Assembly (NCBI RefSeq): GCF_014205015.1
Contig: NZ_JACHMO010000001.1
Location: 7,068,001 to 7,132,000, forward strand
Reading direction: 5' to 3'
Length of the DNA: 64,000 nucleotides
From: Saccharothrix ecbatanensis
Lineage (GTDB): Bacteria > Actinomycetota > Actinomycetes > Mycobacteriales > Pseudonocardiaceae
The position numbers were made by a program, and so were the translations under genes. This document shows, one piece after another, positions 1-64,000 of the stretch; the stretch's first letter is position 1; the number at the start of each line of letters is the position of its first letter. The notes under the pieces are model-generated. The model worked only from the letters and a program-made list of their open reading frames with translations, was not told the DNA's origin and searched no databases.

Positions 1-3000
1 CGCACAGCTCGTCGATCGCCGCCGTGTGCCCGAACGCCGACCGCGCCCGCCCCAACGACGCCGCCCGCCGCGACCACGAAGCCCGCGTCTCCTCGGCAGC
101 CGAGGCCCAGAACAGCTGCCCCGCCGCACGGGCGCCGGGCGGGTACCGCAGCACGCCCGCACCAGCGTGCAACCGGAGCAGCACGTCCAGGATCCGGGCC
201 GCGTCGTGGTCGTGCACGCCCCGCTCGTAGCCCTCGTCCAGCCGCGACTCGGCGACCTGCCGCACCAGGTCCGACAACCGCTCTTCGGTGACGGCGGCGT
301 GCAGGTCGTCCAACGGGTGGGTGGCCAGGATCGACGCGGCCAGGTGCTCCGCCCGGTACACGTCGGCGGTCTCCGACACGACCAGCTGGTCCCAGAACGG
401 CTGGGTGTCGGCGAACTCCGGATCACGCACCGGCGCGCGGAAGTCGGTGCCGGTGATGGCGAACGACAGCGCGCCGTCCTTCGGCACCAGCGTCAGGTCC
501 ATCGGCTGGGTGTTCACCGCGAACCGGTGCTTGCCGAGCCGGATCGTCTCGCCGTCGAACAGGTCGAGCCGGTCGCGCAGCGAGCGCCCGGCCTCCTGCC
601 GCGCGGCGAGCACCCGGCCGTCCAGCTCCTCGGCCCGCACCTGGTCGCCCAACGCGCGCAGCTCGTCCGCCACCGAGCGGATCTTGGCCACCATCGGGTC
701 GGACGCGAAGTAGGTGTTGACCTCGTCCAACGACGCCAGTGACGCCACCCGCCGGGTGACGCTGACCAGGATCCGGTCGGCGGACGAGGCGAGCCGGTCG
801 GCGCGTCGGGCCCGGTCGTCAAGCAACGCCTGCTTGCGTGACGAGAACGCCTCGTAGACGTCGGTCCGCTTGTCGCCGAGCCGGGTCAGGAAGTCGTCGA
901 ACTCGCCGAACCGCGACTCCAGGTTCTCCAGCTGCAGCAGCAGCCGGCCCAGCTGCTCGTCGCACCGCTGGGGGGTGTCCGCGACCGCCAGCGCGCCCGT
1001 GATGGCCTGTCCGAGCAGCGCGAACTCGGCGGCGAACTCGGCCCGGCCCTCGGTGGCCAGCAGGGCACGCCTGCGACCGTCCACAGTGGCCCGTGCCCGG
1101 TTCAGCCCGCCCAGCACCTCGCCGATGCGTTCCAGGATCGACGTGCGCACGGTGGCGTCCGTGATGTCCAGCGAGCCGACGACCTCGGTCAGCACTTCGA
1201 GACCGCGTTGCTGCTCGCCCAGCTCCTCGACCAGCGGGGCGGCCTCGGCGACCGTGCGGATGCCGTCCGCCTTGCCGACCAGGGCCTCGACCTGCTCGTG
1301 GTAGCCGGCGAACGCGTCGTCCTGGCGCAGGTGCTCGACCGCGCGCTGCGCCGTCACCCCTAGCTCGTCGTCCAGCGACGACACCAGGGAGTCGATGCGC
1401 GCCACGTCGACGTACCGCATCTCCTTCAACGTGACCAGGTGCCCTTGCGCCTGCCGAAGGCCGGCCAGCTGCCGCACCCACGCGTCGGCGGACGTCGGCA
1501 CCTCGCCGCGCACCCGGCGGACCATGGACGCGATCCGGTCGGCCGCCTCGGTCAACGCCGTGGACGCGTGGTCGGTCAGCGCCTGCACGGTCTCGAACTC
1601 GTCCAGCACCTGCTCGGCGGTGGCGCGCACCTCCGTCAACGGGGTGCGCAGGTCCTCCAGCGCCGCCTCGCCCAGCCAGTGGTAGGCGTCGAACACCCTG
1701 GTGCACGAGGCGATCAAGTCCTCGAACACCGGCACGGACGGCGCCATCTCGCCGACCATCCGGCTCACCGACAGGCAGTCGGAGATGCCGCGGACCAGGT
1801 CGGCGTTGCCCACCCGTTCCAACGGGCCGGTGCCGACGGGCTGCGCCGCGGTGTACGTGTCGGACAGGTACGGCGTCTGCCACACCTGCATCGGGTGCAC
1901 GCGGGTCGGCTCGTCGCTCGACGCGCGGAACACGACCAGCGTGCCGTCGTCGAACAGGGAGAACCCGTGGCAGGACAACGGGTTCGACACTTCCTTGCGG
2001 ATCACGTTGTACGGCAGCAGCAGCGACCGGCCGTCACGGCGGGCGTGGAAGACGTACAGCGCGTCCTCGCCGTTGGTGGACCGGATGACCCGCTCGAACT
2101 CCAGCTCGTCCACCGGGGTGTCGAACGTCTTGCTGATCCCCGTGGCCAGGTAGTAGCCGCCGGGGAAGATCAGGCCCTGGTCCTCGGGCAGCCGCTGGCA
2201 CGCCTGGCCGATGCCGTCCAGCTTCACCACGGACCTGGTCCGGGTGTTGAACACCAGGTGCCGCCACGCGGTCTCGTTGTACGGGCGGATGCGCAGCAGG
2301 ATCAGCGAGCCGACCCGCGCGTAGTGCACCTCGCCGTCCGCGAGCGACTGCAACGGCTCGTCCACCGGCTCCCGGTAGACGCCCTCGCCGGTCTCGGTGT
2401 TGTTCTCCACCTTGATGGTGAGGTCGCCGTTGATGGTCTCGACGAAGACCTCGTCCTCGATGGAGATGTGCGGGTGGCGGCCCAGCACGTGGTGCTCGCG
2501 GCCGGTCGGGATCCACTCGAAGTCGTGCGACGGCGGGAACACGTGGTCGCGTTCGCCCCGGTTGTCCAGGTACTTGACCGTGCCGTCCACGCCGACCTGC
2601 CAGCGCAGCACCCGGATGTCCTCGATCCGGGCGCCGGTCTGGAACACGGCCAGCAGCCTGCCCTCCAGCCGGCGCAGCTGGATCAGCCGGGTGTCCCGGT
2701 AGTACCGGTACAGCTCGGCGAAGTCCCGTTCGAACTGCGGGTCGCGGAGCAGGCCGGGCAGCTCGTCGTCCGCCGCGTCCTCGAACCGGAACGCGTCACC
2801 CTCGCGGGTGAAGCGGTGCAGCGAGAACACGTCGTCGACCGTCGTCTCCGGCTTGAGGCCGATGAAGACGTTGTAGCCGAACAGCATCAGCCCGGCCACC
2901 TGCACGACGTCACGCGGGACGCAGTTGTGCTCGGTGCGGATGCGTTCGGTGCCCAGCAGCGTCAGCTCGGCGCTGCCGAACACCTCCAGCCGGCGCGCGT

Positions 3001-3121
3001 TGAGGGTTTCCGCCCGGCGGGCGAGCCCGGCGGCCTGATCGGCCAGCCGGGCCCGCAGCACCTCGTAGGTGCCGGCCTCCAAGGTCGCTTCGACCGGCGG
3101 TGCCTCCACTGGAGCGGTCAC
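1..3121 (-). CDS. DNA repair ATPase-like protein (DUF3686 type), 3' end outside window
   Basis: Continuous open frame on the minus strand from a GTG at 3119-3121 to the window edge, about 1040 residues visible and no stop yet. The GTG shares a GTGA overlap with the stop of the flotillin gene, so the two are translationally coupled. The N-terminal half reads like the DUF3686 region of proteins annotated as ATPases involved in DNA repair (for example ILLRIRPYNETAW and GQACQRLPEDQGLIFPGGYY). The part from roughly residue 430 on is charged and helical. The family usually ends in an AAA ATPase domain, which would lie outside the window. Its role is unproven; linkage to an SPFH protein suggests a membrane-associated complex. 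Family assignment rests on remembered similarity. Confidence 0.75.
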   Translation of the reverse strand, partial: MTAPVEAPPVEATLEAGTYEVLRARLADQAAGLARRAETLNARRLEVFGSAELTLLGTERIRTEHNCVPRDVVQVAGLMLFGYNVFIGLKPETTVDDVFSLHRFTREGDAFRFEDAADDELPGLLRDPQFERDFAELYRYYRDTRLIQLRRLEGRLLAVFQTGARIEDIRVLRWQVGVDGTVKYLDNRGERDHVFPPSHDFEWIPTGREHHVLGRHPHISIEDEVFVETINGDLTIKVENNTETGEGVYREPVDEPLQSLADGEVHYARVGSLILLRIRPYNETAWRHLVFNTRTRSVVKLDGIGQACQRLPEDQGLIFPGGYYLATGISKTFDTPVDELEFERVIRSTNGEDALYVFHARRDGRSLLLPYNVIRKEVSNPLSCHGFSLFDDGTLVVFRASSDEPTRVHPMQVWQTPYLSDTYTAAQPVGTGPLERVGNADLVRGISDCLSVSRMVGEMAPSVPVFEDLIASCTRVFDAYHWLGEAALEDLRTPLTEVRATAEQVLDEFETVQALTDHASTALTEAADRIASMVRRVRGEVPTSADAWVRQLAGLRQAQGHLVTLKEMRYVDVARIDSLVSSLDDELGVTAQRAVEHLRQDDAFAGYHEQVEALVGKADGIRTVAEAAPLVEELGEQQRGLEVLTEVVGSLDITDATVRTSILERIGEVLGGLNRARATVDGRRRALLATEGRAEFAAEFALLGQAITGALAVADTPQRCDEQLGRLLLQLENLESRFGEFDDFLTRLGDKRTDVYEAFSSRKQALLDDRARRADRLASSADRILVSVTRRVASLASLDEVNTYFASDPMVAKIRSVADELRALGDQVRAEELDGRVLAARQEAGRSLRDRLDLFDGETIRLGKHRFAVNTQPMDLTLVPKDGALSFAITGTDFRAPVRDPEFADTQPFWDQLVVSETADVYRAEHLAASILATHPLDDLHAAVTEERLSDLVRQVAESRLDEGYERGVHDHDAARILDVLLRLHAGAGVLRYPPGARAAGQLFWASAAEETRASWSRRAASLGRARSAFGHTAAIDELC

Positions 3122-5115
3122 GACAGCGAGGCGACCGGCCGCTCGGCCACACCCAGGTTCTGGGCGGCGGCCAACAGCTCACGCAGCTTGCCCTCGTCCG
3201 GACCGCCGGAGTTGATCAGCTTGAGCAGCAGGGCGGACACGGTCAGGTTCTTCACGTCACCGGTGTTCAGCGAGCCGAGCAGCCGGCCGATGTCGTCGGT
3301 GAAGCTCGCCGACCCGTCGAGCCAGGGCCCGGCCAGCGACTTCGCCACGTTCGAGTGCTCCATGAACCCGTCGACCTGCTTGCCGACCGTCATCGCGCCG
3401 ACGATCCGGTCGAAGAACATGCTGTCGCCGCCGATGATGTCGATGTCGGCGTGCTCCAGGCCCGCGGCCAGCACCAGCGCCTGCGACTCCGCGATCTGCC
3501 GCTGCACGTCGATCCCGGCGAGCCGGATCTCCTTGTCGGCCTCCAGCCGGAGCCGGTACTCCTCGTGCTCGCGGGTGGCGTCGTCCAACGCGGCCATCGC
3601 GCCCGCCTTGTCGGCCAGGCCCTCCGCCTCGCCCTTCAGCTTCTCGCGGATCGCCAGCGCCTCGACCAGCGCCTTCTCCTTGCCCACCGCGGCCTCGGCG
3701 CGGCCGACCTTCTCGGTCGCCTCCGCGTCGCGCTCGCGCACCTGCACCGCGGCCAGCCCGGTCGCCGCCGCCTCGGCCTGCTTGCCCTCGGCGAGGCGGA
3801 TCATGGCGCGGGTGTCCAGCTCGGCGGCCTGCTGGCGTGCCTCGGCGAGCACCAGCTCCTCGCGGGCCTTGTACTTCGCGGCCTGCTCGGCGGCCTCGGC
3901 GGCCTTGATGTCCTTGACGAGACCTTCCTGCGCCTTGGCCTCGGCGTGGATCACCATCGTCTGCCGGCTCCGCTCGGCCTCCTCGACCGCGCGCAACCGC
4001 TTGATGATCTCTTCCTGCTCGGCCACGGTCTTCTCCACCGCGATCCGCTCGCGCACCACCTCGGCGATGGCCCGCTTCTCGCCCTCGACCTCCTTGTCCG
4101 CGGAGATCCGGGACAGCTCGGTCTCGCGCTCGCGGCCGATGACCTCGAGCATCCGGTCCTTCTCGATGCGCTCGGTCTCGATCGCGATCACCCGCTCGCG
4201 GTTCTTCTCCGCGACGGCGATCTCGCGCGCCTTGTTCTCGGTCTGGATGCCCAGCTGCTCGTCGGTGCGGATGTGCGCGGTGTTGGCCTTGAGGCGCTCC
4301 TCGGCCTGCACCTTCGCGATCTCCGCCTCCTCACGGGCGCGCATCGTCTCGACCTCGCGGTGCTGCTTGATCTCCGCGTCCGCCTGGCGGCGCTCCAGCT
4401 CCAGGATCGCCTCGCGCGCCTCGACGTTCTGGCGGGTGATCTCCTTCTCCTCGTGCCGGGTGAACTCGTTCGTCCGGACGTGCTCGATCGCGGTCAGCTC
4501 GGTGATCTTCCGGATGCCCTGGGCGTCCAGGATGTTCGACGGGTTGAGCTGCGCCATCGGCGTCTGCTCCAGGTAGTCGATCGCCGCGTCCTCGAGGCTG
4601 TAGCCGTTGAGGTCGGTGCCGATGACCTGGATGATCCGGTCGCGGAACTCGTCGCGCTTGGTGTAGAGGTCGATGAAGTCGAGCTGCTTGCCGACCGTCT
4701 TCAGCGCCTCGGAGAACTTGGCGTTGAACAGCTCCTGGAGCGTGGTCTCGTCACTGGCGCGCGCGGTGCCGATGGCCTGGGCCACCTTGATGACGTCCTC
4801 GACGGTCTTGTTGACCCGCACGAAGAACGTGATGCGGATGTCGGCCCGGATGTTGTCCTGGCAGATCAGGCCCTCTTGGGCGGCACGGCGGATCTCGATG
4901 GTCTTCACCGAGATGTCCATGACCTCGGCGCGGTGCAGCACCGGCAGGACCACGGCGCCGGTGAACGTGACGTCCACCTTGCGCACCTTGGAGATGATCA
5001 GCGCCTTGCCCTGGTCGATCTTGCGGAACAGGCGGCTGACGAGCATTAGCAGCCCGATCACGACGACCAGGATGACGGCGACGAGAATGCCGAACCCGGT
5101 GGTGATGACATCCAT
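3118..5115 (-). CDS. Flotillin-like SPFH/band 7 membrane protein
   Basis: 665 residues. One transmembrane helix lies at about residues 6-27, then an SPFH/band 7 domain (about 28-210; RKIDQGKALIISKVRKVDV, later QDNIRADIRITFFVRV). A very long E/K/A-rich coiled coil follows (about 220-560), then a flotillin C-terminal region (LVLAAGLEHADIDIIGGDS). This is the architecture of E. coli YqiK and bacterial flotillins, which oligomerise in membrane microdomains. The start codon directly abuts the stop of the upstream OB-fold membrane gene (TAGATG), and its own stop overlaps the start of the ATPase-like gene, so three genes form one operon. The pairing with a YqiJ-like gene supports the YqiK-type assignment. 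Confidence 0.9.
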   Translation of the reverse strand: MDVITTGFGILVAVILVVVIGLLMLVSRLFRKIDQGKALIISKVRKVDVTFTGAVVLPVLHRAEVMDISVKTIEIRRAAQEGLICQDNIRADIRITFFVRVNKTVEDVIKVAQAIGTARASDETTLQELFNAKFSEALKTVGKQLDFIDLYTKRDEFRDRIIQVIGTDLNGYSLEDAAIDYLEQTPMAQLNPSNILDAQGIRKITELTAIEHVRTNEFTRHEEKEITRQNVEAREAILELERRQADAEIKQHREVETMRAREEAEIAKVQAEERLKANTAHIRTDEQLGIQTENKAREIAVAEKNRERVIAIETERIEKDRMLEVIGRERETELSRISADKEVEGEKRAIAEVVRERIAVEKTVAEQEEIIKRLRAVEEAERSRQTMVIHAEAKAQEGLVKDIKAAEAAEQAAKYKAREELVLAEARQQAAELDTRAMIRLAEGKQAEAAATGLAAVQVRERDAEATEKVGRAEAAVGKEKALVEALAIREKLKGEAEGLADKAGAMAALDDATREHEEYRLRLEADKEIRLAGIDVQRQIAESQALVLAAGLEHADIDIIGGDSMFFDRIVGAMTVGKQVDGFMEHSNVAKSLAGPWLDGSASFTDDIGRLLGSLNTGDVKNLTVSALLLKLINSGGPDEGKLRELLAAAQNLGVAERPVASLS

Positions 5116-5691
5116 CTAGTGGTCCCCCAGTGAGGTCGTAGGGCTTTCGTTCCAGAGGGCGGCGACCCAGAAGAACTCGCCGTCCGCGTCGTAGTCGAAG
5201 ATCACCGCGGCGGTGCCCGCGGTCAGCGCGTCCCCGCCCGGCTGCCGCACCTGCACGACGGCCGACGAGCCGTCCTCGGCGGTGACCTCGGCCTGGCCGA
5301 ACGTCTGCGTCACGCTGCCGGTCCGGATGACGCACCGGCGGCCGACGAAGTCCAGTCGGGACGCGGGCGGATCGGCCGGGAACAGCCGCTTCAACGGCGT
5401 CATCACCAGCCGGGCCAGCACCAGCCCCACGACGAGCGACCCGGCCAGCACGGCCGCGCCCACCGCCGTCGACGGTCGCAACAGGACGGTGCCCGCCAGG
5501 CACGCGAACCACGAGAACACGACCATCAGCGAAGCGCCGACCGTCGCGGGCACGCCGCCGATGTCCAGCTCGACCCAGTCCGTGTCCGCCACGCCGAAAG
5601 CGGCCAGCAGCCAGAAGACGAGGACGACGACCAGCAGGATGGTCAGCAGAACGACGGGAAAATCCAGTGCCGCCGTGAAGAACTGCCCCAT
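5116..5691 (-). CDS. YqiJ/NfeD-like membrane protein with OB fold
   Basis: 191 residues. Three hydrophobic helices in the first ~100 residues (FPVVLLTILLVVVLVFWLLA; a second near 48-70; VLAGSLVVGLVLARLV) precede a soluble beta-rich C-terminus (RLDFVGRRCVIRTGSV, later GTAAVIFDYDADGEFFWVA) that fits an NfeD/YqiJ-type OB fold. Proteins of this kind are the usual partners of flotillins and are thought to assist their assembly. It is first in the three-gene operon and is preceded by an 80-bp gap. Start ATG at 5689-5691. No metal or catalytic motif was seen. Confidence 0.75.
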   Translation of the reverse strand: MGQFFTAALDFPVVLLTILLVVVLVFWLLAAFGVADTDWVELDIGGVPATVGASLMVVFSWFACLAGTVLLRPSTAVGAAVLAGSLVVGLVLARLVMTPLKRLFPADPPASRLDFVGRRCVIRTGSVTQTFGQAEVTAEDGSSAVVQVRQPGGDALTAGTAAVIFDYDADGEFFWVAALWNESPTTSLGDH

Positions 5692-5771
5692 GTGGCCCCC
5701 TTTCGCGGGACTTTAACCCGTTCCTGAGGGGAAACTGAGCGGAATCACGCAACGCGGTTGAAACAACCCGT

Positions 5772-6992
5772 TCAGTACACGAGCAGGCCGGACACCCTCG
5801 TCAACCCGTTGCCCGCGTAGCTGACCACCGCGCCGTCCTCGAACGGCATCGAGCGGATGCTCATGCCCGCGAACCCGCTGTCCGTCACGAACCAGCCCCA
5901 CACGGTCAGCCACGGGCGGTCGTCACCGGGGACGACATCCGGCGTGGGGCGCACGCGCTCCTGCACGACGTACGGCTGCTTCTCGACGTCGTCGAGGAGT
6001 TGTGCCCACTCCTTGTCGGTCATCAGCCAGCCGGGGTGGATGCCGGTGCCCGCGAACTCGCCGGAGGCCTTGACGATCAAGTTCTCCCGGTTGCCGCGGA
6101 CCTCGTCGCGCGGCACGTCCCGGAGGTAGCGGGTCCACGGCAGGAGCCGGTCCACCAACGCCTTCTCGTCGTCGGTCAGCTTCTCGCGGTGCTCCGACAG
6201 CAGCGCGAGGGTGGACTTGTCGCCGTACAGGTAACTGGAGAACGGCGTGTACAGCTCAGTCTTGTGGCCCTTCGCCAGGACGTCCGCCTTGCCGACGGCC
6301 TGCTTCGCGGAGAAGTACCGGACCACCACGTCGAGTTTCGTGCCGTGGAGGTACAGGTGGCCGTTGCGTTCGGTCAGCTCGTCCAGCTCGCCGAGCAGCA
6401 CGTCGACGCCCAGGCGTGCACAGGCTTCCTTGATGCCGGCGAAGCCCTTGGCGAACCGCGCCAGCATGCCGCCCTCTTCGAGGAACGCGATGGTGCGGTC
6501 GCGGCCGACGGCGTCGAGCAGCTTCTCGACCGGGTTGAAGAAGCGCAGGTCGTGCTCTTGGACGAACGGCTGGAAGCCCGGGTTCTCGTGGATCGCGCGG
6601 GCCAGCTCGCCGAGGTCGGGGCCGCCGAGCGAGGAGCCCGCGTTGATCTCCAGCAGCCGGAAGTCGTCACCGACGCGGTAGATGTCCGCGCGGCCGTGCA
6701 TCGGCGGGCGGTCGGAGCCCATCAGCGCGGCTTCGGCCGGCGGGATGCCGAGGGCGTCGGCGAAGCGGGTGAAGCTGCCGTCGAACATCTTCTTCGGCAG
6801 GGTGAAGAGGAGTTCGAAGAAGTCCATCATGTCGGCCGCGACGCTGTGCGCGGTGTGCTCGTCCAGGAAGAACGGCCGGCCGACTAACCGGTGGCCGTAG
6901 GCGGCTTCGAGGTGCGGTGGCAGGTCGAGCCGGCCCATCACCCCGTGCACGCTCTCGTCGTCCAGGTACGCCTGCGTCACGTGGTCGGTCAC
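5772..6992 (-). CDS. ATP-grasp-like enzyme, substrate unknown
   Basis: 406 residues from a GTG at 6990-6992, chosen because GAGGAG lies five bases upstream; the frame is open a further 12 codons to 7028 but lacks such a site. Two stretches look like an ATP-grasp fold of the glutathionylspermidine-synthase or circularly permuted type: FRLLEINAGSSLGGPDLGEL near residue 110 (metal/nucleotide side) and NLIVKASGEFAGTGIHPGW followed by YVVQERV near 305-345 (ATP-binding lysine). Such enzymes form carboxylate-amine or peptide bonds. No substrate can be named. It lies 54 bp downstream of the TetR gene on the same strand and is probably cotranscribed with it. Confidence 0.6.
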   Translation of the reverse strand: MTDHVTQAYLDDESVHGVMGRLDLPPHLEAAYGHRLVGRPFFLDEHTAHSVAADMMDFFELLFTLPKKMFDGSFTRFADALGIPPAEAALMGSDRPPMHGRADIYRVGDDFRLLEINAGSSLGGPDLGELARAIHENPGFQPFVQEHDLRFFNPVEKLLDAVGRDRTIAFLEEGGMLARFAKGFAGIKEACARLGVDVLLGELDELTERNGHLYLHGTKLDVVVRYFSAKQAVGKADVLAKGHKTELYTPFSSYLYGDKSTLALLSEHREKLTDDEKALVDRLLPWTRYLRDVPRDEVRGNRENLIVKASGEFAGTGIHPGWLMTDKEWAQLLDDVEKQPYVVQERVRPTPDVVPGDDRPWLTVWGWFVTDSGFAGMSIRSMPFEDGAVVSYAGNGLTRVSGLLVY

Positions 6993-7046
6993 GTCTGCTC
7001 CTCGGTGCCGGGGCGGGTCGCGGCACATGATGTCGGAGCGGACGGG

Positions 7047-7592
7047 TCAGCCGGCGAAGATCCCCCGCAGCACCCTGCGGACGACCGCGGTGGGGTCGAA
7101 GTCCTCGCGCGGGTTGGCCAGGTGGTTCGCCAGCAGGCCGTCGACCAGGGCGAGCACCACGGCCAGGTCGGCCCGCGGGTCGGTCGAGCCGAGGCCGGCG
7201 ATCAGGGGCACGGCCCAGCCGGCGATCTCGCGGTGCGCCCGGTCCACTTCGGGGCGCAGCTCCGGCCGTTGGGCCACTTCGACGAACAGCGCGTGACGGG
7301 CGAGGGTGACCGCGGGGTCGGCGGCCAGGCGTTCGACCAGGGCGCCGACGGTCCGGGCGAAGGCGTCGGGGGTGGTGACGTCGCCGGCGAGGCTGCCCCA
7401 GAGCTCGGTCTCCCGTTCGAGGAGGCGGTCGAGGACGCCGGTGATCAACGCGTCGCGGGTGCGGAAGTGGTTTGACGTCGAGCCCTGGGGGAGGCCCGCC
7501 GCGGTGTCGACGGCGCGGTGGGTCAGCTGGCGCATCCCACCGGAGCCCAACACGCGGATCGCGGCGTCGAGCACTTGCTGCTGCTTGGTCAT
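7047..7592 (-). CDS. TetR-family transcriptional regulator
   Basis: 181 residues from the ATG at 7590-7592 (MTKQQQVLDAAIRVL); an upstream in-frame ATG at 7604 would run into the operator. Residues ~5-50 form a TetR DNA-binding domain (QLTHRAVDTAAGLPQGSTSNHFRTRDAL). The rest is a helical ligand-binding domain ending in a hydrophobic stretch (ADLAVVLALVDGLLANHL). It is divergent from the FAD monooxygenase gene with a 56-bp intergenic region that holds two copies of a palindrome, so it very likely represses both itself (with the ATP-grasp gene behind it) and the monooxygenase. Ligand unknown. Confidence 0.9.
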   Translation of the reverse strand: MTKQQQVLDAAIRVLGSGGMRQLTHRAVDTAAGLPQGSTSNHFRTRDALITGVLDRLLERETELWGSLAGDVTTPDAFARTVGALVERLAADPAVTLARHALFVEVAQRPELRPEVDRAHREIAGWAVPLIAGLGSTDPRADLAVVLALVDGLLANHLANPREDFDPTAVVRRVLRGIFAG

Positions 7593-7601
7593 CGATCGCC
7601 A

Positions 7602-7637
7602 CACTACACCCGTAGTAGATTTACTACATCTGTAGTA
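7602..7637. promoter_or_regulatory. Double TetR operator between tetR and monooxygenase
   Basis: Positions 7622-7637 are a perfect dyad, TACTACA-TC-TGTAGTA. Positions 7602-7617 carry a second copy (CACTACACCCGTAGTA) with two mismatches in the arms. The copies start 20 bp apart, about two helical turns. They fill most of the gap between divergent genes, which is the classical place for a TetR-family autoregulatory operator. Dimer binding to both sites is inferred. Confidence 0.8.
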
Positions 7638-7648
7638 CGTTGGGACGC

Positions 7649-8677
7649 ATGGGACTTCGACGTGCAGCGGTTATCGGTGGAGGGGTCGGCGGCCTGGCCG
7701 CCGCGGTCGGGTTGCGCCGGCACGGGTGGGAGGTGACCGTCTTCGAGCGTTCGGCGGCGCTGCCCGAAGTCGGCACCGGGCTGGGGATCTGGCCCGACGC
7801 GATGGAGGCGCTGGACCGGCTCGGAGTGGGCGGCGCCGCACGTCGGGTCGGTCGACGGCAGCCCGACGGCGCCCTGCGCAAACCGGACGGCACGCTGATC
7901 GCGGCCCTCGGCGCGAACTCGGTCCACCTGCTCACCCGGCCCGCGTTGCTCGGGGTGCTGGCGGACGCGTTGCCGGCGGGGGTGGTTCGGTTCGGGACGC
8001 CGGCGGGGTTGGCCGAGTGCGACGAGTACGACTTGGTCGTGGGGGCGGACGGCATCCACAGCGCGGTGCGCGGTGAGCTGTTCGATGCGGAGATCCGCAC
8101 CTCCGGCGCGACCGGCTGGCGCGGCACGGTCGACTTCCCGGTCGCGACGGGCGGCGAGACGTGGGGCAAGGGCGTCAAGTTCGGCCTCACCCCGCAGGCC
8201 GACGGGCGCACCAACTGGTACGCGATGGGCGACGACCTCTCGCACTTCGCCGACTGGCACGACCCGATCCCGCGGATCCTCGCGTCGGCTTCCGACGTGC
8301 TGCGGCACGAGCTGCTGCACCTGGCGCCGCTGCGCCGCTATGTGTCCGGGACGGTGGCCCTGATCGGCGACGCCGCGCATGCCATGACACCGGACCTCGG
8401 GCAGGGGGCGTGCCAGGCGATCATCGACGGCACGGTGCTGGCCGAGTGCCTGACGGGTGACGTCGAGGCGGGTTTGCGCGAGTACGACCGGGTGCGTCGG
8501 CCCGTGACGCAGCGGCTGGCGGCGCGGTCGCTTCAGCTCAACCGGCTGGCACGGGTGCGTCGGCTGACCCGTGCCCGGGATGCTTGCCTGCGTTTGGCAC
8601 TGACCCTGGCACTGCGCCGCCGGGCGCGCACCGAGCCGTGGAGTGCCGACCTCGAACCCGACGAGCTCGCGGGCTAG
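7649..8677 (+). CDS. FAD-dependent monooxygenase (PHBH/UbiH-like)
   Basis: 342 residues from the ATG at 7649-7651; no clear ribosome site precedes it and the operator ends only 11 bp upstream, so the transcript may be nearly leaderless. It has the Rossmann FAD motif GGGVGGLAAAVGLRRHGWEV at residues ~8-27, a DG motif (GADGIHSAVR, about 135) and the second FAD motif GDAAHAMTPDLGQGACQAI at about 244. This is group A flavin monooxygenase architecture, using NAD(P)H and O2 to hydroxylate a small aromatic or polyketide-like molecule. It is shorter than the usual ~380-400 residues. Control by the divergent TetR is likely. Its stop overlaps the stop of the convergent exonuclease gene by a few bases. 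Confidence 0.88.
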   Translation: MGLRRAAVIGGGVGGLAAAVGLRRHGWEVTVFERSAALPEVGTGLGIWPDAMEALDRLGVGGAARRVGRRQPDGALRKPDGTLIAALGANSVHLLTRPALLGVLADALPAGVVRFGTPAGLAECDEYDLVVGADGIHSAVRGELFDAEIRTSGATGWRGTVDFPVATGGETWGKGVKFGLTPQADGRTNWYAMGDDLSHFADWHDPIPRILASASDVLRHELLHLAPLRRYVSGTVALIGDAAHAMTPDLGQGACQAIIDGTVLAECLTGDVEAGLREYDRVRRPVTQRLAARSLQLNRLARVRRLTRARDACLRLALTLALRRRARTEPWSADLEPDELAG

Positions 8678-9540
8678 GACTGGGGCAGCTTCACGGACTT
8701 GCGGGTGCGGGGAGCGGACGGCGGCGGCACGACCGGGCCGATGTCGCCGTCCGGGGCCTCGTCCAGGTCGACGACCACCGGGGCGTGGTCGCTCGGCCCT
8801 GTGCCCTTGCGCGCGTGCCGGTCCACCCAGGCGGCCTTGACCCGTGCGGCGACCGGGTCGGACGCGAGGACCAGGTCGATGCGCATGCCGAGGTCCTGGT
8901 GGAACATGCCGGCGCGGTAGTCCCAGTAGGTGAAGACGCGTTCGGTGGGCCAGCGGTCGCGGACCACGTCGTGCAGGCCGGCGGCCTGGAGTGCGGCGAG
9001 CGCTTCGCGTTCGGGGGCGGTCACGTGCGTGTGGCCGACGTAGGCCGCCGGGTCGAACACGTCGGCGTCGGCGGGCGCGATGTTGACGTCACCGCAGACG
9101 ACGACCGCCTCCGGGCCCGCGGCGACGACGTCCCGCAAGGCGGACAGCCAGGCCAGCTTGTAGTGGTAGTGGTCGGAGTCGGGCACCCGGCCGTTGGGGA
9201 CGTACACCGAGTGCACCCGCACCCCACCGCACGTGGCGGCGACCGCCCGTGCCTCCGGGTGTGGGAAACCCGGGCCGTTCGGCAGGCCGTTGACGACGTC
9301 GTCCAGGCCGACGCGGGAGAGGATCGCCACCCCGTTCCAGCGACCCTCGCCGTGCGCCGCCGCCTGGTAGCCGCGGGAGGCCAGCTCGTCGCCGAGGAGC
9401 GCGGTGAAGGCGTCGTCGGCGAGTTTGGTCTCCTGGAGGCAGACGACGTCAGGTTGCCGCTGGTCGAGCCACGGCAGGAACCGCGGCAGGCGCTGCTTGA
9501 CCGAGTTCACGTTCCAGGTAACCACCCGCACCCGTCCCAC
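8674..9540 (-). CDS. xth: Exodeoxyribonuclease III (AP endonuclease, ExoIII type)
   Basis: 288 residues from the GTG at 9538-9540 (VGRVRVVTWNVNSV). A GTG three codons later is possible; the frame is open to 9594 but the extra residues do not fit the family. It has the endonuclease/exonuclease/phosphatase fold motifs in order: TWNVNSV, LQETKL, HSVYVPNG, CGDVNIAP, RIDLVLAS and GPSDHAPVVVDL. The metal and catalytic Asn, Glu, Asp and His residues are all present. It repairs abasic sites and 3' blocks in DNA. A short basic tail (TRKSVKLPQS) ends the protein. It is convergent with the monooxygenase gene. Confidence 0.93.
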   Translation of the reverse strand: MGRVRVVTWNVNSVKQRLPRFLPWLDQRQPDVVCLQETKLADDAFTALLGDELASRGYQAAAHGEGRWNGVAILSRVGLDDVVNGLPNGPGFPHPEARAVAATCGGVRVHSVYVPNGRVPDSDHYHYKLAWLSALRDVVAAGPEAVVVCGDVNIAPADADVFDPAAYVGHTHVTAPEREALAALQAAGLHDVVRDRWPTERVFTYWDYRAGMFHQDLGMRIDLVLASDPVAARVKAAWVDRHARKGTGPSDHAPVVVDLDEAPDGDIGPVVPPPSAPRTRKSVKLPQS

Positions 9541-9667
9541 GGTAGCGCCGATGACCCCTGACCTGCACCGCAAGCCCGTTCGTGCGCACGTCACGTGACG
9601 GCACCCACACCGAACACCCCACCACCCCGCTCACCGGTGGACCGGGTCTCGGTAAGCTGTCGCCCGA

Positions 9668-9743
9668 GGGCTGCTAGCTCAATTGGCAGAGCAGGAGACT
9701 TTTAATCTTCGGGTTCAGGGTTCGAGTCCCTGGCGGCCCACCA
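9668..9743 (+). tRNA. tRNA-Lys (anticodon TTT)
   Basis: Full cloverleaf of 76 nt with encoded CCA. Acceptor GGGCTGC (9668-9674) pairs with GCGGCCC (9733-9739). D arm is GCTC/GAGC. Anticodon stem GGAGA/TCTTC encloses loop CTTTTAA with anticodon TTT. T arm is CAGGG-TTCGAGT-CCCTG. Its 3' portion is duplicated at 16571-16605, so it has served as an integration site while being kept intact. Confidence 0.97.
9707..9741 (+). repeat. Left attachment repeat inside tRNA-Lys
   Basis: 35-bp sequence beginning CTTCGGGTTCAGGG and ending GGCGGCCCAC. It covers the end of the anticodon stem, variable loop, T arm, 3' acceptor strand and the first base of CCA. It is identical to 16571-16605. Confidence 0.9.
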
Positions 9744-9828
9744 AACGTGCTGGTCAACGCGGTAGTGGGGAATCAGGTCAGAGCCAAATCCCCCACTTAC
9801 CCGCCGAATTAATTTCCATCGGTGCTGG

Positions 9829-9930
9829 TCACGGCCGTGAGCACGTCCGCTGCGGCGGGCAAGCAGCGAACTTGGCCACGGCATGTATGTCCCGCCAGTC
9901 GTCATCAGGCCACTTGTCGTCGCCGGCCAC
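9829..9930 (-). CDS. Small putative ORF, 33 residues, unknown function
   Basis: GTG at 9928-9930 with AGGGG four bases upstream opens a 33-codon frame ending in TGA at 9829-9831. The protein begins MAGDDKWPDDDWRDI and contains a short Cys-Pro-Pro segment. It lies 14 bp downstream of the XRE gene on the same strand and could be the last gene of that operon. It is too short to judge by codon usage, and I do not recognise it. A competing frame over the same bases is antisense to tRNA-Lys and not credible. Confidence 0.3.
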   Translation of the reverse strand: MAGDDKWPDDDWRDIHAVAKFAACPPQRTCSRP

Positions 9931-9944
9931 CGTGCCCCTGGTTG

Positions 9945-10388
9945 CTACTCGGCCCTCGCGGACCGCTGGTGAAGTGCCTCCGGCATGTGCCGCCGAGGAA
10001 TGCCCGCGTAGAGCGCCAGGCCGTCCAGCGCCCGCATGTCCGGTGTCAACGTGGCGCGCAGCAGCGGGTCGAACGGGTCGACCATCTCCCGATGCATCCG
10101 CGCCACGTCCGCCAACAGGTCCAGCACCGGCACGCCCAGGACATCGCAGTACATGGCGAGGCTTGCCGGACTCGCCCCACGCCGACCGTTCTCGATCTTG
10201 GACAGCAACGCCTCCGACACGTCGAACCGGCTCGCGATCCTGGCAACGGGAATGCCTCGCTGCTCCCGCAACTTCCGCAGGTGCGCGCCCAACACCACGT
10301 GGTAGAGCGCCCGTCGTGCGGGCCTGCGCCGCGTCATCTGCCGTCCGACTTCCCCGGCCGCCGCGATCTCCTCACCCACTGCGGTCAC
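9945..10388 (-). CDS. XRE-family DNA-binding protein
   Basis: 147 residues from a GTG at 10386-10388 that overlaps the stop of the upstream gene (GTGA). A helix-turn-helix of the Cro/C1 type occupies about residues 35-90: LRKLREQRGIPVARIASRF, then SEALLSKIENGRRGASPASL. The remainder is helical with no enzyme motif. The coupling with the preceding 124-residue gene suggests a two-gene regulatory or toxin-antitoxin-like unit, a common arrangement of small XRE genes in actinomycete islands, although the partner is not the usual DUF397. Target unknown. Confidence 0.8.
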   Translation of the reverse strand: MTAVGEEIAAAGEVGRQMTRRRPARRALYHVVLGAHLRKLREQRGIPVARIASRFDVSEALLSKIENGRRGASPASLAMYCDVLGVPVLDLLADVARMHREMVDPFDPLLRATLTPDMRALDGLALYAGIPRRHMPEALHQRSARAE

Positions 10389-10759
10389 CGGGGGTCCTCC
10401 GCAGACGTCCCGGTCTCGGCGAACGCCACCGAGTCGACCACGGCGGGCGGCTTGTCGTTCTCCCGTTCCACCGCCGCCGCGACTTCGTCAGGCGTGGTGC
10501 CCAGGGTGGCCGCGAGAGCGTCGAAGTCCAACGGCGCGAGCTTCGTCAACGCCTCGCACCGTTCGGCGAACACTCCTGCAGCTTCCTCCAGTTGGCGTGC
10601 GAACCGGATGGCCATCTCAGCGCCACCCTCGCGTCCGGCGATCTGCACCGTCATCCGCGCGTCGCCGGACGAGATCACCAAGGACGGATGTCCCTGCGCC
10701 CGCTCGACCACGCCCGCATCCGCGTCTTCCTCCGGCTGGAGAAGTACGTACAGCCCCAT
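10385..10759 (-). CDS. Conserved-looking hypothetical protein coupled to XRE gene
   Basis: 124 residues from the ATG at 10757-10759, preferred because GGAGG lies eight bases upstream; a TTG at 10795 gives a longer frame. The N-terminus is MGLYVLLQPEEDADAG. The middle is mixed alpha/beta with a helical segment (EMAIRFARQLEEAAGVFAER); the C-terminus is acidic and probably disordered. No signal peptide, membrane segment or metal motif was seen, and I do not recognise the family. Its stop overlaps the start of the XRE gene, so the two are made together. It is divergent from the HTH/TPR regulator, with a 165-bp intergenic region probably holding both promoters. Confidence 0.6.
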   Translation of the reverse strand: MGLYVLLQPEEDADAGVVERAQGHPSLVISSGDARMTVQIAGREGGAEMAIRFARQLEEAAGVFAERCEALTKLAPLDFDALAATLGTTPDEVAAAVERENDKPPAVVDSVAFAETGTSAEDPR

Positions 10760-10924
10760 CGGCCTCACCTCCGCGTACACCTGGGACTTGCTCAACCAGA
10801 TTCACGCGAACGGAAGGGCGATCCCATACGAATGCCCACTCGGAATAGTGGCGTCACCGTTAACCGCAGGTCAGCCGCGTAATCACCGGGCTACACTCCG
10901 ACATCTTCAGAGCTTGCGCAGGGG

Positions 10925-12388
10925 GTGATCGAAGTAGTGACCACGTCCAAACGCCGCTGCCGCACATGCGACACCCTGCTTGCCCATGACAACCGGGGCA
11001 CCCAGTGCGGAAAGTGCGTCGCAGCCTCTACGCTCCACGCCCCCAAGCTGCCGCCGGAGTTCTGGACGCAGCCCACCCTGCGCGAGGCTTTCGAGTCCCG
11101 CAGCATCGGCCAGGTCTTCCGCGCCTACCGCCAGGCCCAGAGCCCCACGGTGCCTCAAGCCACCCTGTCGACCTGGCTCGACCTCACCCAAGGCCGCGTC
11201 AGCGAGGTCGAGCGCACCCGCCGCCCGGTCACCGACCTCGAACGTCTCGAACGCTGGTGCAACGCCCTCCACGTGCCGCACCACCTCCGGTGGTTCAACG
11301 GCGGAGTGCGCGAAGTCCACGACGTCCAGGCGCTGTACGCCAGCCGCACGGTAGACCCAGCACCCGCCTACACAGCCCAGCCATCATGGGCGCCAGGCGA
11401 CCAAGGCAGCACACCTCAAGTCCCCCAAGAACTGGACATCGTCCACGTCGGCATCCCACGCCTACGCCGCTCGCTCGACATCCTTGACCTACCCGACGAC
11501 GGCCCCACGCGAGCCCTGACCGAGCTGCGCGCCGACGTCACCCGGATGAACGAGCACCGACTTGAAGCGCGCTACGGCGAACTCGTACGCCACCTACCCA
11601 GCCTGATCGGCGAACTGTCCCGCGCCCGCCAACTCCTCACCGCAGCCGACCGGCGTCACGTCGCCTCTCTGCTGACCCTGGCCCTACGCGCGGCTGACGG
11701 GGTGGCCTACAAGTACCGCTACTTCGACCTGTCCGCGCGCATCATCGACCTCATGCGCGTGACCGCCCAGGAGTCCGAAGACCCGTTGCTGCCCTCAGCG
11801 ATGTCCTACGTGCGCACCGAAACGTTCTTCGCCAGCGGCGACCTACACACAGCCGCCCGAGCCCTCGACCAAGCCGCGGACCAGATCCCCACCCGTGACC
11901 TGAAACAGGCCCCGACCGCAGCAGCCTTCGGCGCACTCCACATGCGCGCCGCAGTCGTAGCAGCCCGAGCAGGCAAAGCCGACATCGCAGCCGACCACCT
12001 ACTCACCGCCCGCTACGCCGTCCACGCCGCCCCGGAAGGCGTCTACCACGGAACCGCATTCGGCCCCGCTTCACTGCGCATCCACGAGCTGGCCGTAGCC
12101 GCCGAACTCCGCGACCCCGCAGGCATCCAACGAGCGTCCACCTGGCAGCCACCACAAGCGCTACCCGCCGAACGCCGCTCGCACTACTTCATCGACCTGG
12201 CGAGAGCCCAACTAGACCTGGGCCACCACGAAGACGCCTACCTCTGCTTGCAAGCCGCCCGCCAAGCAGCACCCGAACACACGCGCAACCATCCACAGGT
12301 CCGCCAAGCCCTATCGGTCCTACTGCGCACCCACCCGTCACTCAGCTCCGGCCTACTCGACCTGGCCGCGTGGGCTGGCGCTCGCTGA
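10925..12388 (+). CDS. HTH regulator with N-terminal zinc ribbon and TPR-like region
   Basis: 487 residues from a GTG at 10925; another GTG four codons later has better spacing from the AGGGGG at 10919-10924 region and may be the true start. Residues ~11-32 carry two Cys-x2-Cys knuckles (CRTCD and CGKC). Then comes a helix-turn-helix (QATLSTWLDLTQGRVSEVER) and, from about residue 190, helical repeats resembling TPR (ALRAADGVAYKYRYFDLSAR; AARAGKADIAADHLLTARYA). This is the layout of actinomycete XRE-TPR regulators that sense a peptide or small ligand. Codon use is GC-rich like the host. It is convergent with the HAD gene. No second component is obvious. Confidence 0.7.
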   Translation: MIEVVTTSKRRCRTCDTLLAHDNRGTQCGKCVAASTLHAPKLPPEFWTQPTLREAFESRSIGQVFRAYRQAQSPTVPQATLSTWLDLTQGRVSEVERTRRPVTDLERLERWCNALHVPHHLRWFNGGVREVHDVQALYASRTVDPAPAYTAQPSWAPGDQGSTPQVPQELDIVHVGIPRLRRSLDILDLPDDGPTRALTELRADVTRMNEHRLEARYGELVRHLPSLIGELSRARQLLTAADRRHVASLLTLALRAADGVAYKYRYFDLSARIIDLMRVTAQESEDPLLPSAMSYVRTETFFASGDLHTAARALDQAADQIPTRDLKQAPTAAAFGALHMRAAVVAARAGKADIAADHLLTARYAVHAAPEGVYHGTAFGPASLRIHELAVAAELRDPAGIQRASTWQPPQALPAERRSHYFIDLARAQLDLGHHEDAYLCLQAARQAAPEHTRNHPQVRQALSVLLRTHPSLSSGLLDLAAWAGAR

Positions 12389-12410
12389 GCCGACACACCG
12401 GCCTATCCGC

Positions 12411-13058
12411 TCACGCCTTCACCAATAGCTCCGGCAGCTCGTGCAGCGAGTCGATCACCCAATCAGCATCACGACGCACCAACGGATCATCGGCCCACAG
12501 ATGCCCCCACGGCCCCCGCCGGATCAACGCAGTACGCAGCCCAGCCGCCTTAGCCGCAACGACGTCGTTGTCACGGTGATCACCGACGTACAGCACATCA
12601 CCCGCAGCCGCCGCAGGCGTCATGCCCACGACCCGCTCGAAGAACTCAGCCGCAGGCTTGGCCACACCCCACTCACCAGACGTAGCGATCCCGTCCACCG
12701 GCAGGCCCAATGCCCGCAGCAGCTCAGCCGCCCGAGCAGTTTGGTTCCCCGCCACCCCGACCCACAGCCCGACCTGCCGCAACCCCGCCAACCCGGTCCG
12801 CACATCCGGGTACAGATCCCCGCTCTCGATCTGCTCGCCCACCCCAGCCCGCTCCCGCAACTCCCGCTGGTGAACAACATCGAACCCAGGCCGGAAATAC
12901 TGGAACGTCTCAGCGTTGTCCCGCCCCGCCGCAGTCACCGCGCCCAACACCGTCGAGAAGGTGTGCCGGGACACCCCGATCCAGTCGGCCCACGCCCCCC
13001 ACTCTCGTGAGTCGTCCAGCAACGTCTCACCCACGTCGAACACCACCGCAGACACCAT
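12411..13058 (-). CDS. HAD-superfamily hydrolase
   Basis: 215 residues, ATG at 13056-13058. Motif I FDVGETLLDD (nucleophile Asp8), motif II near VAGNQTA, motif III lysine in WGVAKPAAEFFER and motif IV VGDHRDNDV are all present, so it should be an active haloacid-dehalogenase-type phosphatase. The cap is a small helical insertion after motif I (TFSTVLGAVTAAGRDN). The substrate cannot be deduced. It is carried as cargo between the HTH/TPR gene, which is convergent, and a long gap before the STAND gene. Confidence 0.85.
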   Translation of the reverse strand: MVSAVVFDVGETLLDDSREWGAWADWIGVSRHTFSTVLGAVTAAGRDNAETFQYFRPGFDVVHQRELRERAGVGEQIESGDLYPDVRTGLAGLRQVGLWVGVAGNQTARAAELLRALGLPVDGIATSGEWGVAKPAAEFFERVVGMTPAAAAGDVLYVGDHRDNDVVAAKAAGLRTALIRRGPWGHLWADDPLVRRDADWVIDSLHELPELLVKA

Positions 13059-13736
13059 GACCTACTCCTACGGCATCAGCACTCGCCGCGCGACAACGAC
13101 ATCAGTCCCGCCCATGCTCAGGTGCCGCGACGTCGGTGTTCAGAGTTTCTTTTCTTCATCAAGGCGGCCCCCTGCGGGGGCTGCTGGCCGTTCGTGTCTG
13201 TTCGGGCTGTTGCGGGCAGCAGCCCTCGCAAGCAACCGCGTGAACAGACTTGTTCGTATGGAAGCAGGGCTTGTGGCTTCTGGGCTTGGGACGAGCGCCA
13301 CGTGGTCACCCTGGTCGGGCTGGTCTTGGCGCTCGGCTGCCACGCTTGCGGACAGCTCGACGCCTCGACGGCATCGACCAGCCCACAAGCTTGCCATCGT
13401 CTCTTCTCGGAACTCATTGACATGTCAACAGGTAGAGAAGACCTACGCGCTAGCTTGTCCACGATTAACGTCGGCGAACAATTATAGTGGATGAGAAGCT
13501 GCAAATACCGTGCACTGTCAAGTGCACGAAATCTGGTATCAACAACTCGGGTGCACATAATTCAATATCGCGAAGAATCGCGGAAGACTTCAAGGTGTCA
13601 AGGCCTTCTTCATCGAGAAGGTTAACCAAACATTCCGTCCGCTTAAAGACTCTCCGAGTGTGACTGCACCCGCAATTGTTCTTGGCTGCAAGAAATCACC
13701 TAGACAGACTATGAAAAGATGCGACTAGTTCGACGC
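13059..13736. other. 678-bp gap inside the island, no convincing gene
   Basis: The left third is GC-rich and includes a strong hairpin near 13163-13184 (GCGGCCCCC-TG-CGGGGGCTGC), with a pyrimidine-rich run before it on the plus strand; it could be a terminator-like structure but has no clear U-tract. From about 13480 the composition drops sharply in GC and matches the following STAND gene. Open frames of 120-146 codons exist on both strands, but their Cys/Trp-rich or low-complexity products do not look like proteins. The promoter of the HAD gene should lie at the left edge. Confidence 0.5.
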
Positions 13737-16118
13737 TCATTTACCCTCGCCCCCAAGGGTTCCAAAGAGATCCGAGATAGCGTCACCACGGCGTTCCGGA
13801 TAACTTACAATATCGAAAGTTAGCTGACCTGATTTAATCTCGCGACTTACGCGATCATCCACCTCAGATTCAAGTTCGTATTCCGAGTCAAGAACTTCTT
13901 GGATCTCTTCAAAAATGTCGTCAAGAGAGCCATCGACAGTGTAACCCAACTCGTTTGCTGCCTCTTGTATCTCCTCATACGCAGTTGGCAGCTCACTAGG
14001 TTCATTCTCATAGAAGCTTCGCCAGTATTCATCGACAAAGTTTCGAAATTCGTCCAAGTACCACTCGGTGGAGTAACCGTGCAGCTCGATTGCGAGATTG
14101 ACCAGGAAAACATGATCACTAGGTGTATCGAGCGAGGCTTGAAACCAACCTTCGACAGCATCCGCCAACGTGTCGAACGCGAAGCTTCCGCAGAGAGGCG
14201 GCCCCGATGAGGGTTGAATTAGTCTAACGGCGTCCAAGGCGCTCGCTTTATCAAGGCGACGTAGATGCGCATTAGACGCACCTGCGTCTAGAAAAAGTGC
14301 AAGCTCAATTACAATTGGGTCCATCTCTTCAGCCGAGAGTCCGATATCCAAACCGGCGCGAACTACTTCCTCAACTCTCTCACCTTGATCCACCGGCCAC
14401 GGTGAGTGGACCATCCCAGATCCCGACACAGCGCAATCCGGCACCGGCAAAAGGCGTAGCATCGTACTTGTCAGCAGGTAGCGTTCGCGCACCAAAATCG
14501 CCCGCAGGTCAGGCATTACAACTTTACCATTTCTCGGCCACGACCTGAAGCGACCGTCATAGATCCACCGAGAAACTGCGACGGCCTGCTCAAACCGGAC
14601 AGCCGACCTTAGAAGGGAATGCCCGATCTCCGGATTCTCATCGATGAACAGATGCAAGTAGTCGCGAAAAGACGGATTGTAGATCGATATCGCCGATTCT
14701 TCCTGAAAGAGAAAGATCCCTGTGTAGAGAGTGAGAAATACTCCGTCCAGGTCGGCGATAGCCCTACGGACAACGTGAGGTTCTGACGCAGCCCTCCTAT
14801 AGTCAGCCTGGAAAGAAGCAAGTGCAGCCTTAAAGTCTTCGATACCGCAGTCTCGCGGCAAGCTCGCTAGTACAAGCAGGCAATCTTGAGCCACCGCAGA
14901 GATATGCCTGCTGAATGCGTGTTTCCAAAGTTCAACAGGGTTGTCGAGCACCTTCACAAAGAATTCCGCTAATGAGCCCTTTAGCTGACTAAGCTCAAGG
15001 CCAGCGAGCTGGATTGCCAGTTCAATTAAGCGAGGATTGTAATTCTTGTGGCGCACAACCTGACGGTATCGTCCATCTTGCAGCATGGTTCCAACTAGAT
15101 AGGCCGGAAGGTTGGAATAGTAGAGATGGTTATAGAGAATGTGCGCTCGATGAAGCTCGTTGTAACTGGACAGGTTGAGTACAAATTTCTTGTCTCTCAC
15201 CAAAGGTGAATCGATTTTCTCATGCACGTGCACGGCTTGTCGATATAGATATTCTCGGGTTGTCAAGATGAGGTAGTGGTCTTCCTCTCGCTGAAGTCGG
15301 GCCATAAAAGAAACGAGACGAGAATCTTCATTCTTTGCAAGTTTGTCACCATCTGCAGAGGTCTGGCCAAGGAAGTCGTCATAGTAAAAAACCTGTTTGC
15401 CTCCCGGGTTGAATGCCCGTTCAGCTTCCTCGATATCCTTGGAAACCGGAATGCATTCGTACCCCTTTTCGGCAAGTTCCAAGATCAAAACTTCAGCGAG
15501 AGTGGACTTTCCAGTTCCAGGCTCTCCCGTTATGATGCAAGACCGCCTAGACTTGAGGATCTCCTTGGCTTTACTCAATGCAGGGGTAGGCACAAACGTC
15601 CGAACGCGTTCGCGTGAATCCACGAACAGCCCTCGCTGCCGGAATAGGGTCTCGGCATACAGAAGTCTTTGCATCACCGAAGCGCTCGTCATGTATAGCT
15701 TGTAATTATTGATCTCCACCTGCGGGTATTGGTTGAGAAGGTTGTCAACATCTAATCCGGAGACGATTCTTTCGATCGGCAGGAACCCGGCCTCGAAGCA
15801 ACCGGATAGTTCATCTTTGTTATGAAGCGTAAGATAGCACGACGTGACAAGCCAGTACTCGCCTTTACTGACAGCCTCGGATATGCTGGCCGCTTCTTTC
15901 TTTATCGCCGACTGCAACTTAGAGAAACCGCTAACCTCATAATGCTTGCACTGAATGTACACAGGTCGAACCGCAGACCTCAGAACACGCACGTCGATAC
16001 CGCCATCGGGACCTGGAGGAAAAACTTCAACTGTTTGATCTGACCACTTACTCTGAAACAGGTCGCGCACCAGGCATTCGAAATCGAATGGCGACAGGTC
16101 CCTGTAGTTCCTCGACAT
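13737..16118 (-). CDS. Mrr-type nuclease fused to STAND NTPase, candidate anti-phage protein
   Basis: 793 residues from the ATG at 16116-16118, which has GGAG six bases upstream; a TTG four codons earlier is less likely. Residues ~5-110 resemble a restriction-endonuclease/Mrr fold with the PD-(D/E)xK-type residues in GPDGGIDV (Asp42) and VYIQCKHY (Gln56, Lys58). A P-loop NTPase follows: Walker A GEPGTGKST at 198-206, Walker B VFYYDDF at 243-249, and LILTTREYLY as sensor. This matches the nSTAND3 class. The remaining ~450 residues are helical and could sense a trigger. The C-terminus is highly acidic. Nuclease-STAND fusions of the Avs kind act as anti-phage sensors that cut DNA on activation. 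GC content is far below the flanks, so transfer is clear. Antiviral function is inferred. Confidence 0.75.
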   Translation of the reverse strand: MSRNYRDLSPFDFECLVRDLFQSKWSDQTVEVFPPGPDGGIDVRVLRSAVRPVYIQCKHYEVSGFSKLQSAIKKEAASISEAVSKGEYWLVTSCYLTLHNKDELSGCFEAGFLPIERIVSGLDVDNLLNQYPQVEINNYKLYMTSASVMQRLLYAETLFRQRGLFVDSRERVRTFVPTPALSKAKEILKSRRSCIITGEPGTGKSTLAEVLILELAEKGYECIPVSKDIEEAERAFNPGGKQVFYYDDFLGQTSADGDKLAKNEDSRLVSFMARLQREEDHYLILTTREYLYRQAVHVHEKIDSPLVRDKKFVLNLSSYNELHRAHILYNHLYYSNLPAYLVGTMLQDGRYRQVVRHKNYNPRLIELAIQLAGLELSQLKGSLAEFFVKVLDNPVELWKHAFSRHISAVAQDCLLVLASLPRDCGIEDFKAALASFQADYRRAASEPHVVRRAIADLDGVFLTLYTGIFLFQEESAISIYNPSFRDYLHLFIDENPEIGHSLLRSAVRFEQAVAVSRWIYDGRFRSWPRNGKVVMPDLRAILVRERYLLTSTMLRLLPVPDCAVSGSGMVHSPWPVDQGERVEEVVRAGLDIGLSAEEMDPIVIELALFLDAGASNAHLRRLDKASALDAVRLIQPSSGPPLCGSFAFDTLADAVEGWFQASLDTPSDHVFLVNLAIELHGYSTEWYLDEFRNFVDEYWRSFYENEPSELPTAYEEIQEAANELGYTVDGSLDDIFEEIQEVLDSEYELESEVDDRVSREIKSGQLTFDIVSYPERRGDAISDLFGTLGGEGK

Positions 16119-16570
16119 CAAACACTCCAATCGCGCGTCATCTACGTCACTTACGTGAGACAGTATCGCGCAAGCTTCTCAACTCTGATTGCGGAATGGC
16201 CTCTAAAGGATCAAGGTGCTGCCGCTGGCGGCATGTGCGGTCTGGCACTGCACCAACATCCATCCCGCCCTCCCGGAATCCGCTTCGCTGCGGCGGTCGG
16301 CCTGGCGGCGCTACGCACCGAACCTCAGGCACTAGCTGACGGCCCACCCGACCCGAGCCCTGTTCGTCCACGACTCCCGACGAGCGCCAGCGCGGTCACC
16401 GCAGTCGGCTGTTTTGGCGCTCGACTGATCGACTCCCCCGGCTACCCCCAACTAACGACGACAGACGACCGCGTCATTCGCCCCACAGTGGTGGTTCGCG
16501 TTTGGGAATCTTGCAGGTAGTGGTAGGTGCTGGAAGGCGTCGACAGACGACGAGGCCGCAAATCCACAAC
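16119..16570. other. 452-bp gap between STAND gene and right attachment repeat
   Basis: Holds the promoter region of the STAND gene at its left edge. The rest returns to high GC. Frames of 74-121 codons exist on both strands but show no recognisable domain. I looked specifically for a recombinase C-terminus (R..H.R..Y) and saw none. Confidence 0.45.
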
Positions 16571-16605
16571 CTTCGGGTTCAGGGTTCGAGTCCCTGGCGG
16601 CCCAC
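16571..16605 (+). repeat. Right attachment repeat (copy of the tRNA-Lys 3' end)
   Basis: Exact 35-bp copy of 9707-9741. The bases before it (GCAAATCCACAAC) do not extend an anticodon arm, so this is not a second tRNA gene but an att remnant that marks the distal edge of the island. Confidence 0.9.
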
Positions 16606-16716
16606 AATTATCGGTATTGGCGAGCGCGCGCCCGGTTCGAATTCACCGGGAGGGGATTCCGCCGGACGGGTGACGTCCCTGGAAGTGTCGGCGCGCGGCC
16701 CGATAGGAAGATCACC

Positions 16717-17187
16717 ATGCACCTCGCTGTGGCACTTGCTCTCGCGGCCTCGTTCACCCCCGTCTCCGGGGGACTGACCAGCTACGACCCACGCGTGCCC
16801 GCCGGGGCACGGGCTTCGGTCGTGTCCGCGCCCGTCGGCGACGGCACGGTCGTGCTCCTCGGCACCACCGGCTTGCTGCCCAACCGTGAATATGGCGCAC
16901 ACGCGCACGTCAACCCGTGCGGCGCGGCGCCGGCTGACTCCGGACCGCATTACCAGCACGTGCAGGGCGGAGCGACCGACCCGGCCTTCGCCAACCCCCG
17001 CAACGAGATCTGGCTCGACTTCACCACCGACGCGAGGGGGCGCGGCGTGGCGTTCTCGCGCGTCGACTGGCAGTTCGGCGAACGGCGGGCCCGTTCGGTC
17101 GTCCTGCACGAAGAGCACACCCACACCGAACCCGGCCACGCAGGCACCGCCGGCGCTCGCCTCGCCTGTATCAACGTCCCCTTCTGA
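16717..17187 (+). CDS. Secreted Cu/Zn superoxide dismutase-like protein
   Basis: 156 residues, ATG at 16717 with AGGA upstream. A short signal peptide (MHLAVALALAASFTPVSGG) is followed by a mature domain with SodC-type metal residues: HAHVNPCG (two His and the disulfide Cys), GPHYQH and GHAGTAGARLAC near the end with the second Cys. The canonical SVVIHA segment reads SVVLHEEHTHTE, with extra His residues. This matches short actinobacterial superoxide dismutase family proteins that detoxify superoxide outside the membrane. Activity is not certain because the loops are shorter than in classical SodC. It is the first gene after the island boundary; a hairpin (17199-17208 with 17232-17241) follows it. 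Confidence 0.7.
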   Translation: MHLAVALALAASFTPVSGGLTSYDPRVPAGARASVVSAPVGDGTVVLLGTTGLLPNREYGAHAHVNPCGAAPADSGPHYQHVQGGATDPAFANPRNEIWLDFTTDARGRGVAFSRVDWQFGERRARSVVLHEEHTHTEPGHAGTAGARLACINVPF

Positions 17188-17317
17188 CCAGCAACAACAC
17201 ACCGCTGACGAGCTAGACGACCCCATTGACATCAGCGGTGTAGGCGGCCGGGTCGTTCCGGGTCGTCCGCCAGGCGCGCGCCGTCGATCCGGTTCGGCAT
17301 CGGATCGGCGGCGCGAA

Positions 17318-17470
17318 CCCGTTCGGCGTCACGCGCCGGCGCAGGCGTTCCGGCAGCTGTGCCGCGAGTTCGGCAGCCCCACCTCGCTCTACGTCTGAGA
17401 TGGTCACCGCCCGCGCCATCGTCGCCGAGGACCGGGCCGACCACATCGACATGAACTTCGGCTGCCTGGT
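17318..17470 (+). pseudogene. Decayed copy A of the 5' end of dus
   Basis: Positions 17344-17397 are identical to 19077-19130 of dus. Then 2 bp are lost, shifting the frame into a TGA. The match resumes and continues to CATCGTCG, where 117 bp corresponding to 19160-19276 are missing between two ATCGTCG repeats. The match ends after CGGCTGC at about 17466. Bases 17323-17348 resemble the region upstream of dus (18882-18912). The copy therefore spans promoter side to the catalytic Cys region with at least three deletions. It cannot be expressed as a protein. Confidence 0.85.
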
Positions 17471-17494
17471 GTCAACACACTGACAATCTCGCCT

Positions 17495-17950
17495 TCAGCG
17501 TGGGCTGACCTTCGCCTGACGCCGCTGGTGTCGAGCGAGTGCGGACGACGTCTCGGGCGGCATCATCCGGAGGACCTGGTCCGGCTGTACGTAGAAGACG
17601 TGAGGGTTCCGGTTGTGCGGCCCCCATCCAGTCGACCCACGCACCAGGAGGATGCTCCCCGGCAACGGCCGGCTCCCCTCGAACCACGAGTCTTGTCGAT
17701 AGCCGGTTTCCAGCCACACGATCACGGCCTTCGTGCCACGCCGCGCCCACTGGTACACCTGCGCAACCTGGACGAGGTCGGCACCTGGTGCTGCTGCTCG
17801 CACCGCGAGCATCTCTTGCCACCGGTTGCTCAGGACAGCATCGTTGGCTGCGCGTTGCCTGTTGATGATCCAGATGATGATCGGCACGATCGAAACAAGC
17901 ACGATCGCGATCACAAGCTGCGCCAACACGGTCCCCCCTGCGTGTTCCAT
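17495..17950 (-). CDS. Hypothetical membrane-anchored protein
   Basis: 151 residues from the ATG at 17948-17950. The frame opens further to 18055, but the extra codons are antisense to dus copy B and are unlikely to be translated. One strong transmembrane helix near the N-terminus (VLAQLVIAIVLVSIVPIIIW) is followed by a basic stretch (NRQR) and a cytoplasmic domain with WARRGTKAVIVWLETGYRQ and a Pro/Gly-rich segment. No known family was recognised. It lies between the two dus remnants and is convergent with copy A, so it is probably cargo of the disturbed region. Confidence 0.55.
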   Translation of the reverse strand: MEHAGGTVLAQLVIAIVLVSIVPIIIWIINRQRAANDAVLSNRWQEMLAVRAAAPGADLVQVAQVYQWARRGTKAVIVWLETGYRQDSWFEGSRPLPGSILLVRGSTGWGPHNRNPHVFYVQPDQVLRMMPPETSSALARHQRRQAKVSPR

Positions 17951-17991
17951 CACCTGCCCGCTCGGAACTTGACCTTGACCGAAACCGTGAA

Positions 17992-18041
17992 GATCATCTT
18001 CGCCGAAGACCTGGCCGATCACATCGACATGACTTCGACTG
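17992..18041 (+). pseudogene. Decayed copy B of a short dus segment
   Basis: About 50 bp align with 19266-19316 of dus, the stretch encoding IIVAEDRADHIDMNFGC, with five substitutions and one deleted base. It is more diverged than copy A but covers exactly the segment at which copy A ends. Confidence 0.7.
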
Positions 18042-18070
18042 TCCGACATCGACACGCTGACGACAACAGT

Positions 18071-18463
18071 TCAGATGACCACGAGCGGCACACGGACTCC
18101 GGCCGCGTCCGCGAGCTTCCCCAGGTCGCCGGGATCGGAGGTCAACACGGCACAGCCGTGGCTGATCGCCCCGATGACGACCGCCGCATCCACGACATCC
18201 GCGGTGCCGGCCAAGGCGAGCAACCGGCCTACCGCCTCCGCGACATCTTCACTGAAGGGAACGGACCTGCACATTCGGCGCAGCATCGCGACCGGCGCCT
18301 GCCTAGGGCTCGCGCGCCAGACCTGCGCCAGTACCACCGTGGGCAGGAGGGCGGGCACCCCGGCGTCAAGCGCGTCACGACATGCCCCATAAACCCGCCC
18401 CCTGGGATTCGCCTCGACGTGGATCAACGCACCGGCATCAAGGATCAGGCCGCGAACGCTCAA
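18071..18463 (-). CDS. PIN-domain toxin (VapC-like)
   Basis: 130 residues from a TTG at 18461-18463 that overlaps the antitoxin stop (TTGA). PIN signatures are LILDAGALIHVE at the N-terminus (first Asp), DVVDAAVVIGA near residue 88 (Asp pair) and VLTSDPGDLGKL near 108 (last Asp). The usual VLAE glutamate is replaced by Gln in VVLAQVWR, a variant I recall in other actinobacterial PIN proteins. VapC toxins are RNases cutting tRNA or rRNA. Pairing with an upstream RHH-like gene in one coupled operon supports a toxin-antitoxin module. Confidence 0.8.
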   Translation of the reverse strand: MSVRGLILDAGALIHVEANPRGRVYGACRDALDAGVPALLPTVVLAQVWRASPRQAPVAMLRRMCRSVPFSEDVAEAVGRLLALAGTADVVDAAVVIGAISHGCAVLTSDPGDLGKLADAAGVRVPLVVI

Positions 18464-18780
18464 CCCACTCGCCTCTCGTTCGGCAAGCCAAGCAAACGGG
18501 CCAGCGCCGCCGTCCGGGCCGCCGTCTCCTCAGGCGACTCAATCGCACCGACGCCCGCCTCGGCGAGCCGGACGCGGATCTGTTCGAGCTCCGCCTCGTC
18601 CGGTTCGCCGAACCTCGCCGCGTACTCCTGAGCTGCGGCATGGGCTTCGGCGAGGTCCGCCGCGGCTTCGGCGGCCTCCGCCAGCCACGCGGACAACGGC
18701 ATTCCGGCCCGCTCGGCAGCCCGGCGCGCTCGCGCGGCCACGATGTCCGGCAAGGACACGCTCAACTTTTCTACCGCCAT
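18460..18780 (-). CDS. Antitoxin, ribbon-helix-helix type
   Basis: 106 residues, ATG at 18778-18780. The N-terminus AVEKLSVSLPDIVAARARR followed by AGMPLSAWLAEAA has the beta-strand plus two-helix pattern of MetJ/Arc-type DNA-binding antitoxins. The rest is Ala/Glu-rich and should wrap around the toxin. A perfect palindrome 22 bp upstream of the start is the likely autoregulatory site. The stop overlaps the start of the PIN gene, the typical antitoxin-first order. Confidence 0.8.
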   Translation of the reverse strand: MAVEKLSVSLPDIVAARARRAAERAGMPLSAWLAEAAEAAADLAEAHAAAQEYAARFGEPDEAELEQIRVRLAEAGVGAIESPEETAARTAALARLLGLPNERRVG

Positions 18781-18801
18781 GGTCCGATGATAGGCCTTTG
18801 A

Positions 18802-18819
18802 GTGCTACCACGGTAGCAC
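18802..18819. promoter_or_regulatory. Palindromic operator of the toxin-antitoxin operon
   Basis: Perfect inverted repeat GTGCTACC-AC-GGTAGCAC, 22 bp upstream of the antitoxin start, in the position expected for self-repression by an RHH antitoxin complex. Confidence 0.75.
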
Positions 18820-18978
18820 CACACGTGGCTCATTGATGATCCGGGCAAGACTCGTGCCGACACCGATGCTCTCCTCCCGTAACGGCGTCACTTCCCGCGC
18901 CGGCGCAGGCGTGGAGGGTCCGGTCGATTCACCGGTGTGGCGACGAGCACTGACCGGGTTGGGTGACAATGGACGGCG

Positions 18979-20127
18979 ATGTCCACCGCGCTGCACGCCA
19001 CCCAGCCACTGAAGATCGGCCGCTTCCCGGTCGATCCCGCCGTCGTGCTCGCGCCCATGGCGGGCATCACGAACGTGGCGTTCCGGCAGCTGTGCCGCGA
19101 GTTCGGCAGCCCCACCTCGCTCTACGTCTGCGAGATGATCACCGCCCGCGCCATCGTCGAGCGCGACGCCAAGACCATGCAGATGATCACCTTCGGCGAG
19201 GGCGAACGACCCCGCTCGATGCAGCTCTACGGCGTGGACCCGAAGTCCATGGCCGAAGCCGCCCGGATCATCGTCGCCGAGGACCGGGCCGACCACATCG
19301 ACATGAACTTCGGCTGCCCGGTCCCCAAGGTGACGCGCAAGGGCGGCGGGGCGGCACTGCCGTACAAGCGGCAGTTGTTCCGGCAGATCGTGCGGGCCGC
19401 GGTGCGTGCCGGGGAGCCCGCCGGGGTGCCGGTGACGGTCAAGTTCCGCATCGGCATCGACGACGACCACCTGACCTACCTCGACGCCGGGCGCATCGCC
19501 GAGGACGAGGGTGCGCAAGCGGTCGCGTTGCACGCGCGCACGGCGGCGCAGCGGTACTCCGGTCAGGCCGACTGGTCGGCCATCGCCCGCCTCAAGGAGG
19601 CCGTGACCGGCATCCCGGTGCTCGGCAACGGCGACATCTTCAGCGCGCAGGACGCGCTCGACATGGTCGCCAAGACCGGCTGCGACGGCGTCGTCGTCGG
19701 ACGCGGCTGCCTCGGCCGCCCCTGGCTGTTCGGCGAGTTGCAGGCGGCGTTCCGGGGCGAGCCCATCCCGCCCGGCCCCCGGATGGGCCAGGTCGCCGCC
19801 ATCCTCCGCCGCCACGGCGCGCTCCTCGCCGACTTCCTCGGTGAGGACAAAGGCATCCGTGACCTGCGCAAACACATGGCCTGGTACCTGAAGGGCTTCC
19901 CGGTGGGCGCGGAACTGCGGCGCAACCTCGCCATGGTGTCCACCCTCACCGAGCTGGACGACCTGGTCGGCAGGCTCGACCCGACGCTCGAATTCCCGGA
20001 CAACGCCGACGAGCCGCGCGGCCGGCAGGGCTCACCCGGCAAGGTCGTGCTGCCCGAGGGCTGGCTGGACGACCCCGAGGACGCCACGGTGCCCGTCGGC
20101 GCCGACGAAATGCACTCGGGTGGCTGA
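18979..20127 (+). CDS. dus: tRNA-dihydrouridine synthase
   Basis: 382 residues, ATG at 18979. It reduces uridine to dihydrouridine in the tRNA D loop using FMN and NADPH. It has VLAPMAGITNVAFRQLC at the start of the TIM barrel, catalytic Cys113 in HIDMNFGCPVPK, KFRIGIDDDH, ALHARTAAQRYSGQADW and the phosphate-binding GNGDIFS / VVVGRGCLG motifs. The helical tRNA-binding domain follows from about residue 255. Length is normal and all motifs are intact, in contrast to the two fragments upstream. The stop lies inside the start of the next lipoprotein gene (8-bp overlap). Confidence 0.95.
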   Translation: MSTALHATQPLKIGRFPVDPAVVLAPMAGITNVAFRQLCREFGSPTSLYVCEMITARAIVERDAKTMQMITFGEGERPRSMQLYGVDPKSMAEAARIIVAEDRADHIDMNFGCPVPKVTRKGGGAALPYKRQLFRQIVRAAVRAGEPAGVPVTVKFRIGIDDDHLTYLDAGRIAEDEGAQAVALHARTAAQRYSGQADWSAIARLKEAVTGIPVLGNGDIFSAQDALDMVAKTGCDGVVVGRGCLGRPWLFGELQAAFRGEPIPPGPRMGQVAAILRRHGALLADFLGEDKGIRDLRKHMAWYLKGFPVGAELRRNLAMVSTLTELDDLVGRLDPTLEFPDNADEPRGRQGSPGKVVLPEGWLDDPEDATVPVGADEMHSGG

Positions 20128-20578
20128 CATGGTCGTACGCGCCGTGACGGCGATGGCGTGTGTCCTCACCCTGGCCGGGTGCACGTCGACGATCACCGGC
20201 ACCGCGCGTCCGCTGAGGGTCACCGACGTCGAACGGGAACTGGTGACCGGCTACTTCGCCGACCTGAACGAGGCCGGCGGGCAGGGCACGTCCGAGCAGC
20301 GCGACCTGCTCAAGGACACCCAGCACCCGGACTTCCGCGACGAGGACTGCGAGCTGCCCGCCGGCACCATCAAGGTGCAGCCGACGATGTCCACGCTCAG
20401 ACTGGACCCACAGTGGGCGCCGCCCGGCGAGGACGAGCACCCGCGAGGGGTCGTGCTGGTCGTCGCGGTCACGCTGACGGTGGTGCAGGAAGGCACCGAG
20501 ATCGGCAGCCAGATCGGGTCGCAGCACGTCGTCCTGCTCAACGGCAAGGCCTACGGCTTCGCCCCCTGCGTCAACTGA
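20120..20578 (+). CDS. Putative lipoprotein
   Basis: 152 residues from a GTG overlapping the dus stop, or 149 from the ATG at 20129. Signal sequence VVRAVTAMACVLTLAGC ends in a lipobox (LAGC), so the mature protein should be lipid-anchored on the outer face. The mature part contains a paired Cys (DEDCELP and APCVN) that may form a disulfide. It resembles a small NTF2-like or secreted beta/alpha domain, but I do not recognise a family. Cotranscription with dus is likely from the overlap. Confidence 0.7.
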   Translation: MADMVVRAVTAMACVLTLAGCTSTITGTARPLRVTDVERELVTGYFADLNEAGGQGTSEQRDLLKDTQHPDFRDEDCELPAGTIKVQPTMSTLRLDPQWAPPGEDEHPRGVVLVVAVTLTVVQEGTEIGSQIGSQHVVLLNGKAYGFAPCVN

Positions 20579-20758
20579 GGCACGGTTGAGCTGCTTGGAC
20601 ACGCTCGGCGCACGCTGAGGTGTGTTGATCACCGAACGTCACCGGTTCGGAGCAGTGCACGGTCAACCAGTAGAGGGAAATCCCCCGGTGACGTGTCCCG
20701 CCCGCTCAAGCGCCGCCTCGTATGAGACGACACCTTGGCAAGTAGGGAGGTGAGCGCG

Positions 20759-21622
20759 ATGACCGCACTGCGACCCGAAGTCGCCGAGCCCGACCGCGAC
20801 GGCCGGCCCGGGGTGACCCTGCCCGTGTCCGACAGCGAGGGCACCGGGCTGGTCCAGCTGCACGAGTCGATCGCGGCGCTGCTCGCCTCCCGCGGTCAGT
20901 GGCGGCAGGCCTACCAACACCTGCGATCCGCGTTCGACCTGGTCTACGCCGATCAGGACGACCAGCCGCAGGTCCCCGAACAGCTGCGCCGCGAGGTCGA
21001 CCGGCTGCGCCGCGAGCACGCCGAGGCGCGCGAGCAGAGCCTCCGGGACAGCCTCACGGACAGCTACAACCGCCGATACCTGGACGAGCGGCTGCTCGAC
21101 CTGGTCGCCCAGCGGGGCACGTCGGTGGCCGGGCTCGCCATCGCGTTGATCGACCTCGACTGGTTCAAACAGGTGAATGACACATTTGGTCACCTGTTGG
21201 GTGACCGTGTGTTGCAGCGCGTGGTCGAGCTGCTCCAGGAAGAGCTGCCGGAGGGCGGCTTCTGCGCCCGCTACGGCGGCGAGGAGTTCGTCCTCGTGCT
21301 GCCCGGTCTCGAAGCGTCGCCGGCGGTGGAGATCGCCGAGTCGGCGCGGCTGCGTGTCGAGCGTCACGCTTGGGCTTCCCTCGCGCCCGGTTTGCGAGTG
21401 ACCGTCAGCATCGGTCTGGCCTACGAGCCGGCCGCCGCGGAGTCGCCGACCCGTCCGGCGGTCGCGCCCGAGCAGCAACTGCTCCGCGCCGACAGCCTGC
21501 TCTACACGGCCAAGCAGTCAGGACGCAACGCGGTCGCCTACCGCGAGAACGGCCGCGTCCGTCTGGCGGGTGCCGCTTCCGGGCGACGCGGAATCGCCGA
21601 ATCTCGGGTAGTCGGTTACTGA
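20759..21622 (+). CDS. Diguanylate cyclase (GGDEF protein)
   Basis: 287 residues from the ATG at 20759, with GGGAGG eight bases upstream. The N-terminal ~95 residues are helical (LVQLHESIAALLASRGQW; EVDRLRREHAEAREQSLRD) and may mediate dimerisation. The GGDEF domain spans about 100-265: SLTDSYNRRYLDERL, metal site LIDLDWFKQVND, active loop RYGGEEFVLVLPG (residues ~170-182) and VTVSIGLA. The active site is intact, so it should make c-di-GMP from two GTP. No RxxD inhibitory site precedes the GGEEF loop. It is soluble, with no sensor domain recognised. It lies between dus and the LCP gene. Confidence 0.92.
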   Translation: MTALRPEVAEPDRDGRPGVTLPVSDSEGTGLVQLHESIAALLASRGQWRQAYQHLRSAFDLVYADQDDQPQVPEQLRREVDRLRREHAEAREQSLRDSLTDSYNRRYLDERLLDLVAQRGTSVAGLAIALIDLDWFKQVNDTFGHLLGDRVLQRVVELLQEELPEGGFCARYGGEEFVLVLPGLEASPAVEIAESARLRVERHAWASLAPGLRVTVSIGLAYEPAAAESPTRPAVAPEQQLLRADSLLYTAKQSGRNAVAYRENGRVRLAGAASGRRGIAESRVVGY

Positions 21623-21832
21623 CACCTAACGTCCGCTCACCCTTTCGGGCGTAGCCTGCTGCGCGCAACCGAGTACTGCCGACCCCTGTATCACCGGGAG
21701 TGGTCGTCAGGACTGGCGGTCGTCCGTAGTATCGCCAAGGCAAGTGACACGCCGTTGGTGCAACCAATGTGTCCTTGCTGTCGTCAACTCGTGATGACGA
21801 CCGACTATTGACCGAAGCTGAAGGGAGACCGG

Positions 21833-24800
21833 GTGCCCGACGAGCCCCGCCGTGGCGGCCCCGGACCCGGAGGTGACCAGTCCTCCCAGGAAGACCCGCC
21901 GACCGGACGACGCCGGAGGTCCCTGGACGCCGGTGGGCTGAGCGTGTCCGACCTGCTGGAGCAGCACAGCCGCACGAATATCCCACGTCCGGTGCCTCCC
22001 GGCCCGTCGGACACCGGCAGGCGTGCCGCGCCCGAGCCGGAGCCGCCCCGCAGACCCGCGCCGCCCCCGAACGGGCAACGCGCCGCGGAGAGCACCGGCC
22101 GCCGTGCCGCCCCCGAGCCGCCGCAGAGGCCCGCTCCACCACCGAACTACGCGCCACCCGCGCCTGAGGACACCGGCACGCGACCGAGGCCGACGAACGG
22201 CGCACCGCCCGCCGGCCGCCGTGCCGCCGCGCCGCCGCCTCCGAACGACTTCTTCGCCGCGACCGGCGAGGGCACCGGCAACCGGACGCCCCGGCCGATC
22301 CCGGAGGACACCCGCCGCCGGCCCGATGTCCCCGGTGACGCCCCGCGCCGTCCGGAAGACGGCGGACGACGCGGCAGCCCACGACCGGCGAACGGCGCGC
22401 CGAACGGTTACGCGGGCCGACCGGACGACGTGGACCCCCGACGCCCCGCGCCCACCTCGCGCCCTGACGTGCCGGGCGAGCCGAGCAGGCGAATCCCGCC
22501 CAACGGACGGCCCGCAGGCCCTCAAGACCCGACCGCGGCTCCGCGGCGACTCGCGGACACCGGCCAGCGCCCCGACGTCCCCGGCGCCGCGCCGGGTCGA
22601 CGGCTCCCGGACGGCAGCGGCCCGCGACGGCGTCCCGAAGACCTCGCCCCTGACACACCCGGCCGCCTGGCGGACGGCAGTGGTCCGCGTCGGCATCCCG
22701 AAGGCTTGGCCCCGGACACACCCGGCCGTCGGGACGCACCTGGCCGCCGGACCGAAGGCGCGCCCGAGGGCGTCGGGCCGCGCCCGGACGCCCCGCGTCC
22801 CGGCGAGAACACCGGCCGGCGCCCGCACCCCGGCCCGCCACCGGCCGACGGTCCGCGTCGTCTCGCGGACGGCCCGCGCCCGGACGCCGGTGACGTCGCT
22901 CGCCGACTCGGGAACGGACCCGGGAACGGACCTGGGAACGGCAGTGGACCGCACGACCTGACCGGCGGCCCCCAGACCGGCCGACGGCCGCGGCCCGAAG
23001 ACCCGGCCGCGGACCCGCGTCGTCCGGCCGACGGGCCGAGGCCCGGTATGCCGGTCGAAGACCCCGCGGGCCGACGTCTGCCCGATGGCAGCGGCCCGCG
23101 TCGCCTCGCTGAGAACGGCGCACCGGCCGAAGACGGCGGCCGATCCCGCGGCAGCGGTCCCCGCCGACTCGCTGAAGGCGGCGCTCCGGGTGACGAAGGT
23201 GGCCGACCTCAGGGCAGCCCACGCCGACTCGCCGAAGGCGGCGCGCCGGCTGACGACGGCGGCCGACCTCAAAGCGGCCCTCGCCGACTCGCCGAAGGCC
23301 CTTCCGGTCTGCCCGAAGACCCGAACGCCCGTCCACGCCGCCTCGCCGAAGGCCCGCCCGCCGAAGACCTCACCGGCCGCCGCCCCGACGGCAGCGGACC
23401 TCGTCGTCTCGCGGAGAACGGCGCACCGGTGGACGATCCCGCCCGCCCACGCCGCCTCGCCGAAACCGGCGAACCCGTCGACAGCACCGGCCGCCGTCCC
23501 GACGGCAGTGGTCCCCGTCCGGTCGGTGATGTGGCCGGTCGTAGGTTCGCCGCGGACAGCGCCGCCGCGCTCGACCAAGCCCCGCCGGTCATCGCCGACC
23601 GCCTCGCCAGCGGACGCCCGGAGCCGCGCGAGACCATCGATCCCTCCAGCCTCACCACGGAGATGGAGGCCATCAGCGACGACGTCAAGAAGCGCCGCGA
23701 GGTCGACCACACGCTGGCACGCTTCTCCGCCGTCCACGACGAACTGGCCGAGCAGGAGCGCATCCGCAAGGAACGCCGCCAGAAGCTCATGCCGTGGAAG
23801 CAGGAGGAGGACGAGGACGCCACCGAGTACGCCTCACCGGTCGACGTCCCCGACGAGGGCGGCCCCCGTCGCCCCGGTCGCACGGCCAAGCACACCAAGA
23901 TCGTCCGCTCGATCAAGGCCGTCGCGCTGACCGCCGCCATCCTGGTGTTCGTGTCCACCGGCCTCGGCTGGGGCGCGATGCTCTACATCGACAGCAAGTT
24001 CACCGAGATCGACGCACTGAACACCAACTCCGCCGCCGTGCACGAGGCGGAGAAGCAGCTCGGCGACGAGAACTTCCTCATCGTCGGCTCGGACACCCGT
24101 GCGGGCGCCAAACCGGAAGACGGTGTCGGCGACCCGAACACCGAGAACACCCAAGGCGCGCGTTCGGACGTGCTGATGCTCGCGCACATCCCGGCCGACC
24201 GTAAGCGCATGGTCGTCGTCTCGGTGCCGCGCGACCTCCTCATCAAGCGGCCCAAGTGCGAGCGGTGGGATCCCACCAGCGGCCAGTACACCGGCGACAT
24301 GCTCGACGCCGCCGAGGACGTGAAGGCCAACGAGCCGTACGCGGTCGGCGGGCCGAAGTGCGTCAGCGCGTTCATGACCGAGCTGACCGGGTTGGAGATC
24401 AACCACTTCATCAGCGTGGACTTCAACGGCTTCAAGGGCATGGTCGACGCCATCGGCACCGTCCCGGTGTGCGTGGCGAAGCCGATGGACGACGAAGAGC
24501 TCGGCATGCTCTTCGACAAGCCGGGCAAGTACGAGATCAACGGCACCAAGGCGCTCGACTACGTGCGGGCGCGCAAGGTCGAAGGCGAGAGCAAGACCGA
24601 CTTCGACCGCGTCAAGCGGCAGCAGCAGTTCCTCTCCTCGTTGCTGCGCAAGGCTTTGTCGTCGGAGATCCTGCTGAACCCGGGCAAGCTCAACGGTTTC
24701 CTCAACGCGTTCGCCGCCTCCACCGTCGGCCAGAACATCGGCGTGAACGACATGCTCACGCTGGCGCAGTCGTTGCAGAGCCTGGAAGCGGGCCGGGTCA

Positions 24801-25384
24801 GTTTCGTCACCGTGCCGCACGACACGGCCGAGGGTCCGACGAAGAGCCACGACGACAACCTGGAGCTGTTGAAGGAAGCCGAGACCAAGGCTTTGTTCCA
24901 GGCCATCATCGACGGCACGCCGCTGCCGGACGAAACCCCGGACACCACGACGCCGGACCCGAACAAGGCGAGCCAGGCGGCGCCTCCGCCCGGCCCGAAG
25001 CAGGGCAAGATCATCGACCCCAAGGGCCTGAAGGTCCAGGTGCGCAACGGTGATCCGGACAACGGCGGCGCGGCGGGCGAGACCAGTACGACCCTGCGGC
25101 AGCTCGGCTACGAAGTGGTCATCAGCGACAACGCGCCGCCCGCCGACAAGACCGTCATCAAGTACGGGGTCGGCGGTGAGGACGCCGCGGCGACGTTGCA
25201 GTCCTCGGTGCCGGGCGCGACGCTGGTGTTCGACGCGGGCATGGGTGGCGCGGTGCTGCTGCTGATCGGGCCGGGCTGGGACGAAGAGGTCCGGGCGCCG
25301 CAACCCGCGGGCGCCGAGCCGAACAAGCCCGCGCCACCGCCGAACCTGGAAGTCACCAACGCGGGCAAGGATCCCTGCGCCTAG
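21833..25384 (+). CDS. LytR-CpsA-Psr (LCP) family protein with long disordered N-terminus
   Basis: 1183 residues from a GTG at 21833 with AAGGGAGA upstream. Residues 1 to about 660 are a cytoplasmic Pro/Arg/Gly/Asp-rich low-complexity tail with degenerate repeats such as [14 protein letters not shown] helix at about 693-718 ([19 protein letters not shown]) crosses the membrane. The LCP catalytic domain follows ([50 protein letters not shown]), then a LytR_C domain ([17 protein letters not shown]) near 1066. LCP enzymes ligate arabinogalactan or teichoic-acid-like polymers to peptidoglycan. Most LCP proteins have tails far shorter than this. It is followed by phoU, as in mycobacteria. Confidence 0.92.
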
Positions 25385-25464
25385 ACCGACTGGACGTTTT
25401 GGGTTCACCACGGGTTCACCGGGGCGGGTCGCTACCGCGACGGCCTCACCGTAGGCTGACGCCC

Positions 25465-26142
25465 ATGCGTGAGGCCTACCACGATCAGCTCGGACACCTC
25501 GCAGACCAGCTCGCCGACATGTGCGGGATGGCCGGCGTCGCGATGGAGCGTGCGACCACTTCGTTGCTCGGGGCGGATCTCGCCCTCGCGGAGCAGGTGA
25601 TCGGTGACGACACCAAGATCGACGATGTGCGCGCCGACATCGAGGAGCAGGCGTACGCGCTGCTGGCGTTGCAGGCGCCGGTCGCCACCGACCTGCGGAT
25701 CGTGCTCGCGGTGATCCACGCGGCGGAGAGCGTGGAGCGGATGGGCGACCTGGCGCTGCACGTGGCGAAGGCCGCGCGGCGCAGGCACCCGAACCCGGTG
25801 CTGCCGGACACGGTGCGGCCGTACTTCTCCGAGATGGGCCGCATCGCGGTCGAGCTGGCGCGTGAGGCGACCGACATCATCCGCACCCAGGACGTGGCGC
25901 GGGCGCGGTCGCTGGAGGACGCCGACGACGCGATGGACGACCTGCACCGGCACCTGTTCACGGTGATCATGGACAAGGACTGGGCGCACGGCGTGCCGGC
26001 CGCGGTCGACACCACGCTGCTCGGCCGGTTCTACGAGCGGTTCGCCGACCACGCGGTGTCGGTGGCCAAGCGCACCGTCTTCGTGGTCACCGGCCGGATG
26101 CCCGGCTACCACGGCAGCGGCAGCGGCGCCGAGTCGACCTGA
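25465..26142 (+). CDS. phoU: Phosphate transport regulator PhoU
   Basis: 225 residues from the ATG at 25465 ([19 protein letters not shown]). Two PhoU helical bundles: [20 protein letters not shown] with [20 protein letters not shown] and [15 protein letters not shown], then the second repeat with [15 protein letters not shown] and [15 protein letters not shown]. PhoU links the Pst transporter to the PhoR/PhoP system and keeps the regulon off under phosphate sufficiency. The pst genes lie 3.5 kb downstream on the other strand, separated by the ESX-accessory operon. Length is typical. Confidence 0.93.
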
Positions 26143-26145
26143 GCG

Positions 26146-26943
26146 TCAGTTGAGCAGGCCGTTCAGCTCCTGCGCGAGCTGGGCGGCGATGCGCGCGTTG
26201 TCGGCGGGGGCGTGGGTGAGCCACTTCTGGCCGTCCGGCCCCTGCCGGGTCTGGGACATGTAGCGGCCCTGGTCGTTGTCGAACCAGGCGATCTGCGGCG
26301 CCCGCTGCTCCCGACCGTGCCTGCCGCGCACCGTGACGCCGAACTGGCCGACCCGCAGGCGCGGGCGTTCGAACACCGATTCCAGCGCGCGGACCTGCGT
26401 CGACGCGGTGGAGCGCGGCGCCATGGCCTGGGTGAACCTGGCCTGGCCGAAATCGTCGTCCCGGCGAGGGGGCGCCGGCGGTGCGGACGTGGGCATCGGC
26501 ACCGTGATCGACTGGCCGGGGCCGGGTCGTGAGGGCGGAACGAGGTCCACGACCGTGCGCAGCACTGCGGCCGAGCGCATCAGGTCGACCTTGATCTGCC
26601 GGTCGTCCATCACCGCGAGGGCCGCGTTCTCACCGGCCGCGCCGGCGCGTGCGAGGAGCTGGCGCTCGACGTTGCGGGCGTCGAGCGACGCCACCGCGTT
26701 GAGGGAGAAGTCGAAGCGCACCAACAGGGTCAGCGCTTCCTCCACCTCGGGCGCGACCCGGCCGCGATTGGCCAGGCCGCGCGATTCGAGGTCGCGGTAG
26801 ACGGCGTCGCGGATGCCGCGCCGTTCGTCGATCGTGTGCCCGAGGTACGGGAATTCGAACGGGTAGGGCCGGCTGCCGAGCTTCAGGTCTTCCCAGAGCA
26901 TGTCGGCCGCCGCGAACGACAGGGCGAACGAGAACACGCTCAC
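26146..26943 (-). CDS. ESX secretion-associated protein EspG
   Basis: 265 residues from a GTG at 26941-26943 that overlaps the upstream stop (GTGA). The sequence MSVFSFALSFAAADMLWEDL, RPYPFEFPYLGHTIDER and the C-terminal GRYMSQTRQGPDGQKWLTHAP fit the EspG family, cytoplasmic chaperones that bind PE/PPE-type substrates and deliver them to a type VII secretion system. The neighbouring gene encodes a PPE-like substrate, which is the expected client. No EccC or membrane component lies in the window, so this is an accessory locus. Confidence 0.8.
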   Translation of the reverse strand: MSVFSFALSFAAADMLWEDLKLGSRPYPFEFPYLGHTIDERRGIRDAVYRDLESRGLANRGRVAPEVEEALTLLVRFDFSLNAVASLDARNVERQLLARAGAAGENAALAVMDDRQIKVDLMRSAAVLRTVVDLVPPSRPGPGQSITVPMPTSAPPAPPRRDDDFGQARFTQAMAPRSTASTQVRALESVFERPRLRVGQFGVTVRGRHGREQRAPQIAWFDNDQGRYMSQTRQGPDGQKWLTHAPADNARIAAQLAQELNGLLN

Positions 26944-28505
26944 CCGCCGATGACGGGCGGGGCGACCATGGTGCCGTCGCCGAAGACGTCCTCGGTCTCG
27001 ACCAGGTAGGACGCGGCCTTGTGCTCCTTGTCCTCGTCACCCTGACCACGACCGGCGCCCGCGCCGCCCATGCCTGCCGCACCCATGCCGGCCGCGCCGC
27101 CGCGACCCGCCGCACCGGCGCCACCAGGACCACCGCTGCCGCCGGGACCGAAACCGCCCGCGCCGGACCGGTGGGAGTCACCGAGCGTGCCCGCGCTGCC
27201 GCCGGGTCCGAACCCGCCGCCCATGCCACCGCGACCGGCAGCCGCGCTGCCACCGGGACCGCCACCCGGGCCGCCACCGGGACCGCCGCCTGGGAAGCGT
27301 CCGCCGCCGGAGCCGCCAGGACCACCGCCCGGACCGTTGGGGAAGCGCCCGGGGCCGTTCGGCCCGGTGGGACGTCCGTTGGGCGGCAGGTTCGGCCGAC
27401 CGTTGGGACCGGGGGGCAGGTACGGGCCGCCGCCGGGCGGGTAGGGACCACCGCCGGTGCCGGGCGGGAGGTTCTGGCCGCCGCCGGGGCCGGGCGGGTA
27501 CGTGGTGCCGCCACCGGTGCCGGGCCCGTTCACACCGGACTGGTTCGTGGTGCCGCCGGGGCCGGGGATGCTGCCGAAGTCGCCCGTGCCGGTACCTGTG
27601 CCAGTGCCGGTCCCGGTACCCGTGCCTGTGCCCGTCCCGACACCGCTCGGCATGGTCGGCCGGCCGCCGATCTCGGCCGTGCCCGGCTTGCCCGGTTCGC
27701 CAGTGCCGCCGCCACCCTCCATCGGCGGGGGCGGGGAGAAGGCGGGCATGGTCGAGCCCGACTCCTGGAAGCTCGTGGACATGGTCGTCATGACCTCGGC
27801 CGCCCGTTCGTGGGCCTGCTGCTTCTCCTCGAACTTCTGCTCGATCTGGTCGATCGTCGCGGCCCACTTGAGGGGGTTGGGCTCGGAGAAGAACATCTTG
27901 TAGGCGTCGGCGGTGCTGAACTCGACCGGTTCGGGCATCGCGTTCTTCGCCTGCTCGGCGGCCGTGCTCTGGGAGTAGAGCTTGTTACCCGTGAGCTGCG
28001 CGCCTTGCGCCGCGTTACCGGACCAGGTGGCGACGTTGGTGAAGTACCCCTGAGCCGACTCGGCCGCCGCACCCTGCCAGGCGCCCTTGCTGGCGTTGGT
28101 CGCGCTCGTGAGATCGGTCTGGAGCTGGGCCAGCGTGTTGCCGATCTTGGTCCAGGCCTCGCCCTGCTCGTTCGCGGTGCTGGGAGCCATGTTGTCGGTG
28201 ACCATGCCCTTGAGGGCCTTGTGGTCGTGACCCATGTAGAACGCACCGGACGGCGTCAGCGGCGGCCGATAGGTCTCCACGACCTGCTCGAGCTGCTGCT
28301 CCTGCTGCGACTGGTACTGCGCGGACTGCGCCTTGTACTGGACGTAGTCGGCAATAGTGTCGAACATGCCGAAGAAGCTTGGATTGTCGCGCTGCCCCGC
28401 CACGAACTCGGCATGAAGTGCGGCCTCGTTCTCACCGGCGTAGGTGACCTGGGTCGCCTGGCTGTTGGGCTGCGGCTGCGGCGGCTGCGAATTCGGCGGC
28501 GTCAC
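26940..28505 (-). CDS. PPE/WXG-like type VII secretion substrate with Gly/Pro-rich tail
   Basis: 521 residues from a GTG at 28503-28505 with GGGGGAG upstream. The N-terminal ~250 residues are helical and include GAWQGAAAESAQGYFTNVATW, a W-x-G-type turn as in WXG100/PPE proteins. From about 255 on the protein is Gly/Pro/Thr-rich, including a Gly-Thr dipeptide run and many GGxGG repeats. The end is VETEDVFGDGTMVAPPVIGG. It is probably exported with the help of the coupled EspG gene downstream. Function outside the cell is unknown. Confidence 0.72.
   Translation of the reverse strand: MTPPNSQPPQPQPNSQATQVTYAGENEAALHAEFVAGQRDNPSFFGMFDTIADYVQYKAQSAQYQSQQEQQLEQVVETYRPPLTPSGAFYMGHDHKALKGMVTDNMAPSTANEQGEAWTKIGNTLAQLQTDLTSATNASKGAWQGAAAESAQGYFTNVATWSGNAAQGAQLTGNKLYSQSTAAEQAKNAMPEPVEFSTADAYKMFFSEPNPLKWAATIDQIEQKFEEKQQAHERAAEVMTTMSTSFQESGSTMPAFSPPPPMEGGGGTGEPGKPGTAEIGGRPTMPSGVGTGTGTGTGTGTGTGTGTGDFGSIPGPGGTTNQSGVNGPGTGGGTTYPPGPGGGQNLPPGTGGGPYPPGGGPYLPPGPNGRPNLPPNGRPTGPNGPGRFPNGPGGGPGGSGGGRFPGGGPGGGPGGGPGGSAAAGRGGMGGGFGPGGSAGTLGDSHRSGAGGFGPGGSGGPGGAGAAGRGGAAGMGAAGMGGAGAGRGQGDEDKEHKAASYLVETEDVFGDGTMVAPPVIGG
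27583..27640 (-). repeat. Gly-Thr dipeptide-coding repeat in the PPE-like gene
   Basis: About ten consecutive Gly-Thr codon pairs (6-bp units with variable third positions) around residues 289-308 of the protein. Such a unit can change copy number without breaking the frame. Confidence 0.7.
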
Positions 28506-28523
28506 GACGTTCTCCCCCTCGGG

Positions 28524-29066
28524 TTACTTCGGCAGCTTCGGTTCGATGGCAGTGGCGACCTTGGTGGCGAGCTCGCAAGAGGTCTCCAACGAGCGGGAGG
28601 AAGCGACGACGTCGACCCTCGACGTCGGACCGACTTCCACCGCCACCAGGCACGACTTGTTGGTTCCCGGCGCCTCGACGAGCCTGGCCTTGCGCGGGCC
28701 GATGGGGATGTCGGACTTCTTGCCGTCACCCGCCGCGTCGGCGATCGCCAACTCGGGTTGAGCCTTGATCGTCACGCCACTGCCCGGCGAGGCGACGGCA
28801 CCGCAAGCGCCGCGGCTTTCCTCCTCGACCTCGGTCAGGTTCAGCTGTGCCGCGACCGAGTTCAGGACCTCGCACGCGTCGAAGTCCGCGAGCGAGTCCC
28901 CGCCGCCGGAAGGCTTCGTCGTGGTGGTGCCCTTCGCCGTCTGCTCCGTCGTCGCCGACGTGGTGGTCGGCCCCGGCGTGGCCGTTCCGCCGGTGCTGCA
29001 GCCGGTGACAACGGCACCGAGCACCGTCAGCGACAAGACGACGCGGGCCGACAATCCCTTGATCAA
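28524..29066 (-). CDS. DUF3558 family lipoprotein
   Basis: 180 residues from a TTG at 29064-29066 with GGTGGAAG upstream. Signal peptide ends in a lipobox (LGAVVTGCSTGG). A Thr-rich linker follows, then a DUF3558-like domain with conserved Cys residues (FDACEVLN, GACGAV, KSCLVAVEV, TSCELA). DUF3558 lipoproteins are common exported proteins of mycobacteria and Pseudonocardiales, often beside ESX-related genes. It sits between the small ESX-like gene and the PPE-like gene in one operon, so a link to type VII export at the cell surface is plausible. Confidence 0.8.
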   Translation of the reverse strand: MIKGLSARVVLSLTVLGAVVTGCSTGGTATPGPTTTSATTEQTAKGTTTTKPSGGGDSLADFDACEVLNSVAAQLNLTEVEEESRGACGAVASPGSGVTIKAQPELAIADAAGDGKKSDIPIGPRKARLVEAPGTNKSCLVAVEVGPTSRVDVVASSRSLETSCELATKVATAIEPKLPK

Positions 29067-29078
29067 CTGCTTCCACCC

Positions 29079-29480
29079 TCAGTAGCGCTTGTAGGTGCTG
29101 GCGTTCGAGCTGTCGACCTCACGATAGTTCTCGATCGCCTTCTGCAACGCCTCACGTGCCTCGCTCAACGCGGACTGCAGTTGCTCGATCGCCGGCACGA
29201 TTCCCGTCGTGCCCGCTCCACCCTCGACGTTCTCACGGTTGTAGCTCGTCAGAGCGGTGGCGTCGGGGCTGGTGCCGAGCTTGACCTCCTGGCGCAACAG
29301 GCTCATCTGGTTGTCGAGCTTGACCAGGTCCTTCTCAGCGGCGTCGATGGCCTTCAGGTAGGCCTGCGCGCCGTCCTCACTGATCGCGAACGAGCCCGAC
29401 TCGGCGGCCTGCTTCAGGCCGACCATGCTGGCCGTCATCGCCTGCATGGACTGTGCGCTCCACGCACCTTCCACCGCCAC
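29079..29480 (-). CDS. Small helical ESX/WXG-like protein
   Basis: 133 residues from the GTG at 29478-29480 (AGGGGG five bases upstream); the frame extends to 29510 without a better site. All-helical and Gln/Ala-rich: AWSAQSMQAMTASMVGLKQA, AIDAAEKDLVKLDNQMSLL and QLQSALSEAREALQKAIENY. It has size and pattern like ESX substrates or chaperone partners, although no clear WXG turn is present. It is first gene of the four-gene operon ending in espG. Function is inferred only from position. Confidence 0.6.
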   Translation of the reverse strand: MAVEGAWSAQSMQAMTASMVGLKQAAESGSFAISEDGAQAYLKAIDAAEKDLVKLDNQMSLLRQEVKLGTSPDATALTSYNRENVEGGAGTTGIVPAIEQLQSALSEAREALQKAIENYREVDSSNASTYKRY

Positions 29481-29598
29481 GGTTACCCCCTGCGAGTCTG
29501 CCGATCCCAACCGTCACGGTACCCCCGAAAGGAGGACCCTGTCTCGATTTTGACGCTAGGGGCGAGCACCCGGTTCCCGTGTCACCCGAACGCGCAAA

Positions 29599-29625
29599 AG
29601 CCCTCCCACCGCAGGTGGAAGGGCT
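29599..29625 (-). terminator. Rho-independent terminator after pstB
   Basis: Inverted repeat AGCCCTCCCACC / GGTGGAAGGGCT with loop GCA and a single mismatch. On the minus strand it is followed by TTTTGCGC. It lies 28 bp past the pstB stop and isolates the pst operon from the ESX-accessory operon. Confidence 0.8.
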
Positions 29626-29653
29626 CCGCGGACAGAACCGGGTACCAGCCGGA

Positions 29654-30430
29654 TCAGCCGAAACGGCCGGAGATGTAGTCCTCCGTGGCCTTCTGGCTCG
29701 GGTTCGAGAAGATCTTCTCGGTGTCGTCCACCTCGATCAGCCGACCCGGCTGACCGACGCCCAGCAGGTTGAAGAACGCCGTCTGGTCGCTGACCCGCGC
29801 CGCCTGCTGCATGTTGTGGGTCACGATGACGATCGTGTAATCCTTCTTCAACTCGGTGATCAAGTCCTCGATCGCCAGAGTCGAGATGGGGTCCAGCGCC
29901 GAACACGGCTCGTCCATCAACAGCACGTCCGGCTGCACGGCGATCGCCCGCGCGATGCACAACCGCTGCTGCTGGCCACCCGACAACCCGCCACCAGGCC
30001 GGTCGAGGCGATCTTTGACCTCGTTCCACAGGTTCGCCCCGCGCAACGACTGCTCGGCCAGGTCGTCGAGCTTCTTCTTGTTCCGCTCACCCGCCAGCTT
30101 GAGCCCCGCCACCACGTTGTCCCGGATCGACATCGTCGGGAACGGGTTGGGGCGCTGGAACACCATGCCGATGGTCCGCCGCACCTGCACCGGGTCCACG
30201 GAGGACGCGTAGATGTCCTCCCCGTCCAGCAGCACGGTGCCCTCCACCCGCGCCCCGGGCGCCACCTCGTGCATGCGGTTCAACGACCGCAGCACGGTGG
30301 ACTTCCCGCAACCGGACGGGCCGATGAACGCCGTCACGTTCTTCGGCGGCACGGCGAGCGAAACACCGTCCACGGCGTGGAACTTGCCGTAGAAGAGGTT
30401 GAGGTCTTTCACGTCGATGCGCTTGGCCAT
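29654..30430 (-). CDS. pstB: Phosphate ABC transporter ATP-binding protein
   Basis: 258 residues, ATG at 30428-30430. Walker [11 protein letters not shown]-loop VFQRPNPFP, signature LSGGQQQR, Walker B VLLMDEP and the switch His in VTHNMQQA are all present. The sequence is typical PstB, including the C-terminal [18 protein letters not shown]. It powers high-affinity phosphate import through PstCA. Last gene of pstSCAB, 10 bp after pstA, followed by a terminator. Confidence 0.97.
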
Positions 30431-30440
30431 GACCGCCCGC

Positions 30441-31355
30441 TCACTTCGTCTTCGGAGCCAGCCACCGCGAGATCACGGTAGCCAGCAGGTTGAACAGCGT
30501 GATGATGATGACCAGGGTGATCGCCGCACCCCAGATCCGCTCGAAACCGGCCTGCGTCGGGTTGTTCCGCTCCGACGTCATGAGCAGCGGCAGCGACGCC
30601 ATCGGCCCTTCGAACAGGTTGTAGTTGATGTACGGCGCGTAAGCGGCGAGCACGAGCACCGGCGCGGTCTCGCCCATGACCCGGGCGAGGGCCAGCATGA
30701 TGCCGGTGATGATGCCGGACAGCGCCGTGGGGATGACGACCTTCACGATCGTCTTCCACTTGGGGATGCCCAGCGCGTAGGACGCCTCGCGCAGCTCGTC
30801 CGGCACGATCTTCAGCATTTCCTCGGTGGTCCGCACGATCACCGGCACCATCAGCAGCACCAGCGCCAGCGACACCGCGAAACCGCTGCGGCCGAAGCCG
30901 AAGTACGTGATCCACAGCGTGTAGATGAACAGCGCGGCCACGATGGACGGCACACCGGTCAGGATGTCGACCATGAACGTGGTGGCCTTGGACAGCTTGG
31001 ACCGGCCGCCGTACTCCACCAGGTACACACCGACGAACAGGCCGAGCGGCACCGACAGCACACCGCACACGAGGCCTTGCACCAGCGTGCCGTAGATCGC
31101 GTGGTAGACGCCGCCGCCCTGCTGGCGGGACAGCAGACCGGACAGCGACTTCTGCCACCAGTCAGCGTTCACCACCACCGGGAAACCGCGTTCGATCACC
31201 ACGAACAGCACCCAGATCAGCGGCACGATCGCGACGAGGAACGCCAGGTACACCAGCGTCGTGGCGACCGCGTTCTTGAACTTGCGCCCGCCGCTGACGC
31301 TCTGGAACGTCGGCGGCGTGGCGAGGCGGTTCAGGTCCGCCGTGTCGGTCGTCAT
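30441..31355 (-). CDS. pstA: Phosphate ABC transporter permease PstA
   Basis: 304 residues from the ATG at 31353-31355, which overlaps the pstC stop (ATGA); the open frame extends much further upstream but that part is antisense-like. Six hydrophobic helices, with the inner-membrane transport loop [18 protein letters not shown] that contacts the ATPase and the PstA signature [10 protein letters not shown]. It forms the channel with PstC. Confidence 0.96.
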
Positions 31356-32407
31356 TCGTACTCCTTGTGACCGGCGACGATGGACCGGGCGATGGCGTTG
31401 ACGCCGAAGGTGAGCACGAACAGCACCAGACCGGCGGCGATGTACGCGCCGGCCGTCCGCGGGTCGTTGAACTCGGGCGCGGCCAGCGCGATCTTCGACG
31501 CGAACGTCGCGCCGCCGTCGAACAGGCTCCACGCGAACGCCGCGCCGGTGCCGCTGAGGATGATCGTCAACGCGATCGTCTCGCCGAGCGCCCGGCCGAG
31601 GCCGAGCATGGAGGCGCTGACGTAACCGGCCTTGCCGAACGGCAGCACGGTGGTCCGCACGACCTCCCACTTGGTGGCGCCCAACGCGATGGCGCCCTCG
31701 ACGTGGGTGACCGGCGTGCGGTCGAACACCTCGCGGCTGACCGCGGTGATGATCGGCAGGATCATCACCGCCAGCACGATGCCGGCGGTGAAGATGGTGC
31801 CGCCCAGCTCGATGCTGACGGTGCCCTCGGCGAACAGCGGGATCCAGCCGAGGTTCGAGGTCAGCCACTCGCCGACCGGGGTCAGCACCGGGCCGAGCAC
31901 GAGCAGGCCCCAGAGGCCGAAGATGATCGACGGCACGGCGGCCAGCAGGTCGATGACGTACGCGAACGACCGGGCCAGCCGGCGGGGCGCGTACTGGGTG
32001 AGGAACAGGGCGATGCCCAGGGCGATCGGCATCGCGATGATCAACGCGAACGCGGCCGACACCACGGTCACCAGGAACAGGTCCAGGATGCCGTACCGCA
32101 TGTTGTCGACGTCGCCGGTCGACCACTCGCGGCTGGTCAGGAAGTTGACCTGGTCCAGCGCGAGCGAGGGGATGGCCTGGAGCAGCAGGAAGACGCCGAT
32201 CGCCGCGATCAGGACCACGATGAAGATGCCCGACCCGGTGGCCAGGCCTGCGAAGATCCGGTCACCCGGCCGGACGATGGTCTTCTGGTCGGCTTCCGTG
32301 GTCGGGGGAATCGGAGCCTCCGAGTCGGGTCTGGCAGCCGGAACGCCCGCGCGGGCACCGGTCGAACCGGTGCCCGCGGGGCGTGGGGCCACTGTGCGGT
32401 CGTTCAT
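31352..32407 (-). CDS. pstC: Phosphate ABC transporter permease PstC
   Basis: 351 residues, ATG at 32405-32407. A Pro/Thr-rich cytoplasmic N-terminus of about 45 residues precedes the helices (GSGIFIVVLIAAIGVFLLL and others). Characteristic PstC segments are YAPRRLARSFAYVIDLLAAV and EGAIALGATKWEVVRTTVLP. It pairs with PstA in the membrane. 34 bp separate it from pstS. Confidence 0.96.
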   Translation of the reverse strand: MNDRTVAPRPAGTGSTGARAGVPAARPDSEAPIPPTTEADQKTIVRPGDRIFAGLATGSGIFIVVLIAAIGVFLLLQAIPSLALDQVNFLTSREWSTGDVDNMRYGILDLFLVTVVSAAFALIIAMPIALGIALFLTQYAPRRLARSFAYVIDLLAAVPSIIFGLWGLLVLGPVLTPVGEWLTSNLGWIPLFAEGTVSIELGGTIFTAGIVLAVMILPIITAVSREVFDRTPVTHVEGAIALGATKWEVVRTTVLPFGKAGYVSASMLGLGRALGETIALTIILSGTGAAFAWSLFDGGATFASKIALAAPEFNDPRTAGAYIAAGLVLFVLTFGVNAIARSIVAGHKEYE

Positions 32408-32441
32408 CGCAATGGCGTTCCCGAAGAGTGTGCCGGCCTGG

Positions 32442-33560
32442 TCAGGCGATCGCCTTGATGGCGGTCAGCAACTTCTCCTGGAAGGCCTTGGGCACGGGAG
32501 CGTAACCCGCGGCCGCCAGGCCTGCCTGACCGTCCGTCGCGGCGACCGTGAGGAACGCCTTGACGGCCTTCGCGGTCTCGGCGTCGTAGCCCTTCGAGCA
32601 GACGATCTCGTAGGTGGCGAGCAGCAGCGGGTAGGTGCCCGCCTCGGTGGAGGCGTAGATCGAGTCCAGGTCCAGCACCAGGTCGTTGCCGGAGCCCTTG
32701 ATCTTCGCGCCGTCGATGGCCTTGCCGACCGAGGCGTCGTTCAGCTCGACCGCGCCGGCGCCGTTGTCGATCTTGGCGAGGGACAGCTTGTTGTCCTGCG
32801 CGAAGGACAGCTCGACGTAGGTGATCGCACCGTCGATGGAGCCGACGGCCTGCGCGACACCGGCGGACTTCTCCTTGGCCTCGCCGACACCGCCCTTGAA
32901 CTGCTTGCCCGCGCCCTGCGTCCACGCGCCCTTCGAGGCGGCGTCGAGGTACAGCTGGAAGTTGTCCGTGGTGCCGGACTCATCCGAGCGGTAGACGACC
33001 TTGATGTCCTTGTCGGGCAGCGTGGCGCTGCCGTTCAGGGCGGCGATGGCCGGGTCGTTCCACTTCTTCACGGTGCCGTTGAAGATCTTGGCGATGACCT
33101 CGCCGGACAGCGTGAGGTCGGTGACGCCTTCCAGCTTGTAGCCGACCGCGACGGGGCCGAACACGAGCGGCAGGTTCCACGCCGGGTTGCCCTCGCAGCG
33201 CTCGGCCGCCTTGGCGACCTCGCCCTTGCTCTCGGACAGCGGCGAGTCGGAGCCGCCGAAGTCGACCTGACCGCCGATGAACTGCTTCACGCCGGCGCCG
33301 GAGCCGGACGCGTTGTACGCGAGGTCCGCGCCCTGGCACTTCTGCTGGTACGCCTGGACGAACGTGTCCATCGCGTTCTTCTGCGCCGAAGAACCCTCTG
33401 CGCTGAGCTTCGACTTGCCACCGCACTCGACCGGGGTCGACGACTCGCCGGTCGCCGGGGCCTGGCCCTGGGGGGTGTTCGCGTCGCTACCACACGCGGT
33501 GAGCAGAAGCGCACCGGCCGCGATCAGGCCGAGAACGGCGCCGTGTCGCTTGGTCTTCAC
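32442..33560 (-). CDS. pstS: Phosphate-binding lipoprotein PstS
   Basis: 372 residues from the GTG at 33558-33560, chosen for GGAGG seven bases upstream and because it gives a proper signal peptide with lipobox LLTAC (Cys23). Phosphate-site segments: SAEGSSAQKNAMDTF, YNASGSGAGVKQF, DFGGSDSPLS and RSDESGTTDNF. The mature protein captures phosphate at the outer face and hands it to PstCA. First gene of the operon; PHO-box-like repeats lie about 90 bp upstream. Confidence 0.97.
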   Translation of the reverse strand: MKTKRHGAVLGLIAAGALLLTACGSDANTPQGQAPATGESSTPVECGGKSKLSAEGSSAQKNAMDTFVQAYQQKCQGADLAYNASGSGAGVKQFIGGQVDFGGSDSPLSESKGEVAKAAERCEGNPAWNLPLVFGPVAVGYKLEGVTDLTLSGEVIAKIFNGTVKKWNDPAIAALNGSATLPDKDIKVVYRSDESGTTDNFQLYLDAASKGAWTQGAGKQFKGGVGEAKEKSAGVAQAVGSIDGAITYVELSFAQDNKLSLAKIDNGAGAVELNDASVGKAIDGAKIKGSGNDLVLDLDSIYASTEAGTYPLLLATYEIVCSKGYDAETAKAVKAFLTVAATDGQAGLAAAGYAPVPKAFQEKLLTAIKAIA

Positions 33561-33650
33561 CTGGAGTCCTCCAGCTACGGAACGGATGTCGCGGCGTACA
33601 TCCGCCGCTCGACACGGACGGTAGGTAGCGAGGGTGGACAGGCACCCAGG

Positions 33651-33690
33651 AGAAGGTGAACGAGAGGTGAACTCCACACGGGAGGTGACC
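33651..33690 (-). promoter_or_regulatory. PHO-box-like direct repeats upstream of pstS
   Basis: Read on the minus strand, GTTCACCTCTC (33662-33672) and GTTCACCTTCT (33651-33661) form a tandem 11-bp repeat; a third partial unit GGTCACCTCCC (33680-33690) lies 18 bp from the second. The GTTCACC core matches the 11-bp repeat of PhoP sites known from Streptomyces. Induction under phosphate limitation is inferred. Confidence 0.75.
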
Positions 33691-33752
33691 GAGTACACCG
33701 CCTTTTGGGTGTCTCGTGACCTGCACGTTTGCATGGCGTGATGGGTTTGTCA

Positions 33753-34631
33753 CTACCGGGCGTATTGGACGTCCGCGTCCCACCGCGTGAAACCCAACCG
33801 GTTGTACACGGACAGTGCCGCACCGTTGTCGGCTTCGACGTACAACATGACCTGCTTGAGCCCGGCGTCACGGAGGTGCGCCAGGCCCGCGAGCGTGATC
33901 GCCTTGCCGAGCCCGCCGCCCTGCGCATCCGGGTCGACGCCCACCACGTACACCTCGCCGAGTTCGGCGGTGTGCGCCTTGGTCCAGTGGAAGGCGATGA
34001 GGCGTTCGTCGCGGTCGATCGCCAGCAGGAAGCCGGCCGGGTCGAACCACGGCTGCTCTTCCTTCTGCCGCACATCCTCGATGCTCATCGCGCTCTGCTC
34101 GGGGTGCCAGGAGAACGCGCGGTGGTTGACGTAGACGACAGCCGCCTCGTCCCGGCCGGGCACGAACGTGCGCAGCGTGACGCCGTCGGGGAGCACGGGC
34201 TCGGGCAGGTCGGCGTCCAGCAGTCTGCGCAGGCGCAGGAGTTCGCGGACCTTGCGGTAGTCGAACTTGGCGGCGAGGGCTTCGGCGCCGGGATGACCGC
34301 CGTGCGACCAGACGCGGAGCGGCTTGGGGCGATCGGCGACCGCTTCGACCAGCGCGGTGCCGACGCCACGACGGCGGTGGTCCGGGTGGACGGCGAGTTC
34401 GGCGACCTCGTTGCCGTCCGCGTCACCGAAGACGTCCACGTGCAGGTAGCCGACCAGCGCGCCACCGTCGTGGACCAGCAGGTGGTTGCTACCGCGTGCG
34501 CCGGGGTGCAGCCGCAGCACGACGGCCTCACCTACGGGGGCGACACCGTCAACGGCTTGGGCAGCCCCGAGCAGACCGGAGACCTCGCCGGCCTGCTCGG
34601 GGGACAACTCCTCGAACCAGCTCAATTCCAC
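33753..34631 (-). CDS. mshD: Mycothiol synthase
   Basis: 292 residues, ATG at 34629-34631. Two tandem GNAT domains: the first with VAELAVHPDHRRRGVGTAL (about 73-95), the second with LGEVYVVGVDPDAQGGGLGKA near 232. MshD acetylates Cys-GlcN-Ins in the last step of mycothiol synthesis, the actinobacterial thiol buffer. Ends with VYNRLGFTRWDADVQYAR, the usual MshD C-terminus. The location between glnR and pst matches the order remembered for M. tuberculosis Rv0818-Rv0820. Single gene, probably with its own promoter. Confidence 0.95.
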   Translation of the reverse strand: MELSWFEELSPEQAGEVSGLLGAAQAVDGVAPVGEAVVLRLHPGARGSNHLLVHDGGALVGYLHVDVFGDADGNEVAELAVHPDHRRRGVGTALVEAVADRPKPLRVWSHGGHPGAEALAAKFDYRKVRELLRLRRLLDADLPEPVLPDGVTLRTFVPGRDEAAVVYVNHRAFSWHPEQSAMSIEDVRQKEEQPWFDPAGFLLAIDRDERLIAFHWTKAHTAELGEVYVVGVDPDAQGGGLGKAITLAGLAHLRDAGLKQVMLYVEADNGAALSVYNRLGFTRWDADVQYAR

Positions 34632-34777
34632 ACGACAAACCTACTCAGCCGCGACGCGAGGTCGCGTCGGTAGGTCGAGACTCATTTCGCGGCGATCACG
34701 CTCTTCGATCGTCGCGAAATCAGGCTCGAACTGCCGACTTCCGGGCGACCTCGCCGCCGTCTGCGGAGCAGCGGCAA

Positions 34778-35536
34778 TCAAGCACGGTAGATCAGCTCGG
34801 CTTCGTCGATCGTGGTCTCCGGGATGTCCAGCGCGGAGTGCTCGACGCGGCGGGCGCTGCCGGGGCGCGGCGGGCGGACGAACTTGTAGCCGACGTTGCG
34901 CACGGTGCCGATGAGGGACTCGTGCTCGGGGCCGAGCTTCGCGCGCAGGCGCCGGACGTGCACGTCCACGGTCCGCGTGCCGCCGAAGAAGTCGTAGCCC
35001 CAGACCTCCTGGAGCAGCTGCGCCCGGGTGAACACCCGGCCGGCGTGCTGCGCCAGGTACTTCAGCAGCTCGAACTCCTTGTACGTCAGGTCGAGCGGAC
35101 GGCCGCGCAGGCGGGCCGTGTAGGTCGCCTCGTCGATGACCAGCTCGCCGAGCTGGATCGAGCCGTCGCCGCCGGGCTGCGTGGTGCCGCGACGGGAGCG
35201 CACCAGGCGCAGTCGGGCGTCCACCTCGGCCGGGCCGGAGGTCGGGAGCAGGATCTCGTCCACGCTCCAGTCGGAGTTCACCGCGACCAGACCACCCTCG
35301 GTGACGACCGCCACCACTGGCACGTCCACCCCGCTGGAGTCGAGCAGCCTGCACAGGCTGCGCGCGGCGGCCAGGTCGGTCCGCGCGTCCACCAGCACGA
35401 TGTCGTGGGGACCGGCTTCCAGCAGCGCCGAGACCTCCGGGCGCAACGGGCGCACCTCGTGCGGGAGGAGCGACAGCGCGGGGAGAACCGCCTCGGGGTC
35501 GGAGTCGGTGGTCAACAGCAGCACGTCGATACTCAT
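34778..35536 (-). CDS. glnR: Nitrogen response regulator GlnR (OmpR-type)
   Basis: 252 residues from the ATG at 35534-35536. The receiver domain ([42 protein letters not shown]) has the shape of GlnR, an orphan regulator that works as a homodimer without a paired kinase. The winged-helix domain is highly typical ([55 protein letters not shown]). It controls ammonium assimilation genes. No kinase gene is adjacent. It is divergent from an alpha/beta hydrolase gene. Confidence 0.93.
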
Positions 35537-35710
35537 CGCGGCGCCCTCTCGTTCGGCCGGTGCTTGGTCACCGACCAGGCACAGCGAAGTACGGTGACCG
35601 GGCCCCGTTGCCTGCGGATGACGGAGACAATACCGGTGCACACCACGAAAGACCCAGGTCAGCAGGTCAGAGTCACAGTTGTTTCCACAAGCGTCACGCC
35701 TGTTACATCC
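35537..35710. promoter_or_regulatory. glnR / hydrolase divergent promoter region with GlnR-like half sites
   Basis: 174 bp. The stretch around 35672-35707 contains GTCAC, GTTTCC, GTCAC and GTTAC words at roughly regular intervals. They resemble the GTnAC / GAAAC elements of GlnR boxes but with one-base spacing errors. Autoregulation is possible; the evidence is weak. Confidence 0.35.
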
Positions 35711-36484
35711 ATGTCACACGACGCTGTCCTCCTGCACGGTCTGCATGTGAGATCCACACCGTCCGTGACGGATCTCGCTTTCGTGGTGGGTCACGGCTTC
35801 ACGAACCACGTCCGCAAACCTTTCGTCAGCCGGGTGTTGCGGCGGTTCGCGCACCACGGCGGAGTCGTCGCGCTCGACTTCCGCGGTCACGGCAGGTCCG
35901 CCGGACGATCTTCGGTGGGTAGTGACGAAATCCACGACCTGGCGGCCGGCGTCGCACTTGCGCGCGGGCTCGGGTACCGCCGTGTGGTGACGGTCGGCTT
36001 CTCCATGGGCGCGTCCATCGCCCTGCGCCACGCGGGCCTCCACGAGGACAAACCGGACGCCGTGGCGGCTGTCAGCGCGCCGTCACGCTGGTGGGTGCGC
36101 GACACGGTGGCCATGCGCCGCGTCCACTGGCTGCTCGAACAGCCGCACGGCAGGCTCGCCGCCCGCGCGCTGGGCGTCCGCCTCGGTCCGCCGTGGGTGA
36201 CGACGCCGGAGAGCCCGCTGGAGGTCGTGCACCGCATCACCCCGACACCGCTGCTCATCGTGCACGGTGAGCAGGACCACTACTTCGGCCCCGCGCACGC
36301 CGTCGCTCTGCACAAGGCGGCGGGCGGCGACGCGGAGCTGTGGCTGGAGCCCGGCATGAGGCACGCCGAGTCCTCGATGACGCCCGCTCTGGTAGACCGG
36401 GTGGCGATCTGGCTGGACGAGCACACGCGGCCACTCGGGGGCAGCGACCACACCGCAGACGATCGGACAAAGGGCAGGCGATGA
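35711..36484 (+). CDS. Alpha/beta hydrolase
   Basis: 257 residues from the ATG at 35711 ([13 protein letters not shown]). Alpha/beta hydrolase fold features: [10 protein letters not shown] (oxyanion region), [14 protein letters not shown], nucleophile elbow [11 protein letters not shown] (Ser), acid Asp in [13 protein letters not shown] and the terminal His in GMRHAE. The substrate is unknown; the family covers esterases and lipases. The stop overlaps the start of lmeA (ATGA), which suggests action on a lipid or envelope component. Confidence 0.85.
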
Positions 36485-37278
36485 CCGCGACCGAGACGAA
36501 GCGCCGTCCCACCAGGGGCCGCAAGCTGATCATCACCGCGCTGGTGGTGGGCGGGCTGCTGGTCGCGGCCGACTTCGGGTTGGCCGCGGCGGGCGAGTAC
36601 CAGGTCGCCCAGAAGATGCGGCAGAAGTTCGCGCTGGACGAGGACCCGTCGGTCCGGATCAACGGCTTCCCGTTTGTCGCGCAGGCCATCGCGGGCGACT
36701 ACCGGGACATCGAGATCAGCGCCACCGGCGTGCCCGTGCGCGACCAGCTGCGCGACCTGGAGATCCACGCCAACCTCCGCCACGTCCGCATCGGCCTGTC
36801 GGACCTGCTGGCCGGCAACACCCGCGGCGCGAAGATCGACCTGGTGCAGGGCAGCGTCAAGATCAAGGCGAACGACCTGAACCGGGTGGTCAACCAGGTC
36901 ACGCCGTTCACCGACATGGCCATCGAGCCGGACACCCGCACCGAGCTGCCCCCGGGGCAGCAGGCGGACCCGGCGGTCGCGGCGGTGAAGCTCTCCGGCA
37001 ACACCACGGTGGCGAGCCGCAAGATCCGGATCACCGCGTACGGCACGGTGACCCTGGTCAACGGCGACGTGGTGATCGCGATGAACGACGTCGAGCTGGA
37101 CGACGCGTCGCTGGCCGGCCTGGACGCGGTGCTCGGCGTGGTGCGCGAGGCGTTGAGCGTGACCATCCACCCGGGCGAGCTGCCCTTCACGGTGACGCCG
37201 ACCGCTGTCAAGGTGGAGAGCGGCGCGCTGACCGTGGAAGGCGCCATCAGCGACATCCCGCTGGACGAAGGCAGCTGA
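36481..37278 (+). CDS. lmeA: LmeA-like DUF2993 phospholipid-binding envelope protein
   Basis: 265 residues from the ATG at 36481, coupled to the hydrolase gene. A basic N-terminus and one hydrophobic helix (LIITALVVGGLLVAADFGLA) export the rest, which is DUF2993 (VRINGFPFVAQAIAGDYRDI; repeated beta strands; VTPTAVKVESGALTVEGAI). The mycobacterial member at the same place (Rv0817c as remembered) is LmeA, a periplasmic phospholipid-binding protein needed for lipomannan elongation. Orthology is inferred from domain plus gene order. Confidence 0.8.
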   Translation: MTATETKRRPTRGRKLIITALVVGGLLVAADFGLAAAGEYQVAQKMRQKFALDEDPSVRINGFPFVAQAIAGDYRDIEISATGVPVRDQLRDLEIHANLRHVRIGLSDLLAGNTRGAKIDLVQGSVKIKANDLNRVVNQVTPFTDMAIEPDTRTELPPGQQADPAVAAVKLSGNTTVASRKIRITAYGTVTLVNGDVVIAMNDVELDDASLAGLDAVLGVVREALSVTIHPGELPFTVTPTAVKVESGALTVEGAISDIPLDEGS

Positions 37279-37280
37279 CG

Positions 37281-37706
37281 ATGACCGGGGTCTGGGCACT
37301 GCTCGGCGCGATCGCGGTGGTGGCCGTGATCGGCGTGGTGCTGCGCGCGCGGAACGGTCGTGTGCGAGCGGCCAGGCCGGGCGTCCGCCTGCCCGACCCG
37401 GTTCGCGCCCTCCTCGACCCGAACACGCACGTCACGCTCTTGCAGGTGTCCACGACGTTCTGCGCCACGTGCCGCCAGACCAAGGCGTTGCTCGAAGACC
37501 TCGCCCACCGCACCGAAGGACTGCGGCACGTCGAGCTCGACGTGACCGACCTGCCGGACGTCGCGGCCGAACTCGGGGTGCTGCGCGCGCCGACGACGCT
37601 GGCCCTGGACGGGACCGGCGCGGAACTGCTGCGCGTCGGCGGCCTGCCGAAGCGGGACACGCTCATTGCGGCTTTGCGACCACACCTGCCTGGACCGATC
37701 GGGTGA
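37281..37706 (+). CDS. Membrane-anchored thioredoxin-like protein
   Basis: 141 residues, ATG 2 bp after lmeA. A single N-terminal helix (GVWALLGAIAVVAVIGVVLR) is followed by a thioredoxin fold with active site FCATC (Cys61, Cys64) and the cis-Pro segment LRAPTTLAL. It corresponds to the ThiX-like gene Rv0816c upstream of the sulfurtransferase genes in M. tuberculosis. A role in thiol-disulfide exchange linked to sulfur transfer is inferred. Confidence 0.85.
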   Translation: MTGVWALLGAIAVVAVIGVVLRARNGRVRAARPGVRLPDPVRALLDPNTHVTLLQVSTTFCATCRQTKALLEDLAHRTEGLRHVELDVTDLPDVAAELGVLRAPTTLALDGTGAELLRVGGLPKRDTLIAALRPHLPGPIG

Positions 37707-37772
37707 ACCTGCCAACTCCCACCAGATGGACACCACTCCCGACAGCAGGGATGAGCGGCTAGTCTCGATCGC

Positions 37773-37850
37773 ATGACCACGCTGCTGACCAAGCGACTCG
37801 CGGTGGACCTGTGCCGCGTGCGCAGCAGCCTGTGTCGCGCGGCGCGCTGA
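37773..37850 (+). CDS. Cysteine-containing leader peptide (25 residues)
   Basis: ATG at 37773 opens a 25-codon frame ending in TGA at 37848-37850. The peptide contains VDLCRVRSSLCRAAR. The LCRVxSxLC pattern is the hallmark of actinobacterial leader peptides found before sulfur-assimilation and sulfurtransferase genes, for which Cys-responsive attenuation has been shown in mycobacteria. It lies 106 bp before the DUF4395-cysA operon. It is followed by GC-rich sequence able to form hairpins (for example AAGAC...GTCTT at about 37915-37935) ahead of the next ribosome site. Confidence 0.75.
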   Translation: MTTLLTKRLAVDLCRVRSSLCRAAR

Positions 37851-37956
37851 CCGGGCGGTCTCCGGCAGTCCCCACGCCCTTGACGGACGTGTGCGCCTGC
37901 GCCTACCACCGCCTGAAGACGGACTACCCAGTCTTGTCCACCGTCAGGAGGTCGCC

Positions 37957-38409
37957 GTGCCGAAAGATGCCCCAGTGGACCCGCGCGGTCCGCGTTTCAG
38001 CGCCTGGATCACCACCGCCGTGCTGGCGGTAGTCCTGCTGACCGGGTCGTGGCGATTGCTCGCCGCACAGACCGTGCTCTTCGCGATGTGCGCGTTCATC
38101 TCGCTCAAGCTCAACCCGTGGGGCCACGTCTACCGGTACGTCGTCCAGCCGCGGATCACACCGACCACCGAGCGCGAGGAAGCCGCCCCGCTGCGGTTCG
38201 CGCAGGGTGTCGGGTTCGTGTTCGCCCTGGTGGGCACGATCGGGTACGCCTCCGGACTGACCGCGCTCGGAGTCGTCGCCACGTCCGCCGCACTGGTCGC
38301 CGCGCTGCTCAACGCCGCGCTCGGCCTGTGCCTCGGCTGCGAGATGTACCTGCTCCTGCGCCGCTTCGCACCCGCACTCGCCCGACCCCAGTCGACACCG
38401 TCGCAGTAA
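37957..38409 (+). CDS. DUF4395 membrane protein
   Basis: 150 residues from the GTG at 37957 with CAGGAGG five bases upstream. About four hydrophobic segments (ITTAVLAVVLLTGSW; LLAAQTVLFAMCAFISL; GVGFVFALVGTIGYASG; VAALLNAALGLCLGCEMYLL). The NPWGHVYRYVVQPRI loop and the CLGCE pair of Cys residues are DUF4395 features. Members often sit next to sulfurtransferase or thioredoxin genes, so a part in sulfur or redox transfer across the membrane is possible. The function is not known. Confidence 0.82.
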   Translation: MPKDAPVDPRGPRFSAWITTAVLAVVLLTGSWRLLAAQTVLFAMCAFISLKLNPWGHVYRYVVQPRITPTTEREEAAPLRFAQGVGFVFALVGTIGYASGLTALGVVATSAALVAALLNAALGLCLGCEMYLLLRRFAPALARPQSTPSQ

Positions 38410-38434
38410 GTACGCAGAAATTGGAGCAGCTTCG

Positions 38435-39280
38435 ATGAGCCGTGAAGACGTCCTGGTCTCGGCCGCTTGGGCCGAGGAGAACCTCGCCACGCCCGGCGTG
38501 GTGTTCGTGGAGGTGGACGAGGACACCTCCGCCTACGAGGGGGGCCACATCCCGGGCGCGGTGAGGATCGACTGGAAGACCGAGTTGCAGGACCCGGTGC
38601 GCCGCGACTTCGTGGACCGCGCGGGCTTCGAGAAGCTGCTGTCCGCCAAGGGCATCGCCAACGACGACAACGTCATCCTGTACGGCGGCAACAACAACTG
38701 GTTCGCCGCGTACGCGTACTGGTACTTCAAGCTGTACGGCCACGACAGCGTGAAGCTGCTCGACGGCGGCCGGAAGAAGTGGGAACTGGACGGGCGTCCG
38801 CTGGACAAGGAGCCGGTCGAGCGCGACGCGACGAGCTACACCGCGCAGGAGCAGAACCTGGCGATCCGCGCGTTCCGCGACGAGGTCGTCGACGCGATCG
38901 GCAACAAGAACCTGGTCGACGTGCGGTCGCCCGACGAGTTCTCCGGCAAGCTGCTGGCCCCCGCGCACCTGCCGCAGGAGCAGGCGCAGCGCGGCGGCCA
39001 CATCCCCAGCGCGATCAACGTGCCGTGGAGCAAGGCGGCCAACGAGGACGGCACGTTCAAGTCGGACGAGGAGCTGGCCGAGATCTACGGCGAGGCCGGG
39101 TTCGACGGCTCGCGCAAGACGATCGCCTACTGCCGCATCGGCGAGCGCTCGTCGCACACGTGGTTCGCGCTGCACGAGCTGCTCGGCCACGAGGACGTGA
39201 AGAACTACGACGGTTCCTGGACCGAGTACGGCTCGCTGGTCGGCGTGCCGGTCGAGCTCGGCAGCGGCAAGGAGGCCTGA
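38435..39280 (+). CDS. Thiosulfate sulfurtransferase (CysA/SseA type rhodanese)
   Basis: 281 residues, ATG at 38435. Two rhodanese domains: the inactive N-terminal one (EVDEDTSAYEGGHIPGAVRI; ILYGGNNNWFAAYAYW) and the catalytic C-terminal one with VDVRSPDEF, GHIPSAINVPW and the active loop YCRIGERSS (Cys233). Very close in sequence style to mycobacterial CysA2/CysA3, which transfer sulfur from thiosulfate and are needed for molybdopterin and other sulfurations. It is followed 2 bp later by its usual partner, the DUF1416 gene. Confidence 0.95.
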   Translation: MSREDVLVSAAWAEENLATPGVVFVEVDEDTSAYEGGHIPGAVRIDWKTELQDPVRRDFVDRAGFEKLLSAKGIANDDNVILYGGNNNWFAAYAYWYFKLYGHDSVKLLDGGRKKWELDGRPLDKEPVERDATSYTAQEQNLAIRAFRDEVVDAIGNKNLVDVRSPDEFSGKLLAPAHLPQEQAQRGGHIPSAINVPWSKAANEDGTFKSDEELAEIYGEAGFDGSRKTIAYCRIGERSSHTWFALHELLGHEDVKNYDGSWTEYGSLVGVPVELGSGKEA

Positions 39281-39282
39281 CC

Positions 39283-39582
39283 ATGAGCAGCAGCTGCGGT
39301 GCGCCCGAGCAGGGCGCGGAGATCCAGGTGGGCGCGAACGAGGTCGTGCTGACCGGCAAGGTCAGCGCCGAGGGCGCCCCGGTCGGTGGCGCGTTCGTGC
39401 GGCTGCTGGACTCGTCCGGCGAGTTCACCGCCGAGGTCGTGTCCTCCGCCGACGGCGACTTCCGCTTCTTCGCCGCGCCGGGCACGTGGACGATCCGGGC
39501 ACTGCACCGGTCGGGCAACGGGCAGGCGTCGGTCAACGCGGACGGGCCGGGCGTGCACCCGGTCGAGGTCGCGGTGGCCTGA
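39283..39582 (+). CDS. sseC: DUF1416 protein (SseC-like)
   Basis: 99 residues, ATG 2 bp after the sulfurtransferase stop. The N-terminus SSSCGAPEQGAEI is followed by a small beta sandwich resembling a carboxypeptidase regulatory-like fold (LTGKVSAEGAPVGGAFVRLL; DGDFRFFAAPGTWTIRALHR). DUF1416 genes are always paired with cysA-type sulfurtransferases in actinobacteria (sseC2 in M. tuberculosis). Biochemical role unknown. Confidence 0.92.
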   Translation: MSSSCGAPEQGAEIQVGANEVVLTGKVSAEGAPVGGAFVRLLDSSGEFTAEVVSSADGDFRFFAAPGTWTIRALHRSGNGQASVNADGPGVHPVEVAVA

Positions 39583-39627
39583 GCGGATCAGGACCAGGAG
39601 CGCACGGGCTCGCCCGGCGCTACCTCC

Positions 39628-39663
39628 CGACGACCCCGGTGGCGTTCGCCACCGGGGTCGTCG
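39628..39663 (+). terminator. Strong hairpin terminator after the sulfurtransferase operon
   Basis: Perfect 16-bp stem (39628-39643 with 39648-39663) and a 4-base loop. No long U-tract, as is common in GC-rich actinomycetes. Confidence 0.85.
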
Positions 39664-39693
39664 CTGTTCGGGGCGGATGCCTAAACTGGATGG

Positions 39694-39792
39694 GTGGAAC
39701 ACTTCTTCACAGCGCTCCTGGTCCTCGTGTCCTTGATGGTCGTGTGGTTCGCCGGGTACGTCGTGTACCGGCTGTTCTCCGACCAGCGATGA
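39694..39792 (+). CDS. 32-residue single-pass membrane protein
   Basis: GTG at 39694 to TGA at 39790-39792. The product begins MEHFFTALLVLVSLMVVW, spans the membrane once and ends with a short basic tail (FSDQR). The stop overlaps the start of the nitrobindin-like gene (ATGA), which makes translation likely. It lies just after a terminator, so it is the first gene of its own small operon. No family recognised. Confidence 0.65.
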   Translation: MEHFFTALLVLVSLMVVWFAGYVVYRLFSDQR

Positions 39793-40424
39793 GCGGCGAC
39801 ACGCCGGTTCCCGGCAGTGGTGACGAGGCCGTCCGGGCCGCCGTTTCGCGCGCGGCCGTGACGGGCGCGCGGAACCTGCCGCAGTTCGACGACCTGCCGA
39901 TCCCGGCGGACACCGCGAACCTGCGCAGCGGGCCTTCGCTGCACGACGGGTGCCTGGCGCTGCTGCCGCTCGTCGGCGTCTGGCGCGGCGAAGGCGAAGT
40001 CGTGTACCCGACGATCGACGGCCCGTACCGGTACGGGCAGCAGATCACCTTCGCGCACGACGGCCGGCCGTTCCTCTACTACGAGGCGAGGGCGTGGCTG
40101 CTGGACGAGAACGGCGCGGTGATCCGCCAGGCGGCCCGGGAGACCGGCTTCTGGCGTCCGCAGGCGGACGACACCATCGAGGTGTTGATCACGCACAACA
40201 CCGGGATCGTGGAGCTGTACTACGGCAAGCCGCGCAGCCAGACGTCCTGGGAGCTGGGCACCGACGCGGTCATCCGCACGGCGACCGCCAAGGAGGTCAC
40301 CGGGGCGCAGCGGCTGTACGGCATCGTCAACAACGGCGACCTGGCGTACGTCGAGGAGCGGGCCATGGTCGGCCAACCCCTCCAGCCGCACATCTCGGCC
40401 CACTTGCAGCGCATCGTCGGCTGA
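39789..40424 (+). CDS. Nitrobindin-like / FABP-family protein
   Basis: 211 residues, ATG at 39789. After an acidic N-terminus the ten-stranded barrel begins with LVGVWRGEGEVVYPTIDGPY and continues with QITFAHDGRPFLYYEARAW, ARETGFWRP and VEERAMVGQP. The C-terminal HISAHLQRIV should contain the proximal heme His. The M. tuberculosis member at this locus (Rv0813c) binds heme or fatty acid. The usual PLHRE motif reads AARET here, so the distal pocket may differ. Roles in NO or peroxynitrite handling are known for the family. Confidence 0.88.
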   Translation: MSGDTPVPGSGDEAVRAAVSRAAVTGARNLPQFDDLPIPADTANLRSGPSLHDGCLALLPLVGVWRGEGEVVYPTIDGPYRYGQQITFAHDGRPFLYYEARAWLLDENGAVIRQAARETGFWRPQADDTIEVLITHNTGIVELYYGKPRSQTSWELGTDAVIRTATAKEVTGAQRLYGIVNNGDLAYVEERAMVGQPLQPHISAHLQRIVG

Positions 40425-40440
40425 GAGCCGGCTCCGGGTT

Positions 40441-40457
40441 GGATTGTTGAACAATCC
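40441..40457. promoter_or_regulatory. Palindromic operator upstream of pxpB
   Basis: GGATTGT-TGA-ACAATCC, a perfect 7-bp dyad, extended outward by GGTT / GAACC with a one-base slip. It lies 18 bp before the pxpB start. The TTGTTGAACAA core is typical of GntR/FadR-type sites, but no such regulator gene is in the neighbourhood. Confidence 0.65.
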
Positions 40458-40474
40458 GAACCTACGCTGTGCCC

Positions 40475-41080
40475 ATGCAACTGCGGCGGTGCGGCACGGA
40501 CGCGGTGCTCGTCGAGGTCGACTCGCTCGACGAGGTGGAGGCCGTGCGCGCCGCGGTCGCGGCGGCCGGGTCGCCGGACGTGGTCGAACTCGTGCCCGCC
40601 GCCCGCACGGTCCTGATCGTCGCCAGGCCCGGTGGGCTGCCGTCGATCCGCAGGATCCTGGCCGGCGCCTCGCTGGTCCACCACCCGGGCACGGACTCGA
40701 CCGAGGTCGTCATCCCGGTCCGCTACGACGGCCCCGACCTGGACCTGGTCGCCGACACCGCGGGCCTGACCACCGCCGAGGTGGTCGAGCTGCACACCGG
40801 CGCCACCTACCGGGTCGCGTTCTGCGGCTTCGCCCCCGGCTTCGCGTACCTGACCGGCCTGCCGGAGCCGCTGCGCCAACCCCGCCTCCCGTCGCCGCGC
40901 ACCAAGGTTCCTGCCGGCTCGGTGGCCGTGGCCGGCGAGTTCACCGCCGCCTACCCCCGGGCCACCCCCGGCGGCTGGCGACTGATCGGCCGCACCGACG
41001 CGCCGCTCTTCGACCCGTGCCGCCCCACCCCGGCCCTGCTCGCCCCCGGCCACCGCGTCCGCTTCGAGGCCCTCCCGTGA
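40475..41080 (+). CDS. pxpB: 5-oxoprolinase subunit B
   Basis: 201 residues from the ATG at 40475. Contains the KipI/PxpB cyclophilin-like domain: VPAARTVLIVARPG, HHPGTDSTEVVIPVRYDGPD and CGFAPGFAYLTGLPE, ending GGWRLIGRTDAPLFDP. With PxpC and PxpA it forms the ATP-dependent 5-oxoprolinase that opens pyroglutamate to glutamate. pxpC follows with a 4-bp overlap. PxpA (the LamB/YcsF subunit) is not adjacent in this window. Confidence 0.92.
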   Translation: MQLRRCGTDAVLVEVDSLDEVEAVRAAVAAAGSPDVVELVPAARTVLIVARPGGLPSIRRILAGASLVHHPGTDSTEVVIPVRYDGPDLDLVADTAGLTTAEVVELHTGATYRVAFCGFAPGFAYLTGLPEPLRQPRLPSPRTKVPAGSVAVAGEFTAAYPRATPGGWRLIGRTDAPLFDPCRPTPALLAPGHRVRFEALP

Positions 41081-41120
41081 GTCCTACGTTCAGAACGCGT
41101 GAGTCCTACGTTCAGAACCC
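41077..41120 (+). repeat. 22-bp tandem duplication at the pxpB-pxpC junction
   Basis: GTGAGTCCTACGTTCAGAAC occurs at 41077-41096 and again at 41099-41118. Each copy carries a GTG; the first is the likely start of pxpC, the second is out of frame with it. Confidence 0.9.
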
Positions 41121-41991
41121 CCGAATTCAACGCTCGCGCACCCTCACCGTGCTGAAAACCGGACCGCAGACCCTGATCCAGGACCTCGGCCGGCCGGGTA
41201 ACGCGCACCTCGGCGTCCCGCCCTCCGGCGCCTTGGACAAGCCGTCGTTCACGCTCGCCAACCGCCTGGTCGGCAACCCCGAGAACGCCGCCGGCCTCGA
41301 AGTCATCCTCGGTGGACTGTCCTTGCGCGCCAACGCCTCCTGCACGATCGCCGTCACCGGCCCGGCGACCCCCACGTCGGTCAACGGCGTCCTGCGCGAC
41401 TCGCCGCTTCACCTCGCCCCCGGCGACACGCTGACCCTCGGCACACCCCGAGGCGGCCTCCGGTCGTACGTCGCGGTCTCCGGCGGCATCACCGTCCCGG
41501 CCGAACTGGGCAGCCGGTCCACCGACCTGCTCTCCGGCCTCGGCCCGGCGCCGCTCCGTCCCGACGACGAACTACCCCTCGGCGACCCGACCGGCGTACC
41601 CATGGGCGTCGACGTCCTCGTGCCGGTCCAAGTGCCGGACGAGGTGGTCGTACCCGTGTTCCTCGGCCCCCGTGACGATTGGTTCCACGACCCGGCACGT
41701 CAACTACGCGCCGGCCGCTGGACGGTGTCCGACCGCAGCAACCGGGTCGGCATCCGCCTCACCGGCACGACCGTGGACCGGGTCACGGACCGCGTCGGTC
41801 AAGAGCTGCCGAGCGAAGGCCTGATCACCGGCTCGGTGCAGGTCCCGGCCGACGGCCACCCCGTCGTCTTCCTCGCCGACCACCCGACGACCGGCGGTTA
41901 CCCGGTGATCGGCGTCGTCCCCCAGCACGCCCTCCCGCTGCTCGGACAGGCCGCGCCGGGCACACCGCTCCGCTTCGCACCCCAAGGCTGA
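41077..41991 (+). CDS. pxpC: 5-oxoprolinase subunit C
   Basis: 304 residues from a GTG overlapping the pxpB stop; a GTG at LTVLKTGPQT about 24 codons later would give the usual family length, so the first ~23 residues, encoded by the tandem repeat, may be an extension or untranslated. The KipA/PxpC biotin-dependent-carboxylase-like domain is clear: QTLIQDLGRPGNAHLGVPPS, GALDKPSFTLANRLVGNP, SYVAVSGGI and SDRSNRVGIRL, ending HPTTGGYPVIGVV. It acts with PxpB in pyroglutamate recycling. Confidence 0.92.
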   Translation: MSPTFRTRESYVQNPRIQRSRTLTVLKTGPQTLIQDLGRPGNAHLGVPPSGALDKPSFTLANRLVGNPENAAGLEVILGGLSLRANASCTIAVTGPATPTSVNGVLRDSPLHLAPGDTLTLGTPRGGLRSYVAVSGGITVPAELGSRSTDLLSGLGPAPLRPDDELPLGDPTGVPMGVDVLVPVQVPDEVVVPVFLGPRDDWFHDPARQLRAGRWTVSDRSNRVGIRLTGTTVDRVTDRVGQELPSEGLITGSVQVPADGHPVVFLADHPTTGGYPVIGVVPQHALPLLGQAAPGTPLRFAPQG

Positions 41992-42020
41992 CCGCGGACC
42001 ACAGGGCCGAACGGACGCAA

Positions 42021-42034
42021 TTGGTCTAGACCCA
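42021..42034. promoter_or_regulatory. DasR-like site (dre) upstream of the chitinase gene
   Basis: TTGGTCTAGACCCA, containing the perfect palindrome GGTCTAGACC. It matches the TGGTCTAGACCA core found in Streptomyces chitinase promoters and bound by DasR, the GlcN-6-P-responsive GntR repressor. It lies 107 bp before the chitinase start. Confidence 0.75.
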
Positions 42035-42140
42035 TTGTCAACGCCCGCCGCACGTCTTACGTTCGGAAGCGCCAGAAAGCTCGACCAAGCACAGGCCGCC
42101 GTGGTTCTCGACTGTCCCTGTCAGCGAGAGGCACACCCTG

Positions 42141-44702
42141 ATGCGCCGAACGATCACCGTGCTCGTGGCCCTACTCCTGGCCACCGCCGCACTGTCCGCA
42201 CCGGCCACCGCCGCCACCGGCCTGACCGCCACCTTCAGCAGAACGGGCGCCACGGCCAAGTTCGTGGTGGCCAACCCGACGACCACCGCCATCTCCGGCT
42301 GGTCGATCAAGTTCGACCTGCCCACCGGCGTCACGGTCAGCGGCGCCCAGCACGCCACCACCACGCAGACCGGCACGCGGGTGACCCTGACGCCCGCCTA
42401 CTACATCGGCACCATCCAGCCGGGCCGCGACACCGAGCCGTACAGCCCGACGTTCACCCTCAGCCAGGCCGTCGACCCGACCACCTGCACGATCAACGGC
42501 GCGAGCTGCGACGGCAGCGGCCCACCGCCACCACCGCCCGCGCCGGTCACGGCCGACTTCAGCGTCACCGGGTCGGCCGGCAAGTTCGTGGTCAACAACA
42601 ACACCGACGCGGTGCTGACGGACTGGTCGATCACGTTCACCCTGCCGGCCGGCGTCACGGCGGGCGGCGCGCAGCACGCCACGGTCAGCCAGACCGGCAA
42701 CGCCGTCACGCTCAACCCGGTGCACTACAACCGGAGCGTGGGCGCACGCCGTTCCACCGAGCCGTACAGCCCGACGTTCACGCTCAGCAGCGCGGCCGAG
42801 CCGGTCACCTGCCGGATCAACAACGTCAACTGCGACGGCACGCCGGACACGCCGCCCACCCCGCCGGGCAACCTGCACTCGCCGGTGAAGACCACCAAGA
42901 CCGTCTCGCTCGCCTGGACCGCCTCCGCTCCAGGCTCCCTCCCGATCGCGGTGTATGAGGTATACAACGGCGCCACCCTCGCCACCACGGTCACCTCCAC
43001 GAGCGCCACCGTCGCCGACCTCATCCCGAATACTGCATACAGTTTTACGGTCAAGGCCAAGGACACCAAAGGCACACGGTCGACTGCATCCAATGTGCTG
43101 ACCGTGACCACCAACAACCCGGCCGACGACACCCAGCCCCCGACCGCGCCGACGAACCTGCGCAGCACCGCGAAGGACGCCGGCAGCATCACGTTGAGCT
43201 GGGACGCGTCCACCGACAACCGCGGCGTGGCCAACTACGACGTCCAACTGGGCAACACCGTGAAGACCACCGTCCTCGGCACGACGGCAAAGGTCGACGG
43301 CCTCTCGCCGTCCACCGCGTACACGTTCACCGTCCGGGCCCGCGACCTGTACGACAACACGTCGACCCCGAGCAACGCCGTCACAGTGTCCACTTCGGAC
43401 ATCGTCAACGGCTACGCCCGGGTCGGCTACTTCGTCCAGTGGGGCATCTACGGCCGCCAGTTCTTCGTCAAGAACCTGGACACCAACGGCACCGCGGCCA
43501 AGCTCACCCACCTCAACTACGCGTTCGGCAACATCGACCCGACCAACCTGACCTGCCTGCACGGCGTCACCAAGGGCACCTCACCCAACCCCCAAGACCC
43601 CAACCAGGGCGACGGCGCGGGTGACGCGGAAGCCGACTACAGCAGGCCGTTCAGCGCGGCGCAGTCCGTGGACGGCGTCGGCGACACGGGCTGGGAACCG
43701 TTGCGCGGCAACTACAACCAGCTCCGCAAGCTCAAGGCCAAGCACCCGCACCTGAAAATCCTGATCTCGCTCGGCGGCTGGACCTACTCGAAGTACTTCT
43801 CCGACGTCGCCGCCACCGACGCGGCCCGCAAGAAGTTCGTCAAGTCCTGCCTGGACATCTACATCAAGGGCAACCTGCCCGTCTACAACGCGGCGGGCGG
43901 TCCCGGCACGGCGGCGGGCATCTTCGACGGCATCGACCTCGACTGGGAGTGGCCGGGCGCGGAGGGTCACCCGGGCAACCACATCGGCCCGGACGACAAG
44001 CGGAACAACACCCTCCTGATCGACGAGTTCCGCCGGCAGCTCGACGAGCTCGGCGGGCAGCACGGCCGACGGTACGACCTGACCGCGTTCACCCCGGCCG
44101 ACCCGGCGAAGATCGAGGCCGGCTGGGACCTCCCGCAGGTGGCGAAGTCCCTGGACATCTTCAACGTGCAGGGCTACGACTTCCACGGCGCGGGCAGCGA
44201 CAACTCGTGGGAGCCCAACCGCACCGGCCACCAGGGCAACCTGTACGCCGACGTGGACGACCCGTACCCGTTCCACTTCAGCGTGGAGAACGCGGTGAAC
44301 GCGTACACGTCGGTCGGCGTGCACCCGCGCAAGATCACCATCGGGCTGGCGTTCTACGGCCGCGGCTGGCAGGGCGTGCAGGCCGGTGGGAAGAACGGCG
44401 AGTGGCAGTCCGCGACGGGCGCCGCGCCCGGCCAGTTCGCCGAGGAGGCGGGCACGCGCGGCTACTCGAACCTGCTGGCGAGCGTGCCGGGCTGCGCCGT
44501 CCACCACGACGAGGTGGCCGTGGCGACGTCGTGCTTCACCGGCAACGGCGGCCAGTGGTGGACGTTCGACGACGTCTGGGCGATCCAGAAGAAGACCGCG
44601 TGGCTCAAGCAGCGCGGCCTGCTCGGCGCGATGATCTGGGAGATGTCCGGTGACACCGCCACCGGCACCCTGATCAACGCCGTGGACGCGGGCCTGAAGT
44701 AG
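42141..44702 (+). CDS. Secreted GH18 chitinase with two CBM2-like modules and two FnIII domains
   Basis: 853 residues, ATG at 42141. Signal peptide TITVLVALLLATAALSAPATAA. Two related carbohydrate-binding modules of the CBM2 kind follow (about 26-115 and 137-235; each with W-S-I-K/T-F and EPYSPTFTLS), separated by a Pro linker. Two fibronectin III domains (about 245-330 and 343-422) come next, then a GH18 catalytic barrel from about 430. The catalytic motif is FDGIDLDWEWP (general acid Glu near 603), with LISLGGWTYSKYF before it and MIWEMSGD at the end. It should degrade chitin outside the cell. Terminated by a strong hairpin. Confidence 0.95.
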   Translation: MRRTITVLVALLLATAALSAPATAATGLTATFSRTGATAKFVVANPTTTAISGWSIKFDLPTGVTVSGAQHATTTQTGTRVTLTPAYYIGTIQPGRDTEPYSPTFTLSQAVDPTTCTINGASCDGSGPPPPPPAPVTADFSVTGSAGKFVVNNNTDAVLTDWSITFTLPAGVTAGGAQHATVSQTGNAVTLNPVHYNRSVGARRSTEPYSPTFTLSSAAEPVTCRINNVNCDGTPDTPPTPPGNLHSPVKTTKTVSLAWTASAPGSLPIAVYEVYNGATLATTVTSTSATVADLIPNTAYSFTVKAKDTKGTRSTASNVLTVTTNNPADDTQPPTAPTNLRSTAKDAGSITLSWDASTDNRGVANYDVQLGNTVKTTVLGTTAKVDGLSPSTAYTFTVRARDLYDNTSTPSNAVTVSTSDIVNGYARVGYFVQWGIYGRQFFVKNLDTNGTAAKLTHLNYAFGNIDPTNLTCLHGVTKGTSPNPQDPNQGDGAGDAEADYSRPFSAAQSVDGVGDTGWEPLRGNYNQLRKLKAKHPHLKILISLGGWTYSKYFSDVAATDAARKKFVKSCLDIYIKGNLPVYNAAGGPGTAAGIFDGIDLDWEWPGAEGHPGNHIGPDDKRNNTLLIDEFRRQLDELGGQHGRRYDLTAFTPADPAKIEAGWDLPQVAKSLDIFNVQGYDFHGAGSDNSWEPNRTGHQGNLYADVDDPYPFHFSVENAVNAYTSVGVHPRKITIGLAFYGRGWQGVQAGGKNGEWQSATGAAPGQFAEEAGTRGYSNLLASVPGCAVHHDEVAVATSCFTGNGGQWWTFDDVWAIQKKTAWLKQRGLLGAMIWEMSGDTATGTLINAVDAGLK

Positions 44703-44730
44703 CGGGGTAGCCGGCCTGAAGTAGCGGGGG

Positions 44731-44760
44731 TGGCGGCCCTGGACAACCCCAGGGCCGCCA
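44731..44760. terminator. Bidirectional terminator between chitinase and aminodeoxychorismate lyase genes
   Basis: 12-bp perfect stem TGGCGGCCCTGG / CCAGGGCCGCCA with loop ACAACC. It lies between two convergent genes and can serve both. Confidence 0.85.
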
Positions 44761-44764
44761 ACTC

Positions 44765-45607
44765 CTAGTACTCGGACTCGTACAGGTCGGCGACCTCGGC
44801 GTGCAGCTCGGCCGAGTCGGGCAGCGTCTTGCCGTCCAACGTGTGCACTCGGGTGATCTTGCGGACGCTCGACACCAGGAACACGCCGTCCGCGGAGTAC
44901 AGCTCCTCCACCGGGATCGGCCGCACCTCGACCGTCCAGCCCTCGCGCCCGGCGGCCCGGAACAGCGCGGCCTGCGTCGTGCCGGGCAGGATGCCAAGCT
45001 CGGCCGGCGGCGTGGTCAGGGTGCGACCGCGGGCCATGATCAGCGTGGACGTCGGGCCTTCCAGCACCGACCCGGACGACGTGGTGAACACGACCTCCGC
45101 CGCGCCACGCCGTTCCGCCTCACGGATCGCCGCCATGTTCATCGCGTACGACAGCGACTTGGCGCCCAGCAGCAGCCACGGCGCGCGGTCCATCAGGCCC
45201 GGCTCGATCCCCCGGTCCAGGGTGACCGCCGCGATCCCCTCGGCCCGCTGCGCCATCACCTTGGGCGAGATGTCCATCGCCAGCGCGAAACCGGTGGGTG
45301 TGCCGTCACCGCCTTCGACGCCGCGGGTGTAGACGAGCTTCAACGCGATCTCCGCGCCGCCCGTCCAGTTCGCCAGCACGAGGTCGACGGCGTGCTCGAA
45401 CGCGGCACGGTCGGGCTCGGGCAAGTCGAGCATCGCCGCCGAGCGGGCCAGTCGGTCCAGGTGCGGACCGAGTTCCCGGGGCTTGCCGTCGACAACCAGG
45501 ATCGTCTCGAAGACCCCGTCGCCGCGCATGAGGCCGAAGTCGTCGACCCGGATCAGCGGGGCGTCGGGGTCGGCCAGGGTTCCGTCCAGTAGTGCGAGCA
45601 CGCGCAT
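44765..45607 (-). CDS. Aminodeoxychorismate lyase / class IV PLP aminotransferase-like
   Basis: 280 residues, ATG at 45605-45607. Fold-type IV PLP enzyme: DFGLMRGDGVFETI at the N-terminus, PLP lysine Lys150 in LLGAKSLSYAMNM, EVVFTTSSGSVLEG and GILPGTTQAAL for phosphate binding. The homologue at this position in M. tuberculosis (Rv0812) is regarded as 4-amino-4-deoxychorismate lyase of folate synthesis. D-amino acid or branched-chain aminotransferase activity cannot be excluded from sequence. It is divergent from the fur-type gene with a 34-bp gap. Confidence 0.85.
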   Translation of the reverse strand: MRVLALLDGTLADPDAPLIRVDDFGLMRGDGVFETILVVDGKPRELGPHLDRLARSAAMLDLPEPDRAAFEHAVDLVLANWTGGAEIALKLVYTRGVEGGDGTPTGFALAMDISPKVMAQRAEGIAAVTLDRGIEPGLMDRAPWLLLGAKSLSYAMNMAAIREAERRGAAEVVFTTSSGSVLEGPTSTLIMARGRTLTTPPAELGILPGTTQAALFRAAGREGWTVEVRPIPVEELYSADGVFLVSSVRKITRVHTLDGKTLPDSAELHAEVADLYESEY

Positions 45608-45641
45608 ACCGTGAGACTACTCACGGCCTACCATCGAATTC

Positions 45642-46091
45642 GTGGACACCGCCAGCGCCCCGAAAGCCCTGCGCAAGACGCTGCACGACCGCGGTATGCG
45701 GATGACACCGCAGCGCCAGCTCGTGCTGGACGCGGTGCGCGAACTGGGCCACGCCACACCGGAGCAGATCTGCCAGCGAGTGCAGGTCACCGCGCCCACG
45801 GTCAACATCACCACCGTCTACCGCAACCTCGACCTGCTGGAGCGGCTCGGCCTGGTCCGGCACACGCACCTCGGGCACGGCGCGCCGAACTACTCGGTCG
45901 ACGAGCACGAGCACGTGCACCTCGTGTGCCACCGGTGCGGGCGGATGGACGAGGTGCCGTGCGAACTCCTCTCCCCGCTGGGGGGAACACTCCGGGCGGA
46001 GTACGGGTTCGAACTTGATGCGAGCCACCTCGCGCTGTCCGGCACGTGCCGCGAGTGCCTGACCCAGAGTGCGTCGAAGGAGTCCGAGTGA
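45642..46091 (+). CDS. Fur-family metalloregulator
   Basis: 149 residues from a GTG at 45642. Winged helix with MRMTPQRQLVLDAVREL and TVNITTVYRNLDLLERLGLV. The metal and dimer region carries DEHEHVHLVCHRCGRMDE and a C-terminal CREC, i.e. two Cys-x2-Cys pairs for structural zinc. Whether it senses Zn, Fe, Ni or peroxide cannot be decided. The stop overlaps the start of ygfZ (GTGA), an unusual coupling of a repressor with an Fe-S cluster assembly factor that hints at iron or oxidative-stress control. Confidence 0.88.
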   Translation: MDTASAPKALRKTLHDRGMRMTPQRQLVLDAVRELGHATPEQICQRVQVTAPTVNITTVYRNLDLLERLGLVRHTHLGHGAPNYSVDEHEHVHLVCHRCGRMDEVPCELLSPLGGTLRAEYGFELDASHLALSGTCRECLTQSASKESE

Positions 46092-47179
46092 ATTCACCGC
46101 TGTTGACCGCTCCGGGTGCGGTAGCCCCGTTCGAGGGCGTCCCCGACCAGGGCGTGCCGTGGCACTTCGGCGACCCGTTCGCCGAACAGCGCTCGGCCGC
46201 GCGGTCGGTCGCGGTGTTCGACCGGTCGAACCGGGCCGTCGTCGCGGTGCCGGGTGACGACCGGCTGCCGTGGCTGCACTCGCTGACCAGCCAGCACTTC
46301 ACCGCGCTGGGCGAGGACGAGGGCACCGAGGCGCTGATCCTGGACGTCCAGGGCCGGGTCCAGCACCACGTCGTGGTGGCGAACGTCGGCGGTGTCGTCT
46401 ACCTCGACATGGAGCGGGAGCAGGTCGCCGAACTCCAGTCGTACCTGGGCAAGATGGTGTTCTGGTCGAAGGTCGAGCCGCGGGACGCGACGGCCGAGCT
46501 GGCCGTGCTGACCGTGGTCGGCCCGGAGATCGCCGGATTGTTCAACAAACTTGCCCTCCCCCTCCCGGACGGCCCGCACGGCGTCGTCGCGCTGGAAGGC
46601 GGCTTCGCCCGGCGCATGACGTGGCCCGGCCAGGACGCGGTCGACCTGGTGGTCCCGCGGCCGGACATCGCCGACTGGTGGCAGAAGCTCACCGACGCGG
46701 GCGCGCGCCCGGCCGGGAGCTGGGCGTTCGAGGCGTTGCGGGTCGAGTCCCTGCACCCGCGGCTGGGCGTCGACACGGACGAGAAGACCATCCCGCACGA
46801 GGTGAACTGGATCGGCGACGCCGTGCACCTCGACAAGGGCTGCTACCGGGGCCAGGAGACCGTCAGCAAGGTGCACAACGTCGGCCGCCCGCCGCGCCGG
46901 ATGCTGCTCCTGCACCTGGACGGCTCCATGGAAGTGCAGCCGGAGACCGGCGACCCGGTGCTGGCCGGCGACCGCGTGGTCGGCCGGGTCGGCAGCGTGG
47001 CGCTGCACCACGAGCTGGGCACGATCGTGTTGGCGCTGGTCAAGCGGTCGATCACACCGGATACGGAACTGCTGGTCGGCGCCGAGGACCGCCGCGTGCA
47101 GGCGTCCGTCGACCCGGACTCGGTGCCGCCGGACACCCCGGGCCTGGGCCGTGAGGCGGCCCGCAACCTGGGCCGCTGA
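46088..47179 (+). CDS. ygfZ: Folate-binding YgfZ-like Fe-S assembly protein
   Basis: 363 residues from the GTG at 46088 that overlaps the fur-type stop. GcvT-like folate-binding fold with FDRSNRAVVAVPGDDRLPWL, the family signature KGCYRGQETVSKVH at about 250-265 and a C-terminal barrel. YgfZ/IBA57-type proteins use tetrahydrofolate in assembly or repair of Fe-S clusters. M. tuberculosis carries the equivalent gene (Rv0811c as remembered) next to the aminodeoxychorismate lyase, as here. Confidence 0.92.
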   Translation: MNSPLLTAPGAVAPFEGVPDQGVPWHFGDPFAEQRSAARSVAVFDRSNRAVVAVPGDDRLPWLHSLTSQHFTALGEDEGTEALILDVQGRVQHHVVVANVGGVVYLDMEREQVAELQSYLGKMVFWSKVEPRDATAELAVLTVVGPEIAGLFNKLALPLPDGPHGVVALEGGFARRMTWPGQDAVDLVVPRPDIADWWQKLTDAGARPAGSWAFEALRVESLHPRLGVDTDEKTIPHEVNWIGDAVHLDKGCYRGQETVSKVHNVGRPPRRMLLLHLDGSMEVQPETGDPVLAGDRVVGRVGSVALHHELGTIVLALVKRSITPDTELLVGAEDRRVQASVDPDSVPPDTPGLGREAARNLGR

Positions 47180-47279
47180 TCCGGTCCGGAAAACCGGCGA
47201 CTTCGCCTGCCTGCGGTTCCGTGCCGAACGGGTGTCGCCGAGGCGGTGGACCGGGCGGGTTGTGTGTCAGGATCACGGC

Positions 47280-48128
47280 ATGTCCCGACCCGGATCCCAC
47301 GGCACGCTGCTGACCGTCGCCCCCACCGGGGCCGAGCACGCGAAGGCCGACGTCCCCCAGCTGCCGGTCACGGTGGCGGAACTGGTCGGCACGGCCGAGG
47401 CGTGCGAGCAGGTCGGCGCCACCATGATCCACGTGCACATCCGCGGCGCGGACACCAAGCCGTCGCTGGACCTGGGGCTGCTCAAGGAGACGGTCGCGGC
47501 GCTGAGGGAGCGCACGAACCTGATCGTGCAGCTGTCCACCGGCGGCGCGGTGACCGACCCCGAGGCGGACCGGCTGCGGGTGCTCGACGCCCTGCCCGAC
47601 TCGGCGTCCTGCACCATGGGCACGGTGAACTTCGGCGACGACGTCTTCCTGAACCGCTGGGAGTTCGTGGTCGCGTTGCACAAGGGAATGCAGGAGCGGG
47701 GGATCGTCCCCGAGTACGAGATCTTCGACATCGGCCAGCTGGCGTCCCTTCGGCGGCTGCTGGACCAGCACGGGCTGCCGGCGGGCGGCAAGGTGCACGT
47801 CGACCTGGTGATGGGCGTGCCGGGCGGCATGCCGGGTGACGCGGAGACGCTGGTGGCGGCGTTGCGGCTGCTGCCGGAGGGCGCGTCGTTCTCGGCGACG
47901 GGGATCGGGCGGACCACGCTGCCGGTGATGCTGACCGCGCTGGCCGCGGGCGGTCACCTGCGGGTGGGCATGGAGGACACCATTTCGTACGCGAAAGGCC
48001 AGCCGGTGCGGGACAACGCGCAACTGGTCGCCCGCGCCGCCGGGTTGGCGAAGATCGCCCAGCGTCCGCCGCTGTCGCCCGCGGACGCACGTGCGCTGCT
48101 CGGCGTGCGCAGTCCGGTACAGGTTTGA
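47280..48128 (+). CDS. BKACE-family (3-keto-5-aminohexanoate cleavage enzyme-like) protein
   Basis: 282 residues, ATG at 47280. TIM-barrel zinc enzyme of the beta-keto acid cleavage family: TVAPTGAEHAKADVPQLPVT, zinc ligands His51 and His53 in MIHVHIRG, LIVQLSTGGAV, HVDLVMGVPGGMPG and GGHLRVGMEDTI. These enzymes cleave a beta-keto acid with acetyl-CoA to an acyl-CoA and acetoacetate. Substrate specificity within the family is broad and cannot be assigned. Monocistronic or followed by rsiG 21 bp later. Confidence 0.9.
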   Translation: MSRPGSHGTLLTVAPTGAEHAKADVPQLPVTVAELVGTAEACEQVGATMIHVHIRGADTKPSLDLGLLKETVAALRERTNLIVQLSTGGAVTDPEADRLRVLDALPDSASCTMGTVNFGDDVFLNRWEFVVALHKGMQERGIVPEYEIFDIGQLASLRRLLDQHGLPAGGKVHVDLVMGVPGGMPGDAETLVAALRLLPEGASFSATGIGRTTLPVMLTALAAGGHLRVGMEDTISYAKGQPVRDNAQLVARAAGLAKIAQRPPLSPADARALLGVRSPVQV

Positions 48129-48149
48129 GACAACTTTGGAAGCAGGTTT

Positions 48150-48770
48150 GTGTTGGCGGGTGGACACGAACTACCGCAGGATGAGTACGTGATCGAGGTG
48201 CGCCCCGGCGGGCGCCGCCGTATCGACCGGGTGCTCGCCCCCGACTACGCGGAGGGGGTCGAGCGGCTTCCGCTCGCCGAGGTGCGCGCGTTGCGCGACG
48301 AGGCGGCGCAGGAGGAGACCGACCTGTCGTACCTCCGGAGACTGCTGCACGCGCGGATCGACATCGTGCGGGCCGAGCAGGAGCGGCGGACGTCGGGCGG
48401 TTCCGCGGTGGTCGATCAGCTCGCGACCATCCTGGCGTCGAACGCGGTCGGGCCGGCCACCGGTCTCGGCCGGTACCAGACGCAGGAGCCGTCCCGGGCG
48501 GAAGCGCACCGGCGGCACGTCGAGGCGCTGGTGTCGGACGTCGACCTGTCGGACGTGAGCGCGCTCTCGGACGACAAGCTGGACCTGGCGCTGCGCGTGT
48601 TCATCGGCGAGGAGGCCTCGGTGTCGTCACGGCGGCGCGAGGTGCAGGCCGTCGTCGACTGCCTGAACGCCGAGATCGCCGGTCGGTACCAGAACGGCAG
48701 CGCCTCGGTGGACGAGCTGCTGGCCGCGGAACGCGGTTGGCCGACCAACCCCGGTCGTTCCAAGCAGTAA
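48150..48770 (+). CDS. rsiG: RsiG-like anti-sigma factor with c-di-GMP motifs
   Basis: 206 residues from a GTG at 48150. It resembles the aerial-mycelium-formation protein family, of which Streptomyces RsiG holds the sporulation sigma factor WhiG inactive when bound to c-di-GMP. The ligand motif E-x3-S-x2-R-x3-Q-x3-D is perfect in the second helix (E155, S159, R162, Q166, D170). It occurs with one change in the first helix (E56, S60, R63, H67, D71; His for Gln). The two helices are separated by a hinge, as in RsiG. A diguanylate cyclase gene lies 27 kb away in the same window. Confidence 0.82.
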   Translation: MLAGGHELPQDEYVIEVRPGGRRRIDRVLAPDYAEGVERLPLAEVRALRDEAAQEETDLSYLRRLLHARIDIVRAEQERRTSGGSAVVDQLATILASNAVGPATGLGRYQTQEPSRAEAHRRHVEALVSDVDLSDVSALSDDKLDLALRVFIGEEASVSSRRREVQAVVDCLNAEIAGRYQNGSASVDELLAAERGWPTNPGRSKQ

Positions 48771-48815
48771 GATCACAGTCCCAGATTCTGAACCGGCCGC
48801 CTAACGTGGCCGGTG

Positions 48816-50006
48816 ATGGCACTACGACGATCCGCCGCGCCGAGGTACCGGTGGGTGGTGCTCGCGGTCGGCGCGGTCGCGCAGGGCACCAACGCCGCGG
48901 TGTTCCTGGGCCTGCCGGCGATCACCCCGCAGCTGCGGGCGCACTTCGGGCTGTCCCTGCCGCAGGTCGGGCTGCTGCTCGGCGCGGTCAACCTGGGCAC
49001 GATGCTGACCCTCGTGCTCTGGGGCGCGGCGGCCGACCGGCGCGGTGAGCGGCTGGTCATGGCCATCGGCGGGTTCGGCGCCGCCCTCTGCCTCGCGTTG
49101 GCGGCTTTCGACGGTCCTGTGGTGGCCGGCCTGGCGCTGGTCGGCGTCGGGATGTTCGGTGCGAGCGTGAACGCGGCCAGCGGCCGTGCGGTGCTGACCT
49201 GGTTCCCCGCCGAACGCCGGGGGTTCGCCATGGGCCTGCGGCAGACCGCCACCCCGCTCGGCGCGGCTCTGGCCGCCGCGGTGCTGCCGGTGATCGCCCT
49301 CCAGGCCGGGGTGCCGGTGGCGTTCCTCGCGCTGGCGGGTTTCACCGGGTTCGTCGCGGTCGCCGTGGCCCTGTTGGTCCGGGAGCCGCCGTGGGCGGTG
49401 CGATCCGGCCGGGGTCGGCACGGGATCGTGCTCAAGGACCCGGCCCTGATCCGACTCAGCACGGCCAGCGGGCTGCTGGTCGTGCCGCAGTTCACCGCCG
49501 CCGCGCTGATGGTGGAACTCCTGCACGACCACCGGGGCGTCGCCGTGGGGCTGGCGGCCGGGTTGTTCGCCGCCGCCCAGGTCGCGGGCGGCGCGGGTCG
49601 GCTGGTGGTCGGGGTGTGGTCGGACCGGTCGGCCACCCGGGTCCAGCCGCTGAAGGTGCTGAGCGTGCTGGTCGCGGTCGGGTTCGTGCTGTGCGCGGCC
49701 CTCGACCAGGCGCCGGTGTGGCTGCTGGCGACCGTCCTCGTGCCGACCGCCGCCCTGGCGCTGAGCTGGAACGGGGTCGCGATCACCGCCGCCGGTGAGC
49801 TGGCGCCGCCCGGTGGGATCGCACTTGGTATGCAAAATACCGCCAACTACCTGAGCGCCACCGTGACGCCTCCGCTCGCCGGCTGGGTCGCGGTGACCAT
49901 CGGCTGGCCCGCCGCCCTGCTGATGGCCGCCGCGGCGGCGGTGGCCGCCCGCGTGCTGCTAACCGTGCCGTTCCCGGCTCGCCAGCTCGCCCCAGAACTC
50001 CCGTAG
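48816..50006 (+). CDS. MFS transporter
   Basis: 396 residues from the ATG at 48816 (a GTG precedes it directly). About twelve hydrophobic helices, with the MFS loop WGAAADRRGERLV after helix 2 and RLVVGVWSDRSATRVQP in the second half. It resembles CynX/NarK-like or Bcr-type actinobacterial transporters of unknown substrate. The last 48 bp overlap the convergent hypothetical gene, so the ends may interfere transcriptionally. Confidence 0.87.
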   Translation: MALRRSAAPRYRWVVLAVGAVAQGTNAAVFLGLPAITPQLRAHFGLSLPQVGLLLGAVNLGTMLTLVLWGAAADRRGERLVMAIGGFGAALCLALAAFDGPVVAGLALVGVGMFGASVNAASGRAVLTWFPAERRGFAMGLRQTATPLGAALAAAVLPVIALQAGVPVAFLALAGFTGFVAVAVALLVREPPWAVRSGRGRHGIVLKDPALIRLSTASGLLVVPQFTAAALMVELLHDHRGVAVGLAAGLFAAAQVAGGAGRLVVGVWSDRSATRVQPLKVLSVLVAVGFVLCAALDQAPVWLLATVLVPTAALALSWNGVAITAAGELAPPGGIALGMQNTANYLSATVTPPLAGWVAVTIGWPAALLMAAAAAVAARVLLTVPFPARQLAPELP

Positions 50007-50840
50007 CCGCTCGTAGCGGAGGGCGACCTCCTCGGCGTCACCGGCCTCCAGCGCATCGACGATCGCGTTCACGTCCGTCGCCGAGCTGTCCTCCAGCAGG
50101 TCCTTGTCGTCGATCAGCTGGACCAGGCCGCCGTAGTCGAGCTCCACCGCCGAGTCGGACGAGAAGTGGTCGAGCCAGCGCTTGGTGTCCGCGAGGACCT
50201 TGGCGGGGCCTCCCTCACCCAGGGACCGGGACACCACGCCGTGCGCCCGCGCCACCCGTTCGAGGGCGTCCGCCATGGACACCCGCCACGACACCTGACG
50301 CTCCGGGTCGTCCTTCGGCGCCAGCACGACCCGCCGCGAGGCCGGCTCGACCAGGGCGAACCAGGGCAGCGGCACCGTCCAGGTGGTGGAGATGACGTGC
50401 ACCGCCCCGCCGGTCAGCTCGGCCATCACCGAAGACGCCCGCGCCCGGATCTCCTCGGGCTCGACCGCCACGGCTTCGTCCTGGAGCGGTCCGGTGGACG
50501 TGGCGAGGAAACCGACCAGCGCGGCGGCCGATCGGGCTCGGAGGTCGAGGGGGCAGACCAGGGGGCCGGGGCCGACTTCGCCCGGTACCTCGGCTGGACT
50601 GATGGTCATCACGTCGAACGGCGCGTCAGGGGAGACGCGTCCGTCCGACCGCTCACCGGGCAGGAGGCGACGCGGCCGGGCCAACTGTGATCGCAACCAC
50701 AGCTCCCGTTCGCGCTCACCGACGTCCGCACGGCTCAACGCCCCGTTTTCCAGGGCTTTTCGCACCTGATCTGCCAACGGTGCGTCAAGAGCCGACAGCG
50801 GTTCGTACACCCTGAGGTAGGCGACGAACGGTCGAGGCAC
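49959..50840 (-). CDS. Conserved hypothetical protein
   Basis: 293 residues, ATG at 50838-50840. It has a soluble, acidic mixed alpha/beta sequence: MPRPFVAYLRVYEPLSALDA, HVISTTWTVPLPWFALVEP, RQVSWRVSMADALERVARAH and an acidic C-terminus (DALEAGDAEEVALRYERLRE). No enzyme motif, signal peptide or membrane helix. I recall similar proteins next to the DUF3073/purM region in other Actinobacteria, which fits its place here. Function unknown. It overlaps the 3' end of the MFS gene. Confidence 0.8.
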   Translation of the reverse strand: MPRPFVAYLRVYEPLSALDAPLADQVRKALENGALSRADVGERERELWLRSQLARPRRLLPGERSDGRVSPDAPFDVMTISPAEVPGEVGPGPLVCPLDLRARSAAALVGFLATSTGPLQDEAVAVEPEEIRARASSVMAELTGGAVHVISTTWTVPLPWFALVEPASRRVVLAPKDDPERQVSWRVSMADALERVARAHGVVSRSLGEGGPAKVLADTKRWLDHFSSDSAVELDYGGLVQLIDDKDLLEDSSATDVNAIVDALEAGDAEEVALRYERLREFWGELASRERHG

Positions 50841-51002
50841 CCGCGCATCCTCCCATGGCGGGATTTGGCGGTACGTGTCACGCCTACCGCGTCGCGGGGA
50901 ACCCCTTCGACACGGTACGGTAGTTACCAGGAACTAGTTGTCGAGACGAGTGGGGCCGCCGTTCCCCCGGCCGCCCCCGTCCCTGTGCGAGGGGGTCGAG
51001 CC

Positions 51003-51188
51003 ATGGGGCGCGGCCGAGCGAAGGCCAAGCAGACCAAGGTGGCGCGGGAGCTCAAATACAGCTCTCACAACATCGACGTCGACGCCTTGCAACGCGAGCT
51101 GTCCAGCGGCGAGTCCGCCGCAGGTCGCCGAAGCGATGAACGCTTCGACGAACCGTCGGACGATGAATACGACGACTACCGTCGCTGA
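51003..51188 (+). CDS. DUF3073 small basic-acidic protein
   Basis: 61 residues, ATG at 51003. Basic N-terminus MGRGRAKAKQTKVARELKYS, central NIDVDALQREL and an acidic disordered C-terminus (EPSDDEYDDYRR). This is the full DUF3073 pattern, a small protein conserved across Actinobacteria (Rv0810c in M. tuberculosis, beside purM). Function unknown; the basic half may bind nucleic acid. A strong terminator follows 21 bp downstream. Confidence 0.92.
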   Translation: MGRGRAKAKQTKVARELKYSSHNIDVDALQRELSSGESAAGRRSDERFDEPSDDEYDDYRR

Positions 51189-51209
51189 CGTATCCACTAC
51201 CCGCTGCTG

Positions 51210-51247
51210 AGGTTGGGCTGCCGGTGCTCTTGCCGGCAGCCCAACCT
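51210..51247. terminator. Terminator between the DUF3073 and old yellow enzyme genes
   Basis: 15-bp perfect stem AGGTTGGGCTGCCGG / CCGGCAGCCCAACCT with an 8-base loop, followed by TTTG. Convergent genes on both sides suggest bidirectional use. Confidence 0.9.
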
Positions 51248-51259
51248 TTGCAGCGGGCC

Positions 51260-52648
<1,389 letters not shown>

Positions 52649-53356
52649 ATGCTGCCCATGCCGACCACGATGACACCGGATCCAGGGTGGCCCAGCAACA
52701 GCCTCCTGGGCCGACTCCGAGACAACACCCGACAAGAGCTGTTGAACATCGGCACGGTCGTGCGGTACACGGCCGACCGCGAGGTCATCGAGCAGGATGC
52801 GAAGGACACTCATGTCCTGTTGTTGCTCGAGGGCGTGGTCAAGGTGCAGACCACGGACGAAACGGGTGACACGGCGCTGCTCGCGATCAGGGTCGCGGGC
52901 GATCTCGTCGGCGAAATGGCGGCCCTGGACCAGAAACCCCGTTCGGCCACCGTCGTCACGTGTGGTGACGTCGTGGCGAAACTGATCACCAGCGGTGAGC
53001 TGATGACGTTCCTGCACCGGCGCAACGACGTGTTCGTCGAATTGATCGGGATGATCAACGACCGGTTGCGCTGGGCGAACCAGCGTCGGCGCGATTTCCT
53101 GTCCCACCCGGCCGCCGAGCGGGTGGCGCGGGTGCTGGCCGAATTGGTGCAGACCTACGGGCGGGAAGAGCCGCACGGGTGGACGCTGGGAATTCCGTTG
53201 ACGAAGGTGGAACTCGCGTCCATTGCCGGGATGAAGCCCAGAACGGCCGAGAAGGCGTTCGCGGATCTGCGAAAAGCGGGGGTCGTGGTCAGCCACCTGA
53301 GGCGTGACGTGCTGGTGCCGGACCTCGACGGACTGCGCAAATTCGCCGGGTTCTGA
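52649..53356 (+). CDS. Crp/Fnr-family transcriptional regulator
   Basis: 235 residues from the ATG at 52649 (AGGA five bases upstream); two further in-frame ATGs follow within 8 codons. Cyclic-nucleotide-binding-like domain (VVRYTADREVIEQDAKDTHV; DLVGEMAALDQKPRSATVV) and a C-terminal winged helix (GIPLTKVELASIAGMKPRTA, EKAFADLRKAGVV). The cAMP phosphate-cradle Arg/Ser arrangement is only partly kept and there are no Fnr-type N-terminal Cys residues, so the ligand is uncertain. Likely regulates the divergent OYE gene. Confidence 0.9.
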   Translation: MLPMPTTMTPDPGWPSNSLLGRLRDNTRQELLNIGTVVRYTADREVIEQDAKDTHVLLLLEGVVKVQTTDETGDTALLAIRVAGDLVGEMAALDQKPRSATVVTCGDVVAKLITSGELMTFLHRRNDVFVELIGMINDRLRWANQRRRDFLSHPAAERVARVLAELVQTYGREEPHGWTLGIPLTKVELASIAGMKPRTAEKAFADLRKAGVVVSHLRRDVLVPDLDGLRKFAGF

Positions 53357-53395
53357 CGCGAAACCGCAATTCTGCGGAATTCGCGCGGGTGCGGC

Positions 53396-53457
53396 CGGGT
53401 TGGGGCACGGACGACCGGGGTTGGGGCGCCAGACGACCGGGTTGGGGCACGGACGAG
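53396..53457. repeat. Three tandem 20-22 bp repeats
   Basis: CCGGGTTGGGGCACGGACGA at 53396-53415, a 22-bp variant at 53416-53437 (CCGGGGTTGGGGCGCCAGACGA) and the exact first unit again at 53438-53457. They lie between the Crp-family gene and the start of the next small gene. Confidence 0.9.
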
Positions 53458-53462
53458 AGGGC

Positions 53463-53834
53463 GTGAAGGTGCGCGAGGAACCGCTGAGACTGCTCGCCGG
53501 GGCGGCCGCGGGCGCGCTCGTCACCGCCGTGGACACCGAGCAGTGGCCCGATCTGCGGGCACGGGTGGCGGCGGTCGTCGCGCCCGGACTGTCCGACCTG
53601 GTCAGCGCGCGGTTGGACGAGGCGCGGCGGAGGCTCGTCGCGGTGCCGCGGGTGCGGCTGGACCTCGCGCGGTCCGAGTTCGCCACCGAGTGGCGCGGCT
53701 CGATCCACGCCATGCTCGGGGAACACCCCGAGGCCGCCGGCCCGCTGCGCGCGGTGTTGGCCGAGGTCAGCCCCGACCTGCCGCGGACGGCCGGGGATTT
53801 CGGCGTTCCGGACGTGACGTCAGCGGTCCCCTGA
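53463..53834 (+). CDS. Hypothetical protein
   Basis: 123 residues from a GTG at 53463; the frame is open further upstream through the tandem repeats. Ala/Arg/Leu-rich helical sequence (RLLAGAAAGALVTAVDTEQW; LVSARLDEARRRLVAVPRVR; EFATEWRGSIHAMLGEHPE). It has no signal or membrane helix, and I do not recognise a family. The last codons fall in a 60-bp tandem duplication. Codon usage is consistent with a real gene, but its boundaries are uncertain. Confidence 0.5.
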   Translation: MKVREEPLRLLAGAAAGALVTAVDTEQWPDLRARVAAVVAPGLSDLVSARLDEARRRLVAVPRVRLDLARSEFATEWRGSIHAMLGEHPEAAGPLRAVLAEVSPDLPRTAGDFGVPDVTSAVP

Positions 53835-53910
53835 CCTGCCCCCGGTCGGCCGGAGGGGTTTCGGCGTTCCGGACGTAACTTCAGCGGTGCCCTGACCTGC
53901 CCCGGGTCGG
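53791..53910. repeat. Imperfect 60-bp tandem duplication after the hypothetical gene
   Basis: Units 53791-53849 and 53850-53910 share TTTCGGCGTTCCGGACGT, then CAGCGGT and CCCTGACCTGCCCC, with a few substitutions. The first unit encodes the end of the hypothetical protein; the second is intergenic before the convergent iolD stop. Confidence 0.85.
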
Positions 53911-53921
53911 ATTCAGGGCGT

Positions 53922-55769
53922 TCAGAGATAGCGGATTTGCTTGACCTTGCCGGTGGCCACGTCGTCGTGCGCGGCGGTGATTTGCGGTCGGTGCGCGACT
54001 TCCGGGACGCCGATTTCCCACCACGCGCCGGCTTCCGTCCACGCGTCCGGGTGAGTGCGAATCACGATCACGGCCGGGCGGTGTTCGGTCTTCGCCACCT
54101 CGCGGGCTTTGCCGTAGGCGTCACGGAGGCCTTCGAGGTCGTCCACCGGGAACGTCGCACAGCCCATCGAGGCGGCGTGCGCGGCGAAATCGGTGCGCGG
54201 CGGTCGGGCGTGAGCGGTCCGCACGTCGTCGTAGAGGTTGTTGAACCCCGCGCCGCCCTGGCCGGTCTGGAGGCGGTGGATCACCGCGTAGCCGTCGTTG
54301 TCGCACACCACGGCCACGAAACCGTGCCCGGCGAACGCCGCCGAGAACAGCTCCGAGTTGAGCATGAGGTACGAGCCGTCGCCGAGGAGCGTGGTGACCA
54401 CGCCGTCCGGTCGGGCGATCGCCGCGCCCCACGCGCCGGCCAGTTCGTAGCCCATGCAGGAGAAGCCGTACTCGACGTCCATGGTCGCCTCGCCGACCGC
54501 GCGCCAGCCGCCGATCAGCTCGCCGGGCAGGCCGCCGGAGGCCGTCATCACGTAGTCCTCCGGCGTGGACAGCTCGTTCACCACGCCCACTACCTGCGCG
54601 TACGTCGGCATGTCGGTGGGTGCGCGCAGGCCGTCGACGTGTGCGTCCCACTTCGCCCGTTCCTCCACGGCTCGTGCGGCCCAGGTCCGGTCGGCTTGCC
54701 AGTCGCCCAGTTCGTCGGTCAGCTCGCGCAGGCCTTCGTCGGCGTCGGCGACCACGGACAGGGCGCCGTGCTTCACGGCGTCGTACCGGGCGGCGTTGAG
54801 CGAGACGATCCGGACATCCGGTGCGAACACCGTCCAGGAGGCGGTGGTGAAGTCCTGGAGGCGGGTGCCGACGGCGAGCACGACGTCGGCCTCGGCGGCC
54901 AGGGCGTTCGCGGAGGTCGAGCCGGTGATGCCGAGCGGGCCGGCGTGCAGCGGGTGGTCGTGCGGGACGAGGGTGCGGCCGGCGGTCGTTTCGGCGATCG
55001 GGATCGCGTGCTGCTCGGCGAAGCGGATCGCGCGGCCGGCGGCACGGGAGTAGCGCACGCCGCCGCCCAGGATCAGCAGCGGCTTGCGGGCCGCGCGGAC
55101 GGTTTCGGCCGCTTGGGTGAGGGCGCGGGTGTCCGGGCGGGGGCGGGTCGGGCGGTGGACGACGGTCGCGAAGAGGCTCTCCGGGAAGTCGAACGACTCG
55201 GCCTGGACGTCCTGGGGCAGCGCGAGGACCACCGGTCCGCAGTCGGCCGGGTCGGTGAGGACGCGTGCGGCGTGCGGCAGGGTGTTGAGCAGCTGCTCCG
55301 GTCGGGTGATCCGGTCGAAGTACCGGCTGACCGCGCGGAACGAGTCGTTGACGGTGGTCGTCGGGTCGCCGAAGTGCTCCACCTGTTGCAGGACCGGGTC
55401 CGGCGCGCGGCTGGTGAACGTGTCGCCGGGGAGGAGGAGCAGCGGGAGGCGGTTGGCGTGGGCGACGCCGGCGGCGGTGACCATGTTGAGCGCGCCGGGG
55501 CCGATGGACGAGGTGGCGACGCCGACCTGGCGGCGGTGGGTGGCCTTGCCGATGCCGACCGCGGCCAGTGCCATGCCCTGTTCGTTCTGGCCGCGCCAGA
55601 CCGGGAGTCGGTCGCGCACTTCTTCCAGGGCGTTCCCGAGACCGAGGACGTTGCCGTGGCCGAAGATCGCGAAGACGCCGGGGAAGAGCGGGCCTTCGGC
55701 GCCGTCGGGTAGTTCGGTGCGTTGCGCGAGCAGCCAGCGGACCAGGGCTTGCGCGGTGGTGAGCCTCAT
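53922..55769 (-). CDS. iolD: 3D-(3,5/4)-trihydroxycyclohexane-1,2-dione hydrolase
   Basis: 615 residues, ATG at 55767-55769. Thiamin-diphosphate enzyme of the acetolactate synthase fold: GQNEQGMALAAVGIGKATHR and GVATSSIGPGALNMVTAAGV in the PYR domain, the central domain (GPVVLALPQDVQAESFDFPE) and the TPP-binding GDGSYLMLNSELFSA in the PP domain. It opens the ring of diketo-inositol in myo-inositol breakdown. The start overlaps the iolB stop (ATGA). Last gene of the cluster. Confidence 0.95.
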   Translation of the reverse strand: MRLTTAQALVRWLLAQRTELPDGAEGPLFPGVFAIFGHGNVLGLGNALEEVRDRLPVWRGQNEQGMALAAVGIGKATHRRQVGVATSSIGPGALNMVTAAGVAHANRLPLLLLPGDTFTSRAPDPVLQQVEHFGDPTTTVNDSFRAVSRYFDRITRPEQLLNTLPHAARVLTDPADCGPVVLALPQDVQAESFDFPESLFATVVHRPTRPRPDTRALTQAAETVRAARKPLLILGGGVRYSRAAGRAIRFAEQHAIPIAETTAGRTLVPHDHPLHAGPLGITGSTSANALAAEADVVLAVGTRLQDFTTASWTVFAPDVRIVSLNAARYDAVKHGALSVVADADEGLRELTDELGDWQADRTWAARAVEERAKWDAHVDGLRAPTDMPTYAQVVGVVNELSTPEDYVMTASGGLPGELIGGWRAVGEATMDVEYGFSCMGYELAGAWGAAIARPDGVVTTLLGDGSYLMLNSELFSAAFAGHGFVAVVCDNDGYAVIHRLQTGQGGAGFNNLYDDVRTAHARPPRTDFAAHAASMGCATFPVDDLEGLRDAYGKAREVAKTEHRPAVIVIRTHPDAWTEAGAWWEIGVPEVAHRPQITAAHDDVATGKVKQIRYL

Positions 55770-56668
55770 TCCACCCGTCCTTCCGCGGTGGTGACTGGAC
55801 AGCGGGGGTCGAGTCGCTGCTTCGGCCAGGTGTCCCGGATCCAGGTGTGCGCGGGGTCGTCGCAGAACGCCATGGATCGTTGGTCGGCCGGGCCGGCGAG
55901 CACGTTCAGGTAGTACATGGGGTAACCGGGGGCGGCGACGCAGGGGCCGTGGTAGCCGCGGGGGATCAGGAAGACGTCGCCGTCGCGGACGGTGACGTCC
56001 TCGTCGATGTCGCCGTCGTCGGTGTAGGTGCGGTGGAAGCCGAACCCTTCACGCGATGGGGTGATCTTGTCGCGGCCGGCGATGCGGAAGTAGTAGATCT
56101 CCTCGTTGGCGACGTCGCAGGTGTGGTCGTGCTTGTGCGGCGGGTAGGACGACCAGTTGCCGTCCGGGGTGATCAGCTCGCAGGCCATGAGGCGGTCGGC
56201 GTGGTCCCAGACGCCGGGGACGCCGAAGTTGGTGACCTGGCGGGTGGCGTTGCCCGCGCCCCTCACCTCGACCGGGACGTCCTCGGCCGGCCCGTACTTC
56301 GGCGTGAGCCTGCGCTCGCAGCGGGCCATCGGCAGCGCGACCTCCACGCCGTCTTTTGTAGACAATCGGATTCGTGCATCCCGTGGAATGTATACAAAAT
56401 CCGTAACGCGACTGAATACAGAATCCCGTCCACGAACGTCGAACCGCTCCCCGTCCACCTCCACCACACACCCGCCGGAGAGGGGCAGGACGAACGCCTC
56501 GCAGTCGCCGGTGTCGAACTCGGCCACCCCGCCAGGGTGCAACAACAGCACCCGCAGCCCGGCGCGTTGCCACCCGGAGGTGTCGGGCGTGAGCTTGACG
56601 GTGTCGGGGCTGAGCTCGACGGCGTTCTCACCGTCCGACAAGGTGCCCAACGGCCGATGCAGACTCAT
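55766..56668 (-). CDS. iolB: 5-deoxy-glucuronate isomerase
   Basis: 300 residues from the ATG at 56666-56668, with GGGGAG seven bases upstream; the open frame extends far beyond but is out of family. Two cupin-like halves; metal residues in WSSYPPHKHDHTCDVANEE and GYHGPCVAAPGYPMYYLNV. It converts 5-deoxy-glucuronate to 5-deoxy-2-keto-gluconate after IolD. Overlaps iolD. Confidence 0.95.
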   Translation of the reverse strand: MSLHRPLGTLSDGENAVELSPDTVKLTPDTSGWQRAGLRVLLLHPGGVAEFDTGDCEAFVLPLSGGCVVEVDGERFDVRGRDSVFSRVTDFVYIPRDARIRLSTKDGVEVALPMARCERRLTPKYGPAEDVPVEVRGAGNATRQVTNFGVPGVWDHADRLMACELITPDGNWSSYPPHKHDHTCDVANEEIYYFRIAGRDKITPSREGFGFHRTYTDDGDIDEDVTVRDGDVFLIPRGYHGPCVAAPGYPMYYLNVLAGPADQRSMAFCDDPAHTWIRDTWPKQRLDPRCPVTTAEGRVE

Positions 56669-56684
56669 CCGCCCACTCCCCTTC

Positions 56685-57644
56685 TCATGCATGGGCTTCT
56701 CCCGCACGGGCTTTTGCACCGGCCCGCTCGCGCGTCTCGCGGGTCCCGTCCACTGACTCCCGCGCCGTGCGCAACACCTGCGCAGCCGCCTCGACCGCAG
56801 CGGCGACATCACCGTCCGGCGGGTACAGCAAGGCCCGCCCCACGACCAACCCGCGCACGGTCGGGTGACGGAGCGACCGTCCCCACGACGCCAGGTCGTC
56901 CTCCGGCCGCGCCGACGGCACACCGCCGAGCACGAGCGCGGGCAACGTCGTCGCGTCCAACACCTCGTCGGCCGACGCGGGCAACTTGAGCCACGTGTAC
57001 GCCGACGTCGACCCCAGACCGGCCGCGACACTCGCCGCCCGTGCCAACGCGACGGCGTCCTTCTGCAACACCAGGCTTCCCACCGCGTTCCGCGCGTACG
57101 GCAAGGGCTCGACCATCGCCATCAGCCCGCGTTCCGCCAGCGCCGACACCGCCGCGGCGCAGCTCTCCAGCGTGGGCACGGTGCCGGCGTCGGCGTCGAC
57201 CATCCGCAGCAGCATCTTGCCGCCGTCCAAGCCCTTGCCCGCGATGGCGGTGGGGTCGTAGGCGGTGAACCGGTCGTCGATCTCCCAGTCCGCACCGGCC
57301 AGGCCGCCGCGGTTCATGGAGCCGATGACGACCTTGTCGTGCAGGCCGTGGAGGAGCAGCAACTCCTCGATCACGTCCGGCGTCCCGAGCACCCCGTCCA
57401 CCGCCGGGTTCGCCAGCGCGGTCAGCAGTCGGTCCAGCAGGGAGCGGCGGTCGGCCATCGCGAGCGGATCGGCGCCCACGCCCAGCGCACCGCGCGCGGG
57501 GTGGTCGGCCGCGACCAGGAACAGCGTGCCCTGGTCCGACAGCAGCCGTTGGCGGCGGCGGCGGGCTTGGTAGGCCCGGTGGACGGCGGCCGGGTTGGTC
57601 GCCCTGGTGTCCAGCAGCTGCCGCCACTGTTCGTCGGTGATCAC
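56685..57644 (-). CDS. Cgl0158/DeoC-DhnA-type class I aldolase in inositol cluster
   Basis: 319 residues from a GTG at 57642-57644 (MITDEQWRQLL). TIM barrel of the DhnA/LacD-type class I aldolases: TLFLVAADHPARGALG at strand 1, VVIGSMNRGGLAGADWEID, KGLDGGKMLLRM with a likely Schiff-base Lys near 180-185, and TWLKLPASADEVL. A Corynebacterium homologue (Cgl0158) lies in its iol cluster. It probably cleaves the phosphorylated IolC product to malonic semialdehyde and DHAP, taking the place of IolJ. Substrate inferred from context. Confidence 0.82.
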   Translation of the reverse strand: MITDEQWRQLLDTRATNPAAVHRAYQARRRRQRLLSDQGTLFLVAADHPARGALGVGADPLAMADRRSLLDRLLTALANPAVDGVLGTPDVIEELLLLHGLHDKVVIGSMNRGGLAGADWEIDDRFTAYDPTAIAGKGLDGGKMLLRMVDADAGTVPTLESCAAAVSALAERGLMAMVEPLPYARNAVGSLVLQKDAVALARAASVAAGLGSTSAYTWLKLPASADEVLDATTLPALVLGGVPSARPEDDLASWGRSLRHPTVRGLVVGRALLYPPDGDVAAAVEAAAQVLRTARESVDGTRETRERAGAKARAGEAHA

Positions 57645-57663
57645 GGCGCACCGCCAACGGTTT

Positions 57664-58683
57664 TCACAGGTGGGCCTCGATCTCGCTCGGGGTCGGCATG
57701 GCGTCCGCGCAGGCCAGGCGGCCCGCCACCAGGGCGCCGGCGACGTTGGCGTAGCGGGCGATCCGGACCGGGTCCCACGCCGACAGCAGACCGTGGGCCA
57801 GGGCGCCGCCGAACGCGTCACCGGCGCCCAAGCCGCACACGACGTCCACCGGGTGCGGCGGGATGGTCCACGACTCCTCCGCGGTGGCGAACAGGACGCC
57901 TTCCGCGCCCTTCTTCACCACCGCGAGCTCCACGCCTCTCGCCAGCAGGCGGGCAGCGGCTTCGTCGGGGTCGGACGTGCCGACGGCCACCTCGACCTCG
58001 GAGCGGTTGCCCACCGCCACCGTGACGTGGTCGAGCATCCAGCCGATCTCACGGCGGGCGGTCGGCACGTCCGGCCAGAACATCGGCCGGTAGTCGAGGT
58101 CCAGGACGGTGTGGGGACGGCGGGCCCGGTGTTCCAGGAGCTGCCGTTGGGTTTCACGGGCGGGTGATGCCGATACACCCGTTCCGGTCACCCACAGCAG
58201 GGGGACGGACTCGACCACGTCCCACGGCACGTCGGCCGGGGTGAGGGAGAGGTCCGGGGCCAGGGGCGCGCGGTAGAAGAGGAGTGGTGGGTCCTCGGGC
58301 GGGTCCAAGGCGCAGAAGACGACCGGGGTCTGGAGGTCAGGGGCGGTTCCCACGAACGATGACGAGACGCCGAAGGACTCCAGCGCGGAGCGGACGTACG
58401 GGCCGAAGCCGTCCGGGCCGACCTTGGTCAGCACCGCCGACGACCGGCCCAGCCGCGCGGCAGCGACGGCCACGTTCGTCGCGGTGCCGCCCAACGACTT
58501 GGCGAACGTCCGGACTTCCGCCAACGGCACGCCGCTCTGCTCCGGGTACAGGTCGACCCCGACCCTGCCGACGGTCAGGATCTCGACGGTCGGGCTGCCG
58601 GCGCTCGGGACCTCGGCGCTCGGGATCTCGGCGCTCGGGACCTCGGCGGGCAGGACCTCGGCGGTCGGGCTGTCGGCGGTCAT
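57664..58683 (-). CDS. iolC: 5-dehydro-2-deoxygluconokinase with repeat-extended N-terminus
   Basis: 339 residues, ATG at 58681-58683 overlapping the ABC ATPase stop. PfkB/ribokinase fold: [41 protein letters not shown] (substrate), [10 protein letters not shown] and the anion-hole/catalytic motif [16 protein letters not shown]. The first ~33 residues are a degenerate [14 protein letters not shown] pentapeptide repeat encoded by 15-bp tandem units; it is not part of the family fold. A start near [11 protein letters not shown] would give normal length. Phosphorylates 5-dehydro-2-deoxygluconate. Confidence 0.93.
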
Positions 58684-59483
58684 TCGCCGACACCCTCGAC
58701 GCCGCGAAGCTCGTGGGCCAGGGCCTCCAGCTCCGCCCCACCGGCCATCTGCCTGGTCAACTCCTCCAGGCTGATCTGCGACTTCTCGTACGTCCCCAGC
58801 GCACGCCCCCGCTTCAGCAGCAGGAACCGGTCACCGACGGGGTAGGCGTGGTGCGGGTTGTGGGTGATCAGCACGACCCCCAGCCCACGGTCCCGAGCCT
58901 GCGCCACGTACTTCAGCACCACTCCGGCCTGCTTCACCCCGAGCGCCGCCGTCGGCTCGTCCAGGATCAGCACCTTCGCGCCGAAGTGCACGGCCCGCGC
59001 GATCGCCACGCACTGCCGCTCCCCACCGGACAACGTGCCGACCGGCTGCTCCACGTCCCGCAGGTCGATGCCCATCTCGGCCAACGCCGTCCGCGTCACC
59101 GACCGCCCCCGCCGCCGGTCGATGAACCGGAACGGCCCGAACCCGACGGTCGGCTCCGACCCGAGGAAGAAGTTCCGCCACACGCTCATCAGCGGCACGA
59201 CGGCCAGGTCCTGGTACACCGTGGCGATGCCCCGGTCGAGGGCTTCGCGCGGCGACGAGAACCGCACCGGCGAGCCGTCTACCAGGAACTCGCCGGCGTC
59301 GTGCTGGTGCACCCCGGCCAACACCTTGATCAGCGTGGACTTGCCCGCGCCGTTGTCGCCGAGCACGCACGTCACCTCGCCGGCGTTGACGACGGTCGAG
59401 ACGTCCTTCAACGCGATCACGCTGCCGTACGTCTTGCCGATCCCGCGCACTTCGAGGAGCGCTTGTCCTTTCGCGGAACTCAT
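58680..59483 (-). CDS. Sugar/inositol ABC transporter ATP-binding protein
   Basis: 267 residues, ATG at 59481-59483. Walker [12 protein letters not shown]-loop VYQDLAVVP, signature GTLSGGERQ, Walker B VLILDEP and switch His THNPHHA. A single ATPase domain, unlike the fused double ATPase of RbsA/XylG, similar to the FrcA-type subunit. With the permease and lipoprotein next to it, it should import myo-inositol. Overlaps iolC by 4 bp. Confidence 0.92.
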
Positions 59484-60526
59484 CGCCGCACCCTCTCCGC
59501 CCGCCGACGCAGGGCGTTGTTGACCAGCACGGCGGCCAGCAGCATCACGCCGAGGAACAGCTGGAACCAGTCCGAGTTCCAGTTCGCGTAGACGATCCCC
59601 TGCCGGGCCATGCCGAAGATCAACGCGCCGATCGCGGCCCCGACCGCCGAGCCGAACCCGCCGGTCAGCAGGCACCCGCCGATCACCGCGGCGATGATGA
59701 ACTGGAACTCCAGCCCGATGCCCTGGTTCGCCTGCACGCTGGTGAACCGCAGGATGTTGATCGACCCGACCAGCCATGCCGCGCCCGCCGTGGTCATGAA
59801 CAGCAGGATCTTGGTGCGCACGACCGGCACGCCGACGGCCCGTGACGACAGCGCCGACCCGCCGACCGCGAAGATCCAGTTCCCGAACCGCGTGCGCACC
59901 AGGACGGTCGCCGCGATCACCGTGAACAGGATCCACCATACAATCGACACGTAGAACGACGTGCCGCCGATGGTGAACGTCGACGCGAACAGGTACCCGG
60001 CCGACGAATAGCCTTCTGCAGATCGCATACCGGATACCTGGACGGTTCCGGTCACCAGGCGGGTGATGCCGAGGTTCAGGCCCTGCAACGCCAGGAACGT
60101 CCCCAGCGTCACGATGAAGCTGGGCAGCCCGGTGCGCATCACCAGCCACCCGTTCAGCGCACCGACCGCCAGCGCGAACACCAGTGACACGAGCAGCGCG
60201 AGCCACACGTTCCAGCCGAGCTTGGTCGCGAGGATCGCGGTGACCAACGCGCTGGACGCGGTCATCACACCGGCGGACAGGTCGAACTCGCCGCCGATCA
60301 TGAGCAGCGCCACCGCGACCGCCATGATGCCGAGCGTGGACGCGTCGTCCAGCCACGTCGCCACCCCGCCGGTGCTGAGGAACTGCTCGGTCACCGTCGA
60401 GAAGAACACGAAGACCAGCAACGCGCCGAGCAGCGCGCCGATCTCGGGCCGCAGGACCAGCCGGTCGAGCAGCCTCGGCGAGCCGACTCGCTCGTCCGCC
60501 GGTGGAGCCGAAGTCACGGGCGTCAT
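59480..60526 (-). CDS. Sugar/inositol ABC transporter permease (RbsC type)
   Basis: 348 residues, ATG at 60524-60526. About ten hydrophobic helices; the RbsC-family hallmark [20 protein letters not shown] at about 77-96 and the [20 protein letters not shown] segment, later [20 protein letters not shown]. The start lies 2 bp after the binding-protein stop and its own stop overlaps the ATPase start, so stoichiometric expression is expected. Confidence 0.95.
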
Positions 60527-60528
60527 CC

Positions 60529-61533
60529 TCAGCGGGTGCCGCGCTCGGCGTACTCGGCCACCTTGTCCACATTGGACTTGTCGACGAAGCCCGGCCCGGT
60601 GAGCACCGGCTTGCCGCCGCCGACGGTGTTGGCGTTGTCGCGGTAGAGCTTGAGCATCACGATCGGCAGGTAGCCCTGCTCGTACTGCTGCTGGTCCACG
60701 GCGAACAGCACGTCACCGGACTTGATCGCGGCGGTGACGTCCGCGTTCAGGTCGAACGTGGCCACCGCCGCCTTGGACGACGCGCCCTTGACCGCGCTCA
60801 CCGACGACACCGCGACCTGCGGGTTCAGCGCGAGCACGGCGTCGACGGACGGGTCGGTCTGCAACGCGCCCTTGATCCGCGACTCCACGTCGGTCGGGTT
60901 GTTGATGTCGACCTGGAGGTTGCTGACGGCGCCGCCGAACCCGGTGCGCGCGCCGTCGCAGCGCTGGTTGAGGCCGACGTTCCCGGCCTCGTGGATCACG
61001 CACAGCAGCTTGGTCTTGCCGGCTTCCTTGAGCTTGCGGCCCGCTTCCTCGCCGGCGACGCTCTCCTCCTGCCCGACGTGCGCGAGCGCGCCGAACGACG
61101 AGCTCTTGTCCGACCCGGAGTTGATGGTGATGACCGGGATGCCGGCCTTGACCGCGTTCTCGATCGAGGTCTTCAGCGCGTCCGGGTTGGCCATCGACAC
61201 GACGATGCCGCCGACCTTCTGCGACGCGGCGTTGTCGATCAGGGTGGACTGCCGGCCGGGGTCGCCGTCGGAGTTGTAGTCGACCGTGACGCCGAGCTGC
61301 TTGCCCGCGTCGGTGGCGCCGTTCTTCACCACGTTCCAGAACGCGTCGCCCGCGCTGCCGTGGGTGATCACGGCGACGCGCAGGTCGCCGGTCGGCGCCT
61401 GGGCGGCGGCGGTGCCGGTGTTGGCGCTCGTGTCCCCGCCGGGACCGCTGCACGCGGCCAGCAGCACGAGTCCGGACAGCGCAAGGCCGAGTCGAACGGG
61501 GCCGGTGCGCAGGCCCTTTCGAGTGGACGTCAT
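60529..61533 (-). CDS. Sugar/inositol-binding lipoprotein (RbsB type)
   Basis: 334 residues from the ATG at 61531-61533 (GAGGAG upstream). Signal peptide with lipobox LLAAC (Cys28), then a periplasmic-binding-protein type 1 domain: [74 protein letters not shown] and [15 protein letters not shown]. It captures the sugar alcohol at the cell surface. Location inside the iol cluster argues for myo-inositol. Confidence 0.93.
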
Positions 61534-61555
61534 CGTCTCTCCTCGCTGGGAATGA

Positions 61556-62419
61556 TCAGGCGGTGGTGATCTGGGTGAGGTGCGCGAGGCTGCGCCCGGT
61601 GTCCCGCACGGGGGTGTCGAGCGGGCTGTCGTCACCGAGCGCGGTGTCCTGTTCGAGGACGTACCAGCCGGTGTAGCCGGCGTCCGCGAGGAACGCCACC
61701 AGGGCTGCCACGTCCACGTCTCCGTCCCCGAGCGGCACGTACATCCGCTGCTGGACGGCGGCCATGTAACCGATGTCCCCGGCACGCACGGTGACCGCGA
61801 TGTCCGCCCGCACGTCCTTGAGGTGCACGTGCCCGATCCGCTCGGGGAAGCGGCGGGCCAGGTCGACCGGGTCCGTGCCGCCGATGAGGAGGTGGCCGGT
61901 GTCCAGGCAGAGCGGCAGGTCGGAGTCGGCGAGGAACCGCTCGACTTCGGCGGTGCGTTCGACGTGCGTGCCCACGTGCGGGTGCAGCACGGTGCGCAGG
62001 CCGTGGCGTGCGGCGTTGTCGCGGATGGCGGCGGCGGTGTCGATCAGGGTGCGCCACTCGTCGTCGGTGAGCGCCGGGCGTTCGTCGTAGCCGTCGAGGC
62101 CGGTGGCGGCGGCCAGCACCAGCACTTCCGCTCCGGCCGCGGCGAGGAGTGCGGCGACGCGGTCGGCTTCGTCCACTGTGGACTGCGCGCCGGTGTGCAG
62201 CGGGACGGCCAGGAATCCGCCGACCAACGACAGGCCGTGCTCGTCCAACACGGCCTTCAACGCCTGCGGTTCGGCCGGCAGGTAGTCGGGCGGACCGAGT
62301 TCGGTAGCCCGCAACCCGAGTGACGCCATTTCCGCCAGCACGGTCGCGGGTTCGAGCACGCGACCCCAGCCGGGCACTTCGCAGACACCCCACGAGATGG
62401 GCGCTCCGGCGATCTTCAC
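61556..62419 (-). CDS. iolE: Inosose dehydratase (IolE-type TIM barrel)
   Basis: 287 residues from a GTG at 62417-62419 overlapping the iolG stop (GTGA). AP-endonuclease-2-like TIM barrel: KIAGAPISWGVCEVPGWGR at strand 1, TELGPPDYLP, HPHVGTHVERTAEVERFL, LCLDTGHLLIGGTDPV and HVHLKDVRADI, with His/Asp/Glu metal ligands. IolE dehydrates 2-keto-myo-inositol; the related IolI isomerase cannot be fully excluded, but the context favours IolE. Confidence 0.85.
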   Translation of the reverse strand: MKIAGAPISWGVCEVPGWGRVLEPATVLAEMASLGLRATELGPPDYLPAEPQALKAVLDEHGLSLVGGFLAVPLHTGAQSTVDEADRVAALLAAAGAEVLVLAAATGLDGYDERPALTDDEWRTLIDTAAAIRDNAARHGLRTVLHPHVGTHVERTAEVERFLADSDLPLCLDTGHLLIGGTDPVDLARRFPERIGHVHLKDVRADIAVTVRAGDIGYMAAVQQRMYVPLGDGDVDVAALVAFLADAGYTGWYVLEQDTALGDDSPLDTPVRDTGRSLAHLTQITTA

Positions 62420-63420
62420 GCGACGACCTCCGTGGTCACTCGAACCGGGGCGCCGGAACGCCGGGACTGCTCGCACGCCTCGGCGAGCCGGAGGCTGATC
62501 AAACTCTCCCGCGCGGGCGACGGGTTCGCCACCCTGCCCGCCACCACCTGCGTGAACACGGCCATCTCGTTCAGGTAGGCGCGGTGGAAGCGTTCCGGGA
62601 AGCCGGGGTACGCGTCGGCCGCGACCTTCGGCCCGTCGGGCTCCAACGACGTCAACGGCGTGCGCGGGTCGAGGCCGACGGTCAGCGAATCACGGCTGCC
62701 CATCACCTCGATGCGGTGGTCGTAGCCGAGGGGGTCGTGCCGACCGCCGGCCAACACGGCGTGCGCGCCGCCCGCGAACTTCAGCAGCACCACGGCGTTG
62801 TCGACGTCGTCGGCCTCGGCGAACGCCTGGTCCACCAGCACCGATCCCGACGCGTACACCTCCACCACCGGTTCCCCGACCAGCCACGGCACCGCGTCCA
62901 GGTCGTGGATCAGCAGGTCGCGGAAGATGCCGCCGGAGTGCGGCAGGTAGGAGAAGTCGGGCGGCTGGGCGTCGTTGCCGAGCGCCCGCACCAGGTAGAC
63001 GTCACCGACGTCGCCGGCCCGGATGCGCCGGTGGAGTTCGGACACCGCGGGGTCGAACCGGCGCTGGAAGCCGACCAGGACCTCCACACCGGACGCCTCC
63101 ACGTCGTCCACCAACGCCCGCATCTCGCCCTCATGACTGGCGATGGGCTTCTCGCACAGCGTCGGCACGCCCGCTGCGATGGCTTCGCGCAGCAACGCGG
63201 GGTGCGTGGTGGTGGGCGTGGCCAGCAGGATTCCGTCACTGGCGGTGAGCAGCGCGTCGAGGTCGTCCACGCTCCTGGTGCCGGGCAGCGCGGCGGACGC
63301 CTGTGCCGCGCGGCCGGGCACGGGGTCGAACAGCAGCACTTCGTCGACCTCGTCGAGGGTGGCCAGGTTGGTGGCGTGCATGGTGCCGATCCGACCGACT
63401 CCGGCAACTCCGATGCGCAT
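62416..63420 (-). CDS. iolG: myo-Inositol 2-dehydrogenase
   Basis: 334 residues, ATG at 63418-63420. Gfo/Idh/MocA family: Rossmann motif GVAGVGRIGTMHA, the catalytic Lys in CEKPIASHEGEM, HSGGIFRDLLIHDLDAV with the active-site Asp and His, and the C-terminal beta sheet. It oxidises myo-inositol to 2-keto-myo-inositol with NAD+, the first catabolic step. First gene of the minus-strand operon; the two LacI operators lie within 70 bp upstream. Confidence 0.95.
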   Translation of the reverse strand: MRIGVAGVGRIGTMHATNLATLDEVDEVLLFDPVPGRAAQASAALPGTRSVDDLDALLTASDGILLATPTTTHPALLREAIAAGVPTLCEKPIASHEGEMRALVDDVEASGVEVLVGFQRRFDPAVSELHRRIRAGDVGDVYLVRALGNDAQPPDFSYLPHSGGIFRDLLIHDLDAVPWLVGEPVVEVYASGSVLVDQAFAEADDVDNAVVLLKFAGGAHAVLAGGRHDPLGYDHRIEVMGSRDSLTVGLDPRTPLTSLEPDGPKVAADAYPGFPERFHRAYLNEMAVFTQVVAGRVANPSPARESLISLRLAEACEQSRRSGAPVRVTTEVVA

Positions 63421-63456
63421 CCCGCTGGTCTCCGTCCTGGTAGAGGCGGTCTCACG

Positions 63457-63487
63457 TTAGAGCGCTCTATTTGTTGGAGCGCTCTAA
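63457..63487. promoter_or_regulatory. Double LacI-type operator of the inositol cluster
   Basis: TTAGAGCGCTCTAT at 63457-63470 and TTGGAGCGCTCTAA at 63474-63487, centres 17 bp apart. Both have the central CG and GAGCGCTC arms typical of LacI/GalR family sites. They lie between iolG and the divergent regulator gene. Confidence 0.85.
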
Positions 63488-63569
63488 GGCTGTAGCGTCC
63501 GTCACACGGGTGTCAAGGGTGCGTTTCCCGCTCGTGACGTCCGGCGGCGGTCGCAGGAGGGGAGGGACG

Positions 63570-64000
63570 GTGGTCAGACCGACGATGGAGGACGTCGCGG
63601 CGCGCGCCGGGGTGTCCCGCGCGTTGGTGTCGCTGGTGATGCGAGGATCACCGAAAGTGAGCGATCAGCGACGGGCAGCGGTGCTGAAGGCGGCCGAGGA
63701 GCTGGGGTACTCGCCGCACGCCATGGCGCGGTCGTTGGCCAGCCGCACGTCGCACGTGCTCGGCGTGATGGTGTCCGACCTGCACAACGCGTTCTTCGCG
63801 GAGGTCGTGGACGGGCTCGACGCGGTGGCGAACGAGCAGGGCTTCGAGCTGATCATCAACACCGGCGGGCGCAGTCCGACGCGGGAACGGCGGGCGTTGC
63901 GGAGCCTGCTGTCGTTCCGGCCGGCGGGGTTGGTCCTGCTGTCACCGGTGGTGCCGGCGGCGGACATCGGGCAGGCGGCGGACCAGACGCCGGTGGTGCT
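63570..64000 (+). CDS. LacI-family regulator of the inositol cluster, 3' end outside window
   Basis: About 143 residues visible from a GTG at 63570 with GGAGGGGAGGG upstream; an ATG five codons later is an alternative. LacI helix-turn-helix and hinge: PTMEDVAARAGVSRALVSLV and AAEELGYSPHAMARSLASRT, then the start of the periplasmic-binding-like sensor (VLGVMVSDLHNAFFAEVVDG). It is divergent from iolG with the double palindrome between, so it most likely represses the iol genes until an inositol-derived inducer appears. Confidence 0.9.
   Translation, partial: MVRPTMEDVAARAGVSRALVSLVMRGSPKVSDQRRAAVLKAAEELGYSPHAMARSLASRTSHVLGVMVSDLHNAFFAEVVDGLDAVANEQGFELIINTGGRSPTRERRALRSLLSFRPAGLVLLSPVVPAADIGQAADQTPVV

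Follow-up and report, generated by a model that had tools for sequence, protein, structure and literature searches.

The window, the 64,000-nucleotide stretch of the Saccharothrix ecbatanensis genome that we analysed, carries a candidate NLR-like defence that consists of one protein and is directed against phages (or mobile elements), a reading to which we give a probability of about three in four. The protein is a candidate relative of the immune receptors of plants and animals that probably cuts DNA when it senses a phage. Its gene is horizontally acquired and is swappable cargo of a tRNA-Lys island. The earlier note on this DNA had proposed that a nuclease-STAND gene on a tRNA island could be a complete defence system, and its standing as a candidate is now well supported by the domains, the invariant catalytic residues, the predicted NLR-like core, sporadic presence across genomes, plasmid carriage, and the restriction-type genes found in the slots of sibling islands.

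Domain plan, relatives, and known systems

The protein has 793 residues and joins an Mrr-type nuclease, an nSTAND3 NTPase, a helical region, and a tail in a single gene on the minus strand (13737–16118, including the stop codon; ORF, Pfam, PADLOC, alignment, and model). The start codon is the ATG at 16118, and a TTG 12 nt upstream is a possible alternative. Residues 1–130 (15729–16118, minus strand) form a PD-(D/E)xK-type nuclease domain that matches Mrr_cat over residues 6–61 (E 2.9e-7; 31 bits against a cut-off of 21). The NTPase domain, residues 171–335 (15114–15608, minus strand), matches nSTAND3 (PF20720) over residues 175–333 (E 4.1e-50, 169.9 bits), with Walker A around 198–205, D247-D248, and R288. 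Both profiles were ones that the earlier note had suggested searching with. Walker A and Walker B motifs and a STAND-type core were evident from Pfam, the alignment, and the predicted core. Among the 25 of 29 matched Pfam families that were listed there was no known DNA-reading domain and no Sir2 domain; the effector is Mrr_cat.

The residues expected to be catalytic are invariant among the aligned relatives. A homologue search that accepted lengths of 0.55–1.75 times that of the query returned 1227 relatives; the best 120 of these were listed and 102 of the 120 were aligned. D42, Q56, and K58, which the earlier note had numbered correctly as nuclease residues, were present in all 102, as were G198, G201, G203, K204, D247, D248, and R288, in keeping with its assignment of a P-loop STAND domain. 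The mean information per column was 1.9–2.6 bits over residues 1–515, ~0.9 over 516–778, and 2.35 over 779–788. In a midpoint-rooted tree of residues 1–515, the protein grouped with metagenome proteins P0002–P0004, inside a larger clade with homologues from Actinomadura, Lentzea, and Streptomyces. The aligned homologues were 750–837 residues long (n=102), and 793 residues is a normal size for the compact Mrr-nSTAND3 family. The idea that the compact form in a high-GC actinomycete is special is not supported: proteins of the same plan and similar length are found in Pseudomonadota, Bacteroidota, Chlorobiota, and an archaeon, and PADLOC-DB already holds this architecture as PDC-S73.

The predicted structure is consistent with these assignments. 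In the model, the nuclease domain has the order helix-strand-strand-strand-helix-strand, which fits PD-(D/E)xK, and a profile search of PDB sequences with the nuclease part gave one match (E 0.67) and hence no relative of solved structure. A missing nuclease fold, which would have told against the earlier proposal, was not seen, but the fold stands without a direct match. The list of structural matches was filled by the NTPase part, with matches spanning residues ~155–550, an NLR-like core. The C-terminal region is predicted to be an alpha-helical array, whose repeat nature rests on middling matches. The ~450-residue sensor of the earlier note is indeed helical, but ~180 of those residues (336–515; 14574–15113, minus strand) belong, as its conserved helical portion, to the NLR-like core, judging from conservation and the structural matches, and only ~516–755 are variable. 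We take this variable, repeat-like region (13854–14573, minus strand; conservation and models) to be the presumed sensor. It is followed by a disordered linker, residues 756–773 (13800–13853, minus strand; pLDDT <50), and by a conserved tail helix, residues 774–789 (13752–13799, minus strand), that contains F785 and is described below.

With an N-terminal effector, a central STAND NTPase, and a C-terminal helical-repeat region (the repeats again from middling matches), the protein has the tripartite plan of Avs proteins. At E up to 1, the protein matched 10 PADLOC families, none of them named for Avs. Avs4 combines an Mrr-type nuclease effector with a STAND domain and helical repeats and senses terminase or portal. 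The 793-residue protein shares that nuclease effector, STAND, and repeat plan; Avs4 is much larger and belongs to another STAND subfamily. Plant TIR-NLRs and CED-4 show 10–14% identity to it in their matches, and their effector and sensor domains differ. Only the N-terminal 158 residues match the REase-TIR proteins of class I Aga (PADLOC Aga_TIR-PNTD1-PNTD2; E 1.5e-24), the rest of that profile being unmatched. The match to PDC-S73, a PADLOC candidate, is much longer (E 1.2e-115, 386 bits, residues 4–498). It ends at position 493 of the 752-position profile, so that the C-terminal third, including the tail, lies outside it. We found no mention of PDC-S73 in the open-licence literature. There, nSTAND3 led to the Avs5 paper and to one on mosquito viruses, and PF20720 to the Avs5 paper. 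Avs5 (AVAST type 5; Sir2-nSTAND3) senses an early jumbo-phage protein and has the same nSTAND3 NTPase and tripartite plan (PMC12931631). Its effector is a Sir2 NADase, whereas here it is an Mrr nuclease, a distinction drawn from descriptions. A study of the P4-satellite hotspot describes enterobacterial STAND NTPases with Mrr_cat, SIR2, or TIR effectors (PMC9122126), the same effector-STAND-repeat plan with Mrr_cat as one option. The architecture is already known: as PDC-S73, as the Mrr_cat-STAND proteins of the P4 hotspot (PMC9122126), and with Sir2 as Avs5 (PMC12931631).

A tRNA-Lys island with a variable cargo slot

The gene lies in an island at tRNA-Lys(TTT) (9668–9743, plus strand), the integration target. 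A direct repeat of 38 nt from the 3' end of the tRNA gene (9704–9741) recurs at 16568–16605 (attR, plus strand) with 97% identity and one mismatch, which bears out the tRNA island that the earlier note had described. The foreign base composition it had reported was equally clear: the GC content of the gene is 0.506, against a mean of 0.703 (SD 0.019; z -10.3) for 262 overlapping segments of equal length outside the island. Between the tRNA and the cargo are an XRE-type regulator (HTH_31 by Pfam; 9945–10388, minus strand), a 136-residue protein (10385–10795, minus strand), a 487-residue protein with weak HTH and TPR matches (10925–12388, plus strand), and a HAD-family hydrolase (12411–13058, minus strand). 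Pfam scans and comparison with sibling islands placed the last three in a shared backbone. The 136-residue protein is common to genomes G017 and G022; the 487-residue protein is nearly whole in the same two (its ORF split in G022) and fragmentary in G008; and the hydrolase is common to G002, G017, G022, and G008. Just outside the island, 18071–18780 encodes a PIN-domain protein (Pfam match below cut-off) and a small partner, possibly a toxin-antitoxin pair.

We compared the site in ten genomes other than that of S. ecbatanensis (G000), chosen by at least 72% identity of the right-flanking gene, which is dismutase-like by eye and has some relative in 25/25 genomes of the genus. The tRNA-Lys gene is 294 bp from the right-flanking gene in G020 and 112 bp from it in G003, and therefore the site is empty in those two. 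In G019 and G021 the distance is ~1.5–1.7 kb. The site is occupied in G002, G017, G022, G008, and G018, and in G001 only the right-hand portion of the island is on the contig. Integrase C-terminal remnants matching Phage_integrase adjoin the tRNA in G017 and G022, with a very similar one, by eye, in G002. In the island of the window, no integrase was found by tblastn of 9001–18000 with two relatives or by a Pfam scan of the larger island ORFs, and therefore its cargo could be stranded. The best candidate in 9001–18000, a 41-residue stretch at 29% identity (E 0.026), was not credited. At the same tRNA-Lys site, G018 (L047:3123-12435) holds what is by eye a complete actinomycete integrative element, with FtsK-like, Rep-like, and full-length integrase genes.

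The Mrr-nSTAND3 gene occupies a slot whose contents differ between islands. Backbone homology stops at 13395–13400 and resumes at 16427–16440, defining a variable slot at 13400–16427. Nucleotide alignments of the window with the islands of four siblings (G002, G017, G022, and G001) gave these edges; G008 and G018 did not share them. The Mrr-nSTAND3 gene is the only large ORF with a family match in the window's slot. The sibling slots, which also contain smaller ORFs, hold a GmrSD_N-HNH protein in G002; an 892-residue TPR protein with NTPase-like matches below cut-offs and GC-rich third positions in G017; an 834-residue GHKL-type ATPase beside a C5 cytosine methyltransferase in G022 (L041:2040-5659); and a 560-residue ATPase (ORC/CDC6-like match) with a 309-residue protein in G001 (L046:2745-5295). 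Outside the slot, G017 has a HEPN and GmrSD_N pair beside the hydrolase gene; its GmrSD_N protein matches PADLOC NsnA (2e-54) and PD-T4-2_A (1e-44). GC content was 0.508–0.529 in four cargo groups (G017 HEPN/GmrSD, G022, G002, and G001), and several cargoes at the slot loci (L039, L040, L041, and L046) have GC of 0.51–0.53 amid ~64–68% GC. As observations on the slot-mates themselves, the ATPase and methyltransferase of L041 look like a restriction-modification pair, with a partner of unusual, ATPase type, and the two genes of L046, where the 309-residue protein had no Pfam or PADLOC match at E 0.001, are a possible unnamed two-gene defence candidate.

Presence of the gene is sporadic. A match to the 793-residue protein was found in 7 of 99 genomes from genus to order. 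Four of the matches were short, around the P-loop, and of E 2.7e-4 or weaker; one further long match (35% identity) was in G088, of another family; one was the second copy in the genome of S. ecbatanensis described below; and G016, of the same genus, had only a truncated frame of a relative. The nSTAND3 profile matched 25/25 genus genomes at E 0.001 (10/25 above the curated cut-off) and also 14/14 control genomes (7/14 above it), and therefore we counted only matches of at least 90 bits. These occurred in 2/25 genus genomes, its own and G016, and matches at E 1e-15 in 3/396 genomes of a phylum sample, its own included, which excludes uniform vertical presence, the other outcome that the earlier note had named as refuting its proposal. 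In Pseudomonadota the profile matched 12/398 genomes at E 1e-12 (11 of the 12 at ~4e-36 or better), a count that includes G489, picked as the sample centre for having one. Matches were found in 50 of 72,556 plasmid records; many spanned ~60% of the query (residues 1–500), some only the N-terminal part, and one 80%. Two of 50,697 phage records matched, both gut contigs without annotation. One gut contig deposited as a bacteriophage, an unverified record (L083; MT836619.1), has at 4965–7388 an 808-residue frame with nSTAND3, a near-cut-off Mrr_cat, and the tail motif described below.

The genome of S. ecbatanensis has a second full-length Mrr-nSTAND3 paralogue of 752 residues (33% identity, E 1.6e-74; L049, G000:C1:8870000-8889900, at 7474–9732). 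Like a relative on a Streptomyces plasmid (GC 0.542 vs 0.679 for its setting), it is GC-poor (0.517 vs 0.680); the Streptomyces laculatispora relative is not (0.651 vs 0.655). Genes for tRNA-Gly and tRNA-Pro lie ~4 kb downstream of the paralogue, and a 70% relative of the island's XRE regulator is nearby. No exact repeats of at least 18 nt of either tRNA were found within the 20-kb stretch around it.

Distant homologues have restriction-type neighbours. We scanned 79 proteins, larger ORFs only, from 11 loci of distant homologues (L051–L061) with PADLOC at E 1e-20, and 137 families, many overlapping, were matched. Among the 25 of these 137 that were listed were type I methyltransferase and specificity subunits (2 proteins each), type IIG, HamA and HamB of Hachiman, PD-T7-5, and mads. 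For comparison, 42 window genes from beyond the island, scanned in the same way, gave a single family, mad3; this control is one region of one genome rather than a set of matched random loci, and therefore the linkage is supportive and not a rate. Across eight annotated plasmid regions no partner gene was evidently constant: single regions carried an AbiEii toxin, a diversity-generating retroelement, or Tn7-like genes, and three carried HEPN proteins.

A conserved tail helix

The acidic C-terminus that the earlier note had remarked on is real, and it pointed to a conserved tail motif absent from that note. F785 is the sole residue after Q511 among the invariant or nearly invariant columns. It was present in 101 of the 102 aligned homologues, and the motif [ILVMFAY]xx[LIVMF]Fxx[LIVMFA] lay within the last 45 residues of 101 of the 102, a proportion favoured by choice because rows were dropped after the tails had been inspected. 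The 18 unaligned homologues comprised 11 with the motif, removed by thinning, and seven without it that had truncated-looking or odd ends (P0059, P0081, P0082, P0091, P0097, P0113, and P0120). Over all of the best 120 of the 1227 relatives, 112 had the motif, and the eight without it include several shortened proteins. With shuffled tails the motif occurred in a mean of 1.89 and at most 7 of the 102 proteins (200 rounds), a comparison to be read knowing that the pattern was composed after data inspection and that the sequences are mutually related.

The phenylalanine was also kept in 11 of 12 further long frames, the exception being the paralogue at L049, which has methionine where phenylalanine is expected, and in 9 of 11 further loci, where one had methionine and one was a split gene without it; both sets may overlap with the 120. 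Of 11 Pseudomonadota loci found by the NTPase profile alone (besides G489), a set that may likewise overlap, the 10 compact ones retain [LIM]-F, in some cases lacking the final hydrophobic residue, and the eleventh, a long nSTAND3 protein with a 1,285-residue frame (L105), has no such motif. In some of these further sets identity to the query falls to ~20%.

The models suggest a position for the tail. In the full-length model the tail helix spans residues 774–789, with pLDDT of 88 for block 781–790 and 64 for 771–780. In a model of residues 516–793 alone, made with the same homologues, the body had pLDDT of 79–96 over 546–755; the tail had 60 (776–785) and 59 (786–793), and its helix was shortened to 779–786. 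Because the pLDDT blocks differ between the models, the drop, although real, is less than 88 versus 60 would imply, and we estimate ~75 versus 60 over 776–793; the alignments of the two models also differ, the first ~35 residues of the fragment are badly aligned, and pLDDT is not affinity. On the simplest reading of these predictions, the tail would sit against the nuclease-NTPase core.

A tentative idea, which we would not call probable, is that in compact Mrr-nSTAND3 proteins the acidic linker and the h-x-x-[LIM]-F-x-x-h helix, which are conserved between bacterial phyla and in an archaeon, form a built-in latch. This latch would dock in cis on the nuclease-NTPase core, to which it would be tethered across a sensor free to evolve, and would be freed when a trigger binds. 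Docking in cis would fit the conservation of the core and the tail and the variability of the part between them, and a latch of this kind would explain how sensors could diverge beyond alignment with control kept. Alternatively, the tail may bind a partner in trans. The available text of the open-licence papers on the family (PMC12931631, PMC9122126, PMC10853773, and PMC7159879) yielded no description of the tail or of such an autoinhibition device.

Proposed function and alternatives

We propose that the resting protein would be held closed while its tail helix is docked to the conserved core, and that a phage-made trigger would bind the variable helical region. ATP binding might then allow subunits to assemble into a ring, by analogy with resistosomes and Avs proteins, and ring assembly could bring the nuclease domains together, so that DNA would be cut and the phage or the cell killed. 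Homologues probably respond to different triggers, given that the presumed sensor is their least conserved part.

The protein could instead be a type IV restriction-like enzyme that recognises foreign or modified DNA directly, in which case the NTPase would act as a switch on DNA and no protein would be needed as trigger. The Mrr family has an established association with modification-dependent restriction, and many homologues carry the database name 'restriction endonuclease'. However, the NTPase is NLR/STAND-like by sequence and predicted fold, the C-terminal region, variable and alpha-helical, forms an array like that of protein-sensing STANDs, and the listed Pfam families offer nothing that reads DNA, all of which makes this explanation quite improbable. 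Somewhat less so, but still unlikely, is that the protein acts not on phages but on plasmids or competing mobile elements, with carriage on plasmids and islands serving competition between elements. That explanation draws on the plasmid matches, 29 of the 50 being predicted conjugative, and on the different islands held by the tRNA-Lys site, one with an AICE-like gene set by eye; the neighbours and slot-mates, however, are of general restriction and anti-phage types, and both roles are possible together.

We think it very unlikely that the gene is cargo without a present function, whether stranded, silent, or decaying. A high-GC actinomycete might silence DNA as AT-rich as this, and both the island without an integrase and the truncated frame in the same-genus G016 point that way. 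Nevertheless, the 793-codon frame is intact with all of its invariant residues, and the genome has retained the second full-length paralogue.

If the reading as an NLR-like defence protein is true, the defences of a high-GC actinomycete gain a compact one-gene NLR-like nuclease, and one genus has a tRNA-Lys cassette slot in which various restriction-type or NTPase genes replace one another. The near-invariant phenylalanine in a hardly alignable C-terminal third would be a direct handle on how bacterial NLR-like nucleases may stay off. The reach of the tail is wider than a single gene, and it may act as a safety latch in the family.
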